From the NCBI RefSeq assembly GCF_004364555.1, contig NZ_SOAM01000003.1, positions 372,001 through 436,000 on the forward strand: DNA of 64,000 nt, read 5' to 3'. Each line of letters begins with the position of its first letter. The stretch's first letter is position 1. This DNA is from Amnibacterium kyonggiense (GTDB lineage: Bacteria > Actinomycetota > Actinomycetes > Actinomycetales > Microbacteriaceae). Positions 1 to 64,000 of this stretch are shown piece after piece. The notes under the pieces are model-generated. The model searched no databases and was not told the origin of the DNA. It was given only the letters and a program-made list of their open reading frames with translations. The position numbers and the translations under genes are program-made.

Positions 1-1
1 C

Positions 2-163
2 CGCGCGGTGCCGTTCGGCATCGGCGCCGTCGTCGGCGGCGCAGGCAACCGCATCGCCGGGAGGCGGGTCGTGTCGGCGACGCGCGACGCGTTCGGTCCG
101 GCGCCTGCGACGTTCCCCGACGAGGTGCGCCTCCCCGACCCGCCGCAGGCCGTCGCCGGCTGA
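2..163 (+). CDS. C-terminal fragment of a hypothetical protein, possibly EcsC-like
   Basis: The frame is open from the window edge to a TGA at 161-163 and gives about 53 residues starting RAVPFGIGAVVGGAGNRIAG. The glycine-rich hydrophobic stretch followed by a basic helix and a Pro-rich tail (FGPAPATFPDE...) resembles the end of EcsC-type proteins, whose C-termini carry a similar P-x-G-A-x-x-G-G-x-x-N motif. The start lies outside the window, so size and domains are unknown. It converges on the amylosucrase gene with only 10 bp between stops. The family call is a recollection of motif shape, not a search result. Confidence 0.45.
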   Translation, partial: RAVPFGIGAVVGGAGNRIAGRRVVSATRDAFGPAPATFPDEVRLPDPPQAVAG

Positions 164-173
164 TCCCGGGCCG

Positions 174-2060
174 TCAGAGCTGGAGCCAGAGGAACTGCAG
201 CGGGCCGAGCACCAGGTCCGCCCACAGGTCGACCTCGACGTCGGTGACCAGGTCGTGCGCCGTCGCGGGCATCGCCGCGAAGGCCTCCGCGGGCACGACC
301 CGCTCCTCGTCGGACAGGTTCGCGAGCACGAGGACGGCGCCGTCGACGCCGGGCCGCTGGTACCCGAGCACGTGCGGGTCGTGCGCGTGGAAGCCGACCA
401 GCGCACCGCCCGCGAACTGCGAGGTCTGCCGCCGCACCCGCGTCAGCCGCCGGATCCCCTGGTGGATCGCCCCGGCGTCGGTGTCCTGGTCGTACCGCTC
501 CGCGTAGCGCGCCGCGGGATACGGCGGACGGTGCACCCAGCGGCTGTCGCCCGCGTGCTCGGGGACGGCGAGGTACCCGTAGTCGTTCAGCTGGCCGACC
601 TCGTCCCCGAGGTAGAGGAGCGGCACCCCGCCGGTCGAGAGCGCGATCGAGTGGGCGAGCAGCACCCGCTGCACGCCGTACCGGTCCCCCGCCTCGACGC
701 CCGCGAGCGAGGCCGTCGTGCCCGAGACGCGGGCGTCGCCGGTCCGCGGGTTCTCCTGGAACGGCACCCCGCGGGCGAAGGAGCCGGGGAACCGGTCGAC
801 GTAGAAGGCGTTCAGGAAGCGGCGGTGGTCGAAGCCGTCGATGCCGAGCTCGGCGGCGTCCTCGTCGGCGAAGGTCCAGCCGATGTCGTCGTGGCTGCGG
901 ACGTAGTTCACCCACGCGGTGCCGGCCGGGATCGCGTGCCGACGCTCGAGCGCCTGCGAGAGCAGCGCGGCGTCGCGGGTGGCCAGCGCCTCCCACGTCA
1001 GCGCCATCTGCAGCGGGTTGTACGAGAGCTGGCACTCCTCCGGGGAGATGTACTCGGCGACCTGGTCGGGGTGCACGATCGCCTCGGACTTGAAGAGCAC
1101 CCCGGGCGCGGCGATCCGGCAGACGGCGTTGAAGGCCTTGATCAGCACGTGCGCCTGCGGGAGGTTCTCGCACGCGGTGCCGAGCTCCTTCCAGATGAAC
1201 GCGACCGCGTCCATCCGGAGGACGTCGACCCCCATGTTCGCGAGGAAGAGCATCTCCCCCGCCATCGCCGTGAAGACCGCCGGGTTCGCGTAGTTCAGGT
1301 CCCACTGGAAGTGGTAGAAGGTCGACCAGATCCACCGTCCGTCGGGCAGCTGCACGAAGGACCCGCGGTGGTCGTCCGGGAACACCTCCCGCGTCGTCGC
1401 CTCGAACAGGTCCGGCATCGTGCGGTCGGGGTAGATGCGGTAGAAGTCGGCGTACGCCGGGTCGCCCGCGACGGCGCCCACGGCCCAGTCGTGCTCGTCC
1501 GAGGTGTGGTTGAAGATGAAGTCGACCACGAGGGAGATCCCGGCCGCGCGCAGGTCCGTCGCGAGCGAACGGAGCTGCGCCATGTCGCCGAGCGCCGGAT
1601 CCACCTCGCGGTAGCTCGAGACGGCGTACCCGCCGTCGGAGTCGCCCTCCGGCGAGCGGAACAGCGGCATGAGGTGCAGGTAGGTGAGCCCGAGCTCGCG
1701 GAAGTACGGGATGCGCGCGCGGACGCCCTCGAGGTCCTCCGCGTACCGGTCGACGTAGCAGACGCCGCCGAGCATGCGGTTGCCCTGGAACCAGTCCGGG
1801 TCCGCCTCCCGCGCAGCGTCGAGGGCCCGCAGGTCGTCGGGCCGCTCGGCGGCCGCGCGCGCGATCGCCACGACGAGACCGGCGAGCTGCTCGAGGCAGT
1901 CGCCCCGCTCGCCGTACACGTCGGTGAAGTGCTCGAACAGCCGGGCGAAGTGGCGGTCGAGCCGGCGGGCGAACGCGTCGTCGACCGCGACCTCCGCCTC
2001 GGCGAGCCGCCGGTCCACATGGCTTCTGGCCGCCACGGCCTGCTGCGCGAGCGAGAGCAT
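174..2060 (-). CDS. Amylosucrase (GH13 subfamily 4)
   Basis: The 628-aa product is a sucrose-dependent transglucosidase that builds alpha-1,4-glucan from sucrose and releases fructose; it can also hydrolyse or isomerise sucrose. The catalytic triad is visible: nucleophile D284 in VLRMDAVAFIWKE, acid/base E326 in FKSEAIVHP, and D391 in YVRSHDDIGW. These positions are offset by only two from the well-studied Neisseria enzyme (D286/E328/D393), and length matches the family (about 630 aa). There is no signal peptide, so it is probably cytoplasmic. The start chosen begins MLSLAQQAV; the frame runs on upstream, but that part is Arg-rich out-of-frame noise over a promoter. The RBS-like AACGGAAG lies upstream of the ATG. 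No sucrose transporter is adjacent in the window. Confidence 0.93.
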   Translation of the reverse strand: MLSLAQQAVAARSHVDRRLAEAEVAVDDAFARRLDRHFARLFEHFTDVYGERGDCLEQLAGLVVAIARAAAERPDDLRALDAAREADPDWFQGNRMLGGVCYVDRYAEDLEGVRARIPYFRELGLTYLHLMPLFRSPEGDSDGGYAVSSYREVDPALGDMAQLRSLATDLRAAGISLVVDFIFNHTSDEHDWAVGAVAGDPAYADFYRIYPDRTMPDLFEATTREVFPDDHRGSFVQLPDGRWIWSTFYHFQWDLNYANPAVFTAMAGEMLFLANMGVDVLRMDAVAFIWKELGTACENLPQAHVLIKAFNAVCRIAAPGVLFKSEAIVHPDQVAEYISPEECQLSYNPLQMALTWEALATRDAALLSQALERRHAIPAGTAWVNYVRSHDDIGWTFADEDAAELGIDGFDHRRFLNAFYVDRFPGSFARGVPFQENPRTGDARVSGTTASLAGVEAGDRYGVQRVLLAHSIALSTGGVPLLYLGDEVGQLNDYGYLAVPEHAGDSRWVHRPPYPAARYAERYDQDTDAGAIHQGIRRLTRVRRQTSQFAGGALVGFHAHDPHVLGYQRPGVDGAVLVLANLSDEERVVPAEAFAAMPATAHDLVTDVEVDLWADLVLGPLQFLWLQL

Positions 2061-2089
2061 CTTCGACTTCCGTTCCTGCCGTTCCCGGA

Positions 2090-2095
2090 AGTCTA
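2090..2095 (-). promoter_or_regulatory. Probable -10 element of amylosucrase
   Basis: TAGACT on the minus strand lies about 30 nt upstream of the amylosucrase ATG. It would give a leader of roughly 24 nt that contains the AACGGAAG ribosome-binding site. No clear -35 is seen. Confidence 0.4.
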
Positions 2096-2104
2096 GGGAG
2101 CGCG

Positions 2105-2275
2105 TCAGCCCAGCTGCTGTCCGAGCAGGCCGACGCCGACGAGGGCCAGGCCCACGATCACGCCGATCGCGATCATGCGGCCGGAGCCCTCGCCGAGCGC
2201 CTTGATCCGGAGGACGAACACGACGAGGAGCACCGCCAGCATGCCGACGACGGCGATGCCCCACGCCGGGCCCAT
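2105..2275 (-). CDS. Small two-helix membrane protein (56 aa)
   Basis: A 56-aa ORF starting MGPAWGIAVVGMLAVLLVVF and ending LLGQQLG. It has two hydrophobic segments (about residues 4-22 and 35-52) separated by a short charged loop, RIKALGEGSGR. The ATG lies 2 nt after the stop of the upstream htrA-like gene, so the two are very likely co-transcribed. No family is recognised. The tight coupling suggests a partner or regulator of the membrane protease, which is inference only. There is no convincing separate SD sequence, so translation is probably coupled to the protease gene. Confidence 0.7.
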   Translation of the reverse strand: MGPAWGIAVVGMLAVLLVVFVLRIKALGEGSGRMIAIGVIVGLALVGVGLLGQQLG

Positions 2276-2277
2276 GA

Positions 2278-3672
2278 TCAGGAGGTGGTTGACGCGGTGC
2301 CGAGGGTCACGGTCACGGTCTGCGACTTCCCGTCGCGGGAGAACGTGACGGGGATCCTCGTGCCGCCCGCGTAGGAGCGGACCTGCCCGGCGAGGTCGGT
2401 GTAGCTCGTCACCGGGACCTTGCCGACCGCGGTGATGATGTCGCCCTTCTGGATCCCGGCCTTCGCCGCGGCGCCGCCCTGGGTCGCCTCGGACACCTTC
2501 ACGCCGGCGACGGTGCCCGTCGTGGCGGTCTCGTTCGCCACCGAGGTGACGCCGAGCTGGCCGTGCGTCGGGGTCTTCCCGGCGATGATGTCGTCGGCGA
2601 TGCGCTTGGCGACGGTCGAGGGGATGGCGAAGCCGACGCCGATGCTGCCCGACTGCCCGGACGAGCTGGAATCGGAGCCCGTGCCGGCGATGGCAACGTT
2701 CACGCCGATGACGTCGCCCTGCGCGTCGAGCAGCGCACCGCCGGAGTTGCCGGGGTTGATCGCCGCGTCGGTCTGCAGCACCGAGAGGTAGATGTTCTGG
2801 GTCTGCGCCGGCGTCTGCGACTGACCGCCGCTGCCGTCGCCGAAGTCCCAGAAGTTGAACGGGCTGCCGCTGCCGCCGCTGTCGCCGCCGGAGCCGCTCT
2901 GCCCCTTCGGCACGGCCGAGGAGGCGACGGCGATGCTGCGGTTCAGCGCGCTGACGATGCCGGTCGTGACCGTGTTCGGCAGGTCGAGCGGGGCGCCGAT
3001 CGCTACGACGCTGTCGCCCACGTTGAGGTCGCTCGAGTTCCCGAACTGCGCGGGCGTCAGGCCGGACGCGTTCGTGAGCTTGATCACGGCGAGGTCGTTC
3101 ATCGGGTCGGTGCCGACGACCTTCGCGGCGTAGATGTGGCCGTCCGTCGCGGTGACGGAGATCGTGCCGCTCGAGCTGTCGCCGTCCAGCGTGACGACGT
3201 GGTTGTTCGTCAGGACGTAGCCGTCGGAGGACAGGATGATCCCGGACCCGGTGCCCGACTCGTTCGTCGCCGAGACGGAGATCGTGACGACCGAGGGCGA
3301 CGCCTTCGCCGCGACGGCGGACACCGCGGTCGCGGTCGACGGGTTGTTGATCGTGATGCCCTGGCCGCTGGTCGTGGACGAGGTGACGGTGGCGCGCGGG
3401 TTCGCCGCGATCGCGATGCCGGCGCCGATGCCGCCGCCGATCAGTGCCGCGACGACCGCGGTCGCCGCGATCGGGATGAGCAGCCCGCGGCGCTCACGAC
3501 GCCGGAACGCCGCGCCCTTCGGCTCGGGCTGCGGCTCGGTCGCGACGGGCGTCGCCGCGGTGCCCGTGTCCGGCCGCTCCGCGAACTGCTCGCGGTCGAA
3601 CGGCGCCGTCGCGGCGTCGTCGCCGAGGTGGCCGCCGTCGCCCGCGTCCGGTCGAGGAGTGCTGTCGGTCAT
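2278..3672 (-). CDS. Membrane-anchored HtrA/DegP-type serine protease with PDZ domain
   Basis: The 464-aa protein has a cytosolic acidic/Pro-rich N-terminus (1-60), one transmembrane helix (about 64-90), an extracytoplasmic trypsin-like domain and a C-terminal PDZ domain (about 365-455). The catalytic triad is visible as H158 (TNNHVV), D193 (NDLAVIKL) and S310 (NPGNSGGAL). Such proteases degrade or process misfolded envelope proteins under stress. A Ser/Gly-rich insertion (about 255-285) sits between the His/Asp and Ser regions, as in actinobacterial PepD/HtrA relatives. The ATG is preceded by a strong GGAAGGAG SD. The 56-aa membrane protein follows 2 nt after its stop. The gene is transcribed divergently from the aminotransferase at 3776. 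Confidence 0.92.
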   Translation of the reverse strand: MTDSTPRPDAGDGGHLGDDAATAPFDREQFAERPDTGTAATPVATEPQPEPKGAAFRRRERRGLLIPIAATAVVAALIGGGIGAGIAIAANPRATVTSSTTSGQGITINNPSTATAVSAVAAKASPSVVTISVSATNESGTGSGIILSSDGYVLTNNHVVTLDGDSSSGTISVTATDGHIYAAKVVGTDPMNDLAVIKLTNASGLTPAQFGNSSDLNVGDSVVAIGAPLDLPNTVTTGIVSALNRSIAVASSAVPKGQSGSGGDSGGSGSPFNFWDFGDGSGGQSQTPAQTQNIYLSVLQTDAAINPGNSGGALLDAQGDVIGVNVAIAGTGSDSSSSGQSGSIGVGFAIPSTVAKRIADDIIAGKTPTHGQLGVTSVANETATTGTVAGVKVSEATQGGAAAKAGIQKGDIITAVGKVPVTSYTDLAGQVRSYAGGTRIPVTFSRDGKSQTVTVTLGTASTTS

Positions 3673-3762
3673 GGTGCTCCTTCCAAAGCCCGCCCAGGCT
3701 GCACGCCGGCCCCATGGGTTTCCTATGAGCCGGCAGAGCCCTTCCTAGGACGGATCGACCTC

Positions 3763-3768
3763 TAGGTT
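3763..3768 (+). promoter_or_regulatory. Leaderless-type -10 (TAGGTT)
   Basis: TAGGTT ends 7 nt before the ATG at 3776. Transcription would begin at or next to the start codon, and no SD is present. Confidence 0.6.
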
Positions 3769-3775
3769 TGCTCGC

Positions 3776-4990
3776 ATGTGGAGGCCGGGACCGTGGCGTC
3801 GCGCTGCGGCGGGAGCGGGACTGCTGACCGCCGACGGTGTGCCGGGCACGACCATCTTCGCGGAGATGAGCGCGCTCGCCGCGTCGACGGGCGCAATCAA
3901 CCTCGGTCAAGGGTTCCCGGACACGGACGGGCCGCAGGAGGTCCTCCGGGCCGCGCAGGACGCGATCGCCGCGGGGGTCAACCAGTACCCGCCGGGCCGC
4001 GGCACGCAGGTGCTGCGCGAGGCGGTCGCACGGCACCAGGCGCGCTGGTACGGGCTCCGCGTGGATCCGGAGACGGAGGTGCTCGTCACCGCGGGCGCCA
4101 CGGAGGCGCTCGCGGCCGTGCTCCTCGCCTTCGTCGACGAGGGCGACGAGGTGCTGACCCTCGAGCCCGCGTACGACGCCTACGGCGCCGTCATCGCCCT
4201 GGCCGGCGGCGTGCACCGGACGGTCCCCGTCGACTGGCCGGCCTTCCGGCCCGACCCGGACCGCCTCCGGGACGCGATCACCGACCGCACGCGCGTGATC
4301 CTCCTGAACACCCCGCACAACCCGACGGGCGCAGTGCTCGACGAGGCGCTCCTCCGCGTCGTGGTGGAGGCCGCCGAACGGCACGACGCGCTGATCGTCA
4401 CCGACGAGGTCTACGAGCACCTCCTGTTCGACGGCGCCCGGCACGTCCCGGTCGCGGCCCTGCCCGGAGCGTGGGACCGCACGATCTCGATCTCCTCGGG
4501 CGGCAAGACGTTCAGCACGACGGGCTGGAAGATCGGCTGGCTGACCGGACCCGCGGAGCTCGTCTCCGCCGCGCTCGCCGTGAAGCAGTTCCTGACGTTC
4601 GTGAACGGGGCGCCGTTCCAGCCGGCGATCGCCGCCGGCCTGGACCTGCCCGACGAGGTGTTCGCGTCGATCGCCGGGACGCTGCAGACCGGGCGCGACA
4701 CGCTCGTCTCGGGGCTCGAGGCGGCCGGCTTCCCCGTCTCCGTGCCGCGGGCGGGCTACTTCGTCATCGTCGACGGCGCGCCGCTCGGCTTCCCCGACGG
4801 CGCCGAGCTGTGCCGGAGCCTCCCGACCCTCGCGGGCGTCGTCGGCGTCCCGGTCTCCGCGTTCTGCCGGGACGAGCAGGCGGCGCGCATGCGGTCACTG
4901 GTCCGGTTCGCGTTCTGCAAGTCGCCCGGCGTGCTCGCGGAGGCGTCGACGCGGCTCGCGACCCTCGCTCAACGCGGCAGCACGGTGTAG
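3776..4990 (+). CDS. PLP-dependent class I/II aminotransferase (DapC/KAT-like)
   Basis: The 404-aa protein is a fold-type I aminotransferase. The PLP lysine is K244 in SSGGKTFSTTGWKIGW; other family signatures are NLGQGFPD near residue 42, NTPHNPTG near 178 and TDEVYEH near 209. The pattern matches the group holding N-succinyldiaminopimelate aminotransferase (DapC of actinobacteria), kynurenine aminotransferase and methionine aminotransferase (YbdL). Substrate cannot be fixed from sequence; dapD and dapE elsewhere in the window make DapC possible. The ATG is 7 nt behind TAGGTT with no SD, so the mRNA is probably leaderless. Its 3' end overlaps the convergent nitrilase gene by 22 bp. Confidence 0.88.
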   Translation: MWRPGPWRRAAAGAGLLTADGVPGTTIFAEMSALAASTGAINLGQGFPDTDGPQEVLRAAQDAIAAGVNQYPPGRGTQVLREAVARHQARWYGLRVDPETEVLVTAGATEALAAVLLAFVDEGDEVLTLEPAYDAYGAVIALAGGVHRTVPVDWPAFRPDPDRLRDAITDRTRVILLNTPHNPTGAVLDEALLRVVVEAAERHDALIVTDEVYEHLLFDGARHVPVAALPGAWDRTISISSGGKTFSTTGWKIGWLTGPAELVSAALAVKQFLTFVNGAPFQPAIAAGLDLPDEVFASIAGTLQTGRDTLVSGLEAAGFPVSVPRAGYFVIVDGAPLGFPDGAELCRSLPTLAGVVGVPVSAFCRDEQAARMRSLVRFAFCKSPGVLAEASTRLATLAQRGSTV

Positions 4991-5760
4991 CGGCGGAGGC
5001 GCAGCGCGGGGTTGGCCGCGCGCACCTCCCGCACGCGGGCCGGGTCGAGGTCGGCGACCGCCACGGCGCGATCCTCGCCGAGCTCCGCGAGCGTCTCCCC
5101 GGACGGACCGACGATCAGGCTGGTGCCGACGCCCTCCGGCGGGATCTGCCCGGCCGCCGCGACGAACGCCGTGTTCTCGATCGCGCGCGCGGTGAGCAGC
5201 GTGCGCCAGTGGTGCACCTTGCCGGGTCCGGGCACCCAGTCGGACGGGACGAGCACGAGGTCGACCTCGGCGTCCGCGAGCACGCGGGTGACCTCCGGGA
5301 ACCGGAGGTCGTAGCAGGTCTGCAGGCCGACGCGGAGGTCGCCGACGAGGAAGGTCTCGGGCGGCTCGAGCGCGCCCGGCTCGACCCATCGGCTCTCCGT
5401 CGCGCCGAACGCGTCGTAGAGGTGCGTCTTCCGGTAGGTCGCCACGACGCCCTCGCCGGACACGGCGACCGCGGTGTTGCGGAACCGCTCCCCCGACGCC
5501 GTCTCGACGAGCCCGAAGACGGCGACGACGCCGGCTGCCGCGGCCGCCTCCTGCACCCCCGCCGTGAACGGGCCGTCGAGCGGCTGCGCGTGCTCCGCGA
5601 ACCGCGGCCCCATCCGGTGCTCGAAGAAGGAGGCGTACTCCGGCAGCACGACGAGGTCGGCGCCCTGCCCGGCCGCCTTCGCGATGAGATCGCGGACGGC
5701 GTCGAGGTTCGCCGCCGTGTCGACACCCGGAGCGAACTGCGCGACCGCCACCCGGATCAT
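4969..5760 (-). CDS. Carbon-nitrogen hydrolase (nitrilase superfamily amidase)
   Basis: The 263-aa protein carries the nitrilase Glu-Lys-Cys triad: E41 (VVLPEYASF), K111 (TYRKTHLYDAF) and C149 (GLQTCYDLRFPE). It fits the Nit/omega-amidase branch, which hydrolyses amides such as alpha-ketoglutaramate or deaminated glutathione; the actual substrate is unknown. The frame continues about 260 codons upstream, but that part is Arg/His-rich antisense of the SDR gene. The start MIRVAVAQFAPG is chosen because it begins the conserved beta-strand and sits 6 nt behind TACGAT. The gene converges on the aminotransferase with a 22-bp overlap. A paired aminotransferase and omega-amidase is a known functional combination, here inference. 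Confidence 0.88.
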   Translation of the reverse strand: MIRVAVAQFAPGVDTAANLDAVRDLIAKAAGQGADLVVLPEYASFFEHRMGPRFAEHAQPLDGPFTAGVQEAAAAAGVVAVFGLVETASGERFRNTAVAVSGEGVVATYRKTHLYDAFGATESRWVEPGALEPPETFLVGDLRVGLQTCYDLRFPEVTRVLADAEVDLVLVPSDWVPGPGKVHHWRTLLTARAIENTAFVAAAGQIPPEGVGTSLIVGPSGETLAELGEDRAVAVADLDPARVREVRAANPALRLRRYTVLPR

Positions 5761-5766
5761 GCCCCG

Positions 5767-5772
5767 ATCGTA
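5767..5772 (-). promoter_or_regulatory. Leaderless-type -10 (TACGAT)
   Basis: TACGAT lies 6 nt upstream of the nitrilase-family ATG at 5760; no SD is present. Confidence 0.6.
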
Positions 5773-5834
5773 GGAGGCGGTCGTGGACCGCGGCGAGCGC
5801 GCCTCCTCACGGTGGACGTGGGAGGAGCGCTCGC

Positions 5835-5840
5835 TACCGT
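5835..5840 (+). promoter_or_regulatory. Leaderless-type -10 (TACCGT)
   Basis: TACCGT lies 7 nt upstream of the GTG at 5848 of the SDR-family gene; no SD is present. Confidence 0.55.
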
Positions 5841-5847
5841 GCGGGTC

Positions 5848-6525
5848 GTGGATCTCCAGCTGCAGGACCGGGTCGCGCTCGTCGTCGGCGGTGCCGGCCT
5901 GATCGGCTCCGCCGTGGTCGAGCGGCTGCGGACGGAGGGCGCGGTCGTCGTGGTCGCGTCCCGGCACGCCGCGGACGGTGTCGTGCTCGACGGGCGGGAC
6001 GACGAGTCCGTGCGGCGCGCGGTCGCCGCGGTGCTCGAGGAGCACGGGCGCATCGACGCGCTCGTCGTGAGCGCTGCGCCGTCCGCGCAGACGCTCGACC
6101 CGGCGCGGAACAGCGACCCGGACCAGGTCATCGACGCGTTCGACGCGAAGGCGCTGGTATTCCTGCGCATCGCGAACGCGGTCGTCCCCGCGATGCGCGA
6201 CGCGGGCTACGGCCGGATCGTCGTGCTGAGCGGCCAGAACGCGTTCGTGACGGGCAGCATCACCGGCTCGGTGCGGAACGCGGCGACGATCGTGATCGCG
6301 AAGAACCTGGCGGACTCGCTGGCGGGCACGGGCGTCGCGGTGACCGCGGTGAGTCCCGGCATCGTCAGCGAGCAGCCGGAGGCGGAGGTGCGGCCCGGCG
6401 CCGGCGGTCAGTCGTCCCCGGAGCAGATCGCCGACCTCGTCGCATTCCTGACGTCGCCGCTCAGCGCGGTGTCGGGCGAGTCGATCGCGATCGGCCACCG
6501 GGTCCGGGGCGTGACGACGCTCTGA
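5848..6525 (+). CDS. SDR-family protein lacking the catalytic Tyr and Lys
   Basis: The 225-aa protein has a short-chain dehydrogenase Rossmann fold. The dinucleotide loop is GGAGLIGS (14-21), the helix-F region is present, and the C-terminal substrate loop has VSPGI and an SSPEQIADLVAFL segment. The active-site Ser is kept (S128 in VVLSGQNAF), but the YxxxK motif aligns to GSVRN (140-144), so both Tyr and Lys are missing. Classical oxidoreductase chemistry is therefore doubtful; it may bind a nucleotide without turnover or use another mechanism. The GTG start follows TACCGT by 7 nt. Divergent from the nitrilase gene with an 87-bp gap. Confidence 0.8.
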   Translation: MDLQLQDRVALVVGGAGLIGSAVVERLRTEGAVVVVASRHAADGVVLDGRDDESVRRAVAAVLEEHGRIDALVVSAAPSAQTLDPARNSDPDQVIDAFDAKALVFLRIANAVVPAMRDAGYGRIVVLSGQNAFVTGSITGSVRNAATIVIAKNLADSLAGTGVAVTAVSPGIVSEQPEAEVRPGAGGQSSPEQIADLVAFLTSPLSAVSGESIAIGHRVRGVTTL

Positions 6526-6554
6526 GCTCCCGGCGCGTCGCACCGTCCGCTCCC

Positions 6555-6560
6555 TAGGCT
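6555..6560 (+). promoter_or_regulatory. Leaderless-type -10 (TAGGCT)
   Basis: TAGGCT lies 6 nt upstream of the GNAT ATG at 6567. Confidence 0.6.
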
Positions 6561-6566
6561 CGGTCC

Positions 6567-7211
6567 ATGTCGCTGCAGGACGCGTGGCCGCTGTTCGGGC
6601 TCGAGCTCCGGAGCCCGAACCTCCACCTCCGGATCGTGCGCGACGAGGACCTGTCCGGCCTCCTCGCCGCGGTCGAGGCGGGCATCCACGACCCGGACGT
6701 CATGCCGTTCGGCGTGCCGTGGACGGACGCGGAGCCCGAGGCGCTGCGCCGCGGCTTCGCGCAGTACCAGTGGGGCAAGCGCTCGCGGGTCAGGGCCGGG
6801 ACGTGGGACCTCAGCTTCGCCGTGCTGCGGGAGGGCGTGCCGATCGGCATCCAGGACGTGTCGGCGTCCGACTTCGGCGTCCGCCGCACGGTGACGACCG
6901 GCTCGTGGCTGACCCGCGCGCAGCAGGGGCTCGGTCTCGGCAAGGAGATGCGGGCCGCGACGCTGCTGTTCGCCTTCGACCACCTGGGCGCCGAGTTCGC
7001 GGAGTCGAGCGCCGCCACCTGGAACCGCGCCTCCCTCGCCGTGTCGCGAGCGCTCGGCTACGAGGACAACGGGCGCAGCCGGGTCGTCAAGCGCCCGGGC
7101 GAGGCGCAGACGGAGCAGCGCGTCCGGCTCGAGCGCGACGCGTTCAAGCGGCCGGACTGGACGCTCGGGATCACCGGCCTCGAGGCGGCGCTGCCCGAGC
7201 TGCTCGACTGA
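6567..7211 (+). CDS. GNAT-family N-acetyltransferase (RimJ/RimL-like)
   Basis: The 214-aa protein belongs to the GNAT fold. The acetyl-CoA loop region is the QQGLGLGKEMRAATLLFAF segment (about 117-135), followed by the N-x-x-S-x-x-V-x-x-x-L-G-Y element (NRASLAVSRALGY) typical of RimJ/RimL and related N-acetyltransferases. The substrate is unknown. It is clearly related to the GNAT at 31018-31680: both open with a WPLxGxxL stretch and share GIH, then PF and PWT. Expression is probably leaderless. A 57-bp palindromic element begins 14 nt after the stop. Confidence 0.85.
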   Translation: MSLQDAWPLFGLELRSPNLHLRIVRDEDLSGLLAAVEAGIHDPDVMPFGVPWTDAEPEALRRGFAQYQWGKRSRVRAGTWDLSFAVLREGVPIGIQDVSASDFGVRRTVTTGSWLTRAQQGLGLGKEMRAATLLFAFDHLGAEFAESSAATWNRASLAVSRALGYEDNGRSRVVKRPGEAQTEQRVRLERDAFKRPDWTLGITGLEAALPELLD

Positions 7212-7225
7212 CGCCGCGCGCTGCC

Positions 7226-7282
7226 GGGCGCTTCGCGACAAGAACGGGCGCTGCAGCGCGCCCGCCTTGTCGCATCGCGCCC
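7226..7282. repeat. 57-bp palindromic element after the GNAT gene
   Basis: Outer arms are 7226-7242 and 7266-7282 (14 of 17 positions pair; core GCGACAAG / CTTGTCGC). The centre contains the perfect 12-bp palindrome GCGCTGCAGCGC (7248-7259). It could serve as a factor-independent or processing hairpin after the GNAT gene, or belong to the REP-like palindromes found elsewhere in the window. There is no U-tract. Confidence 0.6.
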
Positions 7283-7521
7283 GCCGAGCGACGGGGTCCC
7301 GGCTCGGGGCCGGGGCCCGCGTCCCACCCTGCGGGCCGCATGTGGAGCGGGACGCGGGTCGTCCGAGGCGCCTTGCTCGTCCCGGCCCTCGCGCGGACAG
7401 CCGCATTCGTCACCCCGTCCGAGCGTGCGCGAACGGTAGGGCGGTCGGCCGGGAACCCGCTGTGACCGGTGCGACCGCTGAAGACGCGGGGCCGGGCGGT
7501 CACCGCGACACGGCGCGCACC
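7283..7521. other. Intergenic stretch with no supported gene
   Basis: With the palindrome, this completes a gap of about 310 bp between convergent genes. Frames through it give only Arg/Pro-rich products without recognisable starts or domains. Several short GC-rich inverted repeats occur, but I assign no function. Confidence 0.5.
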
Positions 7522-7974
7522 TCAGTAGCCCGCGAAGCGGACGGTCTCCCCCGCGACCGGGCACGACGCCGTGACGAGGCCGTCGGACACCACGAGCCCG
7601 AGCGGGTGCGAATCGGGGTGCAGGGGGCACTCGGGCAACCGCTTCGCCCAGGCGACCGCCGTCTCGCAGAGCTCGTCGACGAGCCACTCGAGGTCGTGCT
7701 CCAGCACGGTGCGCGGGTCGTCGCCGAGGACGATGTCGATCGGGAACCCGAAGCCGTGCGTGCCGTCCGTCGCCCAGATCGTGTCCTCATCGCCGCGGCG
7801 GACGCGGATGTCGCCCGCCCGGTCGCCGAGCACCATTGCGAGCCCGATCCGCACGAGACGCTCCCGCTCCTCCGGCCGCATCGCCCCCGGTCGCCACCAG
7901 GGGTGCTCGCGCGCGAGCGCGGCCTCCGAGAGGAAGCGCTCGTAGCGCGCGCGCCTGTCCCCGTCGTCGGTCAC
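7522..7974 (-). CDS. Conserved hypothetical protein (150 aa)
   Basis: The 150-aa acidic protein begins VTDDGDRRARYERFLSEAAL and ends PVAGETVRFAGY. No family is recognised. It has no signal peptide or membrane segment. Predicted features are an N-terminal helix pair (ARYERFLSEAAL, RPEERERLVRIGLAMVLGD) and a C-terminal mixed alpha/beta region with WATDGTHGFGFPIDIVLGDD and three scattered Cys. The GTG at 7972-7974 is chosen because GGAGG lies 5 nt upstream, whereas the longer frame is Arg-rich. It is divergent from the LacI-type gene at 8149. Confidence 0.65.
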   Translation of the reverse strand: MTDDGDRRARYERFLSEAALAREHPWWRPGAMRPEERERLVRIGLAMVLGDRAGDIRVRRGDEDTIWATDGTHGFGFPIDIVLGDDPRTVLEHDLEWLVDELCETAVAWAKRLPECPLHPDSHPLGLVVSDGLVTASCPVAGETVRFAGY

Positions 7975-8120
7975 GCCCGCCTCCGCTCGGCCGCCATCGC
8001 GGTACCCGGTCCGGATGGTAGCGCCGGCGTCCCGTAGCGCAGGGAGAACCATTCCGTCGGCCCGCGACGCGCCGCACCGGCAGCGGCGCGCACCTCCCGC
8101 GCCCGCTGTCGTCCGTGCCG

Positions 8121-8145
8121 TATCGTCCGGTGACCGCGAAGGAGG
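8121..8145 (+). promoter_or_regulatory. -10 (TATCGT) and strong SD of the LacI-like gene
   Basis: TATCGT (8121-8126) is followed by AAGGAGG (8139-8145), 3 nt before the ATG. This gives a short leadered mRNA, unlike many neighbours. Confidence 0.5.
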
Positions 8146-8148
8146 GGC

Positions 8149-9027
8149 ATGCCGCACATCAGGGTCGCCGTCCCGTTCCAGGACAACTGGTACTTCGACG
8201 CCGTGCTCGACGGCGTCCGGCGGCGCGCGGCGCGCGACGGCCTCGCGGTCGAGGTGCAGGTCGAAGCGCCGGGGAGGGCGGGTCGGAGCGCCGTCGTGGA
8301 CGGGTTCGACGCCGCGCTCGGCGACCCCGACTGCGCCGGCGCGGTCGCCGTGCACTTCGAGTTCGAGCCGGACCAGGTCGCGCGCCTGCGCGCCCACGGC
8401 AGGACCGTCGTCGTGATCGGCGGCGCCTGCGACGGGCTGCCGAGCATCCTGCCGGACGACGCAGCGGGGGCGGCGGCGGCGACGCGGCACCTCCTCGACC
8501 TCGGGCACCGCGCGATCGCGCACCTCGGCGGGTACGCGACCTCCCCCGACGACTTCTCGATGCGGACCGACCGGGTGCGCGGCTACAGCGAGGCGATGCG
8601 GGATGCGGGCCTCGAGGCGGGATCACACGTCGTGCCGTGCGAGTTCACCCATGACGCCGCGCACCGCGCCGCGACGGCGCTACTCTCCGACCCCGACCGG
8701 CCGACCGCGGTCTTCGTCGTGGCGGACGAGCTCGCGTTCGCCGTGCTGGACGCGGCGGATGACCTCGGGCTCGGCGTGCCCGGTGACCTGAGCGTGATCG
8801 GTATCGACGACCACGTCGGAGCGGCGGCGCGCGGTCTGACGACCTTCCGTCAGGACGTCCCGGCGATCGGCGAGGCGGCGGTCGAGCGCGTGCTCGGCAT
8901 CACCGAGTTCGAGCGGCTCGAGACGGAACTGACGCTCGTCCCGCGGTCGACCACCGCCCCGCCCGGCGCGGCCGCTCCGCCCGCGCGGCGCGGCGGCCTC
9001 CTCGGCCTGCTGTCCCGGCGACGCTGA
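8149..9027 (+). CDS. LacI/GalR-type ligand-binding protein without DNA-binding domain
   Basis: The 292-aa protein corresponds to the periplasmic-binding-protein-like sensor domain of LacI-family repressors. Signs are the ILPDDAAGAAAATRHLLDLGH segment (canonical D...G...A..HL...GH), RVRGYSEAMRDAGL, TAVFVVADELAFAVLDAADDLGL and VPGDLSVIGIDDH. The usual N-terminal 50-60 residue helix-turn-helix and hinge are absent: the first strand starts at residue 4 (IRVAVPFQDNWYF), and the strong SD just before the ATG makes a missed upstream start unlikely. The tail ends in an Arg-rich LLGLLSRRR. It has no signal peptide, so it is probably a cytoplasmic sugar or nucleoside sensor of unknown output. Confidence 0.8.
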   Translation: MPHIRVAVPFQDNWYFDAVLDGVRRRAARDGLAVEVQVEAPGRAGRSAVVDGFDAALGDPDCAGAVAVHFEFEPDQVARLRAHGRTVVVIGGACDGLPSILPDDAAGAAAATRHLLDLGHRAIAHLGGYATSPDDFSMRTDRVRGYSEAMRDAGLEAGSHVVPCEFTHDAAHRAATALLSDPDRPTAVFVVADELAFAVLDAADDLGLGVPGDLSVIGIDDHVGAAARGLTTFRQDVPAIGEAAVERVLGITEFERLETELTLVPRSTTAPPGAAAPPARRGGLLGLLSRRR

Positions 9028-9064
9028 CGTCGGCGATGTCGCCGCCGGATGGTGGACTGCGGCC

Positions 9065-9691
9065 GTGAGCGACACCGCGGCGGCGACGCCGGCGCTGAGC
9101 GACGTGACCGCGGCGTACGACGAGGCGGCCGACCGCTACATCGAGCTGGTCGGCTCCGTCGAGCGCGTCGGCGAGGAGGACCGGGCGGCGATCGGCGCAT
9201 GGGCGGCCGACCTGACCGGACCGGTGCTCGACGTCGGCTCCGGGCCGGGGCACTGGAGCGGGTACCTGCACGACCGCGGCATCGAGGTGGAGGGGGTCGA
9301 CGCGACCCCGCGGCTCCTCGCCCACGCCAGGCGGACGCACCCGGGCATCGTCTTCCGCCTCGGCGACCTCCGGGAGCTCGAGCCGGAGCACCGGTCCCTC
9401 GGCGGTGTGCTCGCCTGGTTCTCCCTCATCCACACCGACCCGGCGCTCGTCCCCGACGTGCTGCGCCGGCTGGCGCAGGGGCTGCGGCCCGGCGGCTCGA
9501 TGCTCGTCGGGTTCTTCGCCGGGGACCGGATCGAGCCCTTCGACCATCGGGTGATCACCGGCTGGACCTGGCCGATGGCGACGATGACCGGGGCGCTCGA
9601 AGCCGTCGGGCTCGCGGTGCTCGACGCCCGGACGTGGCGGACGCCGAACGGTCGGTGCAACGCCGCCGTCCGAGCGCGCCGCGTCGACTGA
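9065..9691 (+). CDS. Class I SAM-dependent methyltransferase
   Basis: The 208-aa protein has a Rossmann methyltransferase core. Motif I is PVLDVGSGPGHWSGYL (about 53-68), the acidic residue of motif II lies in VEGVDATPRLL, and motif post-II is FRLGDLREL. A WFSLIHTDP segment follows, then LRPGGSMLVGFF. This matches the Methyltransf_11/25 group acting on small molecules; the substrate is unknown. The start is GTG with no clear SD. The flavoprotein gene follows 18 nt downstream with its own strong SD, so the two may be co-transcribed. Confidence 0.82.
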   Translation: MSDTAAATPALSDVTAAYDEAADRYIELVGSVERVGEEDRAAIGAWAADLTGPVLDVGSGPGHWSGYLHDRGIEVEGVDATPRLLAHARRTHPGIVFRLGDLRELEPEHRSLGGVLAWFSLIHTDPALVPDVLRRLAQGLRPGGSMLVGFFAGDRIEPFDHRVITGWTWPMATMTGALEAVGLAVLDARTWRTPNGRCNAAVRARRVD

Positions 9692-9709
9692 ACGACGGAG
9701 GAGGCGAGG

Positions 9710-11233
9710 ATGAGCACAGGGGTGAGCCGCCGAGCGGCCGTCGCGACCGCCGTCGGCGTCGGGATGTCGGGGCTGCTCGCCGCCTGCACCGACGGATCGC
9801 CGACGCCTCCGACCCGGACCGCGACGACCGAGCCGGTGCCGACGCCGACGGGCCCCGCCACCTGGAGCGCCCTCGCCGCCGCCACGACGGGCACGCTCCT
9901 CCGTCCGGGGTCGAGCGGGTGGGACGCGGCACGGGTGCTGCGGAACCCGCGCTACGACGACGCGGACCCGCTCGGCATCCTCCGCGTCGCGAGTGCCGAG
10001 GACGTGGCGGCGGGCTTCGCGTTCGCCAGGGCGACGCGGATGCCCGTGGCGCTGCGGGCCGGCGGTCACTCGTACACCGGCTGGTCCGCGGGCGGTGCGC
10101 CGGGCACGGACGTGCCGCGCTCGCTCGTCATCAGCACCGCGGACCTCCGGTCGATCGACGTCGCCTCCGACGGCGGCACGGTCACCATCGGCCCGGGCGC
10201 ACGGCTCCTCGACGTGTACGAGCGGCTCGCCGCCGCGGGACGCGCGATCGGCGCGGGCTCCTGCGCGACCGTCGGGATCGGCGGGCTCACGCTCGGCGGC
10301 GGCCTCGGCGTGCTCGTGCGCTCGTTCGGGCTCACCTGCGATCAGCTCACGGCGGCGACGCTCGTCACCCCCGACGGACGGCAGCACCGCGTCAGCGCGA
10401 CCGCGGAGCCGGACCTGTTCTGGGCCTGCCGCGGGGGCGGCGGCGGCACGGTCGGCGCGGTCACCTCGCTCACCTTCCGCACGCGGCCCGCGCCGGAGGT
10501 GCTCACCTTCGGGATCGCCTTCCCGTGGGCGGCCGCGGCGGACGTCGTCGCCGCCTGGCAGCGCTGGGCACCGACGGCCGACCGCCGGCTCTGGTCGTCC
10601 CTCAAGCTCCTCGGCGGCACCCGGCACCCGGGCGGCCCGTCCGTCACCGTCTCCGGGACCTGGACCGGGCCGAGGACGGCCGCCGACGCCGCCGTCGACG
10701 GCTTCATCCGCGACACCGGGGCGACGCCACTCGCCCACACGGCGACCTCCGCGTCGTACGGGACCGCGATGCGCGCGCTCGCCGGGAACGGCGCCCGGGC
10801 GTCCGAGGCGGCGACGTCCTCCGTCGGGACGAAGCCGCTCGACGCCGTGGGGATCCGGACGCTCGTCGGCCAGGTCGAGGGGGCGTCGTCCGTCGCCGGC
10901 GTGACGGAGGGCGGCGTGGCGCTCGACGCGCTCGGCGGTGCGGTCGCCGACCCCGCCGCGACCGACACCGCCTTCCCCTGGCGGTCCGCGCTGTGGACCG
11001 CGCAGTACACGGCGACCTTCGCCGACGGCGCCGATCCCGCCCCCTTCGACGCGGTCGTCCGCGGCTTCCGGGCGGCGATGCGGCCGTCGTGGGGCGACGC
11101 CGCCTACGCGAACTACTGCGACGCGGCGATCACGGATCCGTCCGCCTACTTCGGCGGCAACACGGAGCGGCTGCGCGGCATCGCCCGCGCCGCGGACCCG
11201 GACGGGCTCCTCCGGCAGCCCCACTGGGTCTGA
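9710..11233 (+). CDS. Exported FAD-linked oxidoreductase, berberine-bridge-enzyme type
   Basis: The 507-aa protein has a twin-Arg N-terminus (SRRAAVATAV) ending in a lipobox-like LLAAC (Cys26), so it may be a Tat-exported lipoprotein. The PP-loop FAD-binding domain carries RAGGHSYTG with H120 and GSCATVGIGG with C185. These correspond to the His and Cys that attach FAD bicovalently in berberine bridge enzymes and related glucooligosaccharide oxidases. The C-terminal BBE element is seen in YANYCDAAI...YFGGNTERLRGI. Such enzymes oxidise sugars or phenolics using oxygen; the substrate is unknown. The ATG follows a strong GGAGGAGGCGAGG. A perfect hairpin terminator follows the stop. Confidence 0.85.
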   Translation: MSTGVSRRAAVATAVGVGMSGLLAACTDGSPTPPTRTATTEPVPTPTGPATWSALAAATTGTLLRPGSSGWDAARVLRNPRYDDADPLGILRVASAEDVAAGFAFARATRMPVALRAGGHSYTGWSAGGAPGTDVPRSLVISTADLRSIDVASDGGTVTIGPGARLLDVYERLAAAGRAIGAGSCATVGIGGLTLGGGLGVLVRSFGLTCDQLTAATLVTPDGRQHRVSATAEPDLFWACRGGGGGTVGAVTSLTFRTRPAPEVLTFGIAFPWAAAADVVAAWQRWAPTADRRLWSSLKLLGGTRHPGGPSVTVSGTWTGPRTAADAAVDGFIRDTGATPLAHTATSASYGTAMRALAGNGARASEAATSSVGTKPLDAVGIRTLVGQVEGASSVAGVTEGGVALDALGGAVADPAATDTAFPWRSALWTAQYTATFADGADPAPFDAVVRGFRAAMRPSWGDAAYANYCDAAITDPSAYFGGNTERLRGIARAADPDGLLRQPHWV

Positions 11234-11261
11234 CCGCCAGAGCCGGCCGTCCAGGGAACGC

Positions 11262-11293
11262 AGAAGGCCCCGGTCGTTCGACCGGGGCCTTCT
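11262..11293. terminator. Hairpin terminator, 15-bp perfect stem
   Basis: Arms 11262-11276 and 11279-11293 pair perfectly (AGAAGGCCCCGGTCG and its complement). The hairpin sits between the flavoenzyme gene and the convergent tRNA gene and could act in both directions. Confidence 0.8.
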
Positions 11294-11312
11294 CGCTCGT
11301 CTGAGCGCTGTG

Positions 11313-11386
11313 TTGCGGGGGCAGGATTTGAACCTACGACCTCTGGGTTATGAGCCCAGCGAGCTACCGAACTGCTCCACCCCGCG
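11313..11386 (-). tRNA. tRNA-fMet (anticodon CAT), initiator
   Basis: A 74-nt cloverleaf on the minus strand. The acceptor stem is CGCGGGG / CCCCGCA, with an unpaired C1 and A72, the identity mark of bacterial initiator tRNA. The anticodon stem CTGGG / CCCAG provides the three G:C pairs flanking the CTCATAA loop. The T-loop is GGTTCAAATCC. The discriminator is A73, and the 3' CCA is not encoded (the next bases are CAC). Confidence 0.95.
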
Positions 11387-11439
11387 ATGCATGAAGAAGC
11401 CTACCATCCCTCGGCGCGGGGCTCGGACGTCGACCGGGA

Positions 11440-14349
11440 TCAGCCCTCCGCGGCGATCGCGTCGGCGATCGCCTGCTGCAGCGCCTTGTCCGCCTGCGCG
11501 GCCTTGACGAGGTCGTTGTCCTTGTACGCCGCCTCGCGATCGGCGAGCGCCTGCTTCGCGTCGGCGAGCGCCGCCTGCAGCTTCGCGTTGTCGGTGCCCG
11601 TGCTCGGCGTCGTCGGGGTCGTCGGGGTGTTGCCGTTGCCGGAGTCCGGCGTGTCCGTGCCCGAGTTGCCGCCGAAGAGCGCATTCAGCGACTCGTCGAG
11701 GGTGTCCGCGATCTGCACGTTGCCGCCGAACGCCGTCAGCACCTTCCGCAGCAGCGGGTAGGAGTTGCTCGAGCTCGACTTCACGTACACCGGCTCGACG
11801 TACAGGAGGCCGCCGCCGACCGGGATCGTGAGCAGGTTGCCGTAGATGACGCTCGATCCCGACCCGGACGAGCCGCCGATGTTCAGCAGGTTCAGCTGCG
11901 ACTTGATCGTGGTGTCGGACTGGAACGCGGCCTGGACCTGCGTCGGCCCGGACACGACGTTGTTCTGGGGCAGCACGAGCAGGCGGAGCTGGCCGTAGTC
12001 GGCCGCCTTCGTCCCCTGCGTCGACCCGGCGTCGGCGTCCACGGCGAGGTAGCCGGTGAGGCGACCGCGCTGCTCCGTCGTGCTCGAGCCAGGGATGAAC
12101 GTCGAGTACAGCGAGAACGTCGGTGCGTCCTGCGTCGGCAGCTTCATCGTCAGGTAGTACGGCGGCTGCTTCGACGTGTTGTTCGTGTCCGCGGCGGCCG
12201 ACGGGTCGTTCGGCGTGCCCCACTGGTCCTCGCTCGTGTACCAGAGCGCAGGACTCGTCACGTGGTACTGGCCGAGCACCTCGCGCTGCACGCGGAAGAG
12301 GTCCTCCGGGTAGCGCACGTGGCTGATCAGGTCGCCGCCCATCGCCGACAGGTTCTCGACGGTCGACGGGAAGACGCTGCGCCAGGCCTTCAGCACCGGG
12401 TCGCTCGGGTCCCAGGCGTAGAGCTTCACCTGCCCCGTGTAGGCGTCGACCGTCGCCTTGACGGAGTTGCGGATGTAGTTGATCTGGTCGGTCGCGTAGC
12501 TCGTCGTCGTGTTGGTGTTCGAGTTCGACAGCGCCTGCGTGAGGCTCTGGCTGCTCGAGTAGGGGTAGCTCGACGAGGTCGTGTACCCGTCGACGATCCA
12601 CACGATCCGGCCGTTGACGACGGACGGGTACGGATCCGAGTCGAGCGTCAGGTAGGGGGCGACCTTCTGCACGCGCGTCTTCGGGTCGCGGTCGTAGAGG
12701 ATCTGCGAGTCCTGGTTGACGGCGTTCGACAGCAGGATCTGGTCGGAGGAGAACTTCAGAGCGTAGACGAGCCGGTTGAAGAGGTTCCCGACGCTCGGAC
12801 CGCCCTCCCCCGCCCCCGTGGCGTCATAGGTCGAGCTCTGCTGCTCGCTGTTCGCGCCGTTGCCGCTCGCGTAGTCGAGCTCGATCGGCTTCGTGCTCTT
12901 CGGTGCGCCGACGACCGAGAACGGCGGCGAGTTCTCACCGAAGTAGATGCCCGGCTGCTTGATGTCGAGGGAGCCGCTCGTCGGGATGTTCGACTCGAAG
13001 AAGGACGGGGCGCCGCCGGCGGTCGGCTTCGTGCCGTATGCGGCGACCAGGCCGTAGCCGTGCGTGTAGACGAAGGTGTTGTTGTACGGCGACGAGGTCT
13101 GCAGGCCGGCCTGGTTCAGCTCCCGGACCGCGACGACGGCGTCCTGCGAGGTGCCGTCGATCCGGTAGCGGTCGACGTCGAGGAACGCCGGGAACTTGTA
13201 GTACTGCTTGAACTGCTGCAGCTGCGCGAAGGTCGCCGACACGACGTTGGGGTCGATGATCCGGATGTTCGCGGTGGTCTGCGCGTCCGAGCGGAGCGCG
13301 CCCTCCTGCGCCGTGGTCTTCGCGTTGTAGGCGATCTGCTTCGTCCCGGCCACGCCGTAGGCCTCACGCGTCGCGTTGATCGCGGACTTGATGTAGGGCC
13401 GCTCCAGGCTGCCCTCGTTCGGCTTCACCTGCAGGTTCCAGAGGGCCCAGGGGAAGACGGAGCCGACGACGATCGAGACGACGACGAGCAGGCCGGTGCC
13501 GATCAGCGGCAGACGCCAACGACCGATGACCGCGGTGACGACGAAGAGCGCGGCGACGAGCAGGGCGCAGACCGCGAGGATCAGCCGGCCGGGGATGACC
13601 GCGTTCGCGTCCGCGTAGGCCGCGCCGGTGAACAGACCGCCGGTGCTCTGGTCGTAGAGCGTCGTGAACTGGTCCAGGTACAGGCTGACCGCCTGCAGCA
13701 GGAGGAAGACCGCGAAGGTCACCGCGACCTGCACCCGCGCGGCGCGCGAGACCCGGATGTCGCGGCCGACCACGCGGATGCCGCCGTAGAGGTAGGAGGT
13801 CGCGATCGCCGCCACGGTGGAGACGACGAGCACCGCGGACGCGAAGCCGACGATGCCGTGCAGCGCGGGCAGCGTGAAGAGGTAGAAGCCGACGTTCATC
13901 CCGAAGACCGGATCGGTCTGCCCGGGCACGTCCTGCGCGTGGAACATCAGCAGGATCGGCTGCCAGCGGGCGGCCGCCGAGACGCCCGCGAAGAGGCCGA
14001 CCACGACCGGCACGCCGATCATCACGACGCGGCGCAGCGGCTCGATGACCTGCTGGTAGCGGTCGAGCTGCGCGGTCAGCTTCGCGTAGACGGGGCGGAG
14101 CCGGTACGCGAGCTGGATCGTCACGATCACGGGGACGGCCATGCCGAGGAAGCCCACGACGAAGAGCCCGGCGATGGCGAGCCATTCCGTGTACAGGACG
14201 CTCGAGTAGCCGAGCTTCCCGAACCAGAGCGCGTCCGTGTACAGACCCGCGAAGAGGAAGAACCCGATGAGGAGCACGACCACGACGCCCAGGGTGATCG
14301 CGAGTACCGCGCGCCTCCGTCGTGCCGGCGCTGCTGCCTGCGTCGTCAC
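11440..14349 (-). CDS. UPF0182-family integral membrane protein
   Basis: The 969-aa protein has about seven transmembrane helices in its first third (about 18-38, 58-80, 110-130, 160-190, 212-232, 255-275, 283-303), followed by a large extracytoplasmic domain (about 310-890) and a low-complexity tail ending in a charged coiled-coil-like helix (LADAKQALADREAAYK). Length and layout match UPF0182 proteins conserved in actinobacteria (M. tuberculosis Rv3193c is the counterpart in the same synteny). Function is unknown. The GTG start overlaps the stop of the upstream PDZ-Lon protease gene by 4 bp (GTGA), so translation is probably coupled; TAGGCT 7 nt upstream could also give a separate leaderless transcript. 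Confidence 0.93.
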   Translation of the reverse strand: MTTQAAAPARRRRAVLAITLGVVVVLLIGFFLFAGLYTDALWFGKLGYSSVLYTEWLAIAGLFVVGFLGMAVPVIVTIQLAYRLRPVYAKLTAQLDRYQQVIEPLRRVVMIGVPVVVGLFAGVSAAARWQPILLMFHAQDVPGQTDPVFGMNVGFYLFTLPALHGIVGFASAVLVVSTVAAIATSYLYGGIRVVGRDIRVSRAARVQVAVTFAVFLLLQAVSLYLDQFTTLYDQSTGGLFTGAAYADANAVIPGRLILAVCALLVAALFVVTAVIGRWRLPLIGTGLLVVVSIVVGSVFPWALWNLQVKPNEGSLERPYIKSAINATREAYGVAGTKQIAYNAKTTAQEGALRSDAQTTANIRIIDPNVVSATFAQLQQFKQYYKFPAFLDVDRYRIDGTSQDAVVAVRELNQAGLQTSSPYNNTFVYTHGYGLVAAYGTKPTAGGAPSFFESNIPTSGSLDIKQPGIYFGENSPPFSVVGAPKSTKPIELDYASGNGANSEQQSSTYDATGAGEGGPSVGNLFNRLVYALKFSSDQILLSNAVNQDSQILYDRDPKTRVQKVAPYLTLDSDPYPSVVNGRIVWIVDGYTTSSSYPYSSSQSLTQALSNSNTNTTTSYATDQINYIRNSVKATVDAYTGQVKLYAWDPSDPVLKAWRSVFPSTVENLSAMGGDLISHVRYPEDLFRVQREVLGQYHVTSPALWYTSEDQWGTPNDPSAAADTNNTSKQPPYYLTMKLPTQDAPTFSLYSTFIPGSSTTEQRGRLTGYLAVDADAGSTQGTKAADYGQLRLLVLPQNNVVSGPTQVQAAFQSDTTIKSQLNLLNIGGSSGSGSSVIYGNLLTIPVGGGLLYVEPVYVKSSSSNSYPLLRKVLTAFGGNVQIADTLDESLNALFGGNSGTDTPDSGNGNTPTTPTTPSTGTDNAKLQAALADAKQALADREAAYKDNDLVKAAQADKALQQAIADAIAAEG

Positions 14350-15479
14350 CCGGAGGAGCCTACCCGTGCCGAGCAGGTCGGCAGGCCCCGGACGGATCCC
14401 TGGTCACGCACGTGTTCGAGCGCCTCGAGGGAGTCCGAGAGGGTGCCCACAGCAACCACATCGAGACCACCAGGGATGTGCCCCTCCACCTCGTCGCAGT
14501 TCGCCTCGGGCGCGAGGAACAGGGTCGCTCCGGCCGCCCGCGCTGCCGCCATCTTCTGCACGATGCCGCCGATCGCGCCGACCGTGCCGTCGCCGCAGAT
14601 CGTCCCGGTGCCGGCGACATGGCGCCCGCCCGTCAGGGACCCGGGCGTGAGCTTGTCGATGATGCCGAGCGCGAACATCATCCCTGCGGACGGGCCGCCG
14701 ACGTCGTCGATCCGCAGGTCGACCTCGAACGGCGGCTTCACCGTCGCCGAGCTCGTGACGCCGAGGAGCGGCCGCGTGCCGCCCGTCCCGTCCGGCACCC
14801 GCTTCGGCGTGACGTCGAGGGTGCGGGAGGCGCCGTCGCGGGTCACGACGACGGTCGACGCCTTCGCCCCGCCCGCGATGACGGCGTTCTGCAGCGAGCA
14901 CGCGTCCTGGATCCGCCGCCCGTCGTACTCGGTGACGACGTCGCCCGGACGCAGCACGCCCGCGGCGGCGGACCCCGCCCGCACGGTGGCGACGGTCACC
15001 TTCCCGTCCACGTCGTAGCCGAGGTCGGTGAGGGCCGCCGCGATGGCGCTCTGCTGCGACGAGGTCATCTCCTGGGCGCTCTCCCGATCCGCCTGCTGCT
15101 GCGTCTCCCCCTGCGGGAAGACCGCCTCGAGCGGGATCACGGTCTTCGTCGGATCGAGCCACGCCTGGGCCAGGTCGAGCCACGACGGCCCGGACGACAC
15201 CGTGCCCACCACGGACACGGTGAGCAGGTCGAGCCGACCCGTCGTCGGGTACGTCCTCCGGTCCGGGATCGAGATGAGCGGAGCGCGGTCCTTGCCGGTG
15301 CCGCTCGAGCCGAGCGTGTCGAAGACAGGACCGGGCTGCTCGACCGCGTACGGCGAGGGCAGCAGCGCGACCACGAGGACGAGGGCGACCGCGAGCAGGG
15401 CGACGACGGGGACGACGCGGGACGTGCCCGTCGCGGGCCGGCTGTGCGCGTCGAGCGAACGCGGCCCCTGTTCCTGCAT
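14346..15479 (-). CDS. PDZ-Lon (S16) membrane protease, YlbL-like
   Basis: The 377-aa protein has one N-terminal transmembrane helix (about 22-42), a PDZ domain (about 150-235) and a C-terminal Lon proteolytic domain. The Ser-Lys dyad is visible: S264 in DDVGGPSAGMMFALG and K309 in AIGGIVQKMAAARAAGA. Members (B. subtilis YlbL, M. tuberculosis Rv3194c) act at the outer face of the membrane in quality control or signalling. It overlaps the UPF0182 gene by 4 bp, forming an operon. It is transcribed divergently from the zincin-like gene, with only 20 bp between start codons. On this strand TACGCT lies 9 nt before the ATG. Confidence 0.92.
   Translation of the reverse strand: MQEQGPRSLDAHSRPATGTSRVVPVVALLAVALVLVVALLPSPYAVEQPGPVFDTLGSSGTGKDRAPLISIPDRRTYPTTGRLDLLTVSVVGTVSSGPSWLDLAQAWLDPTKTVIPLEAVFPQGETQQQADRESAQEMTSSQQSAIAAALTDLGYDVDGKVTVATVRAGSAAAGVLRPGDVVTEYDGRRIQDACSLQNAVIAGGAKASTVVVTRDGASRTLDVTPKRVPDGTGGTRPLLGVTSSATVKPPFEVDLRIDDVGGPSAGMMFALGIIDKLTPGSLTGGRHVAGTGTICGDGTVGAIGGIVQKMAAARAAGATLFLAPEANCDEVEGHIPGGLDVVAVGTLSDSLEALEHVRDQGSVRGLPTCSARVGSSG
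14357..14362 (-). promoter_or_regulatory. Possible internal leaderless -10 (TAGGCT)
   Basis: TAGGCT lies 7 nt upstream of the UPF0182 GTG, inside the end of the PDZ-Lon gene. This would allow independent leaderless transcription in addition to coupling. Confidence 0.35.
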
Positions 15480-15499
15480 GGAGCGCCTAGCGTAAAGCC
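15480..15499. promoter_or_regulatory. 20-bp divergent leaderless promoter region
   Basis: Two genes start back to back 20 bp apart. TAGCGT (+, 15488-15493) is 6 nt before the ATG at 15500, and the overlapping TACGCT (-, 15494-15489) is 9 nt before the ATG at 15479. Neither gene has an SD. Confidence 0.6.
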
Positions 15500-16840
15500 A
15501 TGGCCGATGAGCCGGACGACGCCTCCGAACCGGATCTGCAGGAGATGCTGCGCCGGATGATGGCGGGCGGGGGTGCGCCCGACACCGCCGCCCTCGCCAA
15601 GGCGATGGGGCTGCCGGGCGGCGCTGCCGGCCTCGAGCAGCTGATGGCGCAGCTGCGCCAGGCGATGCAGAACCCGGACGGGACGATCGACTGGTCGATC
15701 GCCACCGATCAGGCGATCGCCGCCGCCGGCGCCGGGACGCTGTCCGCGACCGACCAGCAGACCGCGGCGGTCACGCAGGCGTTCGGCGTCGCGAGCCTCT
15801 GGCTCGACGAGTCGACGACCTTCGACACGCTGCCCGAGACGCCGGGCACCCTGACCCGCACCCAGTGGATCCGGCAGACGATGCCGTTCTGGGTGCAGCT
15901 CGCGGAGCCGGTCGCGCTGCGCATCGCGGACTCGCTCACGAGCGTCTTCACCGAGCAGATCCCGCCGGAGATCGCGGGCGAGCTCGCCGCGCGCGTCCCC
16001 GATGCGGGCCGGATGATCCAGCAGGTCTGCGGCACGATCTTCGCCGCGCAGCTCGGCGCGGTCGTCGGCGGCCTCGCGGCGGACGTGGTCTCCGGCGGTG
16101 ACGTCGGTGTGCCGCTGCTGCCGGACGGCAAGGCGGCCCTCCTGCCCCAGAACCTCGCCGCATTCGGCGAGGGCCTGGACATCGACGAGCAGCAGATCGC
16201 CCTCTACCTCGCGGTGCGGGAGCTGGCGCACGCGCGCCTGTTCCGGCACGCGCGGTGGCTGCGCCTGCAGCTCACGAGCACGATCGCGGACTTCTCGCGC
16301 GACCTCGGCGTCGACATCGACCAGGTGCAGCGGTTCGCGGAGGGCTTCGACCCGACGGACACCGAGCGGCTCAAGGAGGCGTTCTCCTCCGGCGAGCTCA
16401 TCCCGCCGAAGACCGAGTCGCAGGAGGCGGCGCTGAACCGCCTCGAGACGACGCTGGCGCTCGTCGAGGGCTGGGTCGACGTGGTGACCGCCGACGCGAC
16501 GGCGCGCCTGCCGAAGTCCGGAGCGATCGCCGAGACCGTGCGGCGTCGCCGGGCGACCGGCGGGCCGGGCGAGCAGGCGTTCGCGACCCTGGTCGGGCTC
16601 GAGCTGCGGCCGCGACGGCTGCGCGAGGCGGCGGCGATGTGGCGCCGAGTGACCGACGCGCTCGGCACCGCCGGCCGGGACGCGCTCTGGTCGCACCCGG
16701 ACCTCCTGCCGACCGCGGAGGACATCGACGCGCCGGACGCGCTGATCGCCCGGCTCACGGCCGCCGAGCCGCCGAAGGACGACGTCGACCGCGAGATCGA
16801 GGAGCTCCTCCGCGGCGACGACCCGCCCCCGCCCGTCTGA
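15500..16840 (+). CDS. Zinc-dependent metalloprotease-like protein (DUF2342 family)
   Basis: The 446-aa protein matches the actinobacterial family often labelled zinc-dependent metalloprotease or F420-biosynthesis-associated. Evidence is the length, the Met/Gln-rich N-terminal helices (LQEMLRRMMAGG), the W-I-x-Q-T-M-P-F-W-V-Q-L region (about 122-133) and the helix LYLAVRELAHARLFRHARWL (about 235-254). In that helix RELAH occupies the place of a zincin HExxH, so the first His is Arg. It is the counterpart of M. tuberculosis Rv3195. Real proteolytic activity is unproven. The acidic C-terminal tail lacks structure signals. Expression is probably leaderless from the shared 20-bp divergent promoter. 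Confidence 0.8.
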   Translation: MADEPDDASEPDLQEMLRRMMAGGGAPDTAALAKAMGLPGGAAGLEQLMAQLRQAMQNPDGTIDWSIATDQAIAAAGAGTLSATDQQTAAVTQAFGVASLWLDESTTFDTLPETPGTLTRTQWIRQTMPFWVQLAEPVALRIADSLTSVFTEQIPPEIAGELAARVPDAGRMIQQVCGTIFAAQLGAVVGGLAADVVSGGDVGVPLLPDGKAALLPQNLAAFGEGLDIDEQQIALYLAVRELAHARLFRHARWLRLQLTSTIADFSRDLGVDIDQVQRFAEGFDPTDTERLKEAFSSGELIPPKTESQEAALNRLETTLALVEGWVDVVTADATARLPKSGAIAETVRRRRATGGPGEQAFATLVGLELRPRRLREAAAMWRRVTDALGTAGRDALWSHPDLLPTAEDIDAPDALIARLTAAEPPKDDVDREIEELLRGDDPPPPV

Positions 16841-16910
16841 TCCGCCCGCCGGTGCAGCGGGCTGTGGAGAGCGCGGCGCGCGGATCCGGCCGAGTCGGCA
16901 CACTCCTCGG

Positions 16911-17768
16911 GTGCTCCGGATCGACCCCGCGGCGCCGCCGCTCTGGCGGACGCCCGACAGCCTCCAGTTCGGCCACGACCCCGCGCTCGCGGTGCTCGAG
17001 GACGTGCCGCCCGGCGCGGAGCAGGTCCTCCACGCGCTCACCGTCGGGGTCGGGCGTCGGCGGCTCGAGGCGGTGGCGGACGAAGCCGGTCTCGACGACC
17101 TCGACGGACTCCTCCGGCGCATCCGCCCCGCGCTCGTCCCGGGCGCGCTCGAGACGCCGCCGCTGCGCATCGCCCTCGACGGGCCGCCCGACCTGACGGG
17201 CCTGATCCGGCACTGGTTCGGGCCGGAGGAGGACGCCGCTCCGGACGTCGCCGTCGTCGTCGCGCACCACCTCGTGCCGCCCGCGGCCACGGTCCGCCGG
17301 CTCGCGGCCGACCTGCCGCACGTCGCGCTGGTCTTCGGCGATCAGGCCGCCGTCGTCGGTCCCGCGGTCGTGCCGGGCGCAACGCCCTGCCTCCGGTGCG
17401 CGGAGGAGCACCGGCTCGACGACCCGGCCTGGCGGGCGATCGCCGCGCAGCTGCTCCGGCGGGGACCCGCCAGGACGTCGCGGTCGATCCGCGTGCGGCT
17501 CGCCGCCTGCGGCGTGCTCGGCGAGGCGCTCGACCGGATGCGGGACGGCGGTCCGACCGGGCTGGAGGGCGTCGCGGTGCGGATCGCGGCCGACGGTGCG
17601 ATCAGCCGCGTGCCCCGACCCTGGCACGAGCGGTGCTCGTGCCGGTCGCCTGCGGCAGCGGGACCGCCGGACCCAGCTCCGACAGGAAGCGGGACGGCCG
17701 CCGCTCCCCCGGCCGCGGCGCCGCCGAGCGCGCCCACGACACCCGCAGCCGGTCCCGCGCCCGCGTGA
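16911..17768 (+). CDS. ThiF/TOMM cyclodehydratase-like protein with CxxC and CxC zinc ligands
   Basis: The 285-aa protein has an N-terminal small winged-helix-like part (about 1-75), a truncated Rossmann-like middle and a zinc motif: CLRC near residue 161 and CSC near residue 240. This is the E1-like/ocin-ThiF arrangement seen in cyclodehydratases of azole-modified peptides. In actinobacteria a similar orphan gene (Rv3196 in M. tuberculosis) occupies this place between the zincin-like gene and uvrD2, without a precursor peptide, so a housekeeping role is more likely than bacteriocin synthesis. The last 45 residues are Pro/Ala-rich and overlap the convergent uvrD2 gene by 167 bp. The start is GTG with no SD. 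Confidence 0.72.
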   Translation: MLRIDPAAPPLWRTPDSLQFGHDPALAVLEDVPPGAEQVLHALTVGVGRRRLEAVADEAGLDDLDGLLRRIRPALVPGALETPPLRIALDGPPDLTGLIRHWFGPEEDAAPDVAVVVAHHLVPPAATVRRLAADLPHVALVFGDQAAVVGPAVVPGATPCLRCAEEHRLDDPAWRAIAAQLLRRGPARTSRSIRVRLAACGVLGEALDRMRDGGPTGLEGVAVRIAADGAISRVPRPWHERCSCRSPAAAGPPDPAPTGSGTAAAPPAAAPPSAPTTPAAGPAPA

Positions 17769-19350
17769 TGCCGACGTAGAGCAGCCGCCGCTCCTCCTCC
17801 ACCTCGGCGGCCGTCGTCGCGTAGGAGATCGGCAGCAGCCCCTCCGAGCAGCCGATCAGGTGCACGACCGGCCACTCGAGGCCCTTCGCCGCGTGGAGCG
17901 TCAGCACCGATACCGCGCTGACCGGCGGCTCGTGCTGCGCGGCCGCCCGCTCCGCGAGCTCGGCGACGAACGCGGGCAGCGTCGTCCCGGCCGGCGCCTG
18001 CTCGGCGAGCGTCCCGAGCGCGTCGAGCAGCTCCCACTGCGTCCGCTGCTCCCCCGGCCCCTGCGGCGCGTGGTGCGTGTGCCCGAGCTGGCGCAGCGCG
18101 TCGCTCACCGACTTCACGAGCGGCTCGTCGAGCTTCGCCAGCACCGCGGCGCGGAGCAGCTCGATCGCCTTCCGCACGACCGGCTGCTCGAAGTACCGCG
18201 TCGCGCGACCGGTCGTGACCGCGACGCCCTGCGCGGCGAACGCCTGCTCGAGCACCGCGGCCTGCGCGTTGATCCGCACGAGCACGGCGATGTCGGCCGG
18301 TGCGGTGCCGCTCGCGATCTGCGCCGCGACGGCCTGCGCGACGCCGGCCGCCTCGTCCGCGTCGTCCGCGTAGTCCCGCACCTGCACGACCGGCTCCCGA
18401 GGGTCGGCGCTGCGCCGCACCGCGGTGAGGGTCAGCGCACCGCGCCGTCCCGTCATGAGGCTGTTCGCCGCCTTCACGACCCCGTCGACGGACCGGTAGT
18501 TGTGCTCGAGCCGCACGACGGACGCGCCCGGGCGCTCCCCGAAGCGAAGGAGGTACTCGGACTGCGCGCCTGCGAAGGAGTAGATGGTCTGGCTCGCGTC
18601 GCCGACCACGCACACGTCCGTGTGGTCCCCGAGCCACGCCTCGAGCAGCCCCTGCTGCGCCGGCGAGACGTCCTGGTACTCGTCGACGGTGAAGAAGCGG
18701 TACTGCTCGCGGACCTCCGTCGCGACCTGCGGCTCCGACTCGATCATCCCGGTCGTCGCGAGGAGGACGTCCTCGAAGTCGATGAGGCGCTGCTCGTCCT
18801 TGATGGTCTCGTAGCGCTCCGCGAGGGCGATCATCGCGTCGACGTCGAGGCCCTCCGGCATCACGCGGTCGGCGGCCGCGACGACGTACCGCTCCATGGT
18901 CATCGCGGCCGTCTTGCGGAACTCGATCTCGCCGGCCGCGTCCTTCAGCGCCGCGCTGCCGAGCCGGAGACGGAGGCCCTCCGCGGCCCGCGCGATGAGC
19001 CGCGCCTTGCCGTCGAGGATCGACGGGGCGGGCGAGCCCATCAGCTGCGGCCAGAAGTGGTTCAGCTGCGCGAGCGCGGCGGAGTGGAACGTGCGGGCGG
19101 CGATGCCGGGCGCGCCGAGCGACGCGAGCCGGGCGCGGAGCTCCGCGGCCGCCCGGGTCGTGAAGGTCAGCGCCATCACCCGCTTCGGCGGGAACACGCC
19201 CGTCGCGACGCCGTACGCGATGCGGTGGGTGATCGTGCGGGTCTTGCCCGTGCCCGCTCCGGCGAGCACGCAGACGGCGCCGGTCAGCGCCTCCGCCGCC
19301 GCCCGCTGCTGCTCGTCGAGCGCGTCGAGCAGGGCGTCCGCGTCACTCAC
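17602..19350 (-). CDS. ATP-dependent DNA helicase UvrD2-like (SF1A)
   Basis: The 582-aa protein contains SF1A helicase motifs in order: Q-motif region, Walker A AGAGTGKTRTITHRIAYG (K36), motif Ia TFTTRAAAELRARL, motif II FFTVDEYQDVSPAQQ, motif III VVGDASQTIYSFAG, motif V LTLHAAKGLEWPVVHLIG and motif VI LLYVGITRARDRLRVSW. It is short, with no HRDC or Tudor extension, consistent with UvrD2-type helicases next to nudC in actinobacteria (Rv3198c-Rv3199c). Its likely role is DNA repair and replication-fork processing. The GTG start overlaps the nudC stop by 4 bp. Its 3' end overlaps the convergent ThiF-like gene by 167 bp. Confidence 0.9.
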   Translation of the reverse strand: MSDADALLDALDEQQRAAAEALTGAVCVLAGAGTGKTRTITHRIAYGVATGVFPPKRVMALTFTTRAAAELRARLASLGAPGIAARTFHSAALAQLNHFWPQLMGSPAPSILDGKARLIARAAEGLRLRLGSAALKDAAGEIEFRKTAAMTMERYVVAAADRVMPEGLDVDAMIALAERYETIKDEQRLIDFEDVLLATTGMIESEPQVATEVREQYRFFTVDEYQDVSPAQQGLLEAWLGDHTDVCVVGDASQTIYSFAGAQSEYLLRFGERPGASVVRLEHNYRSVDGVVKAANSLMTGRRGALTLTAVRRSADPREPVVQVRDYADDADEAAGVAQAVAAQIASGTAPADIAVLVRINAQAAVLEQAFAAQGVAVTTGRATRYFEQPVVRKAIELLRAAVLAKLDEPLVKSVSDALRQLGHTHHAPQGPGEQRTQWELLDALGTLAEQAPAGTTLPAFVAELAERAAAQHEPPVSAVSVLTLHAAKGLEWPVVHLIGCSEGLLPISYATTAAEVEEERRLLYVGITRARDRLRVSWARSAAPRPGERRPSRFLSELGPAVPLPQATGTSTARARVGARG

Positions 19351-20297
19351 CAGTCGCCCTCGAGCCGCCCGCCGTACCAGTGCTCGATGATCGCCCGGGC
19401 GATGGAGGTCCGCCCCGGCAGCAGCAGCTCGGTGCCCGCAGCGGTGCGGAGGTCATCGCGCGACCACCAGCGTGCCTCCCGGATCTCCTCGCCGTCCGGG
19501 CGCAGCTCGACCTCGCCCGGTTCCTCCGTGCGGGCGATGAAACCGACCATGACGCTCGCGGGGAACGGCCAGGGCTGCGAACCGAGGTACTCGCAGGCGC
19601 CGACGCGGACGTCGACCTCCTCCTGCACCTCGCGGCGCACCGCGGCCTCGAACGACTCCCCCGGCTCGACGAAGCCGGCGAGCACCGACACCCGGCGCTC
19701 GGGCCACGCCTGGTTGCGCGCGAGGAGCAGCCGGTCGCGGCCGTCGACGACGCCCATGATCACGGCGGCGTCGGTGCGGGGGAAGACGTGCTCGCCACTC
19801 GCCTCCGCCTCGAAGCCGTCCGGGTGGCGGACCCAGCCGCCCCGCCCGACGACGGTCGACGCGCCGGAGCGCGGGGAGAAGCCGGCCGTGCGGTGCCAGT
19901 TCGCGAGGCCGAGCAGCTCGGCGAACAGGCCGGCGTCGCGGGCGCTGAGCCGTGCCCCGTCCAGCCGCAGGTCGGCCCACTCGCCGTCGACCGGCGGACG
20001 GTCGTAGACCGCGCCGAGCACGACCGTGCCGACCGGCGGATCGCCCTCCTCCGTCGTGCGGCCCAGGTACAGCAGCAGCGCGCCGTCCGGCAGCGCCGTG
20101 GGCGGCAGCAGCGCCAGCCCCGAGCCGTCCTCCGTCAGCAGCGCGCGACCGCCGGACAGCACCGCGACGCGGGTCGCCGGGTCCGCCCACGAGTCCTCGA
20201 GCACGCCCGGCCGATCGCGGGAGACCGCGTCGCGATCGAGGGTGCTGCGGCCCAGTGGAAGCGAATCGCTGAATCCTTCGGGCACGACGGTGCTCAC
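19347..20297 (-). CDS. nudC: NADH pyrophosphatase / RNA de-NADding Nudix enzyme NudC
   Basis: The 316-aa enzyme cleaves NAD(H) to NMN(H) and AMP and can remove NAD caps from RNA. The Nudix box lies at about 208-230 (GFVEPGESFEAA then RREVQEEV), and the NADH-specific SQPWPFP motif at 240-246. The zinc ribbon that normally precedes the Nudix domain has lost its cysteines: the corresponding segment reads GFSPRSGAS (about 139-147). The GTG start is preceded very closely by GGGGAGGA; the in-frame GTG three codons downstream (MPEGF...) has better spacing and is an alternative. It overlaps uvrD2 by 4 bp, forming a nudC-uvrD2 operon. Confidence 0.9.
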   Translation of the reverse strand: MSTVVPEGFSDSLPLGRSTLDRDAVSRDRPGVLEDSWADPATRVAVLSGGRALLTEDGSGLALLPPTALPDGALLLYLGRTTEEGDPPVGTVVLGAVYDRPPVDGEWADLRLDGARLSARDAGLFAELLGLANWHRTAGFSPRSGASTVVGRGGWVRHPDGFEAEASGEHVFPRTDAAVIMGVVDGRDRLLLARNQAWPERRVSVLAGFVEPGESFEAAVRREVQEEVDVRVGACEYLGSQPWPFPASVMVGFIARTEEPGEVELRPDGEEIREARWWSRDDLRTAAGTELLLPGRTSIARAIIEHWYGGRLEGDW

Positions 20298-20352
20298 TCC
20301 TCCCCGGCGCGGACACGCCGATGCGCCGGAAGGGGTGGGAGGCCCCCCGACC

Positions 20353-20358
20353 TAGCCT
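20353..20358 (+). promoter_or_regulatory. Leaderless-type -10 (TAGCCT)
   Basis: TAGCCT lies 7 nt upstream of the ATG at 20366. Confidence 0.6.
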
Positions 20359-20365
20359 GGAGCGC

Positions 20366-21433
20366 ATGTCCAGGCACCGCTTCACCCTAGCCGCGCTGGC
20401 GACACTGGCCGTTCCCGGCCTCGACGTCGCCGTCACGCGGACGTTCACGGGCGGCGGCGAGGGGCAGCACGACGCCGCGCTGCTCACGGACGCCGAGGGC
20501 GAACACCTGGTCGTCCGCGCGCCGGTCGACCAGCAGTCCGCGGCCCGCCTGACCGCGGAGGTCGGCGTGCTCGAGGTCCTCACCCCGGGTGTGCGCGCCC
20601 GGCTCCCCTTCGCGGTGCCGTCGACGAAGGGTGTCCTGCCCGCGCCGCAGGCGGTCGTCACCTCCTACCTCCCCGGCGTCCGGCTGCAGCCCGGCGCCGT
20701 CGGCGCGGACAGCGCGCTTGCCGGGTCCATCGGACGCGCCGTCGCGGCGATCCACGAGCTGCCCACCGCGGTGGTCGCTGACGCGCAGCTGCCGGTCGCG
20801 ACCGCGGCGGACTGCCTGCGCGGCGTCGAGGACCTCATCAAGCGGGTCGACTCCACCGGCGACGTGCCGCTCGAGCTGATCAACCGGTGGTCGGACGCGG
20901 TTGCGGACGCGACCCTGTGGCGCTTCCAGCCCTGCGTGGTGCACGGCGGCCTCGCGGCCGAGAGCCTGCTCGTCTCCCCGAAGGAGGATCCGGACAGCCG
21001 GGTGACCGGGGTGCTCGGATGGGCCGGGCTGCAGGTCGGCGATCCGGCCCGCGACCTCGCCTGGGTGCTCGGCCTGCCGGAGGCGGGCGCCGCGTCGACC
21101 GTCCTCGACACCTACACGGCGATCCGGGGGCGGAACGCGGACACCGCGCTGACGCGCCGCGCCCTGCTCTACGCGGAGCTCGAGATCGCGCGATGGCTGC
21201 TGCACGGGGTGGAGCGCCGCGACGCCGTCATCGCGGACGACGCGGTGCAGATGCTCGAGGCGCTCCTCGCCTCCGCGCTCGACGGCACCGCGGGCACACT
21301 CGTGGGCGAGCGGAAGCCGACGCTCACCGTCGCCGAGGTCGAGCGGATGCTCGACGCGCGGCGTCAGCGGGCGTCCGGTGCCTCCCGTGCGCCGCTCGCC
21401 TTCCACGCCTCGCGCAGCTCCGCCTCCGAGTAG
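20366..21433 (+). CDS. APH-fold phosphotransferase homologue, probable pseudokinase
   Basis: The 355-aa protein has the fold pattern of aminoglycoside/choline kinases: an N-lobe, then the catalytic-loop region VVHGGLAAES (192-200) and the metal-loop region VTGVLGWAGLQVGDPARDLAWVL (about 213-235). The catalytic Asp of HGDxxxxN is Gly (G195), the Asn is Ser (S200), and the Asp of the DFG-equivalent I-D-W is Gly (G218). All three residues required for phosphoryl transfer are gone. It sits beside adnB, where many actinobacteria encode an ABC1 or APH-like protein. The start MSRHRFTLAAL is chosen over an upstream ATG because TAGCCT lies 7 nt before it. It overlaps the convergent adnB gene by 70 bp. 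Confidence 0.8.
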   Translation: MSRHRFTLAALATLAVPGLDVAVTRTFTGGGEGQHDAALLTDAEGEHLVVRAPVDQQSAARLTAEVGVLEVLTPGVRARLPFAVPSTKGVLPAPQAVVTSYLPGVRLQPGAVGADSALAGSIGRAVAAIHELPTAVVADAQLPVATAADCLRGVEDLIKRVDSTGDVPLELINRWSDAVADATLWRFQPCVVHGGLAAESLLVSPKEDPDSRVTGVLGWAGLQVGDPARDLAWVLGLPEAGAASTVLDTYTAIRGRNADTALTRRALLYAELEIARWLLHGVERRDAVIADDAVQMLEALLASALDGTAGTLVGERKPTLTVAEVERMLDARRQRASGASRAPLAFHASRSSASE

Positions 21434-24400
21434 ACCCGCTCCGGCCGCACGACCAGGTCGTGCGCCACGTAGTAGAAGGCCGCATCGATGCCCGCCGGGT
21501 CGATGCCCTCGCGCTTCGCGTATGCGAAGCGGTACAGCGCGAGCTGGAACTGCTTCAGGTCCGCGTCCTCCTTCGAGGTCGGCGGCCGACCGGTCTTCCA
21601 GTCGACGATCTCGATCCGGTCGCCCCGGCGGTAGACGGCGTCGATCTTGCAGACGAGGATCCGGCCCTCGAACGGCACCTGGATCTCCGTCTCGACCTCG
21701 AGCGGCTCGAGCCCGCCCCACTCGCTCGCCTCGAACGTGCGCCGCAGCGCGTCGAGGCCCGGTACGTCGTCGTCCGGCTCGATCTCCTCGTCCCGCTCGG
21801 ACCGGCCGGCGTCGATGAGCTCGTCCGTGCCGGGCACGCCGGCGCGCTGCTCGACCCAGGCGTGGAAGACGGTACCGAGCCGCGTGGCACGGTACGGCCG
21901 CTCGGGCATCGGGCGGCGCACCGCGGCCACGACCGCGTCGAGGTCGTCGACGAAGTCCTTGAAGCGCGACGCCGAGATGCGGTCCGGCAGCACCGTGCGC
22001 CCGCCCGCCGCGCGGCGCGCCCGTTCGGCGAGCAGCAGGTCGACCGATCGCGCCCAGCGGCCGCCGCCCCCGGCCGCCGTCAAGACCGCGGCGGCCGCAG
22101 CCTCGACCTGCTCGCGGCGTCCGCTGAGCGGGTCGGACGGCCAGAGCAGCACCTCGGCCGGGGCGCCCTCGGGCCGCTCGTCGAAGGCGGACGCGTCGGG
22201 CGGCGGCGGCACGACCCCGGCTTCCGCGACGTCGAGCAGGAACGGGGAGGGCCGACGCGCTCGCCGCTGCCCGCCCCAGAACGAGCCGGAGAGCAGGAGG
22301 CGGTGCCGCGCGCGGGTGATGGCGACGTAGGCGAGCCGTCGCTCCTCGGCGAGCAGCATCGCCCCGACCTCCGTCTTGAACGCCTTCAGCTCGGCCTTCA
22401 GCGCCTTCCGGTCCTCGAGCGACCGCCAGTCGAGCCGCGGCAGCTCCTCGGCGTCGCCGCGGAACGGGTACGGCAGCACGCCGGCGGTGAGCCAGCCCTT
22501 GCCGCTCTGCGGCTTCGACGGCAGCTCGTCGGCGACGAGCCGCGGCACCGCGACGAGGTCCCACTCGAGGCCCTTGGAGCCGTGGATCGTCAGCACCTGC
22601 ACGGTGCCCGCCTCGGGCGGCTCCGTGCGGGGCGAGAGGTCCTCCTTCTGCTCGGCCGTCTGCAGCCAGCCGAGGAAGCCTCCGAGCGTCGCCGCGTCGG
22701 ACACCGCGAGGTAGCCCGTCAGCGCCTCGTCGAACGACTCGAGCGGTGCAGGTCCGAGCAGGCGCTCGTTCGCGGCGACCTCGATGTCGAGGCCGAGCGT
22801 CTCGATCGTCAGCCGGACGAAGCCGGGCAGGTCGCCGCCGGAGCGGGCGCGCAGGCCGGCGAACAGGGCGCCCGCGTCCCGGAGGCGCACGAGGCCCTCC
22901 TCGCTGAACCCGGCGATGGCGCTGTGCGAACGGCGCCGCGCCAGGAAGTCGAGCGCGTCGACGATGGAGGCGCTCTCCCCCTCCGCGAGCGACCGGTCGA
23001 AGGCCGCGGCGACCTCGGGTGCGAGCCGGCGCTCGGTCGGGTCGTGGCGCTCGAGCCACCGCGCGAGGTGCTGCAGCGCGGCGAGGTCGGCGGGGCCGAT
23101 GCGCCAGCGGCCGCCGGCGAGCAGGCGGACGAGCTCCGGACCGGCCTGGGCGTCGTGGACGACGCGGAGTGCGGAGACGAGGTCCATCACCTCCGGCTCG
23201 AGCAGCAGGCCGCCGACGCCGAGCACGTGGTACGGCACGCCCGCTCGGCGGAACGCGGCGAGGAACTCCGGCAGCGTGCGGCGGGCGCGCACGAGCATCG
23301 CTGCGGAGGGCGGGCGGGAGGCCGCCTCGAGCGCCTGCTTGAACCACGCCGCGACCGCGTCCGCCTCCTCCGCGAGCGTCTCGGGGAAGACGACGTCCAC
23401 CTCGTGCTCCGACGCGATCGGGGAGGGCTCGAGGGTCAGGACCGGCACGCGGGCGGCCGCCGACAGCGGGGCGGCGACGGCGTTCGCCGCCTCGAGGATG
23501 CGGGTGCCGTTGCGCCAGCTCGTGCTGAGCGCGTGCACGGCGACGGGCTCGCCGTCCGCCCCGTCCTCGCTCGAGCGCCCGAAGTCGCGGGCGAAGTCGT
23601 CGAGGTTCGCCGCGGAGGCGCCGCGCCACCCGTAGATCGACTGGTGCGGATCGCCGACCGCCATCACCGCGCCGCCGGCGAAGAGCCGCGCGAGCAGGCG
23701 CGTCTGCACGACCGAGGTGTCCTGGTACTCGTCGAGGAGCACGACGCGGTGGCGGGCGCGGAGCGTCTCGACCACGTCGGGCGCCGCCGCCGTGATGTCG
23801 AGCGCGAGCGAGACCTGGTCGCTGTACTGGACGGCGCCGATCGACCGCTTCGCCGCGCGGAACGCCTCCGCCAGGCGCAGCAGCACCGGCAGGGTCCGCG
23901 CCGGCACGAGGGCCTCGTCGACGTCGCCCTGCAGCGCGAAGCGGCCGCCGTAGGGCAGCGCTTCGATCGCGTCCCCGTAGGCCGCGGCGTAGTCGGCGAC
24001 CGCGGCCGGGTCGGCCGCGTGCTCGCCGAGCCCGTTCGCGAGGTCGAGCACGAGCTGGGTGATCCGGTCGACGCCGAGGTCGAGCTCGCCGAGGCCCGGG
24101 TCCTGCGCCTCCAACACCACGCGCCGGGCGAGCTGCCACGCGGAGGCCTCACCGAGCACGACGCCGTCCGCGTCCCGCCCGATGCGGACCGCGTGGTCGC
24201 GGTAGAGGCCGTTCGCGAACGCGTTGTACGTCGACACGACGGGCGGGTCGAAGGGGTCGTAGTCCGGGGCGAGACCGGCCCGCGCGAGCATCCCGAGCCG
24301 CTCGCGGATCCGCTCCCCCAGCTCGGAGGCGGCCTTCCGCGTGAAGGTCAGGCCGAGGATCTCGGCCGCCTGCACGCGACGGTTCGCGAGCAGCCACAGC

Positions 24401-24567
24401 ACCCGCATCGCCATGGTCTCGGTCTTGCCGCTGCCGGCCCCGGCGACGACGAGCGCCGGGTCGAGCGGCGCCTCGACGACGGCCCGCTGCTGCGGAGTCG
24501 GTGCGGGCTTGCCGAGCCGCTCCGCGATCTCGAGCGCGGAGACCTCCGCGGTGCGCAGCTCAGCCAC
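21364..24567 (-). CDS. adnB: AdnB-type UvrD/REP helicase-nuclease subunit
   Basis: The 1067-aa protein is the lead motor-nuclease of the AdnAB double-strand-break resecting complex, the actinobacterial counterpart of RecBCD/AddAB. Helicase motifs are intact: Walker A VVAGAGSGKTETMAMRV (K48), motif II VVLLDEYQDTSVVQTRLL, motif III MAVGDPHQSIYGWRGAS, motif V VLTIHGSKGLEWDLVAVP and motif VI LAYVAITRARHRLLLSGSFW. The C-terminal PD-(D/E)xK nuclease is seen as IEIVDWKTGRPPTSKE followed by KQFQLALYRFAYAK. The GTG start is chosen because it overlaps the adnA stop by 8 bp; the longer frame is antisense-like. The last 70 bp overlap the convergent APH-like gene. Confidence 0.92.
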   Translation of the reverse strand: MAELRTAEVSALEIAERLGKPAPTPQQRAVVEAPLDPALVVAGAGSGKTETMAMRVLWLLANRRVQAAEILGLTFTRKAASELGERIRERLGMLARAGLAPDYDPFDPPVVSTYNAFANGLYRDHAVRIGRDADGVVLGEASAWQLARRVVLEAQDPGLGELDLGVDRITQLVLDLANGLGEHAADPAAVADYAAAYGDAIEALPYGGRFALQGDVDEALVPARTLPVLLRLAEAFRAAKRSIGAVQYSDQVSLALDITAAAPDVVETLRARHRVVLLDEYQDTSVVQTRLLARLFAGGAVMAVGDPHQSIYGWRGASAANLDDFARDFGRSSEDGADGEPVAVHALSTSWRNGTRILEAANAVAAPLSAAARVPVLTLEPSPIASEHEVDVVFPETLAEEADAVAAWFKQALEAASRPPSAAMLVRARRTLPEFLAAFRRAGVPYHVLGVGGLLLEPEVMDLVSALRVVHDAQAGPELVRLLAGGRWRIGPADLAALQHLARWLERHDPTERRLAPEVAAAFDRSLAEGESASIVDALDFLARRRSHSAIAGFSEEGLVRLRDAGALFAGLRARSGGDLPGFVRLTIETLGLDIEVAANERLLGPAPLESFDEALTGYLAVSDAATLGGFLGWLQTAEQKEDLSPRTEPPEAGTVQVLTIHGSKGLEWDLVAVPRLVADELPSKPQSGKGWLTAGVLPYPFRGDAEELPRLDWRSLEDRKALKAELKAFKTEVGAMLLAEERRLAYVAITRARHRLLLSGSFWGGQRRARRPSPFLLDVAEAGVVPPPPDASAFDERPEGAPAEVLLWPSDPLSGRREQVEAAAAAVLTAAGGGGRWARSVDLLLAERARRAAGGRTVLPDRISASRFKDFVDDLDAVVAAVRRPMPERPYRATRLGTVFHAWVEQRAGVPGTDELIDAGRSERDEEIEPDDDVPGLDALRRTFEASEWGGLEPLEVETEIQVPFEGRILVCKIDAVYRRGDRIEIVDWKTGRPPTSKEDADLKQFQLALYRFAYAKREGIDPAGIDAAFYYVAHDLVVRPERVYSEAELREAWKASGAREAPDAR

Positions 24568-27500
24568 CGCACACGTCCGGCACGCGGAGGAGCATCGGGC
24601 GGAAGGGGCTCGAGCCGAACCGGACATCGGGCTCGACCGGGCCCTCGAACGTCGCCCCGGCCATCCCCTCCGCCGCGGCGGCGAGCCGGGAGCGGAACTC
24701 GGCGGCTGCCTCCTCATCGAGGGGCTGCTGCGCGATGAGCGTGTACGGGTCCTTCGTCTTCTGCCGGACGTACAGGAGCGCCGCACCCGTCGTCGCGGCC
24801 TCGGCGCTCACGCCCTCGACCACGCCGGCCCGCACCGCGAGCTGGTAGACCCCGAGCTGCGCGTGCCGGGCGGTCTCCGCCGCCGACGGCCGGGTCGACC
24901 CGGTCTTCAGGTCGACGACGCGGACCCGGCCGTCGCGATCGCGCTCGATGCGGTCGATCGTCCCCGTCGCGAGCGCGCGGCCGACGGGGAACTCGAACGC
25001 GGTCTCGCCGCCGATCAGCTCGGCGCGCTCCGCTGCGACGTCCGCGAGGTACCGCGAGATCGCGCCGATCATCCGGTTCGCCAGCCGGTGCTCGCGCTCC
25101 TCGACCCAGGCCGCCTCGAAGTCGAGCTCCCGCCACCGGCCCTCGAGCGCGGCGAGGAGCGACGCCTCGTCCGGCGACGTCGCCGTCTCGAGCACCCAGT
25201 GAAGCATCGTGCCGATCGCGCCGGCGAGCATCGGCTCCCCGCCCGCGACCCGCTCGAGGAACCAGTCCAGCGGCGACTCCTCGAACCGCTCGAGCTTCGA
25301 CGGCGACACCCGCACCGGCTGCTCCGGGTCCGGCACGAGGGGCTCGGTCGTCGAGGGTGCGGCGAGCCCCCACCACCCCGACGGCGCGGCGCCCGGCACC
25401 TCGGCCCGGGCGAGCCGGGCCAGCGCGGACGCCGCCTCGGCGCGCTCCGCCTCCCCGCCGGTCACGGCGGTGCGGCGGAGGAGCCCGACGAGCGGCCGGA
25501 GCGCGTTCGGCGCGGTCGCCGTGCCGTCCGGCGCCGGCCCGTCCGCGAGGCCGAGCAGCACGCTCGGCGCCTCGTCGTCGTTCGCGATCGCGGCGAGCAG
25601 CAGCACCGACCTGGCCCGCGAGGCGGCGAGCGCGAAGAGCCGCAGCTCGTCCGACAGCACGGCGCGGCGCTCGTCGACGGGCGACGCGGGTGCGCCCCGA
25701 CCGTCGAGCCGGGCCACGAGGTCCCCGAGGCCGAGCAGCGAGCCGCGCGGTCGCAGGTTCGGCCAGACGCCGTCCTGCAGACCCGCGACCACGACCGTGT
25801 CGAACTCGAGCCCGGCGACGCCCACGGGCGTCGTCACGAGCACGCCGTCCCGGAGCCCCCGCGGCGCGAGCGAGTCCTCCGCGACGTCCGCCTCGAGCCG
25901 CGCGCTGATGAACCCCGCCGCGGGATCGGTCGGACCGCGCTCCGCCGCGCGGGCCGCGGACGCGAACAGGGCGACGAGGTCGTCGAGGTCGCGGTTCGCC
26001 TCGGCGGCGACGAGCCCGGCGCCGAGCGCCCGCTCGCGCCACACCGGCGCGAGGCCGCTCGCGTCCCAGACGTGCCAGAGCAGGTCCTCCGCCGACGCGC
26101 CGGCGGCGTCGAGGGCGCGCACGGCCTGCATCGTCTCCGCCAGCCGTGCGGCCCGGCGGGCGAAAGGGGTGTCGATCGTCGCGAGGCGGCCGGGCGCGGC
26201 GAGCGCCTCGACGAGCAGCTCCCCCGCGCTGCGGGCGCCGCCGCCATCGAGCTCCTCGACCCGCAGCGCGAGGCGGAGGCGCCGGAGGGCGAGGCGGTCG
26301 AGCCCGCAGAAGGGGCCGGTCACCAGGGCCGCCGCCGACTCGGGCGTGAGCGGGAGGATGCCGAGCGCGACCGCGACGACCTCCACGAGCGCCCGCGGCG
26401 CCCGCTCCGTCGCGTCGATCGCGGTGCCGGTGGTGACGGCGGGCACCCCGGCGATCTCGAGCGCGCGGGCCAGCGGCTCGACGAGCGCGTTCGACCGGAC
26501 GACAACCGCCTGGTCCGCGAACGGGACGTCGTGCTCGAGGTGCCGCTCCCGCAGGAGGTGCGCGATCCGGGCCGCGAGCGCGCCGGGGCCGTCGGCCTCC
26601 ACGGAGCGCACCGGCTCCCCGCCGGGCCGCGCGGTCGCCGTCCGCTGCGTGCCGGCGAGCGCCGTGCCGATCCGCGCGGTCACCGCCGAGACGAAGCGCC
26701 GCACGGTCTCGGGGTGCCGATGGACCGTGCCGAGCACGATGCGGGCGGGCGACGCGACGCCGAAGCGCTGCTCGAACCGGCCCAGCAGGTCGGGCTCGCC
26801 GCCGCGGAACGTGTCCGAGGCGACGTCCGGGTCGCCGAACGCCACGATCGCGCAGCCGCGGGCGGCGAGGGCGGCGAGCAGGCCGACCGCGGACTCGCCG
26901 AGGTCCTGCAGGTCGTCGACGACGACGAGGCGCAGCCGACCGGCGAGGGCCCCCGGACGCCCCTGCAGCACGGCGGCCGTCGCGATCGCGACGAGCTCGG
27001 CGGAGTCGAACGCGTCCGGCTCCACGGCCGGGAGGACCTCGAGGTACTCGCGCCAGAACGCCGCCGCCGCGGACCACTCCTCGCGGCCCTCGCGGGCGCC
27101 GAGGTCTGCGAGCTCGTCCGGCGTCACGTCGCGCTCGGTGCACCGCGCGAAGAGCTCCCGCAGCTCCCCGCGGAACGCGCGGGTGCTCCGCACGTCGGCT
27201 CCGAGCCGCTCCGGCCACGCGGTCTCCGCGTCCGGCAGCAGCTGCCCGATCAGCCGGTCCTGGTCGCCGCCGGAGAGGAGCACCGGGGTGTCCCGGCCGT
27301 CCTCCGCGGCGTCCCTTCGCGCGATGTCGAAGGCGAGGGAGGCCGCGGTGCGGGCGAGCGGCGCGGACACCGGGCGGCCCACCGCGAGCAGCAGCCGGTC
27401 CCGGAGCCGGGACGCCTGCGCGCGCCGCGGGGCAACGAGCAGCACCTCCTCCGGCTCGAGGAGCCGGCGGCCGATGCGGTCCGCGACGAGGGCGACGGCG

Positions 27501-27607
27501 GTGGTCGTGCGGCCCGTGCCCGGCGCGCCGAGGACGACCGCGGAGGCTCCGACCGGCAGCGCGAGCACCGCCCGCTGGTCGGCGTCGAGGGTCCCCTGGT
27601 CCAGCAC
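24560..27607 (-). CDS. adnA: AdnA-type helicase-nuclease subunit with degenerate motor
   Basis: The roughly 1015-aa partner of AdnB. The N-terminal motor domain has a Walker A of LGAPGTGRTTTA, in which the catalytic Lys is Arg (R33). Motif II is LVVVDDLQDLGE and motif III is VAFGDPDVASDTFRGG. The C-terminal nuclease domain carries VRVVDLKTGSTRPSAAE. Loss of the Lys fits the known asymmetry in which AdnB is the dominant motor. The start GTG at 27605-27607 is preferred because TAGCGT lies exactly 7 nt upstream; GTG at 27616 is an alternative adding three residues. The product ends LLRVPDVCGG, overlapping adnB by 8 bp. Confidence 0.9.
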   Translation of the reverse strand: MLDQGTLDADQRAVLALPVGASAVVLGAPGTGRTTTAVALVADRIGRRLLEPEEVLLVAPRRAQASRLRDRLLLAVGRPVSAPLARTAASLAFDIARRDAAEDGRDTPVLLSGGDQDRLIGQLLPDAETAWPERLGADVRSTRAFRGELRELFARCTERDVTPDELADLGAREGREEWSAAAAFWREYLEVLPAVEPDAFDSAELVAIATAAVLQGRPGALAGRLRLVVVDDLQDLGESAVGLLAALAARGCAIVAFGDPDVASDTFRGGEPDLLGRFEQRFGVASPARIVLGTVHRHPETVRRFVSAVTARIGTALAGTQRTATARPGGEPVRSVEADGPGALAARIAHLLRERHLEHDVPFADQAVVVRSNALVEPLARALEIAGVPAVTTGTAIDATERAPRALVEVVAVALGILPLTPESAAALVTGPFCGLDRLALRRLRLALRVEELDGGGARSAGELLVEALAAPGRLATIDTPFARRAARLAETMQAVRALDAAGASAEDLLWHVWDASGLAPVWRERALGAGLVAAEANRDLDDLVALFASAARAAERGPTDPAAGFISARLEADVAEDSLAPRGLRDGVLVTTPVGVAGLEFDTVVVAGLQDGVWPNLRPRGSLLGLGDLVARLDGRGAPASPVDERRAVLSDELRLFALAASRARSVLLLAAIANDDEAPSVLLGLADGPAPDGTATAPNALRPLVGLLRRTAVTGGEAERAEAASALARLARAEVPGAAPSGWWGLAAPSTTEPLVPDPEQPVRVSPSKLERFEESPLDWFLERVAGGEPMLAGAIGTMLHWVLETATSPDEASLLAALEGRWRELDFEAAWVEEREHRLANRMIGAISRYLADVAAERAELIGGETAFEFPVGRALATGTIDRIERDRDGRVRVVDLKTGSTRPSAAETARHAQLGVYQLAVRAGVVEGVSAEAATTGAALLYVRQKTKDPYTLIAQQPLDEEAAAEFRSRLAAAAEGMAGATFEGPVEPDVRFGSSPFRPMLLRVPDVCGG

Positions 27608-27614
27608 GGCGGTC

Positions 27615-27620
27615 ACGCTA
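27615..27620 (-). promoter_or_regulatory. Leaderless-type -10 for adnAB (TAGCGT)
   Basis: TAGCGT lies 7 nt upstream of the GTG at 27607 and supports that start over the GTG at 27616, which lies inside the hexamer. Confidence 0.5.
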
Positions 27621-27694
27621 GGACGGAGGACCGACACCGGTGCGATCCTGTCCGCCCAGCGCGGAACCGGGCCCTCCTCCCGAGCGCCCCGCGG

Positions 27695-27758
27695 GATACT
27701 GGCGCCGGGCCGGTCGAGCGATCGGCCGGGACGCATCCCTCCGCCGTCGAGGCGGAGG
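27695..27758 (+). promoter_or_regulatory. -10 (GATACT) and leader hairpins of the DUF3107 gene
   Basis: GATACT at 27695-27700 would give a leader of about 72 nt. The leader contains an imperfect hairpin around 27705-27730 and a perfect 8-bp hairpin (CCTCCGCC / GGCGGAGG, 27738-27758), ending about 20 nt before the start codon. Confidence 0.4.
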
Positions 27759-27778
27759 CGCAGAAAGGGGGCGGCCTC

Positions 27779-28003
27779 GTGGAGGTGCGCATCGGGATCC
27801 AGAACTCCGGCCGGGAGCTCGCGTTCGAGAGCGCCGAGTCGCCTGCCGCCGTGCAGAAGACCATCGGCGACGCCATCGAGAAGAAGGCGACGCACTTCAC
27901 GCTCGCGGACGAGAACGGGCGGCTCTACCTCGTGCCGACGGCGACGCTCGCGTACGTCGAGGTCGGGAGCGAGAAGACGCGGCGCGTCGGCTTCGTCGCC
28001 TGA
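27779..28003 (+). CDS. DUF3107 protein (TB9.4-like)
   Basis: The 74-aa protein begins VEVRIGIQNSGRELAFESAE and ends VEVGSEKTRRVGFVA. The sequence and length match DUF3107, the family of the M. tuberculosis TB9.4 antigen (Rv3208A), which lies between the adnAB region and rhlE in the same order. Function is unknown. It is small, soluble and predicted mostly beta-strand plus one helix (AAVQKTIGDAIEKKA). The GTG start at 27779 is chosen by the purine-rich GAAAGGGGG 10 nt upstream. The membrane-protein gene follows 5 nt after its stop. Confidence 0.88.
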   Translation: MEVRIGIQNSGRELAFESAESPAAVQKTIGDAIEKKATHFTLADENGRLYLVPTATLAYVEVGSEKTRRVGFVA

Positions 28004-28008
28004 CGCAC

Positions 28009-28290
28009 GTGCAGCTGATCTACGCCGAGACGGTCGCGATCGTCCTCGGCCTGGCGGCGCACGCGGTGCTGCCGCGGCGCGACCTCACCGGCGTGCTGCT
28101 GCTGCCCGCGGTCGCCGGCGTCGCCGCCGCCGTCGTGTGGGTCGCGCTGACCTGGGCGCGGGTCGAGCAGGGGGGCGCGGCCATGTGGCTGGCGTCGCTG
28201 CTGGCCGCCGTGCTCTCCGCGGTCGTCGCCGGCGTCGTCGTGCGCCGGTCGCGCGCCGCCCGCGACGAGCAGGCGCTCGCCGCGGCCTGA
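28009..28290 (+). CDS. Small hydrophobic membrane protein (93 aa)
   Basis: The 93-aa protein starts VQLIYAETVAIVLGLAAHAV. It has three hydrophobic stretches (about 4-20, 27-48 and 60-78) and a basic C-terminus (RRSRAARDEQALAAA). No named family is recognised. The GTG start is 5 nt after the DUF3107 stop, so both are likely on one transcript that ends at the perfect palindrome just downstream. No strong SD is visible; coupling to DUF3107 translation is likely. Confidence 0.72.
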   Translation: MQLIYAETVAIVLGLAAHAVLPRRDLTGVLLLPAVAGVAAAVVWVALTWARVEQGGAAMWLASLLAAVLSAVVAGVVVRRSRAARDEQALAAA

Positions 28291-28296
28291 CCGGGG

Positions 28297-28332
28297 AACG
28301 CCCCGGCGGAGGACGTCCTCCGCCGGGGCGTT
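28297..28332. terminator. Perfect 36-bp palindrome, terminator
   Basis: Arms 28297-28314 and 28315-28332 are exact complements beginning AACGCCCCGG. The hairpin follows the stop of the membrane protein by 6 nt and ends in GTTGCG. It is a strong factor-independent-type hairpin, probably bidirectional. Confidence 0.85.
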
Positions 28333-28337
28333 GCGCG

Positions 28338-28442
28338 TCACATCGGGGCCACCGTCTCCGCGGTGCCGACGGAGAGGCTGCCGTGCTCGACCTCGTCGAC
28401 GAACTCCTCGCGCCCGAGCGGCGACCAGCCGCGCTCGCGGCC
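28338..28442 (-). pseudogene. Possible C-terminal gene remnant
   Basis: A minus-strand frame ends in a protein-like tail, REEFVDEVEHGSLSVGTAE then TVAPM, with a stop at 28338-28340. There is no start codon nearby, and upstream the frame enters the palindromic element at 28443-28526. Composition looks like real coding sequence, unlike the Arg-rich noise around it. It may be the last 30 residues of a gene truncated when the repeat arrived. The family is not recognised. Confidence 0.3.
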
Positions 28443-28526
28443 GATCGAGGTGCGAGCGAAGCGAGCCTCGAGACCACCCTGACCGCGGAGTGGTCTCGAC
28501 ACGGGCGCAGAGCGCCCGGCTCGATC
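28443..28526. repeat. REP-like multi-hairpin palindromic element
   Basis: Inner arms TCGAGACCAC (28468-28477) and GTGGTCTCGA (28490-28499) pair perfectly. The outer GATCGAG (28443-28449) pairs with a CTCGATC near 28520-28526. The left half contains the GCGAGCGAAGCGAGC stretch and the right half a small GGGCGC/GCGCCC hairpin. The nested layout is characteristic of dispersed palindromic repeats in actinobacterial genomes. It occupies the only sizeable gap between the terminator and the ferritin-like gene. Confidence 0.55.
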
Positions 28527-28537
28527 ACCGGGGCGCG

Positions 28538-29257
28538 TCAGGCGGTGAGGCCGAGGCGGTCCATGCGGCGGGTGTGGGCCGCGATCAGGTCGTTGAGGAT
28601 CGGCTCGATGCGCCGCTCCTCCGTGGACGCCGGCTGCCCCGCGGCGTCGCGGACGTCCGCGAGCGCGGCGCGCGCGACGAGCAGCGTGTCGCCGACGAGC
28701 CGGCGACCCCAGAGGGCGAGCCGGGAGGCGAGGCGCTTGTCCGCGGCGAGCCCCGCCTGCAGCACGGCGACGAGCGCGTCGTGGCCGATGTCGCGCTGGA
28801 GGATCTCCACGACCCGCCCGGCCTCCGGCTCGGGCAGCCCCGCAGCGAGGCCGGCGAAGAAGCCGTCGAGCAGTCCGGCGGAGAGGTGCAGGGTCAGCAC
28901 GGACTCGTGCCACCCCGAGTCCGCGAGGCGCCGGCGGTAGCGGTCGATGTCCGCGGTGAAGGGGTGCATCGCGGCCGCGGAGCTGTGCCCGCGGGCCTCG
29001 ATCATCGAGGAGAGGGCGGTGTGCTGCTCGAGCACGACGGCGGCGACCCGGGTGATCGCCTCACGGTCGGCGAGGTCGGTCGCGCGCCCCGCGACGGCGG
29101 ACGCCGACTCGAACAGCGCGAGCTTCAGGTACGCGACGCGGCCGAGCAGGGCATCGGTGTCGGGACGCAGGTCACCGAGCGCGATCCGGACGACCTTGGG
29201 CTGCTCGCCGCCGCCCCTGCGGGGCGCGGCAGGGCGCCGTCGTCCCAATCGGATCAC
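28538..29257 (-). CDS. Ferritin-like MiaE_2-type protein
   Basis: The 239-aa all-helical protein has carboxylate and His residues placed as in a di-iron ferritin-like bundle: LKLALFESASAVAG, VLEQHTALSSMIEARGH, then GRVVEILQRDIGHDAL. The family (MiaE_2/ferritin-like, Rv3210c in M. tuberculosis) is related to tRNA 2-methylthio-N6-isopentenyl adenosine hydroxylase and is always near rhlE in actinobacteria. A tRNA-modifying role is possible but not shown. The GTG start at 29257 follows TATGCT by 6 nt. It is divergent from rhlE. Confidence 0.8.
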   Translation of the reverse strand: MIRLGRRRPAAPRRGGGEQPKVVRIALGDLRPDTDALLGRVAYLKLALFESASAVAGRATDLADREAITRVAAVVLEQHTALSSMIEARGHSSAAAMHPFTADIDRYRRRLADSGWHESVLTLHLSAGLLDGFFAGLAAGLPEPEAGRVVEILQRDIGHDALVAVLQAGLAADKRLASRLALWGRRLVGDTLLVARAALADVRDAAGQPASTEERRIEPILNDLIAAHTRRMDRLGLTA

Positions 29258-29263
29258 CCGGCA

Positions 29264-29269
29264 AGCATA
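29264..29269 (-). promoter_or_regulatory. Leaderless-type -10 (TATGCT)
   Basis: TATGCT lies 6 nt upstream of the GTG at 29257. Confidence 0.6.
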
Positions 29270-29280
29270 TTGGCAGCGAG

Positions 29281-29429
29281 TAGGATGCGTTCCCGGAGCC
29301 CGCCGTGGAGCGGGCCCGCATGCGCCGGTCAGGACCGCAGGATCTCGGCGCAGCCCCGCGTGATCCGTTCCGTGATCCGCGACAGCACCCGCGCAGCAGC
29401 GCGCCGACACCGACAGGCACATCCCTCTT
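29281..29429 (+). promoter_or_regulatory. rhlE promoter (TAGGAT) and long 5' leader
   Basis: TAGGAT at 29281-29286, with TTGGCA 12 nt before it, suggests a start near 29293 and a leader of about 137 nt. A hairpin GCCCGC/GCGGGC lies at 29298-29315. Long structured leaders are typical of DEAD-box helicase mRNAs under temperature or autoregulatory control, which here is inference. Confidence 0.4.
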
Positions 29430-30920
29430 TTGACATTCGCAGAACTCGGCATCGACCAGGACATGGTCGACGTCCTCGCCGCGAAGGGCATCGTCGAGCC
29501 CTTCCCCATCCAGTCCCAGACGATCCCCCTCGGCCTGACCGGCCAGGACATCATCGGCCAGGCGAAGACCGGCACCGGCAAGACCCTCGGCTTCGGCCTC
29601 CCGATCATCCAGCGCCTCGGCCACGACCCGGAGCCGGGCGTGAAGGTGCTCGTGGTCGTCCCCACCCGCGAGCTGTGCGTGCAGGTCGCGGAGGACCTGG
29701 AGCTCGCCACCTCCGCGCGCCCGACGCAGGTCGCCGCGATCTACGGCGGCAAGGCCTACGAGGGCCAGATCGAGGCGCTGAAGGCGGGCGCGCAGATCGT
29801 GGTCGGCACGCCCGGCCGCCTCCTCGACCTCGCGGGGCAGCGCCTCATCTCCTTCGCCGACGTGCGCGAGATGGTGCTCGACGAGGCCGACAAGATGCTC
29901 GACCTCGGCTTCCTGCCCGACATCGAGAAGCTCTTCGCGCAGACGCCCGCGAACCGGCACACGATGCTGTTCTCCGCGACGATGCCGGGCGCGATCGTCG
30001 CGCTCGCCCGCCGCTTCATGAACCGGCCCGTCCACATCCGCGCCACGGACCCGGACGAGGGCCTGACGCAGGCGAACATCAAGCACATCGTCTACCGGGC
30101 GCACTCCCTCGACAAGGACGAGGTCGTGGCGCGCATCCTCCAGGCGGAGGGCCGCGGCAAGACCGTGATCTTCACGCGCACGAAGCGCGCCGCCGCGCGC
30201 CTGCAGGAGGAGCTGAACGACCGCGGCTTCAACGCGGCCGCGGTGCACGGCGACCTCGGCCAGGAGCAGCGCGAGCGGGCCATGGCCTCGTTCCGCAGCG
30301 GCAAGCGCGACGTGCTCATCGCGACGGACGTCGCCGCCCGCGGCATCGACGTCGACGACGTGACCCACGTCATCAACCACACGATCCCGGAGGACGCGGA
30401 CGCGTACCTGCACCGCGCGGGCCGCACCGGCCGCGCCGGCCGGACGGGCATCGCGGTGACCTTCGTGGACTGGGACGACCTGCACAAGTGGGCCCTGATC
30501 GACAAGGCGCTCGAGTTCGGCAAGCCGGAGCCGGTGGAGACCTACTCGTCCTCCCCGCACCTCTACGAGGACCTCGACATCCCCGTCGGCACGAAGGGCC
30601 GCCTGCCCGGCGCCGCCGGCACGACGCCGACGCAGCCCGCCGCGACCCGGCCCGCGTCGGCCGAGGGCGGCGAGGGGCGGCCCGCGCGCTCCCGGTCCCG
30701 CTCGCGGTCCCGCACGCGCTCGTCCGGCGGGTCCGGCGAGCAGCCGGTCGAGACGGCCGTGCAGACCGCCGACCGCGACGACGCCGCGCACGAGGACACC
30801 GCGCACGAGGGCTCCGCGCACGAGGAGCACGCCCCGGGCTCCGGCACGCACGACGGCTCGGGCAAGCCGCGCCGGCGTCGCCGCCGTCGCGGTCCGCGCC
30901 CGGCGACGCCCTCCGCCTGA
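29430..30920 (+). CDS. rhlE: DEAD-box ATP-dependent RNA helicase, RhlE-like
   Basis: The 496-aa protein has all DEAD-box motifs in order: Q motif FPIQSQTIPL, motif I AKTGTGKT, Ia PTRELCVQV, Ib TPGRLLD, motif II VLDEADKML, motif III SATMP, motif IV VIFTRTKRAA, motif V ATDVAARGID and motif VI HRAGRTGRAG. The C-terminal extension is Arg/Ser-rich then Glu/His-rich and ends in a basic RRRRRRGPRP-like tail for RNA contact. Its likely role is rRNA maturation or mRNA turnover. The start is a TTG (MTFAELGID) with no good SD. A GC hairpin terminator follows. Confidence 0.92.
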   Translation: MTFAELGIDQDMVDVLAAKGIVEPFPIQSQTIPLGLTGQDIIGQAKTGTGKTLGFGLPIIQRLGHDPEPGVKVLVVVPTRELCVQVAEDLELATSARPTQVAAIYGGKAYEGQIEALKAGAQIVVGTPGRLLDLAGQRLISFADVREMVLDEADKMLDLGFLPDIEKLFAQTPANRHTMLFSATMPGAIVALARRFMNRPVHIRATDPDEGLTQANIKHIVYRAHSLDKDEVVARILQAEGRGKTVIFTRTKRAAARLQEELNDRGFNAAAVHGDLGQEQRERAMASFRSGKRDVLIATDVAARGIDVDDVTHVINHTIPEDADAYLHRAGRTGRAGRTGIAVTFVDWDDLHKWALIDKALEFGKPEPVETYSSSPHLYEDLDIPVGTKGRLPGAAGTTPTQPAATRPASAEGGEGRPARSRSRSRSRTRSSGGSGEQPVETAVQTADRDDAAHEDTAHEGSAHEEHAPGSGTHDGSGKPRRRRRRRGPRPATPSA

Positions 30921-30927
30921 CGCCGGT

Positions 30928-30971
30928 CCCCGGGCGGCTCCTCCGGCCTTCCCGGCCGGGGACGCCCGGGG
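30928..30971 (+). terminator. Hairpin downstream of rhlE
   Basis: Arms CCCCGGGCG (30928-30936) and CGCCCGGGG (30963-30971) pair perfectly, with a smaller nested GGCC hairpin between them. The hairpin begins 8 nt after the stop. Confidence 0.6.
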
Positions 30972-31005
30972 CGCGGCGACGTCGGATCCGCGGTGGACCG
31001 GCCGG

Positions 31006-31011
31006 TAGCCT
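31006..31011 (+). promoter_or_regulatory. Leaderless-type -10 (TAGCCT)
   Basis: TAGCCT lies 6 nt upstream of the ATG at 31018. Confidence 0.6.
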
Positions 31012-31017
31012 CTGAGC

Positions 31018-31680
31018 ATGCCGACCCCGTCCGACGTCGACATCTGGCCGCTCCTCGGCGTGCGCATCCTGGTGTCCGACATCGAGCTGTCCCCGATCGA
31101 CGACCGCACCGCGCTGGATCTCGGTCGGCTCGCCGCCGGCGGCATCCACGGGAACTTCCTCCCGTTCAACACGCCCTGGACCCGCGGCACCGAGGTCGAC
31201 GTCGCGCGGAACGTGTACCGCTACCACTCGCGGCTGCGGCAGGAGATGTCGCCCGAGCGCTGGTCGCTCGAATTCGCGGCGAAGCTCGACCACACCCTGA
31301 TCGGCGTGCAGAGCCTGTCCGCGGAGAACTTCGGGACCACGAAGTCCGCGGAGAGCGCCTCCTGGCTCGGCCAGTCCTGGCAGGGCAAGGGCATCGGCAC
31401 GCTGAACCGCATCGCGATCCTCACGCTCGCGTTCGACGGCCTCGGCGCCGACGAGGTCACGACCTCGGCCTGGGCGGACAACGTCGCGTCGAACGCCGTC
31501 ACGCGGAAGCTCGGCTACGAGCCGAACGGCGAGGAGCGGCTCGACCGCGAGGGACGCGTCACGGTGCAGAAGCGGTTCCGCATGAGCCGGGCGATGTGGG
31601 ACGCGCGCGGCCCGGAGCTGCGCCCGCACACCGAGATCGAGGGCGTGGACGCGCTCAAGGAGTGGCTGCAGATCTCCTGA
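31018..31680 (+). CDS. GNAT-family N-acetyltransferase
   Basis: The 220-aa GNAT has its acetyl-CoA loop at SWQGKGIGTLNRIAILTLAF (about 119-138) and the downstream motif NVASNAVTRKLGYEPNGEE. It is a paralogue of the GNAT at 6567: both share the WPLLG/WPLFG opening, a GIH...PF...PWT block near residue 40-55 and the same domain length. The acceptor is unknown. It is probably transcribed alone from a leaderless promoter just after the rhlE terminator. It converges on the PHP gene with a 12-bp gap. Confidence 0.85.
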   Translation: MPTPSDVDIWPLLGVRILVSDIELSPIDDRTALDLGRLAAGGIHGNFLPFNTPWTRGTEVDVARNVYRYHSRLRQEMSPERWSLEFAAKLDHTLIGVQSLSAENFGTTKSAESASWLGQSWQGKGIGTLNRIAILTLAFDGLGADEVTTSAWADNVASNAVTRKLGYEPNGEERLDREGRVTVQKRFRMSRAMWDARGPELRPHTEIEGVDALKEWLQIS

Positions 31681-31692
31681 TCGGCGACCGTT

Positions 31693-32550
31693 TCAGGGCA
31701 GCTCCGGCACCGTTCCCGAGCCCTGCTCGAGGATCGCGTCGACGACCTCCGGCGCGGTCGAGCGGTCGCCGAGCCGGTTCGGCTTGCCCGACCCGTGGTA
31801 GTCGCTCGAGCCGGTGATCGGCAGCCCGAACCGCGCGGCGAGCGCCGCCGCCACGGGGCCGCCGCCCGGGGTGTTCTCCGGGTGGTCGGCCTCGATGCCG
31901 AACAGGCCGGCGTCGACGAGGTCCGCGACCTCGTCGGCCGGGATCACCCAGTCCGCCCGCGTCGCGCCCGGGTGCGCCAGCACGGGCACCCCGCGGGCCG
32001 CGCGGATCAGCGCGACGCCGTCCGCGGGCGTCGGCGCGTAGTGCGGCTCCACGTAGCCGCGCCGCGGGTGGAGGATCCCCGCGAACGCCGCGCTGCGGTT
32101 CGGCTCGATGCCGAGCGCCACGAGCGCGTCGGCGATGTGCGGGCGGCCGACCGTCGCGCCGGGCGACGTCTGCGCGAGGACGTCCTCCCACCCGATCGGG
32201 TAGTCGGCGCCGATGGCGTCCACGATCCGGTGCGCGCGGTCCCGGCGGGCGACGCGGATGCGCTCCGTCTCCGCCACGAGCGCCGGGTGGGCGGGGTCGA
32301 CGAGGTAGCCGAGCACGTGCACGCTGCGCCAGCCGAGCCGCGTCGACAGCTCCACGCCGGGGATCAGCGCGGTCCCCGTCGTGCGCGCGGCGACCCGCGC
32401 GGCGTCCCAGCCGGCGGTCGAGTCGTGGTCGGTCAGCGCGATGCCGGCGAGCTCCGTCCGCGACGCCTGCTCGACGACGGCGGCGGGCGCCTCCGTGCCG
32501 TCCGAGACCGTCGAGTGCGTGTGCAGATCGAACCGTCCGCGCACGCCCAT
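31693..32550 (-). CDS. PHP-domain phosphoesterase (YciV/RNase AM-like)
   Basis: The 285-aa protein has PHP metal-binding signatures: FDLHTHSTVSDG (8-19), ALTDHDS near residue 40, IPGVELS near 63, PHIADAL, VPVLAHPG and the C-terminal TGSSDYHG. This is the YciV/TrpH group, which includes 3',5'-nucleoside bisphosphate phosphatase and RNase AM. It probably releases phosphate or trims 5' RNA ends with Mn or Fe cofactors. The frame runs far upstream, but that region is antisense to the EEP gene. The ATG at 32550 is 6 nt behind TACGAT and begins the conserved strand. Confidence 0.88.
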   Translation of the reverse strand: MGVRGRFDLHTHSTVSDGTEAPAAVVEQASRTELAGIALTDHDSTAGWDAARVAARTTGTALIPGVELSTRLGWRSVHVLGYLVDPAHPALVAETERIRVARRDRAHRIVDAIGADYPIGWEDVLAQTSPGATVGRPHIADALVALGIEPNRSAAFAGILHPRRGYVEPHYAPTPADGVALIRAARGVPVLAHPGATRADWVIPADEVADLVDAGLFGIEADHPENTPGGGPVAAALAARFGLPITGSSDYHGSGKPNRLGDRSTAPEVVDAILEQGSGTVPELP

Positions 32551-32556
32551 CCGGCA

Positions 32557-32562
32557 ATCGTA
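32557..32562 (-). promoter_or_regulatory. Leaderless-type -10 (TACGAT)
   Basis: TACGAT lies 6 nt upstream of the PHP-gene ATG at 32550. Confidence 0.6.
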
Positions 32563-32614
32563 AGAGGGCGCGGAGGAACCGCGAGCCGCGGACGGCCGCC
32601 CCGCCCCGGCCCCG

Positions 32615-32620
32615 TACCGT
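32615..32620 (+). promoter_or_regulatory. Leaderless-type -10 (TACCGT)
   Basis: TACCGT lies 8 nt upstream of the GTG at 32629. Confidence 0.5.
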
Positions 32621-32628
32621 TGCCCTCC

Positions 32629-33642
32629 GTGTTCCGCCGGTTCGTCGCGATCGTGGCCTTCGTCGCGCTCGCGGCGGCGCTGACCCTCGTCGCGTGGCCG
32701 CAGCTGCTGGGGCTGCAGCGGGCGCCCGTGCTCGCGCTCGCGGTCTCCTTCCGCGGTGCGGCCGCCGCCGCGGCGCTCGCGGTCGCGGTGGTGCTCACGG
32801 CCGTCGGCCTCGTGCTCCACCGGCTCCGCCGCGGGCTCGGCGTGCTCGCCCTGCTGCTCGTCGCCTTCGCCGCGGCGGAGGCCGGCGTCCTCGTCGTCCG
32901 CGGGGTCGGCGCTCCGGACGTGCCGGTCGCGCAGGCGGACGACGTGACCGTGCTCAGCTGGAACACGCTCGGCGACTCGGTGCCCGCGCAGGTCGTCGCC
33001 CGCGCGGCGGCGGAGAACCGCGCGACGGTCGTCGCGCTGCCCGAGACGACGGAGGGCCGCGCCCGCCAGGTCGCCGACCTGCTCGCCCGGCAGGGCTCGA
33101 CGTACACCGTGTTCTCCCGGTCGCAGCAGGCGGGCATCCCGGCGCGGTCGACGTCCGTGCTCGTCAGCACGGCGCTCGGCCGCTACCGCGAGGTCACGGC
33201 CGACGGCGACACGGTCGGCGTGCCGAGCGTCGTCCTCGACCCCGCGGGCGGGCAGAACGCGCCGCGCATCGTCGCCGTCCACACGACCGCGCCGTACGAT
33301 CTCGACCCCGCGACGTGGCGGAGCGACCTGCGCTGGGTCGCCGCCCGGTGCTCGGAGCGGAACGTGCTCATCGCCGGCGACTTCAACGCGACGATCGACC
33401 ACCTCGACGGGCTCGGTCCCGCACCCGGGCGCCTCCGCACCTGCCGCGACGCCGCGCTCGCGACCGGCAACGCGGCGGTCGGCACGTGGCCGACGAGCAT
33501 GCCCGCGCTCATCGGCACGCCGATCGACCACGTGCTCGCGACGCCGAACTGGCGCTTCACCGGCTTCCGCGTGCTGTCGGACGACGACGCGGCGGGCAGC
33601 GATCACCGGCCGGTCCTCGCCCGCCTCCGCCCCGCCGGCTGA
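32629..33642 (+). CDS. Membrane-anchored endonuclease/exonuclease/phosphatase-family protein
   Basis: The 337-aa protein has three N-terminal hydrophobic helices (about 5-25, 38-62 and 67-88), then an EEP domain. EEP signatures are VTVLSWNTLGD, ALPETTEG, VAVHTTAP, NVLIAGDFNAT and the final AGSDHRPVLARL. The domain would be outside the cell. Substrates in this family range from DNA to phospholipids and phosphoinositides and cannot be inferred here. The start GTG at 32629 lies 8 nt behind TACCGT; the longer frame upstream is antisense to the PHP gene. Confidence 0.85.
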   Translation: MFRRFVAIVAFVALAAALTLVAWPQLLGLQRAPVLALAVSFRGAAAAAALAVAVVLTAVGLVLHRLRRGLGVLALLLVAFAAAEAGVLVVRGVGAPDVPVAQADDVTVLSWNTLGDSVPAQVVARAAAENRATVVALPETTEGRARQVADLLARQGSTYTVFSRSQQAGIPARSTSVLVSTALGRYREVTADGDTVGVPSVVLDPAGGQNAPRIVAVHTTAPYDLDPATWRSDLRWVAARCSERNVLIAGDFNATIDHLDGLGPAPGRLRTCRDAALATGNAAVGTWPTSMPALIGTPIDHVLATPNWRFTGFRVLSDDDAAGSDHRPVLARLRPAG

Positions 33643-33700
33643 CCTCGCGAATCCGCGAGCCCGCCGGAGTGCTGTCGGCCGGATGTGGTGACATGGCCGC

Positions 33701-34246
33701 GTGAAGGTGGTGCAGCGCGGCTCGAACGATCCCGACGCGATGTTCGCCGTGGTCCTCCCCGGCAGCGGCTACCCCGCGCTCGCCCCGGTGCTGCACTGGC
33801 CCGCCCGCCTGCTCGCGGCGGCCGGCTGGCGGCTCGCGGTCGTGTCGTGGACCCCGGAGACGGAGGGCGGCAGCGATCCGGTCGCCTTCGTCCGGAGCGC
33901 CCTCCAGCAGGCCGCCGGTGGCGACGTGCCCGACCTGCTCGTCGCGAAGTCGCTCGGCACCCTCGCGGCGCCATGGGCGGCGGAGCAGGACGTGCCCGGC
34001 GTCTGGCTCACCCCGCTGCTCGGCGAGGCGCCGGTGCTGGCCGCGCTGCGGACGATGGACGAGCGCTCGATCGCCGTCGGCGGGTCCGCCGACCGGCTCT
34101 GGCGGTCGGGCGCGCTCGACGGCGCGGAGATCGAGGTGCTCGAGGTGCCCGGCGCCGACCACGCCCTCGAGCTGCCCGACTGGCGCGCATCCCTGGCCGC
34201 CCAGGCCCAGGTCTTCGAGCGGCTCGCGGAGCACCTCGGCGGCTGA
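33701..34246 (+). CDS. Small alpha/beta-hydrolase-fold protein
   Basis: The 181-aa protein resembles compact dienelactone/KANL3-like hydrolases. The first strand is MFAVVLPGSGYPALAP, the nucleophile elbow is LLVAKSLGTLAA (Ser in A-K-S-L-G rather than G-x-S-x-G), the acid-region loop is VGGSADRLW and the catalytic His lies in PGADHALELPDW. The substrate is unknown. The start is GTG at 33701 with no SD and no canonical TANNNT. It converges on the APH-kinase gene with a 6-bp gap. Confidence 0.78.
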   Translation: MKVVQRGSNDPDAMFAVVLPGSGYPALAPVLHWPARLLAAAGWRLAVVSWTPETEGGSDPVAFVRSALQQAAGGDVPDLLVAKSLGTLAAPWAAEQDVPGVWLTPLLGEAPVLAALRTMDERSIAVGGSADRLWRSGALDGAEIEVLEVPGADHALELPDWRASLAAQAQVFERLAEHLGG

Positions 34247-34252
34247 CACGCC

Positions 34253-35032
34253 TCAAACGAACAGGTCGCGGTGCTCCCGGGTCCACGCGATGCGGTGCTC
34301 CTGCTCGGCGACGAAGCCCTCGCGGACCCAGGTCGCGTGCGGCTCGAGCCCGCGCGCCGCGACCTCGAGCGTCGCCCGCAGCGTCTCCTCCTGCTCGGCG
34401 AGCACGGCGTCGACGAGACCGTCCGTCGACGGCAGGCCGTAGGCCTCGGCGAACACGCGCATCCGGGTCGTGCGATCGGGCGGTGCGGGGAAGCCGATCT
34501 GCGCCATCGCGTCCGCGTCGCTGCGGAAGGGCACGGCGTACTCGAGCGCATAAGCGACGTCGTGCAGCGCGGGACGCGGGCCGGCTTGGTCCCAATCGAG
34601 GAGGCCGACGGGCTCGCCGTCCCGCCACACGGTGTTCCAGGGCCCGACGTCGCCGTGGGTGAGGATCTCCCCCGCCCTCAGTCCGCGGCTCGCGGTCATC
34701 CACTCGGCGCCCTCGGGCGGCACGTAGCCCGCGACCGCGTCGTGGTAGCGCCGCAGCAGGCGGGCGTAGGCGCGCAGGCCGGACTCGGGGATCACGAGGC
34801 GCCAGGCGTCGAGGCCGCTGACGCCGGCGATGTGCTCGAGGCGCTCGTCGCCGCGCTCGTCGAGGCCGCGGAAGCGCGCCGACTCGGCGAACCCCGTTCG
34901 CTCGAGGTAGGTGAGCAGGCCGTGGACCGCCGGCGACCACCACCCGGTCCGCCGCACCACCGTCCGGCCGTCGTGCGCGACGACGCGGAGGGAGTCGGAG
35001 GCGAAGTCCTCCTCGGCCCGCACGTCGCTCAC
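34253..35032 (-). CDS. Aminoglycoside/choline-type phosphotransferase (APH family)
   Basis: The 259-aa kinase-fold protein has intact catalytic motifs, ILTHGDVGPWNTVW and GLLDWDQAGPRPALHDVAYAL. This contrasts with the degenerate homologue at 20366. It is likely to phosphorylate a small-molecule hydroxyl; the substrate is unknown and resistance should not be assumed. The start is GTG at 35032 with TACTGT 6 nt upstream. It is divergent from pepP, with 76 bp between start codons. Confidence 0.85.
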   Translation of the reverse strand: MSDVRAEEDFASDSLRVVAHDGRTVVRRTGWWSPAVHGLLTYLERTGFAESARFRGLDERGDERLEHIAGVSGLDAWRLVIPESGLRAYARLLRRYHDAVAGYVPPEGAEWMTASRGLRAGEILTHGDVGPWNTVWRDGEPVGLLDWDQAGPRPALHDVAYALEYAVPFRSDADAMAQIGFPAPPDRTTRMRVFAEAYGLPSTDGLVDAVLAEQEETLRATLEVAARGLEPHATWVREGFVAEQEHRIAWTREHRDLFV

Positions 35033-35038
35033 GGGTGA

Positions 35039-35044
35039 ACAGTA
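35039..35044 (-). promoter_or_regulatory. Leaderless-type -10 (TACTGT)
   Basis: TACTGT lies 6 nt upstream of the GTG at 35032. Confidence 0.6.
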
Positions 35045-35108
35045 GGTGAACCGGGGCGGCCGGAGGAGTGCTCGTGACGCGGACCCCGAGCGGGTGGAGG
35101 ATGGAGGG

Positions 35109-36524
35109 GTGGCGAACGAGCAGCAGGTCGAGGTCCAGCCCTCCGAGCAGCGCGACGTGGAGCTCGAGACCGGCTCCGGCCGGACCGAGATCCCGAAGAC
35201 GGACGCGTTCCGGAACTACATCGCGAGCGGCTGGGCGGACCGGCCTGAGCAGCTCCCCCCGGTGGCGCCGCTCGCCGCCGCGGCCGCCCCGCGTCGTGCC
35301 CGCCTGTCGGAGCGGTACGTCGGCACGCGCCTCGTCGTCGAGGCCGGCGAGCCGAAGGTGCGCTCGAACGACACCGACTACCCGTTCCGCGCGCACTCCG
35401 CGTTCTCCTGGCTGACGGGCTGGGGCGACGAGACGGTCGCCGGCGCGGTGCTCGTGCTCGAGCCCGCCGGGGACGCGCACGACGCCGTGCTGTACTTCCA
35501 GCCCGCCGCTGGCCGGGACACCGACGAGTTCTACGCGAACGCCGCGATCGGCGAGTTCTGGGTCGGCCGGCGCCCGTCGCTGGCGGAGGTCGGCGCCTCG
35601 CTCGGGCTCGAGGCGCGCGACGTCGCGGAGCTGGAGCGGCGGGACGGCGACCTCACGGTCGAGGACGAGGGGCTGGCCCGCGACCTCGCCGAGCTGCGGC
35701 TCGTGAAGGACGACGCGGAGCTCGCCGAGATGCGCGCCGCGATCGCCGCGACGAAGCAGGGATTCGACGACGTGATCGCCGCGCTGCCGCGCATCACGGA
35801 GCACGAGCGCGGCGAGCGCGTCATCGAGGGCGTGTTCTTCACGCGCGCCCGCTCGGAGGGCAGCGACCTCGGCTACGGCACCATCGCCGCCTCCGGGCCG
35901 CACGCGTGCATCCTCCACTGGACGCGGAACGACGGCCCCGTGGTCCCCGGCGACCTGGTGCTGATCGACGCGGGCGTCGAGCTGCCGAGCCTCTACACGG
36001 CCGACATCACGCGCACCCTCCCGGTCTCGGGCACGTTCAGCCCGGTGCAGCGGCAGATCTACGAGGCGGTTCGGGAGGCCGCGGACGCCGCGTTCGCGAT
36101 CGTGAAGCCGGGCATCCGGTTCCGGGACGTGCACGCCGCCGCCATGGCCGTGATCGCCCGCAAGGTCGGCGAGTGGGGCCTGCCGATGCTGCCGGCCGAG
36201 CAGCTCGAGGGCGTGGAGCGCGCCGACCGCCGCTACATGGTCCACGGCACGAGCCACCACCTCGGGCTCGACGTGCACGACTGCGCCGCAGCCCGTCGCG
36301 AGCTCTACATGGACGGCGTGGTCGAGGCGGGCATGGTCTTCACGATCGAGCCGGGCCTCTACTTCCAGCCCGACGACCTGACGGTGCCGGAGGAGTTCCG
36401 CGGCATCGGCGTGCGCATCGAGGACGACGTGGTCGTGACGGAGGACGGCGTCGAGAACCTCTCCGCCGCGATCCCGCGCACGGCGGACGACGTCGAGGCC
36501 TGGATCGCCTCCCTCCGCGGCTGA
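35109..36524 (+). CDS. pepP: Xaa-Pro aminopeptidase (M24B)
   Basis: The 471-aa peptidase removes N-terminal residues preceding proline. It has an N-terminal creatinase-like domain (about 25-205) and a pita-bread catalytic domain with the five metal ligands in order: VLIDAGVE, YTADITRT, HGTSHHLGLDVHD, FTIEPGLYF and GVRIEDDVVV. The start GTG at 35109 (VANEQQVEV) is chosen because GGAGG lies 8 nt upstream; the GTG 21 codons earlier adds an Arg-rich stretch without conservation. A palindromic repeat starts 3 nt after its stop. Confidence 0.92.
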   Translation: MANEQQVEVQPSEQRDVELETGSGRTEIPKTDAFRNYIASGWADRPEQLPPVAPLAAAAAPRRARLSERYVGTRLVVEAGEPKVRSNDTDYPFRAHSAFSWLTGWGDETVAGAVLVLEPAGDAHDAVLYFQPAAGRDTDEFYANAAIGEFWVGRRPSLAEVGASLGLEARDVAELERRDGDLTVEDEGLARDLAELRLVKDDAELAEMRAAIAATKQGFDDVIAALPRITEHERGERVIEGVFFTRARSEGSDLGYGTIAASGPHACILHWTRNDGPVVPGDLVLIDAGVELPSLYTADITRTLPVSGTFSPVQRQIYEAVREAADAAFAIVKPGIRFRDVHAAAMAVIARKVGEWGLPMLPAEQLEGVERADRRYMVHGTSHHLGLDVHDCAAARRELYMDGVVEAGMVFTIEPGLYFQPDDLTVPEEFRGIGVRIEDDVVVTEDGVENLSAAIPRTADDVEAWIASLRG

Positions 36525-36526
36525 GC

Positions 36527-36582
36527 GGGCGCTCCGCTGCACTTCGGGCCGTGCGCACACCCCGGCCTGCAGCGGAGGGCCC
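36527..36582. repeat. Palindromic repeat A1 (left of nuclease gene A)
   Basis: Arms GGGCGCTCCGCTGCA (36527-36541) and TGCAGCGGAGGGCCC (36568-36582) pair at 14 of 15 positions. A nested GGCCG/CGGCC stem lies around TGCGCA. It is closely similar to repeat A2 after the nuclease gene. Confidence 0.75.
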
Positions 36583-36635
36583 AGCAGAGCCTCGACGGAC
36601 CGCCTCGAGCCCGCGCAGGGGCGGGCTCGCGTCCG

Positions 36636-36647
36636 CTCCTCCACAGG
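36636..36647 (+). promoter_or_regulatory. CTCCTCCACAGG motif upstream of nuclease gene A
   Basis: CCTCCACAGG occurs 44 nt upstream of the start at 36691, and the same ten bases occur upstream of the related gene at 47679 (47602-47611). Its role is unknown. Confidence 0.35.
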
Positions 36648-36690
36648 ATGCGCGGTCGCCGCGGCCGCGACGAGGCGCCACGATCGCCGC

Positions 36691-37698
36691 GTGCACACTC
36701 CTGCCGGCGTCGCGATCGACCCCTGGCGGCTGGAGCTCGTCGTCGTCGGCGCGAGTGCGCGGACCTCGACGGAGCGGGCCGCGATCAGCCGGGACGTGGA
36801 GCGCGGTCGGCTCCTCCGCGTCATCCCCCGCGCGTACGTCGAGCGCGACGCGTTCGAATCGTTGAGTCCGGAGCAGCAGCACCTGGTCCGTATCCGAGCG
36901 GCTTCGGCGACCGCGCCCGAGCCGCTCGTGGTCTCGCACTGGTCGGCCGCCGTCCTGCACGGGCTCCCCGTGCTCCGGTCGAGGCTGCTCGACGTGCACG
37001 TCGTCGTGTCGCCGGGGCTCGACCGCCGGCGCGCGGGCCTGGCATTCCACGCGCTGGCGCTCTCCGACGCGGAGGTGACGGGACCGGCGGACCTCCGGGC
37101 GACGACGCTCCCGCGCACCGTCGTCGACGTCGCGAGCGCGACCGCGCTCGAGGAGGGCGTGCTCGCCGTCAGCGCCGCCCTGATGCGCGGCATCCCGCGG
37201 GAGGTGCTCGAAAGCGCGGCCGATCGCGCGGCCGAGCGACGCGGATCGCGGAGGATCGCGGACGCGGTCGCGATGGGCCATCCGGGCGCGGAGTCCGCCG
37301 CGGAGTCGCGCGCCTGGGTGTCGCTGATGCGCTCGGGCTTCGCGGTGCCGGAGCTGCAGCACGAGATGCACCTGTCACGCGGCGGACGGGCATCCCTCGA
37401 CGCGCTGCTCCGCCGAGAGCGCGTCGGCATCGAGGTCGACGGCGAGCAGAAGTACCTCGACCCGTCGATGGCCCCGGACGGGGCGGGTCGAGCGGTCCTC
37501 CGCGAGAAGCGCCGCGAGGACGAGGTGCGGCTCGGGCTTCGCGCCCTCGTGCGGCCGGGATGGCAGCAGTCGGGCAGCGCGTCTGCGATGCGCGCGCTGC
37601 TGGGGTCCGTCGGCGTGGTGCCGACGAACCCGCCGACGCCGTTCGCCGCCTACTGCGAGGCCGCTCGAGCGGCGCGGCCGCGTCCGCTCCCGCGCTGA
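36691..37698 (+). CDS. AbiEi-type winged-helix plus DUF559-like nuclease protein (copy A)
   Basis: The 335-aa protein has an N-terminal part resembling AbiEi antitoxin-domain proteins (RDVERGRLLRVIPRAYV, then LPRTVVDVAS near 140-149) and a C-terminal PD-(D/E)xK/Vsr-like core. The core reads SAAESRAW (202-209), SLDALL (D237), GIEVDGEQKY (E248, D250, K254) and EKRRED (272-277). It is the same architecture as the gene at 47679 but diverged. There is no adjacent AbiEii-type toxin, so it is not a standard type IV toxin-antitoxin pair. The start is GTG with CACGAT 6 nt upstream. It is flanked on both sides by related palindromes A1 and A2. The function is unknown. Confidence 0.75.
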   Translation: MHTPAGVAIDPWRLELVVVGASARTSTERAAISRDVERGRLLRVIPRAYVERDAFESLSPEQQHLVRIRAASATAPEPLVVSHWSAAVLHGLPVLRSRLLDVHVVVSPGLDRRRAGLAFHALALSDAEVTGPADLRATTLPRTVVDVASATALEEGVLAVSAALMRGIPREVLESAADRAAERRGSRRIADAVAMGHPGAESAAESRAWVSLMRSGFAVPELQHEMHLSRGGRASLDALLRRERVGIEVDGEQKYLDPSMAPDGAGRAVLREKRREDEVRLGLRALVRPGWQQSGSASAMRALLGSVGVVPTNPPTPFAAYCEAARAARPRPLPR

Positions 37699-37699
37699 T

Positions 37700-37755
37700 G
37701 GGCACTCCGCTGCGATCCGGGCCATGCGCATGGCCCGCGGTGCAGCGGAGGGCCC
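37700..37755. repeat. Palindromic repeat A2 (right of nuclease gene A)
   Basis: The left arm GGGCACTCCGCTGC (37700-37713) and the right arm TGCAGCGGAGGGCCC (37741-37755) pair at 13 of 14 positions. The centre is a perfect 18-bp palindrome, GGGCCATGCGCATGGCCC (37719-37736). It begins 2 nt after the stop of gene A. Confidence 0.75.
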
Positions 37756-37774
37756 CTCTCGCGCGGGTCGGGGG

Positions 37775-38347
37775 TCAGGCGGGGGTGCCACCCACCGGGG
37801 GCTCCTCCGCCGCCGCGGGAGCGGACGTCGGCGCCGGCGCCGCGGTGCCCGTCACGCCGAGGAGGTTGCGCGCGCGGTTCGCCACCTGCGGGTCGACCAC
37901 GAGCGAGTACGTCGACGCGACCACCTGCATGACGCTGCTGAAGTCGCGTCGGCGGCGCGAGATCGCATACGAGATCAGGCCGAAGACGATGCCGAACGCG
38001 AGGCCGAGGAGCACCGCGCCGAACAGGTAGCCCGTGCCCGGGTTGTACTGGGCGGGCGTGAAGATCGACGTCACGAGGCCGAACAGCAGGCCGAGCCAGA
38101 GTCCGGACGCCGCGCCGGCACCTGCGGCGCGGCCCCAGGAGAGCCGTCCGGTGACGCGCTCGACGCTCTTCATGTCGTTGCCGACGATGGCCGCGGTCTG
38201 GACCGGGAAGCCCTCGTTCTCCGCCAGCTTGTCGACGGCGGCCTGCGCCTCCTGATAGGTGGCATAGGTCGCGATCACCTCGCCGGTCGGCAAGGAGGGG
38301 AAGGCGACCTGCCGGCCGCCTCCGAACAGGCCCTGCGTGTTCGTCAT
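37775..38347 (-). CDS. General-stress-protein 17M-like membrane protein
   Basis: The 190-aa protein has a soluble N-terminal domain (TGEVIATYATYQEAQAAVDK, then VQTAAIVGNDMKSVERVTGRL), a Gly-rich hydrophobic pair of helices (about 70-95 and 105-130) and an Ala/Pro-rich tail. The layout matches the GSP17M/YflT-type N-terminal domain fused to a glycine-zipper membrane region, common in actinobacterial stress proteins. Its role is unknown, possibly osmotic or oxidative stress. The start MTNTQGLF at 38347 is chosen because it opens the conserved region; the longer frame is not protein-like. Confidence 0.78.
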   Translation of the reverse strand: MTNTQGLFGGGRQVAFPSLPTGEVIATYATYQEAQAAVDKLAENEGFPVQTAAIVGNDMKSVERVTGRLSWGRAAGAGAASGLWLGLLFGLVTSIFTPAQYNPGTGYLFGAVLLGLAFGIVFGLISYAISRRRRDFSSVMQVVASTYSLVVDPQVANRARNLLGVTGTAAPAPTSAPAAAEEPPVGGTPA

Positions 38348-38450
38348 GCAGAGAACATTCCCACCATCCGCTCCAGGTATCCATGGCCTCGCCTTTGCGC
38401 CGTCCATGAACGCGTGCTGCGGCGACCAGCCGGGACGGGGCTCGGCGGCC

Positions 38451-38456
38451 TACCCT
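38451..38456 (+). promoter_or_regulatory. Leaderless-type -10 (TACCCT)
   Basis: TACCCT lies 6 nt upstream of the GTG at 38463. Confidence 0.55.
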
Positions 38457-38462
38457 TGGACC

Positions 38463-39809
38463 GTGAGTACGACGCGCATCTTCGTGGCCCGCCTGGCGGG
38501 GTGCGGGGTGTTCGACCGCTCGGGCGACCGGCTCGGGCGCGTCCGCGACGTCGTCGTGGTCTACCGCCGCGCGGCGCCGCCCCGCGTGGTCGGCATGGTC
38601 GTCGAGATCCCGGGCCGTCGCCGGGTCTTCCTCTCCATCGGCCGCATCGTGTCGATCGGCGCCGGCCAGGTCATCACGACGGGCCTGATCAGCGTGCGGC
38701 GCTTCGAGCAGCGCGCCAGCGAGGTCCGCGTCGTCGCGGAGCTGCTCGGCCAGCGCATCACGCTCACGGACGGCTCCGGCGAGTCCACGGTGGAGGACGT
38801 CGCGATCGAGCAGGTCGGCCCGGCGGAGTGGGAGGTCGAGCAGGTCTTCGTCCGCCGCCCGCGCACCGGCCCGGCCCCCTTCGGCCGCGGCGCGACCGCC
38901 TTCGTGAAGTGGTCGGACATCCGCCAGAACGACACGGGCGGCCGCGGGCAGTCGGCTGCGCAGCTGATCCAGTCGATGGCCGACCTCCCGGCCGCCGACC
39001 TCGCCTCCACGCTCCTCGACCTGCCGGAGCAGCGCATGCTCGAGGTGGCGAACGAGCTCACCGACGACCGCCTGGCCGACGTGCTCGAGGAGATGCCGGA
39101 GGAGGCGGGCGTGAAGATCCTCGCCCGCCTCGGCGACGACCGCGCCGCGGACGTGCTCGAGGTGATGCAGCCGGACGACGCGGCCGACCTGATCGGCAAG
39201 CTCTCCGACGAGCGCAGCGAGGCGCTCCTCGGCCTGATGGAGTCGGAGGAGGCGGACGACGTCCGCATGCTCCTCGCCTACGACCCCGACACCGCGGGCG
39301 GCATGATGACGCCGGACCCGATCATCGTCTCCGCCGACGCGACCGTGGCGGAGGGCCTGGCGCTCATCCGCCGGCACGAGCTCGCGCCTGCGCTCGGCGC
39401 CGCGGTCTGCGTCACGCAGCCGCCGTACGAGCCGCCGACGGGGCGCTTCCTCGGCATCGTGCACTTCCAGCGGATGCTGCGCTACCCGCCGCACGAGCGC
39501 CTCGGCAGCATCCTCGACACCCAGACGGAGCCGGTGCGGGCGAACACGTCCGCGGCGGAGGTCTCGCGCATCCTCGCGACGTACAACCTCGTGCAGGTGC
39601 CCGTGGTGGACGAGAACCACCGCCTCGTCGGCGTGGTGACGGTCGACGACGTGCTCGACCGGCTGCTGCCGGACGACTGGCGATCGAGCGACGCCGCCGA
39701 CGACGACAACGACGAGGCGCTCCCCCGGGTGTCGACCGACACGTCCGCGATCACCACCGTCCCGCAGCGCGTGCCGTCGAGGAGGAGCCCCCGTGGCCGC
39801 GCCCGGTAG
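38463..39809 (+). CDS. PRC-barrel / MgtE N-domain / CBS-pair protein lacking a channel domain
   Basis: The 448-aa soluble protein has PRC-barrel-like repeats (about 1-150), then the MgtE intracellular N domain: superhelical repeats such as LPAADLASTLLDLPEQRMLE, LADVLEEMPEEAGVKILARL and AADVLEVMQPDDAADLIGKL. Two CBS motifs follow (YDPDTAGGMMTPDPIIVSADATV and VVDENHRLVGVVTVDDVLDRLL). The five-helix MgtE Mg2+ channel is absent. Actinobacteria carry this channel-less form next to DUF1003 and mrp genes (Rv1232c region). It may sense Mg2+ or nucleotides. The DUF1003 start overlaps its end by 17 bp. Confidence 0.88.
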   Translation: MSTTRIFVARLAGCGVFDRSGDRLGRVRDVVVVYRRAAPPRVVGMVVEIPGRRRVFLSIGRIVSIGAGQVITTGLISVRRFEQRASEVRVVAELLGQRITLTDGSGESTVEDVAIEQVGPAEWEVEQVFVRRPRTGPAPFGRGATAFVKWSDIRQNDTGGRGQSAAQLIQSMADLPAADLASTLLDLPEQRMLEVANELTDDRLADVLEEMPEEAGVKILARLGDDRAADVLEVMQPDDAADLIGKLSDERSEALLGLMESEEADDVRMLLAYDPDTAGGMMTPDPIIVSADATVAEGLALIRRHELAPALGAAVCVTQPPYEPPTGRFLGIVHFQRMLRYPPHERLGSILDTQTEPVRANTSAAEVSRILATYNLVQVPVVDENHRLVGVVTVDDVLDRLLPDDWRSSDAADDDNDEALPRVSTDTSAITTVPQRVPSRRSPRGRAR

Positions 39810-40383
39810 CCGCAGGGCGCGTCGGGACGTCGACCCGCTCGAGGCGCCGAAGGGCCTCCCCCGCGGTCGCCGACGGACGAGCCGTGATGTCTTCGGCCGC
39901 TTCTCGGAGTCGTTCGCGCGTGGGATGGGCACGTCCGGGTTCCTCATCGGCTTGACCGCGTTCGTCATCGTGTGGCTCGCCTGGAACACGTTCCTGCCCG
40001 AGTCGGCGCAGTTCGACCCGCGGGCCACGAACTTCACGCTGCTCACGCTGCTGCTGTCGCTGCAGGCCTCCTACGCGGCGCCGCTCATCCTGCTCGCGCA
40101 GAACCGGCAGGACGACCGCGACCGCGTGCAGGTCGAGCAGGACCGGCAGCGCGCCGAGCGGAACCTCGACGACACCGAGTACCTGGCGCGGGAGATCGTC
40201 GCCCTCCGCCTGCTCGTGCGCGACATGGCCTCGCAGGACTTCGTCCGCGACGAGCTGAAGGCGCTGCTCGAGGAGCTCGACCGCCGCGAGGTGAGCCGCG
40301 AGGCGGCCGCGGCGGAGCTCAGCGCGGAGGACGCCGAGGACCGCCGTCGCCGCGAGCCGCCGTCGAGGACGACCCAGCCGTGA
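39793..40383 (+). CDS. DUF1003 membrane protein
   Basis: The 196-aa protein has two transmembrane helices (about 48-66 and 80-102, the second containing LLLSLQASYAAPLILLAQNRQ), the DUF1003 hallmark, followed by a charged coiled-coil helix (RDRVQVEQDRQRAERN) and an acidic/basic tail. Function is unknown; the family often accompanies MgtE-like genes. The GTG at 39793 has GGAGGAG 5 nt upstream inside the preceding gene. It overlaps mrp by 4 bp (GTGA) at its end. It belongs to a three-gene operon with the MgtE-N/CBS protein and Mrp. Confidence 0.9.
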   Translation: MAAPGSRRARRDVDPLEAPKGLPRGRRRTSRDVFGRFSESFARGMGTSGFLIGLTAFVIVWLAWNTFLPESAQFDPRATNFTLLTLLLSLQASYAAPLILLAQNRQDDRDRVQVEQDRQRAERNLDDTEYLAREIVALRLLVRDMASQDFVRDELKALLEELDRREVSREAAAAELSAEDAEDRRRREPPSRTTQP

Positions 40384-41480
40384 GCGCCGAGGCGGTCCGT
40401 GCGGCCGTCGGCGCGGTGCGGGATCCGGAGATCCGCCGGCCCCTGAGCGAGCTCGACATGCTCGACTCGGTGGAGGTCGCCGACGGGGTCGCCCGCGTCG
40501 CCCTGAGCCTCACCGTCGTCGGCTGCCCCGCTGCGGACCGGATCGAGCGGGACGTCCGGGACGCCGCGGCGCGCGTCGAGGGCGTGCGGACCGTCGAGGT
40601 CGAGCTCGGCGTGATGGCGCCGGCCCGGCGTGCCGCGCTGTCGGAGCGGCTCCGCGGCGAGCGCACCAGCCCGTTCGGCCCGGACTCGCTGACGCGCGTG
40701 ATCGCGGTGACGTCGGGCAAGGGCGGCGTCGGCAAGTCAACGGTGACCGCGAACCTGGCCGTGGCGCTCGCGGCCCGCGGTCTCGGCGTCGGCGTCCTCG
40801 ACGCGGACGTGCACGGGTTCTCGATCCCGGGGCTGCTCGGCATCGCGCCGGACACGAGCCCGGTCGATCTCGACGGCCTCATCGTCCCGCCGGTCGCCTT
40901 CGGCGTGAAGGCGATCTCGATCGGGATGTTCCTGCCGCCGGGCGAGCGCGACGGCGCGGTCGCGTGGCGCGGACCGATGCTGCATCGCACGCTGAACCAG
41001 TTCCTGACCGACGTGCACTACGGCGCGATCGACGTGCTCCTGGTCGACACCCCGCCCGGCACGGGCGACGTCGCGATCTCCCTCGGCCAGCTGCTGCCGA
41101 ACGCGGAGGTGCTCGTGGTGACGACGCCGCAGCCGGCGGCCGCCGATGTGGCGGTGCGGTCCGGCCTCGTGGCGCGGAAGCTCGGGCAGCGCCTGATCGG
41201 CGTCGTCGAGACCATGGCGCCCGCCACGCTCCCGGACGGCTCGCTGCTCGACCTGTTCGGCTCCGGCGGCGGCGCGGCCGTCGCACAGCGGCTCGACGTG
41301 CCGCTGCTCGCCTCGGTGCCGCTCTCCGCGGCGCTGCGCCGCGCGGGCGACGCCGGAGCCCCGGTGGTGTCCGCGTCCGACGCCGATCCGGCGGCGGCGG
41401 CGCTCGACGCGCTCGCCGCCGCGGTCGGCGGGATGGGGCGCGGGCTCGGCGGCAGGCGACTGCCGGTCGGCCCCGCCTGA
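40380..41480 (+). CDS. mrp: Mrp/NBP35-type Fe-S cluster carrier ATPase
   Basis: The 366-aa protein has an N-terminal MIP18/DUF59 domain (about 3-85, containing LTVVGCPAADRI) and a ParA-like P-loop domain with deviant Walker A TSGKGGVGKST (K119), VGVLDADVHGFSIP and the switch DTPPGTGD. Mrp proteins bind and transfer [4Fe-4S] clusters. The C-terminal CxxC common in family members is not seen. The start GTG is 4-bp coupled to the DUF1003 stop; the longer frame is rejected for lack of conservation. Confidence 0.9.
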   Translation: MSAEAVRAAVGAVRDPEIRRPLSELDMLDSVEVADGVARVALSLTVVGCPAADRIERDVRDAAARVEGVRTVEVELGVMAPARRAALSERLRGERTSPFGPDSLTRVIAVTSGKGGVGKSTVTANLAVALAARGLGVGVLDADVHGFSIPGLLGIAPDTSPVDLDGLIVPPVAFGVKAISIGMFLPPGERDGAVAWRGPMLHRTLNQFLTDVHYGAIDVLLVDTPPGTGDVAISLGQLLPNAEVLVVTTPQPAAADVAVRSGLVARKLGQRLIGVVETMAPATLPDGSLLDLFGSGGGAAVAQRLDVPLLASVPLSAALRRAGDAGAPVVSASDADPAAAALDALAAAVGGMGRGLGGRRLPVGPA

Positions 41481-41487
41481 CGGCGCG

Positions 41488-41598
41488 CTAGGGGCGCCGG
41501 GTCGGAATCGCGCGGTAGCCGTCCGTGCGCACGGCGACGGCGGTGGCGACGATGCCCCACGCGCTGAGCAGCGCGAGGACGACGAGCAGGGCGGTCAT
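41488..41598 (-). CDS. 36-aa single-pass membrane micro-protein
   Basis: The ORF encodes MTALLVVLALLSAWGIVATA followed by VAVRTDGYRAIPTRRP. It has one transmembrane helix (2-23) and a basic tail ending in P-T-R-R-P. The ATG is preceded by AGAAGAAGG at a workable distance. It lies 32 nt after the stop of another micro-ORF read in the same direction, facing away from the LysR gene. I recall similar short D-G-Y-R-x-(I/V)-P-T-R peptides in related actinobacteria, which supports a real gene. Function is unknown. Confidence 0.7.
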   Translation of the reverse strand: MTALLVVLALLSAWGIVATAVAVRTDGYRAIPTRRP

Positions 41599-41630
41599 GA
41601 TGGCGGGCCTTCTTCTCGGTGTCGGGCGGG

Positions 41631-41729
41631 TCAGAAGCGGGTGCTGAACGCGGCGTCCTCGAGGAACGGCGCGGTGTGGGCGTCGAGCTGCAGCGACAGC
41701 GCCGCGGACTCGAGCAGATCGTGGGACAT
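41631..41729 (-). CDS. 32-aa micro-ORF divergent to the LysR regulator
   Basis: The ORF encodes MSHDLLESAALSLQLDAHTA followed by PFLEDAAFSTRF. It is hydrophilic and acidic, with no membrane segment or Cys. GGAG lies 6 nt before the ATG (GGAGTTCCCC). It is the first gene after the AT-rich operator region shared with the divergent LysR gene and is followed by the 36-aa membrane peptide, so the two probably form a small operon under that regulator. The short length means chance cannot be excluded. Confidence 0.5.
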   Translation of the reverse strand: MSHDLLESAALSLQLDAHTAPFLEDAAFSTRF

Positions 41730-41772
41730 GGGGAACTCCAGTGCTGCAGGTGGGAGCCGGTCGACTCCCTGC

Positions 41773-41831
41773 TGACAGTGAACCGTTCGTGACAGTAAAG
41801 AACAAGCGAATTGTTCTGCACTTCGTGTGCA
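41773..41831. promoter_or_regulatory. Probable LysR operator region
   Basis: An unusually AT-rich stretch holds three elements: a direct repeat TGACAGTRAA (41773-41782 and 41790-41799), a 7-bp inverted repeat AGAACAA/TTGTTCT with a 5-nt spacer (41799-41817) and a TGCAC/GTGCA inverted repeat (41817-41831). Such dyads between divergent genes are typical LysR-type sites. Confidence 0.6.
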
Positions 41832-41849
41832 GTTCTGCTTCACGATCTA

Positions 41850-41855
41850 TACGCT
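41850..41855 (+). promoter_or_regulatory. Leaderless-type -10 (TACGCT)
   Basis: TACGCT lies 7 nt upstream of the LysR ATG at 41863. Confidence 0.6.
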
Positions 41856-41862
41856 GCTCCCC

Positions 41863-42762
41863 ATGGACATCGGGCGCCTCGAGGTGCTGCGCGAGCTGCG
41901 GCTGCGCGGCTCCGTCACGGCCGTCGCTCGCGCGACGCACCGCACGCCCTCCGCGGTCTCGCAGCAGCTGAAGACGCTGGAGCGGGAGGTCGGCGCACCG
42001 CTGACCGAGCGGGAGGGCCGCGGTCTCGTGCTCACGCCCGCCGGCGACGCGCTCGCGCAGGCCGCTGCCGACGTGGTCGTCGCCATGGCCCGAGCGGAGG
42101 AGACGTGGCGCAGCTACCTCGCCGGGCCCGAAGGCCGCGTCGATCTGGCGACCTTCCCGACCGCGGGTCGCATGTTCCTCCCCGGGCTGCTGCTCGCGGC
42201 GAGGGCGACCCCGGGCCTCGAGGTCATGGCGGCGGACGTCGACCCGGTGCACGCCGACTTCGCGGCGATCGTGCCCGACTTCGACGTGGTGCTCGCGCAC
42301 TCCGTCGGGCCGGCTCCCTCCTGGGACGACCGGGACCTGATCCAGGTGCACCTCGTCGACGAACCCCTCGATGTCGCGCTCCCCGTCGGCCACCCGCTCG
42401 CCGATCGCGACGCGGTGACCCCGGCGGAGATCGCGCAGGAGCCCTGGATCGGGGTGCCGGACGACTTCCCCTACGAGCGCCTGCACCAGGAGATCGAGCG
42501 CGTGGCGGGCACCGTGCTCCGCATCGTCCAGCGCTTCTCCGACACGCGCGTCACCGAGTCGCTCGTCGCGGCGGGCCTCGGGCTCGCCGTCCTCCCCCGC
42601 TTCACCTCCGGAGCGGAGGGCTCCGGCGTCGTGCTGCGACCGCTCGCGCAGCTCGCGCCGACCCGGCGGATCGCGGCACTGCTGCGGCGCGAGACCGCGG
42701 AGCGGCCGAGCGTCCGCCTGGTCCTCGACCACCTCCGGTCGATCGCCGCGGACCTCGGCTGA
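41863..42762 (+). CDS. LysR-family transcriptional regulator
   Basis: The 299-aa protein has an N-terminal winged helix (LEVLRELRLRGSVTAVARAT, then TPSAVSQQLKTLEREVGAPL), a linker helix and a type 2 periplasmic-binding-like effector domain with the usual VDEPLDVALPVGHPLADRD and LVAAGLGLAVLPRF segments. It likely controls its own gene and the divergent micro-ORF pair through the dyads in between. The effector is unknown. The ATG at 41863 is preferred over an upstream in-frame ATG at 41827 because TACGCT lies 7 nt before it and conservation begins there. Confidence 0.9.
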   Translation: MDIGRLEVLRELRLRGSVTAVARATHRTPSAVSQQLKTLEREVGAPLTEREGRGLVLTPAGDALAQAAADVVVAMARAEETWRSYLAGPEGRVDLATFPTAGRMFLPGLLLAARATPGLEVMAADVDPVHADFAAIVPDFDVVLAHSVGPAPSWDDRDLIQVHLVDEPLDVALPVGHPLADRDAVTPAEIAQEPWIGVPDDFPYERLHQEIERVAGTVLRIVQRFSDTRVTESLVAAGLGLAVLPRFTSGAEGSGVVLRPLAQLAPTRRIAALLRRETAERPSVRLVLDHLRSIAADLG

Positions 42763-42776
42763 GGCGGTTCAGCCGA

Positions 42777-43148
42777 TCAGGTCGCCTCGTCGTCGAAGGC
42801 CGTGAGGTTGGTCCGCCGCCGAGCGCGCTGCACCACCGGCTCGGGCTCCGGCTCATCGTCCAGCGGGTCCGCCTCGGGCTCCGTCTCGCGGCGCCGGGGC
42901 TCCGGCGGCTCGAGGAGCGCATCGCGGATGATGCGACGCGGGTCGTACTGGCGCGGGTCGAGCTTGCGCCACTCCTCCTCGTCGAAGTCCGGGCCCAGCT
43001 CCTCGCGGACGCGGTCCTTCGCGTCGTCGAGCATGCCGCGCGCCGCGCGCACGAACCGGCCGAGCCGGGCGGCGTAGTCGGGGAGCTTCTCCGGTCCCAC
43101 GAGGAACAGCGCGAGGACCGCGATGAAGATGAGCTTCGACGGATCCAT
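42777..43148 (-). CDS. tatB: Sec-independent translocase subunit TatB
   Basis: The 123-aa protein starts with a short transmembrane helix (about 4-20, LIFIAVLALFLVGPEKLPDYAARLGRF): the Glu is placed as in TatB, followed by the F-x-x-x-G-P-E-K-L-P hinge, an amphipathic helix (GRFVRAARGMLDDAKDRV) and a charged acidic/basic tail. Together with TatA/TatC, encoded elsewhere, it exports folded twin-Arg proteins such as EfeB and the flavoenzyme in this window. The ATG at 43148 is 6 nt behind TACGCT. It lies between LysR and the O-methyltransferase, as in actinobacterial synteny. Confidence 0.88.
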   Translation of the reverse strand: MDPSKLIFIAVLALFLVGPEKLPDYAARLGRFVRAARGMLDDAKDRVREELGPDFDEEEWRKLDPRQYDPRRIIRDALLEPPEPRRRETEPEADPLDDEPEPEPVVQRARRRTNLTAFDDEAT

Positions 43149-43154
43149 CGCTGC

Positions 43155-43160
43155 AGCGTA
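43155..43160 (-). promoter_or_regulatory. Leaderless-type -10 (TACGCT)
   Basis: TACGCT lies 6 nt upstream of the tatB ATG. Confidence 0.6.
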
Positions 43161-43198
43161 GATCACCGGAGCGCCGGGGGACGGCAGCGCACTGCCCC

Positions 43199-43204
43199 TA
43201 GGGT
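43199..43204 (+). promoter_or_regulatory. Leaderless-type -10 (TAGGGT)
   Basis: TAGGGT lies 7 nt upstream of the ATG at 43212. Confidence 0.55.
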
Positions 43205-43211
43205 GGTGCGG

Positions 43212-43838
43212 ATGGTGGAGATCGCCGCCGACCGGGCCTTCGCGGACGCATTCGCGCCCGAGGACGAGGCGATCGACGCGGCTCGCGAGGCCGCTCACCA
43301 GTTCGGGATCGACACCGTGTCCCCCGCGGTCGGCGCGGCGCTCGCCCTGGCCGCCGCGAGCGGCCCGGCGTCGTCGATCATCGAGATCGGCACCGGCACC
43401 GGCGTGTCCGGGCTCTGGCTGCTGCGGGGCGCACCGGAGGCCGTCCTCACGTCGATCGACGTCGACCTCGACCTCCACCAGGTGGCGAGAACGATGTTCC
43501 AGGCCGCGGGGCACCCCGCGCGCCGGGTCCGGCTGATCACGGGATCCGCGGCCGACGTACTGCCGCGCATGAACGAGGAGGCGTACGACCTCGTCCTCGT
43601 CGACGCCGGCTGGTCGTCGGTGCTCGACGACGTCGAGCGCGCGCTCCGTCTCGCCCGGCCGGGCGGCTCGGTGCTCGTCCCCCGCGTGCTGCAGGGCGGC
43701 CGCACGGCCGATCCCGTGCGGCGCGACCCGGAGACGACGGCCTACCGGACGCTGCTGCGCGCCGCGCGGGAGCGCACGGACGTCGTCACAGGCCTGTCGA
43801 TCGTCGGCGACGGGCTGCTGCACCTCGTCCGGCGCTGA
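43212..43838 (+). CDS. O-methyltransferase (class I SAM, Rv1220c-like)
   Basis: The 208-aa protein carries the SAM-binding motif SIIEIGTGTGVSGLWLL (about 55-71), LTSIDVDLDLHQVARTMF, an acidic VLVDAGWSS and a C-terminal strand-rich part. It matches the caffeoyl-CoA O-methyltransferase-like family conserved next to tatB/sigE in actinobacteria. The substrate is unknown. The start MVEIAADRAF at 43212 is chosen by TAGGGT 7 nt upstream and by the family's N-terminal helix. A strong hairpin terminator follows the stop. Confidence 0.87.
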   Translation: MVEIAADRAFADAFAPEDEAIDAAREAAHQFGIDTVSPAVGAALALAAASGPASSIIEIGTGTGVSGLWLLRGAPEAVLTSIDVDLDLHQVARTMFQAAGHPARRVRLITGSAADVLPRMNEEAYDLVLVDAGWSSVLDDVERALRLARPGGSVLVPRVLQGGRTADPVRRDPETTAYRTLLRAARERTDVVTGLSIVGDGLLHLVRR

Positions 43839-43855
43839 CCGCCCGCACGGTGGAC

Positions 43856-43883
43856 GAGCGCGGGCGCCGAGGCGCCCGCGCTC
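43856..43883. terminator. Bidirectional hairpin, 13-bp perfect stem
   Basis: GAGCGCGGGCGCC (43856-43868) pairs with GGCGCCCGCGCTC (43871-43883). It lies between the convergent methyltransferase and DUF3117 genes. Confidence 0.8.
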
Positions 43884-43895
43884 ACCGAGAAGCGA

Positions 43896-44063
43896 TCAGC
43901 CGATCGCTGCCGACAGCGCGTCGCGCAGCTCGGTCGCCTCGGCGTCGTTGACGGAGACCACGAGGCGGCCACCGCCCTCGAGCGGGACGCGCACGATGAT
44001 GAGGCGACCCTCCTTGACGGCTTCCATGGGCCCGTCGCCCGTGCGGGGTTTCATCGCCGCCAT
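43896..44063 (-). CDS. DUF3117 protein (55 aa)
   Basis: The 55-aa protein reads MAAMKPRTGDGPMEAVKEGR, then LIIVRVPLEGGGRLVVSVND and AEATELRDALSAAIG. It is a highly conserved actinobacterial small protein of unknown function, predicted as a beta-hairpin plus helix. The ATG follows AGAGGAAGG at 8 nt spacing, and a GATAAT -10 lies about 35 nt upstream (44097-44102). In M. tuberculosis the equivalent (Rv1211) also sits near the dap and O-methyltransferase genes. Confidence 0.92.
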   Translation of the reverse strand: MAAMKPRTGDGPMEAVKEGRLIIVRVPLEGGGRLVVSVNDAEATELRDALSAAIG

Positions 44064-44096
44064 GCGAGACACCTTCCTCTGGTGAAGTGTTCAACC

Positions 44097-44102
44097 ATTA
44101 TC
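44097..44102 (-). promoter_or_regulatory. Strong -10 (GATAAT) for DUF3117
   Basis: GATAAT on the minus strand gives a leader of about 27 nt with a good SD (AGAGGAAGG). Confidence 0.6.
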
Positions 44103-44148
44103 CCACCCGGGACCGCCACTCCCAAACCGCGATCCCCCGACTCCCTGA

Positions 44149-45390
44149 TCAGGGCACGGTCCAGTAGTCCTCGACGGGCCCGTAGCAGACCCAGAGCCAG
44201 AGCCCCTGAAGCGCGAGCGACACCAGGAGGACGAGGACCCGAGCGGACGTCGCCCGGGGCGCGACCGCCCCGGCGAGCGGCGCCATCGGCATCAGCAGCC
44301 GGAAGACGCTCGACTGCGGGAAGAAGACCGCGAGCAGGTAGAGCGCGTAGGACGCGGCCCAGAGCCGGACGGTGATGCCGAGGCGGCGCGCCCACGGGGA
44401 GAGCAGCAGCGCGGCGAAGGCGCCCACGAGCAGCAGGACCACGACCGGGGCGACCCAGGCGGCTGGTCCGGACCCGAGCACCTTCGTCGCCCAGAAGTCC
44501 GCGGCGAACAGCCAGGGCTCGAAGAAGGTGATCGAGGAGTCGGGCATCCACAGCGCGCGCCAGGCGCTCTCGGTGGCGAAGTAGGCGTCCGGTCGGCCGG
44601 TGGCGAGCGCCGCGATCCAGCTCCAGGCGAAGCCGGCGATCGCGCAGACCGCGGCGAGCAGGATTCCCGCGAGCAGGTCGTCGCGGGCGAACGCGGGGCC
44701 GCCGCGCCTCGCCCGCACGACGCGCACGAGCACGTGGAGGCCGACCGCGAGCGCGAGCGCGAGGACGCCGGGCCGTGTGAACGCCAGCACCAGGGCGAGC
44801 GGGACGGCAGCGAGGTAGCGCCCGCGGTCGACCAGCAGCAGCGCGGCGAGCAGGAGCAGCAGCCCGAGCGACTCCGCGTACGTCGTCTGGAACATGAACG
44901 CGAGCGGCGAGCAGGAGAACAGGGCGGCGGCGAACACCGCGCGGTCGCGGCCGACGTGCGGGAGCAGCAGGGCGGCGAGGAGGACCGCCGCACCGCAGCC
45001 GGCGAGCACGCTCACCGCGAGCGCCGGGATCCGCCAGTCGACGACGCCGAGGCTGAGCGCCTTCGCGAGGTACGGGTAGACGGGCAGGAACGCCCACTGG
45101 TTCGTGTCGACGGCGCCGGAGGCGGTCAACGGCAACGTCGACGGGTACCCGTTCTCCGCGATGTACCAGTACCACTGGCCGTCCCACGCGCTGACCAGAT
45201 CGAGGAACGTCCCCCCGGGCTTCACCCGCGACCGCGGCGTCGCCTGCGACCAGACCCAGAGGAACAGCACGGTCGTGACGACTCGGGAGGCGCCGAAGAT
45301 CAGCAGGACGACGCCCCACCAGGGCAGGCGGGAGGCGGCCCGCGGCTCCGGCTTCGCCGTCGGCGCCGGAGCCGGCGCGGTGGAGGTCAC
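44149..45390 (-). CDS. PIG-V-like polytopic mannosyltransferase
   Basis: The 413-aa protein has about nine transmembrane helices and a GT-C-type outer loop. The loop after helix 1 holds WDGQWYWYIAENGY, resembling the WD-x-x-x-Y motif of PIG-V/GT76 mannosyltransferases that use polyprenyl-phosphate mannose, followed by NQWAFLPVYPYLAKAL. A likely role is in envelope glycoconjugate or lipoglycan assembly. The N-terminus is Pro/Ala-rich and cytosolic. The GTG start overlaps the dapE stop by 4 bp (GTGA), so expression is linked to dapE. The frame upstream of that GTG is antisense-like and rejected. Confidence 0.82.
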   Translation of the reverse strand: MTSTAPAPAPTAKPEPRAASRLPWWGVVLLIFGASRVVTTVLFLWVWSQATPRSRVKPGGTFLDLVSAWDGQWYWYIAENGYPSTLPLTASGAVDTNQWAFLPVYPYLAKALSLGVVDWRIPALAVSVLAGCGAAVLLAALLLPHVGRDRAVFAAALFSCSPLAFMFQTTYAESLGLLLLLAALLLVDRGRYLAAVPLALVLAFTRPGVLALALAVGLHVLVRVVRARRGGPAFARDDLLAGILLAAVCAIAGFAWSWIAALATGRPDAYFATESAWRALWMPDSSITFFEPWLFAADFWATKVLGSGPAAWVAPVVVLLLVGAFAALLLSPWARRLGITVRLWAASYALYLLAVFFPQSSVFRLLMPMAPLAGAVAPRATSARVLVLLVSLALQGLWLWVCYGPVEDYWTVP

Positions 45391-46463
45391 GCGCCGGTCA
45401 GCCACGCCCGCAGGCCCGCCTCGACGGCGTGGATCTGATCGACCGGGACGTACTCGTCGTCGGTGTGCGCCTTCAGCGGGTCGCCGGGGCCGTAGTTCAC
45501 GGCCGGGATCCTGAGCCCGGCGAAGCGGGCGACGTCCGTCCAGCCGTACTTCGGTCGCGGCTCGGCGCCGACGGCCTCCACGAACGCCTTCGCGATCGGG
45601 ACGTCGAGGCCCGGGCGGGCGCCGGCGGCGATGTCGACGATCCGGACGTCGAACCCGGCGAACACCTCCTCGATGTGCCGCACGGCCTCCTCCGGCGAGC
45701 GCGACGGCGCGAAGCGGTGGTTGACCTGCACGACGCACTCGTCCGGGATCACGTTGCCGGCGACGCCGCCGTGGATCGTGACCGCGTTGAGCCCCTCCCG
45801 GTACACGAGCCCGTCGACCTCCACCGAGCGGGGCTCGTACGCGGCGAGCCGGTCGAGGATCGGTGCGGCGAGGTGGATCGCGTTCACGCCGATCCAGCCG
45901 CGTGCGGAGTGGGCGCGCCTGCCGGAGGTGCGGATCTCGGCGCGGAGGTTGCCGTTGCAGCCGCCCTCGATGCCGGCGATGCTCGGCTCCCCCAGGATCG
46001 CGAAGTCGGCCTGCAGCTCCTCCGGGTGCTCCTGCAGCAGCCGGTTGAGGCCGTTCAGGTCCTCCCCGACCTCCTCGTGGTCGTACCAGATCCACGTCAC
46101 GTCGGGCAGCGGCTCGGCCAGCTCCGCGGCGAGCTTCAGCTGCACCGCGGTGCCGGCCTTCATGTCCGTCGTGCCGCGGCCGTAGAGCCGCCGTTCCCCG
46201 TCGACCTCCTCGAACCAGGTCGGGAGGTTGTCGTTCAGCGGCACCGTGTCGATGTGCCCCGCGATCGCGACGCGGATCGGCCGGCCGAGCTCGGTGCGCG
46301 CGACGATCGTGTCGCCGTAGCGGCGGACGGTGAGGTGCGGCACGGCGCGGATCGCGGCCTCGATCAGGTCCGCGAGGGGGCCCTCGTTCCCGGAGACGCT
46401 CTCCACGTCGCAGATCGCCTGCGTGAGCAGCACGGCATCGGCGGTCAGATCCAGGCCGGGCAC
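45387..46463 (-). CDS. dapE: Succinyl-diaminopimelate desuccinylase
   Basis: The 358-aa M20 metallopeptidase converts N-succinyl-LL-DAP to LL-DAP for lysine and peptidoglycan. Metal ligands and catalytic residues are visible: AGHIDTVPLND, GRGTTDMKAGTAV, YDHEEVGEDLNGL, LGEPSIAGIEGGC and the C-terminal AHTDDEYV. The start GTG at 46463 (VPGLDLTADAVLL) is chosen by TACGCT 6 nt upstream; the longer frame to 46673 is antisense to dapD. It is divergent from dapD, so the two consecutive-pathway enzymes share a 61-bp promoter region. Confidence 0.93.
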   Translation of the reverse strand: MPGLDLTADAVLLTQAICDVESVSGNEGPLADLIEAAIRAVPHLTVRRYGDTIVARTELGRPIRVAIAGHIDTVPLNDNLPTWFEEVDGERRLYGRGTTDMKAGTAVQLKLAAELAEPLPDVTWIWYDHEEVGEDLNGLNRLLQEHPEELQADFAILGEPSIAGIEGGCNGNLRAEIRTSGRRAHSARGWIGVNAIHLAAPILDRLAAYEPRSVEVDGLVYREGLNAVTIHGGVAGNVIPDECVVQVNHRFAPSRSPEEAVRHIEEVFAGFDVRIVDIAAGARPGLDVPIAKAFVEAVGAEPRPKYGWTDVARFAGLRIPAVNYGPGDPLKAHTDDEYVPVDQIHAVEAGLRAWLTGA

Positions 46464-46469
46464 CCGCCA

Positions 46470-46475
46470 AGCGTA
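46470..46475 (-). promoter_or_regulatory. Leaderless-type -10 (TACGCT) for dapE
   Basis: TACGCT lies 6 nt upstream of the dapE GTG. Confidence 0.6.
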
Positions 46476-46512
46476 GCGAGCGCGGCCGTCCGAGCCCGCT
46501 CGGCGCCCTGGA

Positions 46513-46518
46513 TAGCCT
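46513..46518 (+). promoter_or_regulatory. Leaderless-type -10 (TAGCCT) for dapD
   Basis: TAGCCT lies 6 nt upstream of the dapD ATG at 46525. Confidence 0.6.
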
Positions 46519-46524
46519 GGTCGG

Positions 46525-47460
46525 ATGAGCGATCCGCAGCGGACCGGCTGGGGCCACGGCCTCGCGACCAGGACGAAGGACGGCACGGTCCTCGACGTGT
46601 GGTTCCCCTCCCCCGCGCTCGGCGCCGCCCCGGAGGCGGACCCGCCCCGCGCGCTCGAGGCCGAGGAGCACATCGACGAGCTGCGCCGCGTGCGGATCGA
46701 GGCCGTGACGGTCGAGGCGGCGCTCGACGAGCCGGTCGTGTCGACCGCCGACGCCTACCTGCGCCTGCACCTCCTGTCGCACCTCGTCGTCGCGCCGAAC
46801 ACGGTCTCGCTCGAAGGGCTGATGGCGCACCTGCCGATCAGCGCGTGGACCCCGCGCGGGCCGATGCTGCCCGTCGACGCGCAGCGACGCCTGCCCGCGC
46901 TGCGGCGGGCCGGCCTCGAGGTGATCGGCCTCGACCGCTTCCCGCGTCTCACCGACTACGTCCTCCCGGACCGCGTGCGGATCGCGGACGCCGGGCGCGT
47001 GCGCCTCGGCGCGCACCTCGCGCCGGGCACGGTCGTGATGCACGCGGGCTTCGTCAACTTCAACGCGGGCACGCTCGGCACGTCCATGGTCGAGGGCCGC
47101 ATCAGCCAGGGCGTGGTCGTCGGCGACGGCTCGGACGTCGGCGGCGGCGCGTCGATCATGGGGACGCTCTCGGGCGGCGGGACGCAGCGGGTGTCGATCG
47201 GGCGGCGCAGCCTCCTCGGCGCGAACTCCGGCCTCGGCATCGCGATCGGCGACGACTGCGTCGTGGAGGCGGGCCTCTACGTGACGGCGGGCACGAAGCT
47301 GACGCTCCGCGTCCCGGGCCAGGAGCCGCGGACGGTGAAGGCCGTCGAGCTCTCGGGCCAGGACGCGTGGCTGTTCCGCCGGAACAGCGTGACGGGCGAG
47401 GTGGAGGCGGTCCCCCGCACGGGCCCGGGCATCGCCCTGAACCCGACCCTCCACGCCTGA
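46525..47460 (+). CDS. dapD: Tetrahydrodipicolinate N-succinyltransferase
   Basis: The 311-aa enzyme succinylates tetrahydrodipicolinate in the succinylase branch of DAP synthesis. It has an actinobacterial-type N-terminal domain (MSDPQRTGWGHGLATRTKDG) and a left-handed beta-helix of hexapeptide repeats (VRIADAGRVRLGAHLAPGTV, IMGTLSGGGTQRVSIGRRSL, LGIAIGDDCVVEAGLYVTAG) with MHAGFVNFNAGT. It partners with dapE, which is transcribed divergently. Expression is probably leaderless. Confidence 0.94.
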   Translation: MSDPQRTGWGHGLATRTKDGTVLDVWFPSPALGAAPEADPPRALEAEEHIDELRRVRIEAVTVEAALDEPVVSTADAYLRLHLLSHLVVAPNTVSLEGLMAHLPISAWTPRGPMLPVDAQRRLPALRRAGLEVIGLDRFPRLTDYVLPDRVRIADAGRVRLGAHLAPGTVVMHAGFVNFNAGTLGTSMVEGRISQGVVVGDGSDVGGGASIMGTLSGGGTQRVSIGRRSLLGANSGLGIAIGDDCVVEAGLYVTAGTKLTLRVPGQEPRTVKAVELSGQDAWLFRRNSVTGEVEAVPRTGPGIALNPTLHA

Positions 47461-47494
47461 CCTCCCGCCCGACCGGCCCCGGAACACCGTTCCC

Positions 47495-47550
47495 GGGCGT
47501 GATCTCGCAGCCCGGGCCACGACAGACGCCCGTCTGGCGAGATCACACCC
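47495..47550. repeat. Palindromic repeat B1 (left of nuclease gene B)
   Basis: Arms GGGCGTGATCTCGC (47495-47508) and GCGAGATCACACCC (47537-47550) pair at 13 of 14 positions. An inner CGGGC/GCCCG stem is also present. It is related to repeat B2 downstream of the same gene. Confidence 0.75.
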
Positions 47551-47601
47551 GCGCGACGGCCGAACTCCGCGCGGCACGAGCCCGCCGCGCGCCCCACGCC
47601 C

Positions 47602-47611
47602 CCTCCACAGG
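47602..47611 (+). promoter_or_regulatory. CCTCCACAGG motif upstream of nuclease gene B
   Basis: The same ten bases occur upstream of gene A (36638-36647). Here they lie 67 nt before the ATG. Function is unknown. Confidence 0.35.
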
Positions 47612-47678
47612 GCCGATGTCGGCGCCGGAGCACTGATCGCGCCCGGCCGCAGGGCGGCTCGGCCCGAGGATCGCCGTC

Positions 47679-48605
47679 ATGGATCCCGTCCGCGGCCGCG
47701 AGTCGCTCCTCCTCGTGCGGCATCGGAACCACACCGGCTTGAGCTCGAGCGCGCTCACCCGAGGCGCCCGGAGCGGAGACCTCACCCGGCTCCGGAGCGG
47801 CGCGTTCGTCAGGACCGACGTGTGGAGCGCGCTGTCGCCGGACGAGCGCATCCGTCTGGAGGTCGCCGCCGCTGCGGCCGTCCACCGGGGTTCGTTCACG
47901 GCGTCGCACCGGAGCGCCGCAGCGCTGTGGCGGGCGCCGCGGATCCAGCGGCACGACGGTCTCGTGCACCAGCGGGTCTCGGTGACGACCGGGAGCAGGA
48001 CGGAGCACGGCATCCGGAAGCACGCCGTGGCGGACACCGACCTCCACCTGACGCGGATCGACGGGATCGAGGTGACCGACCTTCCTCGCACCGTGCTCGA
48101 CCTCGCGGCGACCGAGCCCTTCACGGCCGCGGTGGCCGTCGCGGACTGGGCGCTGCGCGGGGGCGTGACGAAGGAGCGCCTCATCACCTCGTTGGACGAG
48201 TGGAGCCCGCTGCGCAACCGCGCTCGCATCGAACGGGTCATCGCGTTCGCGGACCCGCTCGCGCAGGGCGCCGGCGAATCGGTGAGCCGCGTCCAGATCG
48301 CCGAGTGCGGGCTGCCCGCTCCGGTGCTGCAGCAGCGGTTCGACGACGAGCTCGGCCTGATCGGCTTCGTCGACTTCTTCTGGCCGGCCTTCGACCTGAT
48401 CGGGGAGTTCGACGGGTTGGTCAAGTACCGGAAGCCCGAGTACATGAACGGCAGGACCGACGCGGACGTGGTCATCGACGAGAAGCGGCGTGAGGATCGG
48501 CTGCGAGCGACGCCCCGGCGACCGGGCGTCACCAGGTGGATCTGGTCGACGCTGAGCCCGGTGGGCCGGCTCGAAGCGCAGCTCCGCAGCGCGGGCCTTC
48601 GATGA
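47679..48605 (+). CDS. AbiEi-type winged-helix plus DUF559-like nuclease protein (copy B)
   Basis: The 308-aa protein has an N-terminal AbiEi-like winged-helix region (LTRGARSGDLTRLRSGAFVR), a middle part with LPRTVLDLAAT (135-145) and a C-terminal Vsr/DUF559-like nuclease core. The core has GESVSRVQIAECGLPAPVLQ, FVDFFWPAFDL (D232), IGEFDGLVKY (E243, D245, K249) and EKRREDRLR (268-276). The core is more canonical than in copy A. No toxin partner is adjacent. The ATG has GAGGAT 7 nt upstream, a near match to the leaderless signature. Palindromes B1 and B2 flank the gene. The function is unknown; candidates are DNA repair or nicking of structured DNA, or a selfish or defence role. Confidence 0.78.
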   Translation: MDPVRGRESLLLVRHRNHTGLSSSALTRGARSGDLTRLRSGAFVRTDVWSALSPDERIRLEVAAAAAVHRGSFTASHRSAAALWRAPRIQRHDGLVHQRVSVTTGSRTEHGIRKHAVADTDLHLTRIDGIEVTDLPRTVLDLAATEPFTAAVAVADWALRGGVTKERLITSLDEWSPLRNRARIERVIAFADPLAQGAGESVSRVQIAECGLPAPVLQQRFDDELGLIGFVDFFWPAFDLIGEFDGLVKYRKPEYMNGRTDADVVIDEKRREDRLRATPRRPGVTRWIWSTLSPVGRLEAQLRSAGLR

Positions 48606-48607
48606 AG

Positions 48608-48667
48608 GCGGGCGTGACATCGCAGTCCGGGCGCTCGTCGACGCCCGGATTGAGAGATCACGCCCGC
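48608..48667. repeat. Palindromic repeat B2 (right of nuclease gene B)
   Basis: The outer arms GCGGGCGTGACATC and GAGAGATCACGCCCGC pair imperfectly. The inner CCGGGCG (48627-48633) and CGCCCGG (48642-48648) pair perfectly. The left half shares GGGCGTGA and TCGCAG with B1. It begins about 3 nt after the stop of gene B. Confidence 0.7.
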
Positions 48668-48692
48668 TCAGGCGCCGAAGGACGCGGGCGGG

Positions 48693-49976
48693 TCAGCGGA
48701 GGTGGCGCTCCGGGGGGCCCACGTAGAGCTGCTGCGGGCGGCCGATCTTCGTCGCCGGGTCCGCGTTCGCCTCGCGCCAGTGCGCGATCCAGCCGGGGAG
48801 GCGACCGATCGCGAACAGCACCGTGAACATGCGGGCCGGGAAGCCCATCGCCTTGTAGAGCACGCCCGTGTAGAAGTCGACGTTCGGGTACAGGCGCCGC
48901 TCGATGAAGTAGTCGTCCTCCAGGGCGATCTGCTCGAGCTCGCGGGCCAGGTCGAGCAGCGGGTCGACGACGCCGAGCGCGTCGAGCACCTCGTCCGCGC
49001 TCTCCTTCACGAGCTTCGCACGCGGGTCGTACGACTTGTACACCCGGTGGCCGAAGCCCATCAGGCGGACGCCCTCCTCCTTCTTCTTCACCCGCTCGAC
49101 GAACTTCTCGACGCCCTCGCCGGAGTCGCGGATCTGGGCGAGCATCGTGAGCACGGCCTCGTTCGCGCCGCCGTGCAGCGGGCCGGACAGCGCACCGATG
49201 CCGGCCGCGACGGAGACGAACATGTTCGCCTCCGTCGAGCCGACGAGCCGCACCGTGGAGGCGGAGGCGTTCTGCTCGTGGTCCTCGTGGAGGATCAGCA
49301 GCCGCTCGAGCGCCTTCGACATCACCGGGTCGACCTCGTACGGCTCCGCGTTCGTGCCGAAGTTCAGCCGGAGGAAGTTGTCGACGAACGACAGCGAGTT
49401 GTCCGGGTACAGGAACGCCTGGCCGAGCGTCTTCTTGTGCGCGTAGGCGGCGATGACCGGCAGCTTCGCGAGGAGGCGGATCGCCGCGCCCTCGATCTGC
49501 TCCGGGTCGTGCACGGACAGCGAGTCCTCGTAGTACGTGGACAGCGCGCTGATGCCCGACGACAGCACCGTCATCGGGTGGGCGGTGTGCGGCAGCGCGC
49601 CGAAGAAGTGGCGCAGGTCCTCGTGCAGCAGCGTGTGCCGGCGGATGCGCGCGTCGAACTCCGCGAGCTCCGACTCCGTCGGCAGCTCGCCGTGGATCAG
49701 GAGCCACGCGACCTCGAGGTAGGTCGAGTGCTGCGCGAGCTCCTCGATCGGATACCCGCGGTACCGGAGGATGCCCTGGTCGCCGTCGATGAAGGTGATC
49801 GCGGACTTCGTCGACGCGGTGTTCACGAACCCGTTGTCGAGCGTCGTGAGCCCGGTCTTCCTGGTCAGACCGGCGATGTCGATGCTCGAGGCGCCCGCGG
49901 TGGCGGGCAGGATCGGGAACTCGGCGGACCCGCCCGGGTACTGCAGGGTGGCGGTCTCGCGATCGGCGTCGGTCAC
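48693..49976 (-). CDS. gltA: Citrate synthase
   Basis: The 427-aa type II citrate synthase condenses oxaloacetate and acetyl-CoA in the TCA cycle. The catalytic elements are visible: GPLHGGANEAVL, GFGHRVYKSYDPRA and the terminal Asp region YPNVDFYTGVLYKAMG. The N-terminal beta-strand domain (ATLQYPGGSAEFPILPATAG) is that of hexameric Gram-negative/actinobacterial enzymes. The GTG start follows TAGGCT by 6 nt. The ferredoxin gene lies directly upstream on the same strand but has its own stop 38 nt away. Confidence 0.96.
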   Translation of the reverse strand: MTDADRETATLQYPGGSAEFPILPATAGASSIDIAGLTRKTGLTTLDNGFVNTASTKSAITFIDGDQGILRYRGYPIEELAQHSTYLEVAWLLIHGELPTESELAEFDARIRRHTLLHEDLRHFFGALPHTAHPMTVLSSGISALSTYYEDSLSVHDPEQIEGAAIRLLAKLPVIAAYAHKKTLGQAFLYPDNSLSFVDNFLRLNFGTNAEPYEVDPVMSKALERLLILHEDHEQNASASTVRLVGSTEANMFVSVAAGIGALSGPLHGGANEAVLTMLAQIRDSGEGVEKFVERVKKKEEGVRLMGFGHRVYKSYDPRAKLVKESADEVLDALGVVDPLLDLARELEQIALEDDYFIERRLYPNVDFYTGVLYKAMGFPARMFTVLFAIGRLPGWIAHWREANADPATKIGRPQQLYVGPPERHLR

Positions 49977-49982
49977 CGCAGC

Positions 49983-49988
49983 AGCCTA
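49983..49988 (-). promoter_or_regulatory. Leaderless-type -10 (TAGGCT) for gltA
   Basis: TAGGCT lies 6 nt upstream of the gltA GTG. Confidence 0.6.
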
Positions 49989-50013
49989 TCGAGCCGTGCC
50001 TGCGGCCCCGGAC

Positions 50014-50331
50014 TCAGGCCTGGGGCGGCAGCGCGGAGACGACCGGGTGGTCCTTGTGGATCACGCCGACCTTGGCGGCGCCGCCCGGCGAGCCGACCTC
50101 GTCGAAGAACTCGACGTTGGCCTTGTAGTAGTCCGCCCACTGCGACGGGAGGTCGTCCTCGTAGTAGATCGCCTCGACCGGGCACGCGGGTTCGCAGGCG
50201 CCGCAGTCGACGCACTCGTCGGGCTGGATGTAGAGCATCCGGTCGCCCTCGTAGATGCAGTCGACCGGGCACTCGTCGATGCACGCACGGTCCTTCACGT
50301 CCACGCACGGCAGCGCGATCACATACGTCAC
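50014..50331 (-). CDS. fdxA: 7Fe ferredoxin (3Fe-4S/4Fe-4S)
   Basis: The 105-aa bacterial ferredoxin is an electron carrier. Cluster ligands: C9, then CIDECPVDCIYEG for the 3Fe-4S-type site (the spacing C-x7-C-x3-CP with D/E replacing one Cys is typical of 7Fe ferredoxins), and CVDCGACEPACPVEAI for the 4Fe-4S site. The C-terminal extension is usual for FdxA/FdxC. The start is GTG at 50331, with AGAGGA about 10 nt upstream. It lies 3 nt after the stop of the membrane-protein gene, so the two are probably co-transcribed. Confidence 0.93.
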   Translation of the reverse strand: MTYVIALPCVDVKDRACIDECPVDCIYEGDRMLYIQPDECVDCGACEPACPVEAIYYEDDLPSQWADYYKANVEFFDEVGSPGGAAKVGVIHKDHPVVSALPPQA

Positions 50332-50334
50332 TAC

Positions 50335-50778
50335 TCAGTCGTCCTCTTCGTTCGGGCCAGGTCCGAGTATCCCACCGCCGCCCGGGGCGGTCCTCCGGGA
50401 CCGCCGTCGGCGCGGCCACACCACCACGACCAGGGCGACGACCGGGACCCCGATCGTCCATCCGAGGCCTGCGGCGTTCAGGAGGACGACGGTCGATCCG
50501 CCGCTCGCCCCCGGCAGCAGGAGCAGCGCCGCGGCCGCGACCACGCCGACCGCGGCGGCGACCGCGTACCAGCGGGTCGGGAACGCGATCCGGAGGGCCA
50601 GCAGGAACACGAGCACCATCGCCAGCGACAGCACGAGGCCGACGGGCGCGCCCTCGCCCGTGGCCGCGGAGACCCCGACCTGATGCTTGAAGGTGCCGAT
50701 CGCGCCGACGACGAGACCGGCGACGAGGCTCAGCGGGAGCCCGATCGCGAGCTCCCGTCCCGTCACGGCTGCGGCCAT
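50335..50778 (-). CDS. Four-helix integral membrane protein of unknown function
   Basis: The 147-aa protein has four hydrophobic helices (about 10-28, 45-62, 68-88 and 97-120) and a basic/Gly-Pro tail ending in NEEDD. It resembles small hypothetical membrane proteins found upstream of the ferredoxin gene in related actinobacteria. Its role is unknown. The start MAAAVTGRELAIG at 50778 is chosen because the upstream extension lies over the iron box of the divergent efeU and is not protein-like; GACGAT sits 6 nt before the ATG. Confidence 0.75.
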   Translation of the reverse strand: MAAAVTGRELAIGLPLSLVAGLVVGAIGTFKHQVGVSAATGEGAPVGLVLSLAMVLVFLLALRIAFPTRWYAVAAAVGVVAAAALLLLPGASGGSTVVLLNAAGLGWTIGVPVVALVVVVWPRRRRSRRTAPGGGGILGPGPNEEDD

Positions 50779-50814
50779 CCCCCGATCGTCGTCGCCCGCA
50801 CCTCGCAATGCAGG

Positions 50815-50833
50815 TAAGGATTGGCTAACCTTC
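50815..50833. promoter_or_regulatory. DtxR/IdeR-type iron box upstream of efeUOB
   Basis: TAAGGATTGGCTAACCTTC matches the actinobacterial iron-box consensus (TTAGGTTAGSCTAACCTAA) at about 14 of 19 positions, including an intact GGCTAACCT right half. It lies 56 nt upstream of the efeU start and close to the start of the divergent membrane gene. It predicts repression by iron-loaded DtxR/IdeR. Confidence 0.75.
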
Positions 50834-50888
50834 CCGACGGCGCTCCGACGGAACCGCCGATCGACCATCGACCAGGAGAGGACGTCCC

Positions 50889-52451
50889 GTGCTCGCCACC
50901 CTGGTGATCGGTCTCCGCGAAGGCCTCGAAGCCGCGCTCATCGTGGGCATCATCGCCGCCTTCCTCCGCCGCAACGGCCGCGGCCTCGGCGCGATGTGGC
51001 TGGGCGTCGGTCTCGCCGTCGGCGCGAGCGCCGCGGTCGGCGTCGCGCTCTGGATCCTCGAGTCGTCCCTGCCGCAGGCGCAACAGGAGGCCCTCGAGAC
51101 CGTCATCGGCGCGGTCGCGATCGTCTTCGTCACCGGGATGCTGCTCTGGATGAACCGGCACGCCCGGAGCATGAAGAAGGAGCTCGAGAGCTCCGCCGGC
51201 GCCGCGCTGCACGACGGCGGCGCGGTCGCCCTCGCCGTGATGGCCTTCCTCGCCGTGCTCAAGGAGGGCTTCGAGACGAGCGTCTTCCTGCTCGCCACCT
51301 TCCGCGCCGCGACGAGCGCCGGCCTCGCCGCGACCGGTGCGGTGCTCGGCATCGTCATCGCGATCGGCATCGGCTACGGCGTCTACGCCGGGGGCGTGCG
51401 CATCGACCTCGGCCGCTTCTTCCGCATCACCGGCGCGTTCCTCGTGCTCGTCGCGGCCGGCCTCGTGCTCACCGCGGTCCGCACCGCCCACGAGGCCGGC
51501 TGGGTCCTCGCCGGGCAGCAGCGGACCGTCGACCTCGGCTGGCTCGCGCCGAACGGCTCCGTGCAGGGCGCGCTGATCACCGGGATGCTCGGCATCCCCT
51601 CCGACCCGCGCCTGATCGAGGTCGTCGCGTGGCTCGCCTACGTCGTGCCGGTCGCGCTGTTCGTCTACTGGCCGGCGAAGCGGAGGCCCACGGGCACCGC
51701 CGCCGTCCGCCTGCGCTGGGGCGTGGCCGCCGCGCTCGGCGCGACCACGGTCGTGCTCGCCGTCGCCGTGCCCTCGGCACCGCAGCCGTCCACCGCGGCC
51801 CGCCCGCTCGCGGGCGGCGGCACGGTCGAGCTGACGGGATCCTCGCTCGTCGTGCGGCAGGGCGGCGCGGTCGACCGCGTCCGGCTGCCCTCGGGCACCC
51901 CGGAGACGCGCGCCGGCGTGCCCGTGCAGCAGCGCACCGTCGCCGCGGCGGCGACCGTCGACGGTCCCGCCACGGTCACGCTGGCGCAGGTGACGGCCGC
52001 GAACGGCGGCCGGCTGCCCGTCGGCGTGAACCCCGCGCAGGATCCCGGCCCCTTCGCGGCGAGCTGGAGCGCCCGCGCGACGACCACCGCGTGGACCTCC
52101 GGCGGATCGATCGTCGATGCGTCGCGCGCCGCGACCACGGTGCTCACGATCACCGGCGGCGGGCTGACGTCCGCCCGCACGCTCACCGTCACCGGGGGCG
52201 ACGTGCCGCGCGCCGCCTCCTGGCAGGTGACCGCGGCCTCCGTCGCCGCGACGTCCTCCGCGCTCGCGTCCGCCGCCGCGGCCGGCCCCGAGCGGAGCCT
52301 CTGGGGCGTGGAGCTGCCGATCGCCCTGCTGATCGCAGCGGCGCTCGCCGCCCTCACCGCGCTCCGGGCGCAGCGCCGCGACCGCGGCGCCGCGCGGCCC
52401 CTCCCGACCCCGGCCCCCCGAACCAGGAGCACCCCCTATGCCGTCAAGTGA
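50889..52451 (+). CDS. efeU: EfeU iron permease (FTR1 family) with C-terminal extension
   Basis: The 520-aa permease has about seven transmembrane helices in the first 280 residues. Both iron-handling REXXE-type motifs are present: REGLE at 9-13 and KEGFE near residue 124 (Lys for Arg). After the FTR1 core (about 280) there is an Ala/Thr-rich extracytoplasmic domain (about 300-480) and a last transmembrane helix near 485-503, an extension seen in some actinobacterial EfeU. The start is GTG at 50889 with AGGAGAGG upstream. It overlaps efeO by 14 bp. Confidence 0.92.
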   Translation: MLATLVIGLREGLEAALIVGIIAAFLRRNGRGLGAMWLGVGLAVGASAAVGVALWILESSLPQAQQEALETVIGAVAIVFVTGMLLWMNRHARSMKKELESSAGAALHDGGAVALAVMAFLAVLKEGFETSVFLLATFRAATSAGLAATGAVLGIVIAIGIGYGVYAGGVRIDLGRFFRITGAFLVLVAAGLVLTAVRTAHEAGWVLAGQQRTVDLGWLAPNGSVQGALITGMLGIPSDPRLIEVVAWLAYVVPVALFVYWPAKRRPTGTAAVRLRWGVAAALGATTVVLAVAVPSAPQPSTAARPLAGGGTVELTGSSLVVRQGGAVDRVRLPSGTPETRAGVPVQQRTVAAAATVDGPATVTLAQVTAANGGRLPVGVNPAQDPGPFAASWSARATTTAWTSGGSIVDASRAATTVLTITGGGLTSARTLTVTGGDVPRAASWQVTAASVAATSSALASAAAAGPERSLWGVELPIALLIAAALAALTALRAQRRDRGAARPLPTPAPRTRSTPYAVK

Positions 52452-53694
52452 CCGCCGCGCCCGTCTGATCGGCGCGGCCGTCCTCGTCCCGACCGTCGTG
52501 GCGCTCCTCGCCGCCTGCTCGAGCACGGGCGCGGGCACCGCCGCCCCGTCGTCGGGGTCGACGACCGGGTCGACGACCGCTCCGGTGTCGAAGGGCGTCT
52601 CGAAGGTCTCGATCGAGCTCGTCTCCGGCGCCTCCGGCGACGAGTGCCGCGTCTCGCACACGAGCGCGAAGGCCGGTCCCACCACGTTCACCGTCGCCAA
52701 CACGAGCGCGACGGGCATCACGGAGGTCGAGCTGGTCCAGGGGCAGCGGATCGTCGGTGAGAAGGAGAACCTCGCGCCGGGTCTCGCCCCGGTCGCGTTC
52801 ACGAGCACGCTGACCGGCGGCACCTACGCCGTCGTGTGCCCCGGCGCGTCCACCGAGACGATCCCCTTCACCGTGACCGGCACGGCACCGGCCGGGAGCG
52901 GCAGCGACGCGGCGTCCCTGCTCGCGGACGGCACGAGGACCTACGGCGAGTACGCCGCCTCGACGCTCGCCGACATGACGACGGCCGTCCAGAAGCTCCG
53001 GCAGGCGGTCGACTCGGGCGATGTGACGGCGGCGAAGCGGCAGTACGCCCTCGCCCGCCCCTTCTACGAGAAGGTCGAGTCCGACGTGGAGGGCTTCGTC
53101 CTCCCAGGCAGCAGCCCGACGGACAACAAGGGCAACCTCGACTACCTGATCGACATGCGCGCCTCCAACCTCGACCCGTCCGTCGGGTGGAGCGGCTTCC
53201 ACGCGATCGAGCGCGACCTGTGGCAGGGCGGCCGGATCACGGCGACGACGAAGCGGTACGCGGCCGACCTGACGGAGAACGTCGGGAAGCTCGTGTCGCT
53301 CGCGAAGACCCTGACCTACAAGCCGGAGGACCTCGCGAACGGCGCCGCGGGCCTGCTGGAGGAGGTCCAGTCGGGCAAGATCAAGGGCGAGGAGGAGCTG
53401 TACAGCCACCTCGACCTCGTCGACTTCGCCGCGAACGTCGAGGGCGCCGAGCAGGCCTTCGCGAACCTCGAGCCGGGGCTGAAGAAGATCGACCCGGTGC
53501 TGACGCAGCAGGTCGCGGACCGCTTCACAGCGGTGACCGACGCGCTGAAGGCCTACCAGGACCCGGAGCAGGCCGGCGGGTACGAGCTGTACACGGCCAG
53601 CGTGCGGGCGAAGGACGCGACGGCGCTCAGCCGCCTCGTCGCGAGCCTCCAGGAGCCGCTGTCGCGGATCGCCGAGAAGGTGGCGACCGCCTGA
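52438..53694 (+). CDS. efeO: EfeO iron-uptake lipoprotein (cupredoxin plus M75 domains)
   Basis: The 418-aa lipoprotein has lipobox LLAAC (Cys27), a Ser/Thr/Gly linker, an N-terminal cupredoxin-like EfeO domain (about 55-145, with AYVVCPG-type Cys) and the M75/imelysin domain with the metal motif GFHAIERDLW. EfeO is thought to bind and deliver iron to EfeU. It is in an operon with 14-bp overlap to efeU and 1 nt to efeB. Confidence 0.93.
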   Translation: MPSSDRRARLIGAAVLVPTVVALLAACSSTGAGTAAPSSGSTTGSTTAPVSKGVSKVSIELVSGASGDECRVSHTSAKAGPTTFTVANTSATGITEVELVQGQRIVGEKENLAPGLAPVAFTSTLTGGTYAVVCPGASTETIPFTVTGTAPAGSGSDAASLLADGTRTYGEYAASTLADMTTAVQKLRQAVDSGDVTAAKRQYALARPFYEKVESDVEGFVLPGSSPTDNKGNLDYLIDMRASNLDPSVGWSGFHAIERDLWQGGRITATTKRYAADLTENVGKLVSLAKTLTYKPEDLANGAAGLLEEVQSGKIKGEEELYSHLDLVDFAANVEGAEQAFANLEPGLKKIDPVLTQQVADRFTAVTDALKAYQDPEQAGGYELYTASVRAKDATALSRLVASLQEPLSRIAEKVATA

Positions 53695-53695
53695 C

Positions 53696-54970
53696 ATGAC
53701 CGATGACGACGTTCAGGGCGCCCGGCCGCCGGTCTCGCGCCGCGGCCTGATCAGCGGGATCGCCGGCGGCTTCGCCGCGGGCGCGGTCGCCGGGGCGGGC
53801 GGCGCGGCCGCGTTCGCGGCGGCGGCCGCGCCCGCCTCGGCGCCCGAGGACGAGTCGGAGACGGTCGACCTCACCCGCTCGCACCCGTTCTACGGTCAGG
53901 CGCACCAGGCCGGCATCCAGACGGAGCAGCAGCGCTACACGGTCTACATGACGTTCGACCTGACCTCGCCGCTCGCGTCCGACCTGCAGGTGCTGCTCGC
54001 GCGCTGGTCCGGCGCGATCGCGCAGATGATGCAGGGGCTGCCGATCGGCAGCGTGGAGCCGGACGGCTCCGGGGCGGTCGCGCTCGACACCGGCGAGGCG
54101 TACGAGCTCTCCCCCGCCTCCCTGACCGTCACCGTGGGTCTCGGGCCGGGGGTGTTCGACGACCGGTTCGGCCTCGCGGCCAAGCGGCCGAAGCACCTCG
54201 CCGACCTGCCGGACCTCCCGAGCGATCAGCTGCAGGACGAGACGAGCGGCGGGGACCTGAGCCTCCAGGCGTGCGCCGACGACCCGCAGGTCGCCTACCA
54301 CGCGATCCGCGACCTCACCCGGATGGCCCGGGGCGTCGCGACGACGCGGTGGACCGTGCTCGGGTTCGGCCGCGCCTCCGCGGGCAAGGGGCAGAAGACC
54401 CCGCGGAACCTGATGGGCTTCAAGGACGGCACGCGGAACATCAAGGAGGAGTCGGACTTCGACCGGTTCGTCTGGGTGGGCGACGACCAGGCGTGGACCC
54501 GCGGCGGCAGCTACCAGGTCGTCCGGAAGATCCAGATGAACATCGAGACGTGGGACGCCGATCCCGTCGGCGACCAGCAGGACGTGTTCGGCCGGACGAA
54601 GGCCGTCGGCGCGCCGCTGACCGGCGAGCGCGAGTTCGACGTCCCGGACTTCGCGAAGCGCTCCGGGGACGCGACCGTCATCCCGCAGACCTCGCACGTG
54701 GCCCTCGCGGCGCACGAGAACAACGGCGGCGTGAAGATCCTCCGCCGCGGCTACAACTACACGGACGGGCTGAACCGCGTGGGCCTGCTCGACGCCGGCC
54801 TGCTGTTCCTCTCGTACCAGAACGACCCGCAGCACTTCATCACGCTGCAGACGCGGCTCGGCAGCGTCGACCGCCTGAACGAGTACATCCAGCACATCGG
54901 GTCGGCGATCTTCTTCACGCCGCGGTCGCCGAAGCGCGGCCGCTACATCGGCCAGGAGCTCTTCGAGTAG
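53696..54970 (+). CDS. efeB: EfeB deferrochelatase / DyP-type heme peroxidase
   Basis: The 424-aa secreted protein has a twin-Arg signal (SRRGLISGIAGGFAAGAVAG) ending around an Ala-rich APASA. The DyP fold signatures are LMGFKDGTRN (GxxDG distal Asp), TSHVALAAHENNGG with the proximal heme His and ILRRGYNY with the distal Arg. It completes the EfeUOB ferrous-iron/heme-iron acquisition set. Export needs the Tat system; tatB lies at 43 kb. A 21-bp perfect inverted repeat follows the stop, before the convergent typA. Confidence 0.93.
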   Translation: MTDDDVQGARPPVSRRGLISGIAGGFAAGAVAGAGGAAAFAAAAAPASAPEDESETVDLTRSHPFYGQAHQAGIQTEQQRYTVYMTFDLTSPLASDLQVLLARWSGAIAQMMQGLPIGSVEPDGSGAVALDTGEAYELSPASLTVTVGLGPGVFDDRFGLAAKRPKHLADLPDLPSDQLQDETSGGDLSLQACADDPQVAYHAIRDLTRMARGVATTRWTVLGFGRASAGKGQKTPRNLMGFKDGTRNIKEESDFDRFVWVGDDQAWTRGGSYQVVRKIQMNIETWDADPVGDQQDVFGRTKAVGAPLTGEREFDVPDFAKRSGDATVIPQTSHVALAAHENNGGVKILRRGYNYTDGLNRVGLLDAGLLFLSYQNDPQHFITLQTRLGSVDRLNEYIQHIGSAIFFTPRSPKRGRYIGQELFE

Positions 54971-54986
54971 AGAGCGGTGCCGGCCC

Positions 54987-55033
54987 GCACTCTTCGTTCC
55001 GTAGGACGCCGGGTCCTACGGAACGAAGAGTGC
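54987..55033. repeat. Palindrome D1 with 21-bp perfect stem between efeB and typA
   Basis: Arms 54987-55007 and 55013-55033 are exact complements (the left arm starts GCACTCTTCGTTCCG) with a 5-nt loop. It lies between convergent stops and is bidirectional. It shares the GCACxCTTCGT core with palindrome D2 at 57625. It could be a terminator or a dispersed palindromic repeat. Confidence 0.8.
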
Positions 55034-55038
55034 GCGCG

Positions 55039-56952
<1,914 letters not shown>

Positions 56953-57098
56953 GATGAGGGCCCTTCGGTCGGTGTCCGGCCGGAGCCGGAGGCGCGGCGC
57001 CGCCGCTGGATCGGGGCGCGCTCGCGCGGGTCGGCGCCTCCATGGCGCGACGAGAACACCAACATGGTACCCGGCGGCGGTGTTCCAGCCGGGCGAAG

Positions 57099-57104
57099 TA
57101 CCGT
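57099..57104 (+). promoter_or_regulatory. Leaderless-type -10 (TACCGT)
   Basis: TACCGT lies 6 nt upstream of the ATG at 57111. Confidence 0.6.
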
Positions 57105-57110
57105 CCGGAC

Positions 57111-57620
57111 ATGACCGCGATCGTCCGGCTCCGTCCGTACCGCGCCGAGGACGCGGTCCGCTTCGACGCCGAGCCGCAGGAACCCGGCTCCTTCGAGTTC
57201 TTCGGGTGGCATGCCTCCGACGCCCGCAGCCGCGCCTTCGCGCGCGACGGGCTGCTCGGCGACGACCACGGGAACCTCGTCGTGGAGGTCGACGGCGTCG
57301 GCGTCGTCGGGGACGTCGGCTGGGTGCCCGTCTTCCACGGTCCCCCGCCGAACTGCTTCGCGCTGAACATCGGCATCGGCCTGCTCGCCGAGCACCGCGG
57401 CAAGGGGTACGGGACCACGGCGCAGCGCCTGCTCGCCGAGCACCTCTTCGCCTACACGCGGTTCGAGCGCCTGGAGGCCGCGACCGACGTGCTCAACATC
57501 GCCGAGCAGCGGGCGCTGGAGAGGGCCGGCTTCACCCGCGAGGGCGTCCTCCGGCACGCGCAGTGGCGCGCGGGCGCCTTCCACGACACCGTCCTCTACA
57601 GCCGCCTCCGCGGCGACTGA
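57111..57620 (+). CDS. GNAT-family N-acetyltransferase
   Basis: The 169-aa RimJ/RimL-type GNAT opens with [18 protein letters not shown]. The acetyl-CoA loop lies in [20 protein letters not shown] (about 91-110), and the [20 protein letters not shown] segment is typical of this group. The acceptor is unknown. The ATG at 57111 is chosen by TACCGT 6 nt upstream; the longer frame runs into the divergent typA leader. Palindrome D2 follows the stop by 4 nt. Confidence 0.85.
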
Positions 57621-57624
57621 CGGC

Positions 57625-57662
57625 GCACCCTTCGTCTCGGAGTCCTCCGAGACGACGAGTGC
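57625..57662. repeat. Palindrome D2 between GNAT and oppF
   Basis: The arms GCACCCTTCGTCTCGGAG (57625-57642) and CTCCGAGACGACGAGTGC (57645-57662) pair at 16 of 18 positions. The ends (GCAC...CTTCGT / ACGA...GAGTGC) match palindrome D1. It lies between convergent genes. Confidence 0.75.
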
Positions 57663-57674
57663 GACTGCGGCGGC

Positions 57675-58787
57675 CTACGCGACCTTCGGCTTCGTGGTGC
57701 GGATCTGCCCGGTGACCGGCTCGCCGACGACGAGGTCGCTGCGCACCTGCGGGAAGTGGCAGTACACCTCGTGGCCCGGGGTCTTCTCCTCGAGCACCGG
57801 CTCGACGGTGCGGCAGTGCTCCCGCTCCGACTCCGACAGCTCGTTCTTGTACTTCGGGCAGCGGGTGTGGAAGACGCAGCCGCTCGGCGGGTTCGACGGG
57901 CTGGGCAGATCGCCGGTGAGCAGGATCTTCTCCCGGCGCGCCTCGATCTTGGGGTCCGGCACCGGCACGGCGGACAGCAGCGCGTGCGTGTACGGGTGCA
58001 TCGGGTTCTCGTAGAGCGTGTCCCGGTCGGTCAGCTCCATGATCTTGCCGAGGTACATCACCGCGACGCGGTCGGAGATGTGGCGGACGACGGAGAGGTC
58101 GTGCGCGATGAAGATGTAGGCGAGGCCGAACTCGGACTGCAGGTCCTCCAGCAGGTTGACCACCTGCGCCTGGACCGACACGTCGAGGGCGGACACCGGC
58201 TCGTCGCAGACGATCAGCTTGGGCTGCAGGGCGAGGGCCCGGGCGATGCCGATGCGCTGGCGCTGACCGCCGGAGAACTCGTGCGGGTACCGGTTGTAGT
58301 GCTCGGGGTTCAGACCGACGCGGGCCATCAGGTCCTGAACGGTCTTCTTCACGCCGCCCTTGGGCTTCTCGCCCTGGATGCGGAACGGCGACCCGACGAT
58401 CGTGCCGATCGTGTGCCGCGGGTTCAGCGACGAGTACGGGTCCTGGAAGATCATCTGCAGCTCGCGGCGCAGCGGCCGCATCTGCCGCGGCGAGAGCTTC
58501 GTGACGTCCCGGCCCTCGAAGCGCACCGTGCCGCCGGTCGGCTCGATCAGCTTCGACACGGCGCGGCCGGTGGTGGACTTGCCGCAGCCGGACTCCCCGA
58601 CCAGGCCGAGCGTCTCGCCGGCGCCGAGGGAGAAGGTGACGCCGTCGACGGCGCGGACGGGATTGCCCTTCTGGCCGAAGAGGCCGCCGCGGCGGCCGGG
58701 GAACCACTTCTGGACGCCCTCGACCTCGAGGAGCTTCTCGGTGCTGCGCGTGCCGGACGCGGCGGGCTGGGGTGCTGTGGTGGTCAT
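57675..58787 (-). CDS. Oligopeptide/dipeptide ABC transporter ATPase (OppF/DppF-like)
   Basis: The 370-aa ATPase has Walker [15 protein letters not shown], signature [19 protein letters not shown] and Walker [17 protein letters not shown]. The C-terminal oligopeptide-transporter extension carries [10 protein letters not shown] plus CRTVEP, i.e. the Cys motif of the OppD/F family. It forms a heterodimer with the upstream ATPase to energise peptide import. There is a 16-nt gap after the OppD stop, and GAGGCAG serves as SD. Confidence 0.93.
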
Positions 58788-58803
58788 CGTTCTGCCTCGA
58801 CGT

Positions 58804-59889
58804 TCAGAGGGTCGGCCGGATCTCGGTCAGGAGGATCTCCTGCCGCTCGGCGGGCGGGATGTGGCACCGCACCTGGTGCCTCACCCGCGGGTCGGTGCTG
58901 CCGGTCGTCTCGAGCAGGTCCGGGTGCTCCGTGAAGCACCGGCGTCCCTCCACGCGGTCCGAGAACCGGCAGCGCGGGTTGAAGACGCAGCCCTTCGGCA
59001 CGTTGATCAGCGAGGGCGGCGAGCCCGGGATCGGGGTCAGCCGCTCCTGCCGGACGCGGTCCATGCGCGGCATCGACCCGAGCAGCCCCCACGTGTAGGG
59101 CATCTCGGGCCGGTCGAACAGCTCGTCGACGGTGCCCTTCTCGACGCACTGGCCGCCGTACATCACGACGACCTGGTCGCAGGTCTCCGCCACGACGCCG
59201 AGGTCGTGCGTGATGATGATGACGGCCGAGTTCAGCTCGTCCCGCAGCTCCTTGATGAGCTCGAGGATCTGCGCCTGCACCGTCACGTCGAGGGCGGTCG
59301 TCGGCTCGTCCGCGATGAGCAGCTTCGGCTGGCAGATCAGCGCCATCGCGATCATGGCGCGCTGCCGCATGCCGCCCGAGAACTGGTGCGGGTAGTCGTC
59401 GTAGCGGCCGGCCGCGTTCGGGATGCCGACCTTCTGCAGCATCTCGATCGTCCGCTGCTTCGCGGCCTTCTTGCCCACCTTGTTGTGGACCAGGTAGGCC
59501 TCCGAGATCTGGTTCCCGATCGAGTAGAAGGGGTGCAGGCTCGACAGCGGGTCCTGGAAGATCATCGAGACCTCGTCGCCGCGGACGCCGCGCATGTCGT
59601 TCTCCGACAGCGGCACGAGGTCCTGCTCGTCGAGCAGGATGCGCCCGGACACCTGCGCCTTCGACCCCTTGTGGAGGCCGAGGATCGCCTGCGCGGTGAC
59701 GCTCTTGCCCGAGCCCGACTCGCCCACGATGCCGAGGATCTCGCCGCGGCGCAGCTCGAAGGACAGCCCGTCGACGCTCTTGACGAGGCCGTCGTCGGTC
59801 GGGAAGTGCACGCGCAGGTCGTCCACGACGAGGAACGGCCGCTGGGCCGTCGTCGTGCCCGGCGCGTCGGCGAGGGAGGTGTCGGTCAC
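58804..59889 (-). CDS. Oligopeptide/dipeptide ABC transporter ATPase (OppD/DppD-like)
   Basis: The 361-aa ATPase has Walker [19 protein letters not shown], signature [19 protein letters not shown] and Walker [17 protein letters not shown]. The C-terminal [19 protein letters not shown] motif is that of the OppD family. The GTG start is preceded by GAGGAG. It lies 24 nt downstream of the permease gene in the operon. Confidence 0.93.
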
Positions 59890-59913
59890 TGGAGTGCTCC
59901 TCAGGTCCTGCGA

Positions 59914-60918
59914 TCAGACCGTGACGCGCGGGTCGATGACCGCGTACAGGAGGTCGACGATGAAGTTGGCGACGACCAGCGCGAACGCGGCGACCACGGT
60001 GACGCCGAGCATCACGGGCAGGTCGAGGCTACTGATGGCCTGGATCGACAGCGTGCCGAGCCCGCGCAGGTTGAACACCTGCTCGGTGATGATCGTCGTG
60101 CCGATCAGCGAGCCGATGTCGATGCCGAAGATCGTCACGATCGGGGTGAGCGCGGCGCGGAGGCCGTGCTTGACGACGATCGTGCGCCGGTCGAGGCCCT
60201 TCGCACGGGCGGTGCGGATGTAGTCCTCGCCCATCGTCTCGAGCACGTTCGACCGCGTGAGCCGGGCGTACAGCGCGGCGAACAGGAAGGCGAGGCAGAC
60301 CCAGGGCAGCAGCAGGCTCAGGAACCACTGCGCGGGATTCACGGTGATGTCGACGTAGCCGCCGTTGTCGGGCAGCCACCCGAGCGTGTAGACGAACACC
60401 AGCAGCAGCACGGGACCCGTGAAGAAGATCGGGAGCGAGACCGCGGCGAGGGCGCCGGTCATGCCGGCGCGGTCGGTGAACGAGCCCGGCTTGAGGCCGG
60501 ACAGCGTGCCGACGAGGAGGCCGCCGACGAGCCAGAGGATCGCGGCGCCGATGCACAGGCTGATGGTGACGGGCAGCGCCTGCACGATCAGGGTGCTGAC
60601 CAGCTCGTTCCGGCGGAACGAGTAGCCGAAGCAGGGGAAGTCGCACTGCACCGGGGCGCTGGTGCCGTCGGTGATCGACTTGCCGAAGAAGCCGGCGAGG
60701 TAGGACCAGTACTGCGCGGGCAGCGGCTGGTCGAAGCCGAAGCGGTGCGTCAGCGTCTTCAGCAGCTCCGGCGTCGCCGGGGCCTTGCCGATGTAGTAGT
60801 AGACCGGCGATGACTTCGCGAGCAGCGGGACGGCCTGGAAGATCAGGAACGTCACGAGGCTCACGACGATCAGCACGAGGACCATGCCGATCAGGCGGCT
60901 CACGATGAAGCGGATCAT
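59914..60918 (-). CDS. Oligopeptide/dipeptide ABC transporter permease (OppB/DppB-like)
   Basis: The 334-aa permease has an N-terminal transmembrane helix (MIRFIVSRLIGMVLVLIVVS), a periplasmic loop with two Cys (VQCDFPCFGYSF) and five further helices. The EAA loop is EDYIRTARAKGLDRRTIVVKHGL. It pairs with the OppC-like permease. A 16-bp perfect hairpin ends 13 nt before its ATG, and no clear SD is visible, so expression relative to the binding-protein gene is probably tuned here. Confidence 0.92.
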   Translation of the reverse strand: MIRFIVSRLIGMVLVLIVVSLVTFLIFQAVPLLAKSSPVYYYIGKAPATPELLKTLTHRFGFDQPLPAQYWSYLAGFFGKSITDGTSAPVQCDFPCFGYSFRRNELVSTLIVQALPVTISLCIGAAILWLVGGLLVGTLSGLKPGSFTDRAGMTGALAAVSLPIFFTGPVLLLVFVYTLGWLPDNGGYVDITVNPAQWFLSLLLPWVCLAFLFAALYARLTRSNVLETMGEDYIRTARAKGLDRRTIVVKHGLRAALTPIVTIFGIDIGSLIGTTIITEQVFNLRGLGTLSIQAISSLDLPVMLGVTVVAAFALVVANFIVDLLYAVIDPRVTV

Positions 60919-60930
60919 GTCGTTTCGGAC

Positions 60931-60967
60931 CGGGTGCCCGGCCGGTTCGAGACCGGCCGGGCACCCG
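60931..60967 (-). terminator. Intra-operon hairpin between oppA-like and oppB-like genes
   Basis: Arms 60931-60946 (CGGGTGCCCGGCCGGT) and 60952-60967 pair perfectly with a 5-nt loop. It lies between the binding-protein stop and the permease ATG. This is typical of a partial terminator or 3'-stabilising hairpin that raises binding-protein mRNA over permease mRNA. Confidence 0.8.
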
Positions 60968-61013
60968 GGCCTTTGCCCTTCCTCAGAGGATGGACGGGGG
61001 TGGCGCTAGCGCG

Positions 61014-62774
61014 TCACTTGCCGTCGCTGACGCCCACGTTGACCACGTCGTACGCGCCGAAGCCGAGCGCGTTGTTGCTGGTGACGTTGGTCAGGCGCGG
61101 GTTGCGGTACCAGAGGTCCGCGGCGTACCGGGTCGGCAGGAACTGCGCCGACTCCATGAGGGCGTGGTTCAGGGCGGCGCCCGTCTCCTGCGTCGAAGGC
61201 GTCCCGGTGGCGTCGAGGATCTTGTTGACGGCCGGGATGTTGATCGAGGCGTAGTTGCTGTTGCCCTGCGGCAGGATCGCGTTCCCGTTGACGATGTTCT
61301 GGAACATGCCGTACGGGGTCGGGAAGTCCGCGCCCCAGCCGGCGGCGATCAGGCCGAGGCCCTGGTTCTTGACGTTGTTCGGCGAGCCGACGAACGTCGC
61401 GTAGTAGTCGCTGGCGGAGGCCGTCGCGGGCGTGACCGTGATGCCGACGCGGCCGAGGGCCGCCTTGACCGCGGCGAAGGCCTTGCCCTTCGTCACGTCC
61501 GGCGTGGCGTACGCGTACTTGGTCGCGAAGCCGTTCGGCTTGCCGCAGAGCTTCAGCTCCTCCTTGGCCTTCTCCACGTCACCCGTGTTGTCCTTGCCGG
61601 ACGGGTAGGGGTTGTACGACGGGTCGTAGCCGAGGATGCCCGGAGGGGTCGCGGAGTACGCGATCTTGCCGGCGGCGGCGCCACCTGCGATCGCGAGGCC
61701 CGACGCCTTGTCCCAGGCGTAGAACACGGCCTTGCGGCAGTGGATGTTGTCGAACGGGGCGACCGACGTCGGGATCGCGGTGTACCGCGTCGTGGGACCG
61801 GCCGGGTTGTCGGCGTTCGCCTTCAGCTTCGGCTGCGTGAGGATCTGCGACTGGAACGTCGGGTTGACCGCCGTGTCCATGCGCGCGTCGGCGGCGCCGG
61901 TGCGGAGCTGGTTGTCGATGTCGTCGCTGTTCGAGTCGATCGTCAGGTCGATCTCGTTCGCGAGCGGCTTGCGGATGTCGTCCGTCGACTGCGACCAGTA
62001 CTTGTTCCGCGTGAAGACGACCTCCTTCTTCGGCGTGTAGCTGGAGATCTGGAACGGACCGGAGGCGACCGGGGCCTTCGTGTAGTTCGCGCCGGTGTCC
62101 TTGTCCTTCGGGACCGGGGCCGAGGTCGGCAGCGCGAGGAGGTAGTTGAAGTCGGCGAACGGCTTCTTCAGGTAGAAGGTGATCTTGTTGCCGTCGGCCT
62201 TGATGGCCGTGTCGGGCAGGTCACCGCTCTTGTAGGGGCCCTTGTAGGAGGACGGCGCGTTGATGATCGCCGTGAAGTAGAAGCCCGGGCCGCCCGTGAT
62301 GACGTCGGTCGCGTAGCTGCGCTCGACGGCGTACTTGACGTCCTGCGCGGTGATCGCGCTGCCGTCGGAGAACTTCAGCCCGTCCTTCAGCGTGTAGGAC
62401 CACTCGGTGTAGTCGGCGTTGTGATCCCCGACCGTCGTCGCCAGGTCGGGCGCGAGCGTGAACTTCGTGCCGTTGACCTTCGAGTAGTTGACGAGCGTGC
62501 GCGAGAAGACGCGCTGCATGTTGAGGCACCAGCCGTAGTAGGTGCGCGCCGGGTCCCACGAGTCGCAGTCGTCGGTCGCGAGCAGCTTCAGCGTGCCGCC
62601 CGTCTTCGTGGACGGGTTGATGACCTTGTCGACCGCGGCGTTGAAGCCGCCGGTGCTGGTGGAGCCGGAGCCTCCGCCCGACGGCGAGTTGCTGCCGCTG
62701 GTGCAGCCGGCGAGCGCGAGCGCGCCCACCACCGCGACGCTGGCGAGCGCCAGCGTCTTCCTCTTGAACCTCAT
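61014..62774 (-). CDS. Peptide ABC transporter substrate-binding lipoprotein (SBP_bac_5)
   Basis: The 586-aa lipoprotein has signal MRFKRKTLALASVAVVGALA with lipobox LAGC (Cys24) and a Gly/Ser linker. It then has the family 5 solute-binding fold: DPARTYYGWCLNMQRVFSRT, the PDLATTV and WSYTLKDGLKFSDGSAITAQ regions, and a C-terminal half with GWGADFPTPYGMFQ. Peptides or possibly other ligands (nickel, opines) could be bound. The start at 62774 has AGAGGG at 7 nt; the longer frame is not signal-like. Confidence 0.93.
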   Translation of the reverse strand: MRFKRKTLALASVAVVGALALAGCTSGSNSPSGGGSGSTSTGGFNAAVDKVINPSTKTGGTLKLLATDDCDSWDPARTYYGWCLNMQRVFSRTLVNYSKVNGTKFTLAPDLATTVGDHNADYTEWSYTLKDGLKFSDGSAITAQDVKYAVERSYATDVITGGPGFYFTAIINAPSSYKGPYKSGDLPDTAIKADGNKITFYLKKPFADFNYLLALPTSAPVPKDKDTGANYTKAPVASGPFQISSYTPKKEVVFTRNKYWSQSTDDIRKPLANEIDLTIDSNSDDIDNQLRTGAADARMDTAVNPTFQSQILTQPKLKANADNPAGPTTRYTAIPTSVAPFDNIHCRKAVFYAWDKASGLAIAGGAAAGKIAYSATPPGILGYDPSYNPYPSGKDNTGDVEKAKEELKLCGKPNGFATKYAYATPDVTKGKAFAAVKAALGRVGITVTPATASASDYYATFVGSPNNVKNQGLGLIAAGWGADFPTPYGMFQNIVNGNAILPQGNSNYASINIPAVNKILDATGTPSTQETGAALNHALMESAQFLPTRYAADLWYRNPRLTNVTSNNALGFGAYDVVNVGVSDGK

Positions 62775-62913
62775 CGAGAATCCCTCTCGTTCAGTGTGCT
62801 GTGACGAGCGGCGGTGCGGCCGCCCGCTGGGTGGGCCGGAGCCCGGCGCCGGGAGACGGGTGGCAGCCCGCCTCCGACGCACGACTGTGGGGCGCGATGC
62901 GCGCCGGGACGGC
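62775..62913 (-). other. Gap between oppC-like and oppA-like genes
   Basis: This 139-bp gap contains short GC-rich inverted repeats (for example CGGCCGCCC with GGGCCGG) but no ORF. A CACACT hexamer about 26 nt before the binding-protein ATG could be a weak -10 for a separate oppA transcript. Confidence 0.35.
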
Positions 62914-63972
62914 TCATCGGCCGCCCGCCTTCGGGTCGAGCGCGTCGCGCAGCCCGTCGCCGAAGAGGTTGAACGCCAGCACCGTGATGAAGATCGCGAG
63001 GCCGGGCAGGAAGATGTAGAAGGGGTCGACCTGGATGTACCCGCCCGCGTCGGAGAGCATCTGGCCCCAGGAGGGCGTCGGGGGGATGACGCCGACGCCG
63101 AGGAACGACAGGCCCGCCTCGCCGAGGATGTTGTTCGGGATCGAGAGGGTCGCGTAGACGAGGATCGGCCCGACGAGGTTCGGCGCGATCTCGCGGAACA
63201 TGATCCGCGCGTTGCCGGCGCCGAGGCTCCGAGCGGCCTCGACGAACTCCTTCTCGCGCAGCGACAGCACCTGGCCGCGCACGATGCGGCCGATGTAGGG
63301 GAACGCGAAGAAGCCGAGCACGAAGACGATCACCGCGTACCGCAGGAACGACGACGTGCTGATGATGCCGGAGACCGACACGAGCGCGAGCGAGAAGAGC
63401 AGCGTCGGGAAGGACAGCAGGACGTCCATGATCCGCGACAGCACCGTGTCGACCCAGCCGCGGTAGAACCCGGAGATCACGCCGGCGAGGACGCCGAGGA
63501 CGAGCGAGAGCACGGTCGCGAGCCCGGCGATGACGAGCGAGGTGCGGGCGCCGTACAGGAGGTTGGTCAGCATGTCCTGACCGGACAGCGGGATGACGCC
63601 GAGCCAGTACTTGCCGCTCACGCCGCTGAAGTCGCCGACGGGCAGACCGGTCAGGGTGTCCAGGACGTCGTTCGGCGGCGTGTTGTGCGCGGTCGCGTAG
63701 GTGTCGCCGGCGCGGCCCGTGATGTTCGCGTAGGCGGTCGCGATCGGATCGGCGAACACGGCGAGGAGGATGAACAGGACGATCACGACGCCGCCCGCGA
63801 GTGCGAGCTTGTCCCGCTTGAGGTGGCTCCACGCGATCGCCCAGAGGGACCGGCCGGCGATGTCGGACGAGGTGGCGTCGGGCGACGGCTCGCCGTCGCC
63901 CTGCAGACCGGAGCCCGACAGCCCGTCGTCGGCCGCGACGGCCTCGAACTCGGTCGGTCCGCTCAGTGACAC
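62914..63972 (-). CDS. Oligopeptide/dipeptide ABC transporter permease (OppC/DppC-like)
   Basis: The 352-aa permease has an acidic cytosolic N-terminus (1-40), a first helix (LALAGGVVIVLFILLAVFAD), a large outer loop (GVIPLSGQDMLTNLLYGART) and five more helices. The EAA loop is EKEFVEAARSLGAGNARIMFREI. It is complete within the window: the GTG at 63972 is preceded by GGGAGGA. It is the first visible gene of the oppC-A-B-D-F cluster, 139 bp upstream of the binding protein. Confidence 0.92.
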   Translation of the reverse strand: MSLSGPTEFEAVAADDGLSGSGLQGDGEPSPDATSSDIAGRSLWAIAWSHLKRDKLALAGGVVIVLFILLAVFADPIATAYANITGRAGDTYATAHNTPPNDVLDTLTGLPVGDFSGVSGKYWLGVIPLSGQDMLTNLLYGARTSLVIAGLATVLSLVLGVLAGVISGFYRGWVDTVLSRIMDVLLSFPTLLFSLALVSVSGIISTSSFLRYAVIVFVLGFFAFPYIGRIVRGQVLSLREKEFVEAARSLGAGNARIMFREIAPNLVGPILVYATLSIPNNILGEAGLSFLGVGVIPPTPSWGQMLSDAGGYIQVDPFYIFLPGLAIFITVLAFNLFGDGLRDALDPKAGGR

Positions 63973-64000
63973 GCCTGATCCTCCCGAGGTGGATTCGCGG

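Follow-up and report, generated by a model that had tools for sequence, protein, structure and literature searches.

How does a single nuclease gene come to lie between two similar palindromes, and do the protein and the palindromes belong together? This question is raised by gene B, which occupies positions 47679–48605 (forward strand) of a 64-kb stretch of the Amnibacterium kyonggiense genome (this whole stretch is referred to as the window, and its genome as G000). The open reading frame of gene B encodes a putative AbiEi-nuclease fusion of 308 amino acids; its neighbours, as read by eye, are dapD and gltA. The two palindromes reported in the first-pass annotation on either side of the gene were indeed found: the left one (GGGCG - core - CGGGC ... 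GCCCG - core - CACCC) at positions 47494–47552 and the right one at positions 48608–48667, where they form the edges of the element. Both are imperfect, with arms of 24 nt (complementarity 79%) in the left palindrome and of 26 nt (85%) in the right, and the left arms of these two ~59-bp palindromes are 88% identical over 24 nt. The sequence GGGCGTGANNTCGCAGNCCGGGC (up to three mismatches) matched the window three times, in every case inside one of gene B's two palindromes, compared with a mean of 0.11 matches in 100 shuffled versions of the window. An Rfam search of the locus yielded zero matches.

The structure model of the gene B protein (pLDDT 94.9) revealed an N-terminal half (residues ~18–210; positions 47730–48308, forward strand) composed of a winged helix and a second domain, whose predicted structure has the fold of AbiEi (6y8q; Foldseek probability 1.00). 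A PADLOC AbiEi profile matched residues 18–210 of the protein (E 1.9e-8), and one such model matched 72 of 77 relatives. When these 77 members were compared with Pfam (E <= 0.01), we obtained AbiEi_4 (30 members), AbiEi_1 (2) and two single stray matches; a Y1 (HUH tyrosine) transposase was absent. PHROGs gave zero matches for the 77 members, NCBIfam gave none for gene B and one stray match among the 77, and a search of the PDB by sequence returned one match only (E 0.97).

The C-terminal half (residues ~195–308; positions 48261–48602, forward strand) is nuclease-like, as suggested by conserved residues, homology and a weak direct fold match to Vsr (probability 0.51, E 0.62). The acidic and lysine residues typical of PD-(D/E)XK enzymes are conserved in this predicted nuclease: E200, D232, D245-G and K249 are invariant in the 77 relatives, with the nuclease motif reading E243-x-D245-G-x-x-K249. 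Residues E268, K269, R271 and E272 are likewise invariant, partly by construction, since the peptide with which 80 of the loci were found contains them. The stronger argument for a PD-(D/E)XK nuclease-like domain, ahead of the direct fold match, is homology to a distant clade (probability 99.9 over the full length and 98.7 for the C-terminal part), where DUF559 and/or REase_MTES_1575 were matched by nine of the ten members scanned (E <= 0.01; some of the matches below the Pfam cut-off). Judging from the dN/dS values of ten close pairs (0.08–0.28), the putative nuclease gene is under purifying selection.

The window contains a second locus of this kind. Gene A (positions 36691–37698, forward strand; the GTG start at 36691 was picked by eye, and the homologous part spans 36733–37617) is a paralogue with 30% identity to gene B (matching region 36733–37602), and it is bordered by a different pair of palindromes, at positions 36527–36582 on the left and 37697–37758 on the right. 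The presence of two such loci, each with its own palindrome pair, had been recognized in the first-pass annotation, which in fact understated the situation: the A. kyonggiense genome carries eight such genes (E <= 0.01). At all eight the similarity of left to right flank exceeds the threshold (scores of 23.5–61.5 against 21, the weakest being L003), and the palindrome sequence differs from locus to locus. The flanks of two more distant homologues in this genome (L217 and L218) match as well. Scanning the window for long palindromes gave eight, gene B's left palindrome not being among them; three of the eight had 19 as the best repeat offset together with a surrounding element, and they are palindromes of genes A and B. 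Positions 54983–55037 hold a long and almost perfect palindrome (CGCACTCTTCGTTCCGTAGGAC...) that lacks the 19-bp repeat; it is possibly a solo copy of another family or a terminator.

The sample as a whole comprised 139 loci (132 distinct), five of the 139 having too little flank, and the relatives from the contig search were the best 80 of 407, so that the taxonomic range given here is a lower bound. With the threshold for a matched pair set at the 99th percentile of cross-locus flank scores, left and right flanks were similar above it at 102 of 134 loci, and matched palindrome pairs at or above it were present at 98 of 127 distinct loci; the same flank-similarity test detected no matched pair at the other 29, among them the copy at gene B's junction in G003 (L011). 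The whole unit measures ~1.2 kb (median 1210 bp), and its hosts include at least Microbacteriaceae, Arthrobacter, Cellulomonas and Georgenia, as well as a bin titled Acidobacteria (two loci). Identical palindromes were shared by L030 and L009, and by L032 and L012. In the distant clade (L200–L219, ~30% identity) the flanks exceeded the 99th percentile at 14 of 20 loci, one of which (L204) has a direct repeat in place of a palindrome; the 19-bp repeat was above threshold in 0 of 10 palindrome-bearing loci of this clade that were checked. The distant DUF559 clade with its matched palindromes may be a second version of this partnership.

Between the left palindrome and the start codon of gene B lies a conserved motif, CTCCACAGG (positions 47603–47611, forward strand), for which a promoter, a binding site or a part of the mobility unit are candidate roles. 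CTCCMCAGG (up to one mismatch) was found upstream of the gene at 73 of 130 loci, compared with 4/130 downstream, 6/130 on the reverse strand and 21/130 in shuffled sequence. The CTCCACAGG/CTCCCCAGG motif is kept upstream of many relatives despite their differing palindromes.

The palindromes themselves share an internal architecture. A direct repeat at an offset of 19 bp was detected in 125 of 196 palindrome segments, compared with 29/196 at 20 bp, at most 17 at each other offset from 8 to 39, and 5.7 in gene windows. Counted by locus, at least one palindrome carries the 19-bp repeat at 76 of 98 loci (the next best offset reached 18/98), and at a lower threshold both palindromes do so at 66 of the 98. 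Within the genus, 40 of 42 pattern matches of the gene-B family are exactly 56 bp long, although the pattern permitted eleven lengths. Analysis of symmetry in 36 of these 42 copies, from four of the seven genus genomes, revealed three symmetric blocks per arm, namely GGGCG, an xCGAC-like core and CGGGCG, where the letters GGGCG and GGGC and their 19-bp spacing were preset by the search pattern and are not independent observations. The core blocks pair in 28–35 of the 36 copies, with changes on both sides, whereas most spacer positions pair in just 3–18. For this reason the gene-B palindrome seems to resemble the duplex target of a symmetric protein complex more than an RNA hairpin.

Proteins and palindromes have diverged together at short range. 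Among non-syntenic pairs with a protein identity of at least 0.55, the mean palindrome similarity was 13.15, compared with 9.07 after permutation (24 pairs, p = 0.0005), and the same test restricted to the genus gave p = 0.0008 (19 pairs). Below an identity of ~0.55, palindrome similarity falls to near background, so that specificity appears to turn over quickly. The overall Mantel test was weak (Spearman rho 0.09, p = 0.02), and several pairs near 0.6 identity have little palindrome likeness (e.g. L021–L025). At the level of these comparisons, protein-palindrome co-divergence is steep and short-range. A stronger link for the DNA-binding domain was unclear: Spearman values were 0.04 for the N-terminal, 0.11 for the middle and 0.02 for the C-terminal part, and the top 1% of pairs had mean palindrome scores of 11.3, 11.0 and 10.2, respectively. 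The first-pass annotation had proposed that protein and palindrome co-diverge like a recogniser and its target, and that protein subgroups and flanking palindrome families should correlate across homologues. The correlation is there above ~0.55 identity; recognition of the palindrome by the protein is what we infer.

Dispersal of palindromes away from the gene was examined for two families, those of gene B and of L139. The gene-B pattern matched G000 at 16 places (reversed control, 1): one at gene B, whose left palindrome misses the exact search pattern, two at the paralogue L002 and 13 as solo palindromes. The copies in this genome fall into two sub-families, one (C4:322240, C1:1340640 and C1:956014) whose cores resemble TCTCGCAG, the type present at gene B, and one with the CGACGA/CGACAG cores seen at L002. 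Matches in the remaining six members of the genus number 3, 1, 4, 7, 1 and 10. Comparison of 36 of the 42 copies showed those within a genome to be somewhat more alike than those from sister genomes (12.7 versus 11.4 out of 19 letters, p = 0.0005). Outside the genus the gene-B pattern is at background overall (10 matches in 58 genomes versus 9 for the reversed control); the three matches in G009, and likewise the three in G057, may represent separate families. In G031, which belongs to another genus, the L139 palindrome was found at 22 further places (E <= 1e-3). Solo palindromes of an AGCAGGA family were also read by eye at two different junctions, in G005 (L157) and G002 (L256).

The surroundings were read for 27 solos (13/13 in G000, 9/10 in G006 and 5/22 in G031). 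Nineteen of them lie between converging genes, six between co-directional genes and one between diverging genes, and one was ambiguous; these are raw counts, without a genome-wide expectation, and neighbour orientation was taken from codon-score gene calls. No target-site duplication was seen at the 27 solos, direct similarity of the flanks being as in shuffled pairings (p = 0.40), nor were their flanks complementary beyond chance (p = 0.14). The genome of G006 (100% complete) has 10 matches to the gene-B pattern and no gene of that clade, which indicates either that solos are independent of a resident gene or that the gene was lost. These 10 dispersed gene-B-type palindromes, together with one at the dapD–gltA junction (L159), are orphan palindromes.

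Comparison of corresponding sites between species revealed several alternative states, which also fits the first-pass annotation: by species, several sites hold the element, a solo or neither. At the dapD–gltA junction the element lies on one strand in G000 and is inverted relative to it in G001, G003 and G004; the same junction carries a single palindrome of the gene-B family without a gene in G006, a palindrome of another family in G005 and a decayed remnant of the nuclease gene in G002 (L155). In other genera, it contains a solo in G010 (L175; 19-bp repeat read by eye), a distant homologue in G017 (L162) and, in several cases, nothing of the kind. At the nrdF junction a solo is present in G000 and missing from G002, and the site of L002 has neither gene nor palindrome in G001, although the genes that border it in G000 are separated by more than the element alone. 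Hence the gene is not always found at its place with non-palindromic flanks, and the correlation described above is present; either of the opposite outcomes would have spoken against the first-pass annotation.

Many loci have both flanks in common (465 pairs), e.g. next to putative guaB, lpdA–accA and tuf–rpsJ genes. Same-site pairs with a protein identity of at least 0.7 have the same orientation in 15 of 15 cases, and those with an identity of 0.5–0.6 are inverted in 12 of 32; the pairs are non-independent, and those with ambiguous or one-sided synteny were left out. In the protein tree L002, which occupies another site, clusters with the dapD–gltA genes of the sister species, with gene B outside (support 94/85), and a same-site clade was disfavoured by the AU test (p = 0.023); the groups were named after the identities had been seen. 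This topology suggests movement of the gene between sites, with either gene B as a separate arrival or L002 as the gene that moved. The reading is suggestive and not firm, because a clade uniting this genome's two proteins was not rejected either (AU p = 0.054).

We consider it probable that gene and palindrome constitute a REP-like two-part element, in which the nuclease recognises its palindromes and spreads or maintains them. In the sequences compared, the element is marked by matched pairs, the 19-bp repeat, dispersed solos, presence or absence of the locus, same-site inversion, short-range co-divergence and purifying selection on the gene; that the protein binds and cuts the palindromes and drives their spread is the presumed part. 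The first component would be a dyad-symmetric DNA site of ~56–60 bp, and the second a single gene, located between two sites of its own, for a protein with an AbiEi-type DNA-binding domain and a PD-(D/E)XK (DUF559/Vsr-like) domain. Most likely the AbiEi half would bind the symmetric blocks as a dimer or higher multimer, which is plausible because AbiEi proteins bind sets of multiple inverted repeats, according to PMC7319586, and the nuclease half would nick or cut at the bound site. Repair or recombination between copies would then (i) give rise to solo sites at other intergenic places, (ii) transfer an occasional copy of the gene from one site to another, with the symmetry of the site allowing both orientations, and (iii) keep the two flanking sites alike. 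With drift in the specificity of the protein, the site family would drift along. Gene and palindrome have the look of a small, self-spreading unit whose enzyme is not known for such activity. More tentatively, they could represent a new class of mobile element, with a 19-bp-phased dyad site, REP-like solos, a gene that moves and flips by break repair, and, within a single genome, many protein-site pairs of independent origin whose specificities drift separately.

Several observations count against the two-part element: the solos of G006 occur without a gene of the gene-B clade, 29 of the 127 loci have no matched pair, target-site duplications are missing at the 27 solos, co-divergence is short-range with no clearly stronger link for the DNA-binding domain, the tree test is marginal, and the 19 of 27 solos between converging genes are placed where terminators or regulatory sites also lie. 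Moreover, inversion and exchange could result from homologous recombination between palindromes, with no need for the nuclease. A homing-type endonuclease, which would cut solo palindromes and have its gene inserted there by break repair, with a palindrome-gene-palindrome copy as the template, overlaps with the two-part element and is possible, if not likely; on this view the palindrome would be the target and its own spread a separate matter. Such an enzyme would account for a dapD–gltA junction occupied by a solo in G006 or by the gene, in opposite orientations, in G000, G001, G003 and G004, as well as for the movement suggested by the tree, and a symmetric target predicts insertion in either orientation. 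However, with its flanking sites intact the element would cut itself, the empty site of L002 in G001 has no palindrome, and the solos, which outnumber the genes, would need another means of spread. The many same-site loci common to several genera also look like long residence and not like frequent homing.

If the protein were an AbiEi-type regulator, the palindromes would be its operators, the solos its regulon, and the nuclease half would be secondary. We regard this as unlikely in view of the second full palindrome behind the gene, the conserved nuclease residues and the position of the solos (19/27 between converging and 1/27 between diverging genes), although symmetric blocks with poorly paired spacers do resemble a duplex protein site, and the promoters of AbiEi and Rv2827c carry sets of inverted repeats to which these proteins themselves bind (PMC7319586). 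Ordinary bidirectional terminators, carried along with the gene or duplicated through gene conversion, would fit the location at gene ends and between converging genes and the hairpin-like symmetry. At least five T in the next eight bases were found at 0 of 391 palindrome sides (taken from alignment edges), which argues against plain terminators, and the palindromes were not classed as intrinsic terminators, which consist of a stem with a T run behind it; terminators of an actinobacterial kind that lack T runs remain compatible. Since the two terminator-like matches in positions 36400–48800 do not fall on the palindromes of genes A and B, termination does not need a 19-bp repeat or a fixed 56-bp length (40/42 matches), the spacers pair poorly, and the sequence families differ per locus yet match across the gene, this explanation appears improbable. 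Equally improbable is a passive element moved in trans by another transposase, with the gene as cargo, e.g. an anti-phage nuclease: PADLOC models do call the N-terminal half AbiEi, but the palindrome family tracks the protein and not the genome, and the 27 solos lack target duplications. This last feature argues against a classical transposon in general, and the element was not assigned to the classical insertion sequences or transposons.

The system closest to it in its working is RAYT/REP, whose RAYT genes are under purifying selection, yet the element is not a RAYT. Like the REPtron, i.e. a RAYT/TnpAREP with its REP/REPIN palindromes as described in PMC3116915, PMC8266576 and PMC3733652, it consists of one gene with a palindrome on either side and further copies of these palindromes scattered through intergenic DNA, with several families per genome and co-divergence of gene and palindrome families. 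It differs in that the protein combines AbiEi and PD-(D/E)XK domains in place of an HUH tyrosine transposase, in that the gene B-type gene inverts at its site, and in the site itself, which has 56–60 bp, a 19-bp internal repeat and duplex-like blocks, unlike the 20–40 bp REP element, a short hairpin next to a GTAG or CGTC tag. With the HUH Y1 transposase absent from all 77 members and the fold being that of AbiEi, the element was not filed under RAYT/REP.

The two N-terminal domains resemble, by profile and fold, the AbiEi antitoxin of type IV AbiE systems (PDB 6y8q), from which the protein differs by its added nuclease domain and by sites that lie on both sides of the gene and are dispersed; where a gene for the AbiEii nucleotidyltransferase toxin would be expected, the neighbours of gene B, the locus read by eye in this respect, were taken to be dapD and gltA. 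The C-terminal domain is related, by profile homology via the distant clade, to DUF559 / REase_MTES_1575 / Vsr-like PD-(D/E)XK nucleases, unlike which it is fused to AbiEi and tied to palindromes. Homing endonuclease genes are stand-alone nuclease genes with sites that are present or absent, and both features recur here. In contrast to them, two intact palindromes flank the gene and many solos exist; if the palindrome is the recognition site, insertion has left it uninterrupted, a full palindrome being present on both sides, and the element was not classed with these genes.

Among the matches listed in the open-access literature, AbiEi-nuclease genes with flanking or dispersed palindromes were not described. 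We rate the architecture of protein and site as categorically new, and the mechanism as a proposal. Dispersed palindromes are common in bacteria, and to our knowledge only RAYT/TnpAREP enzymes are generally tied to their spread. If the two-part element is real, a second, unrelated enzyme would show the same arrangement, and gene-palindrome partnerships would have arisen independently. Some proteins labelled AbiEi would then be something other than antitoxins, and dozens of natural protein-site pairs would be available for reading a DNA-recognition code. The identity of the spreader of REP-like repeats in these high-G+C bacteria thereby becomes testable.
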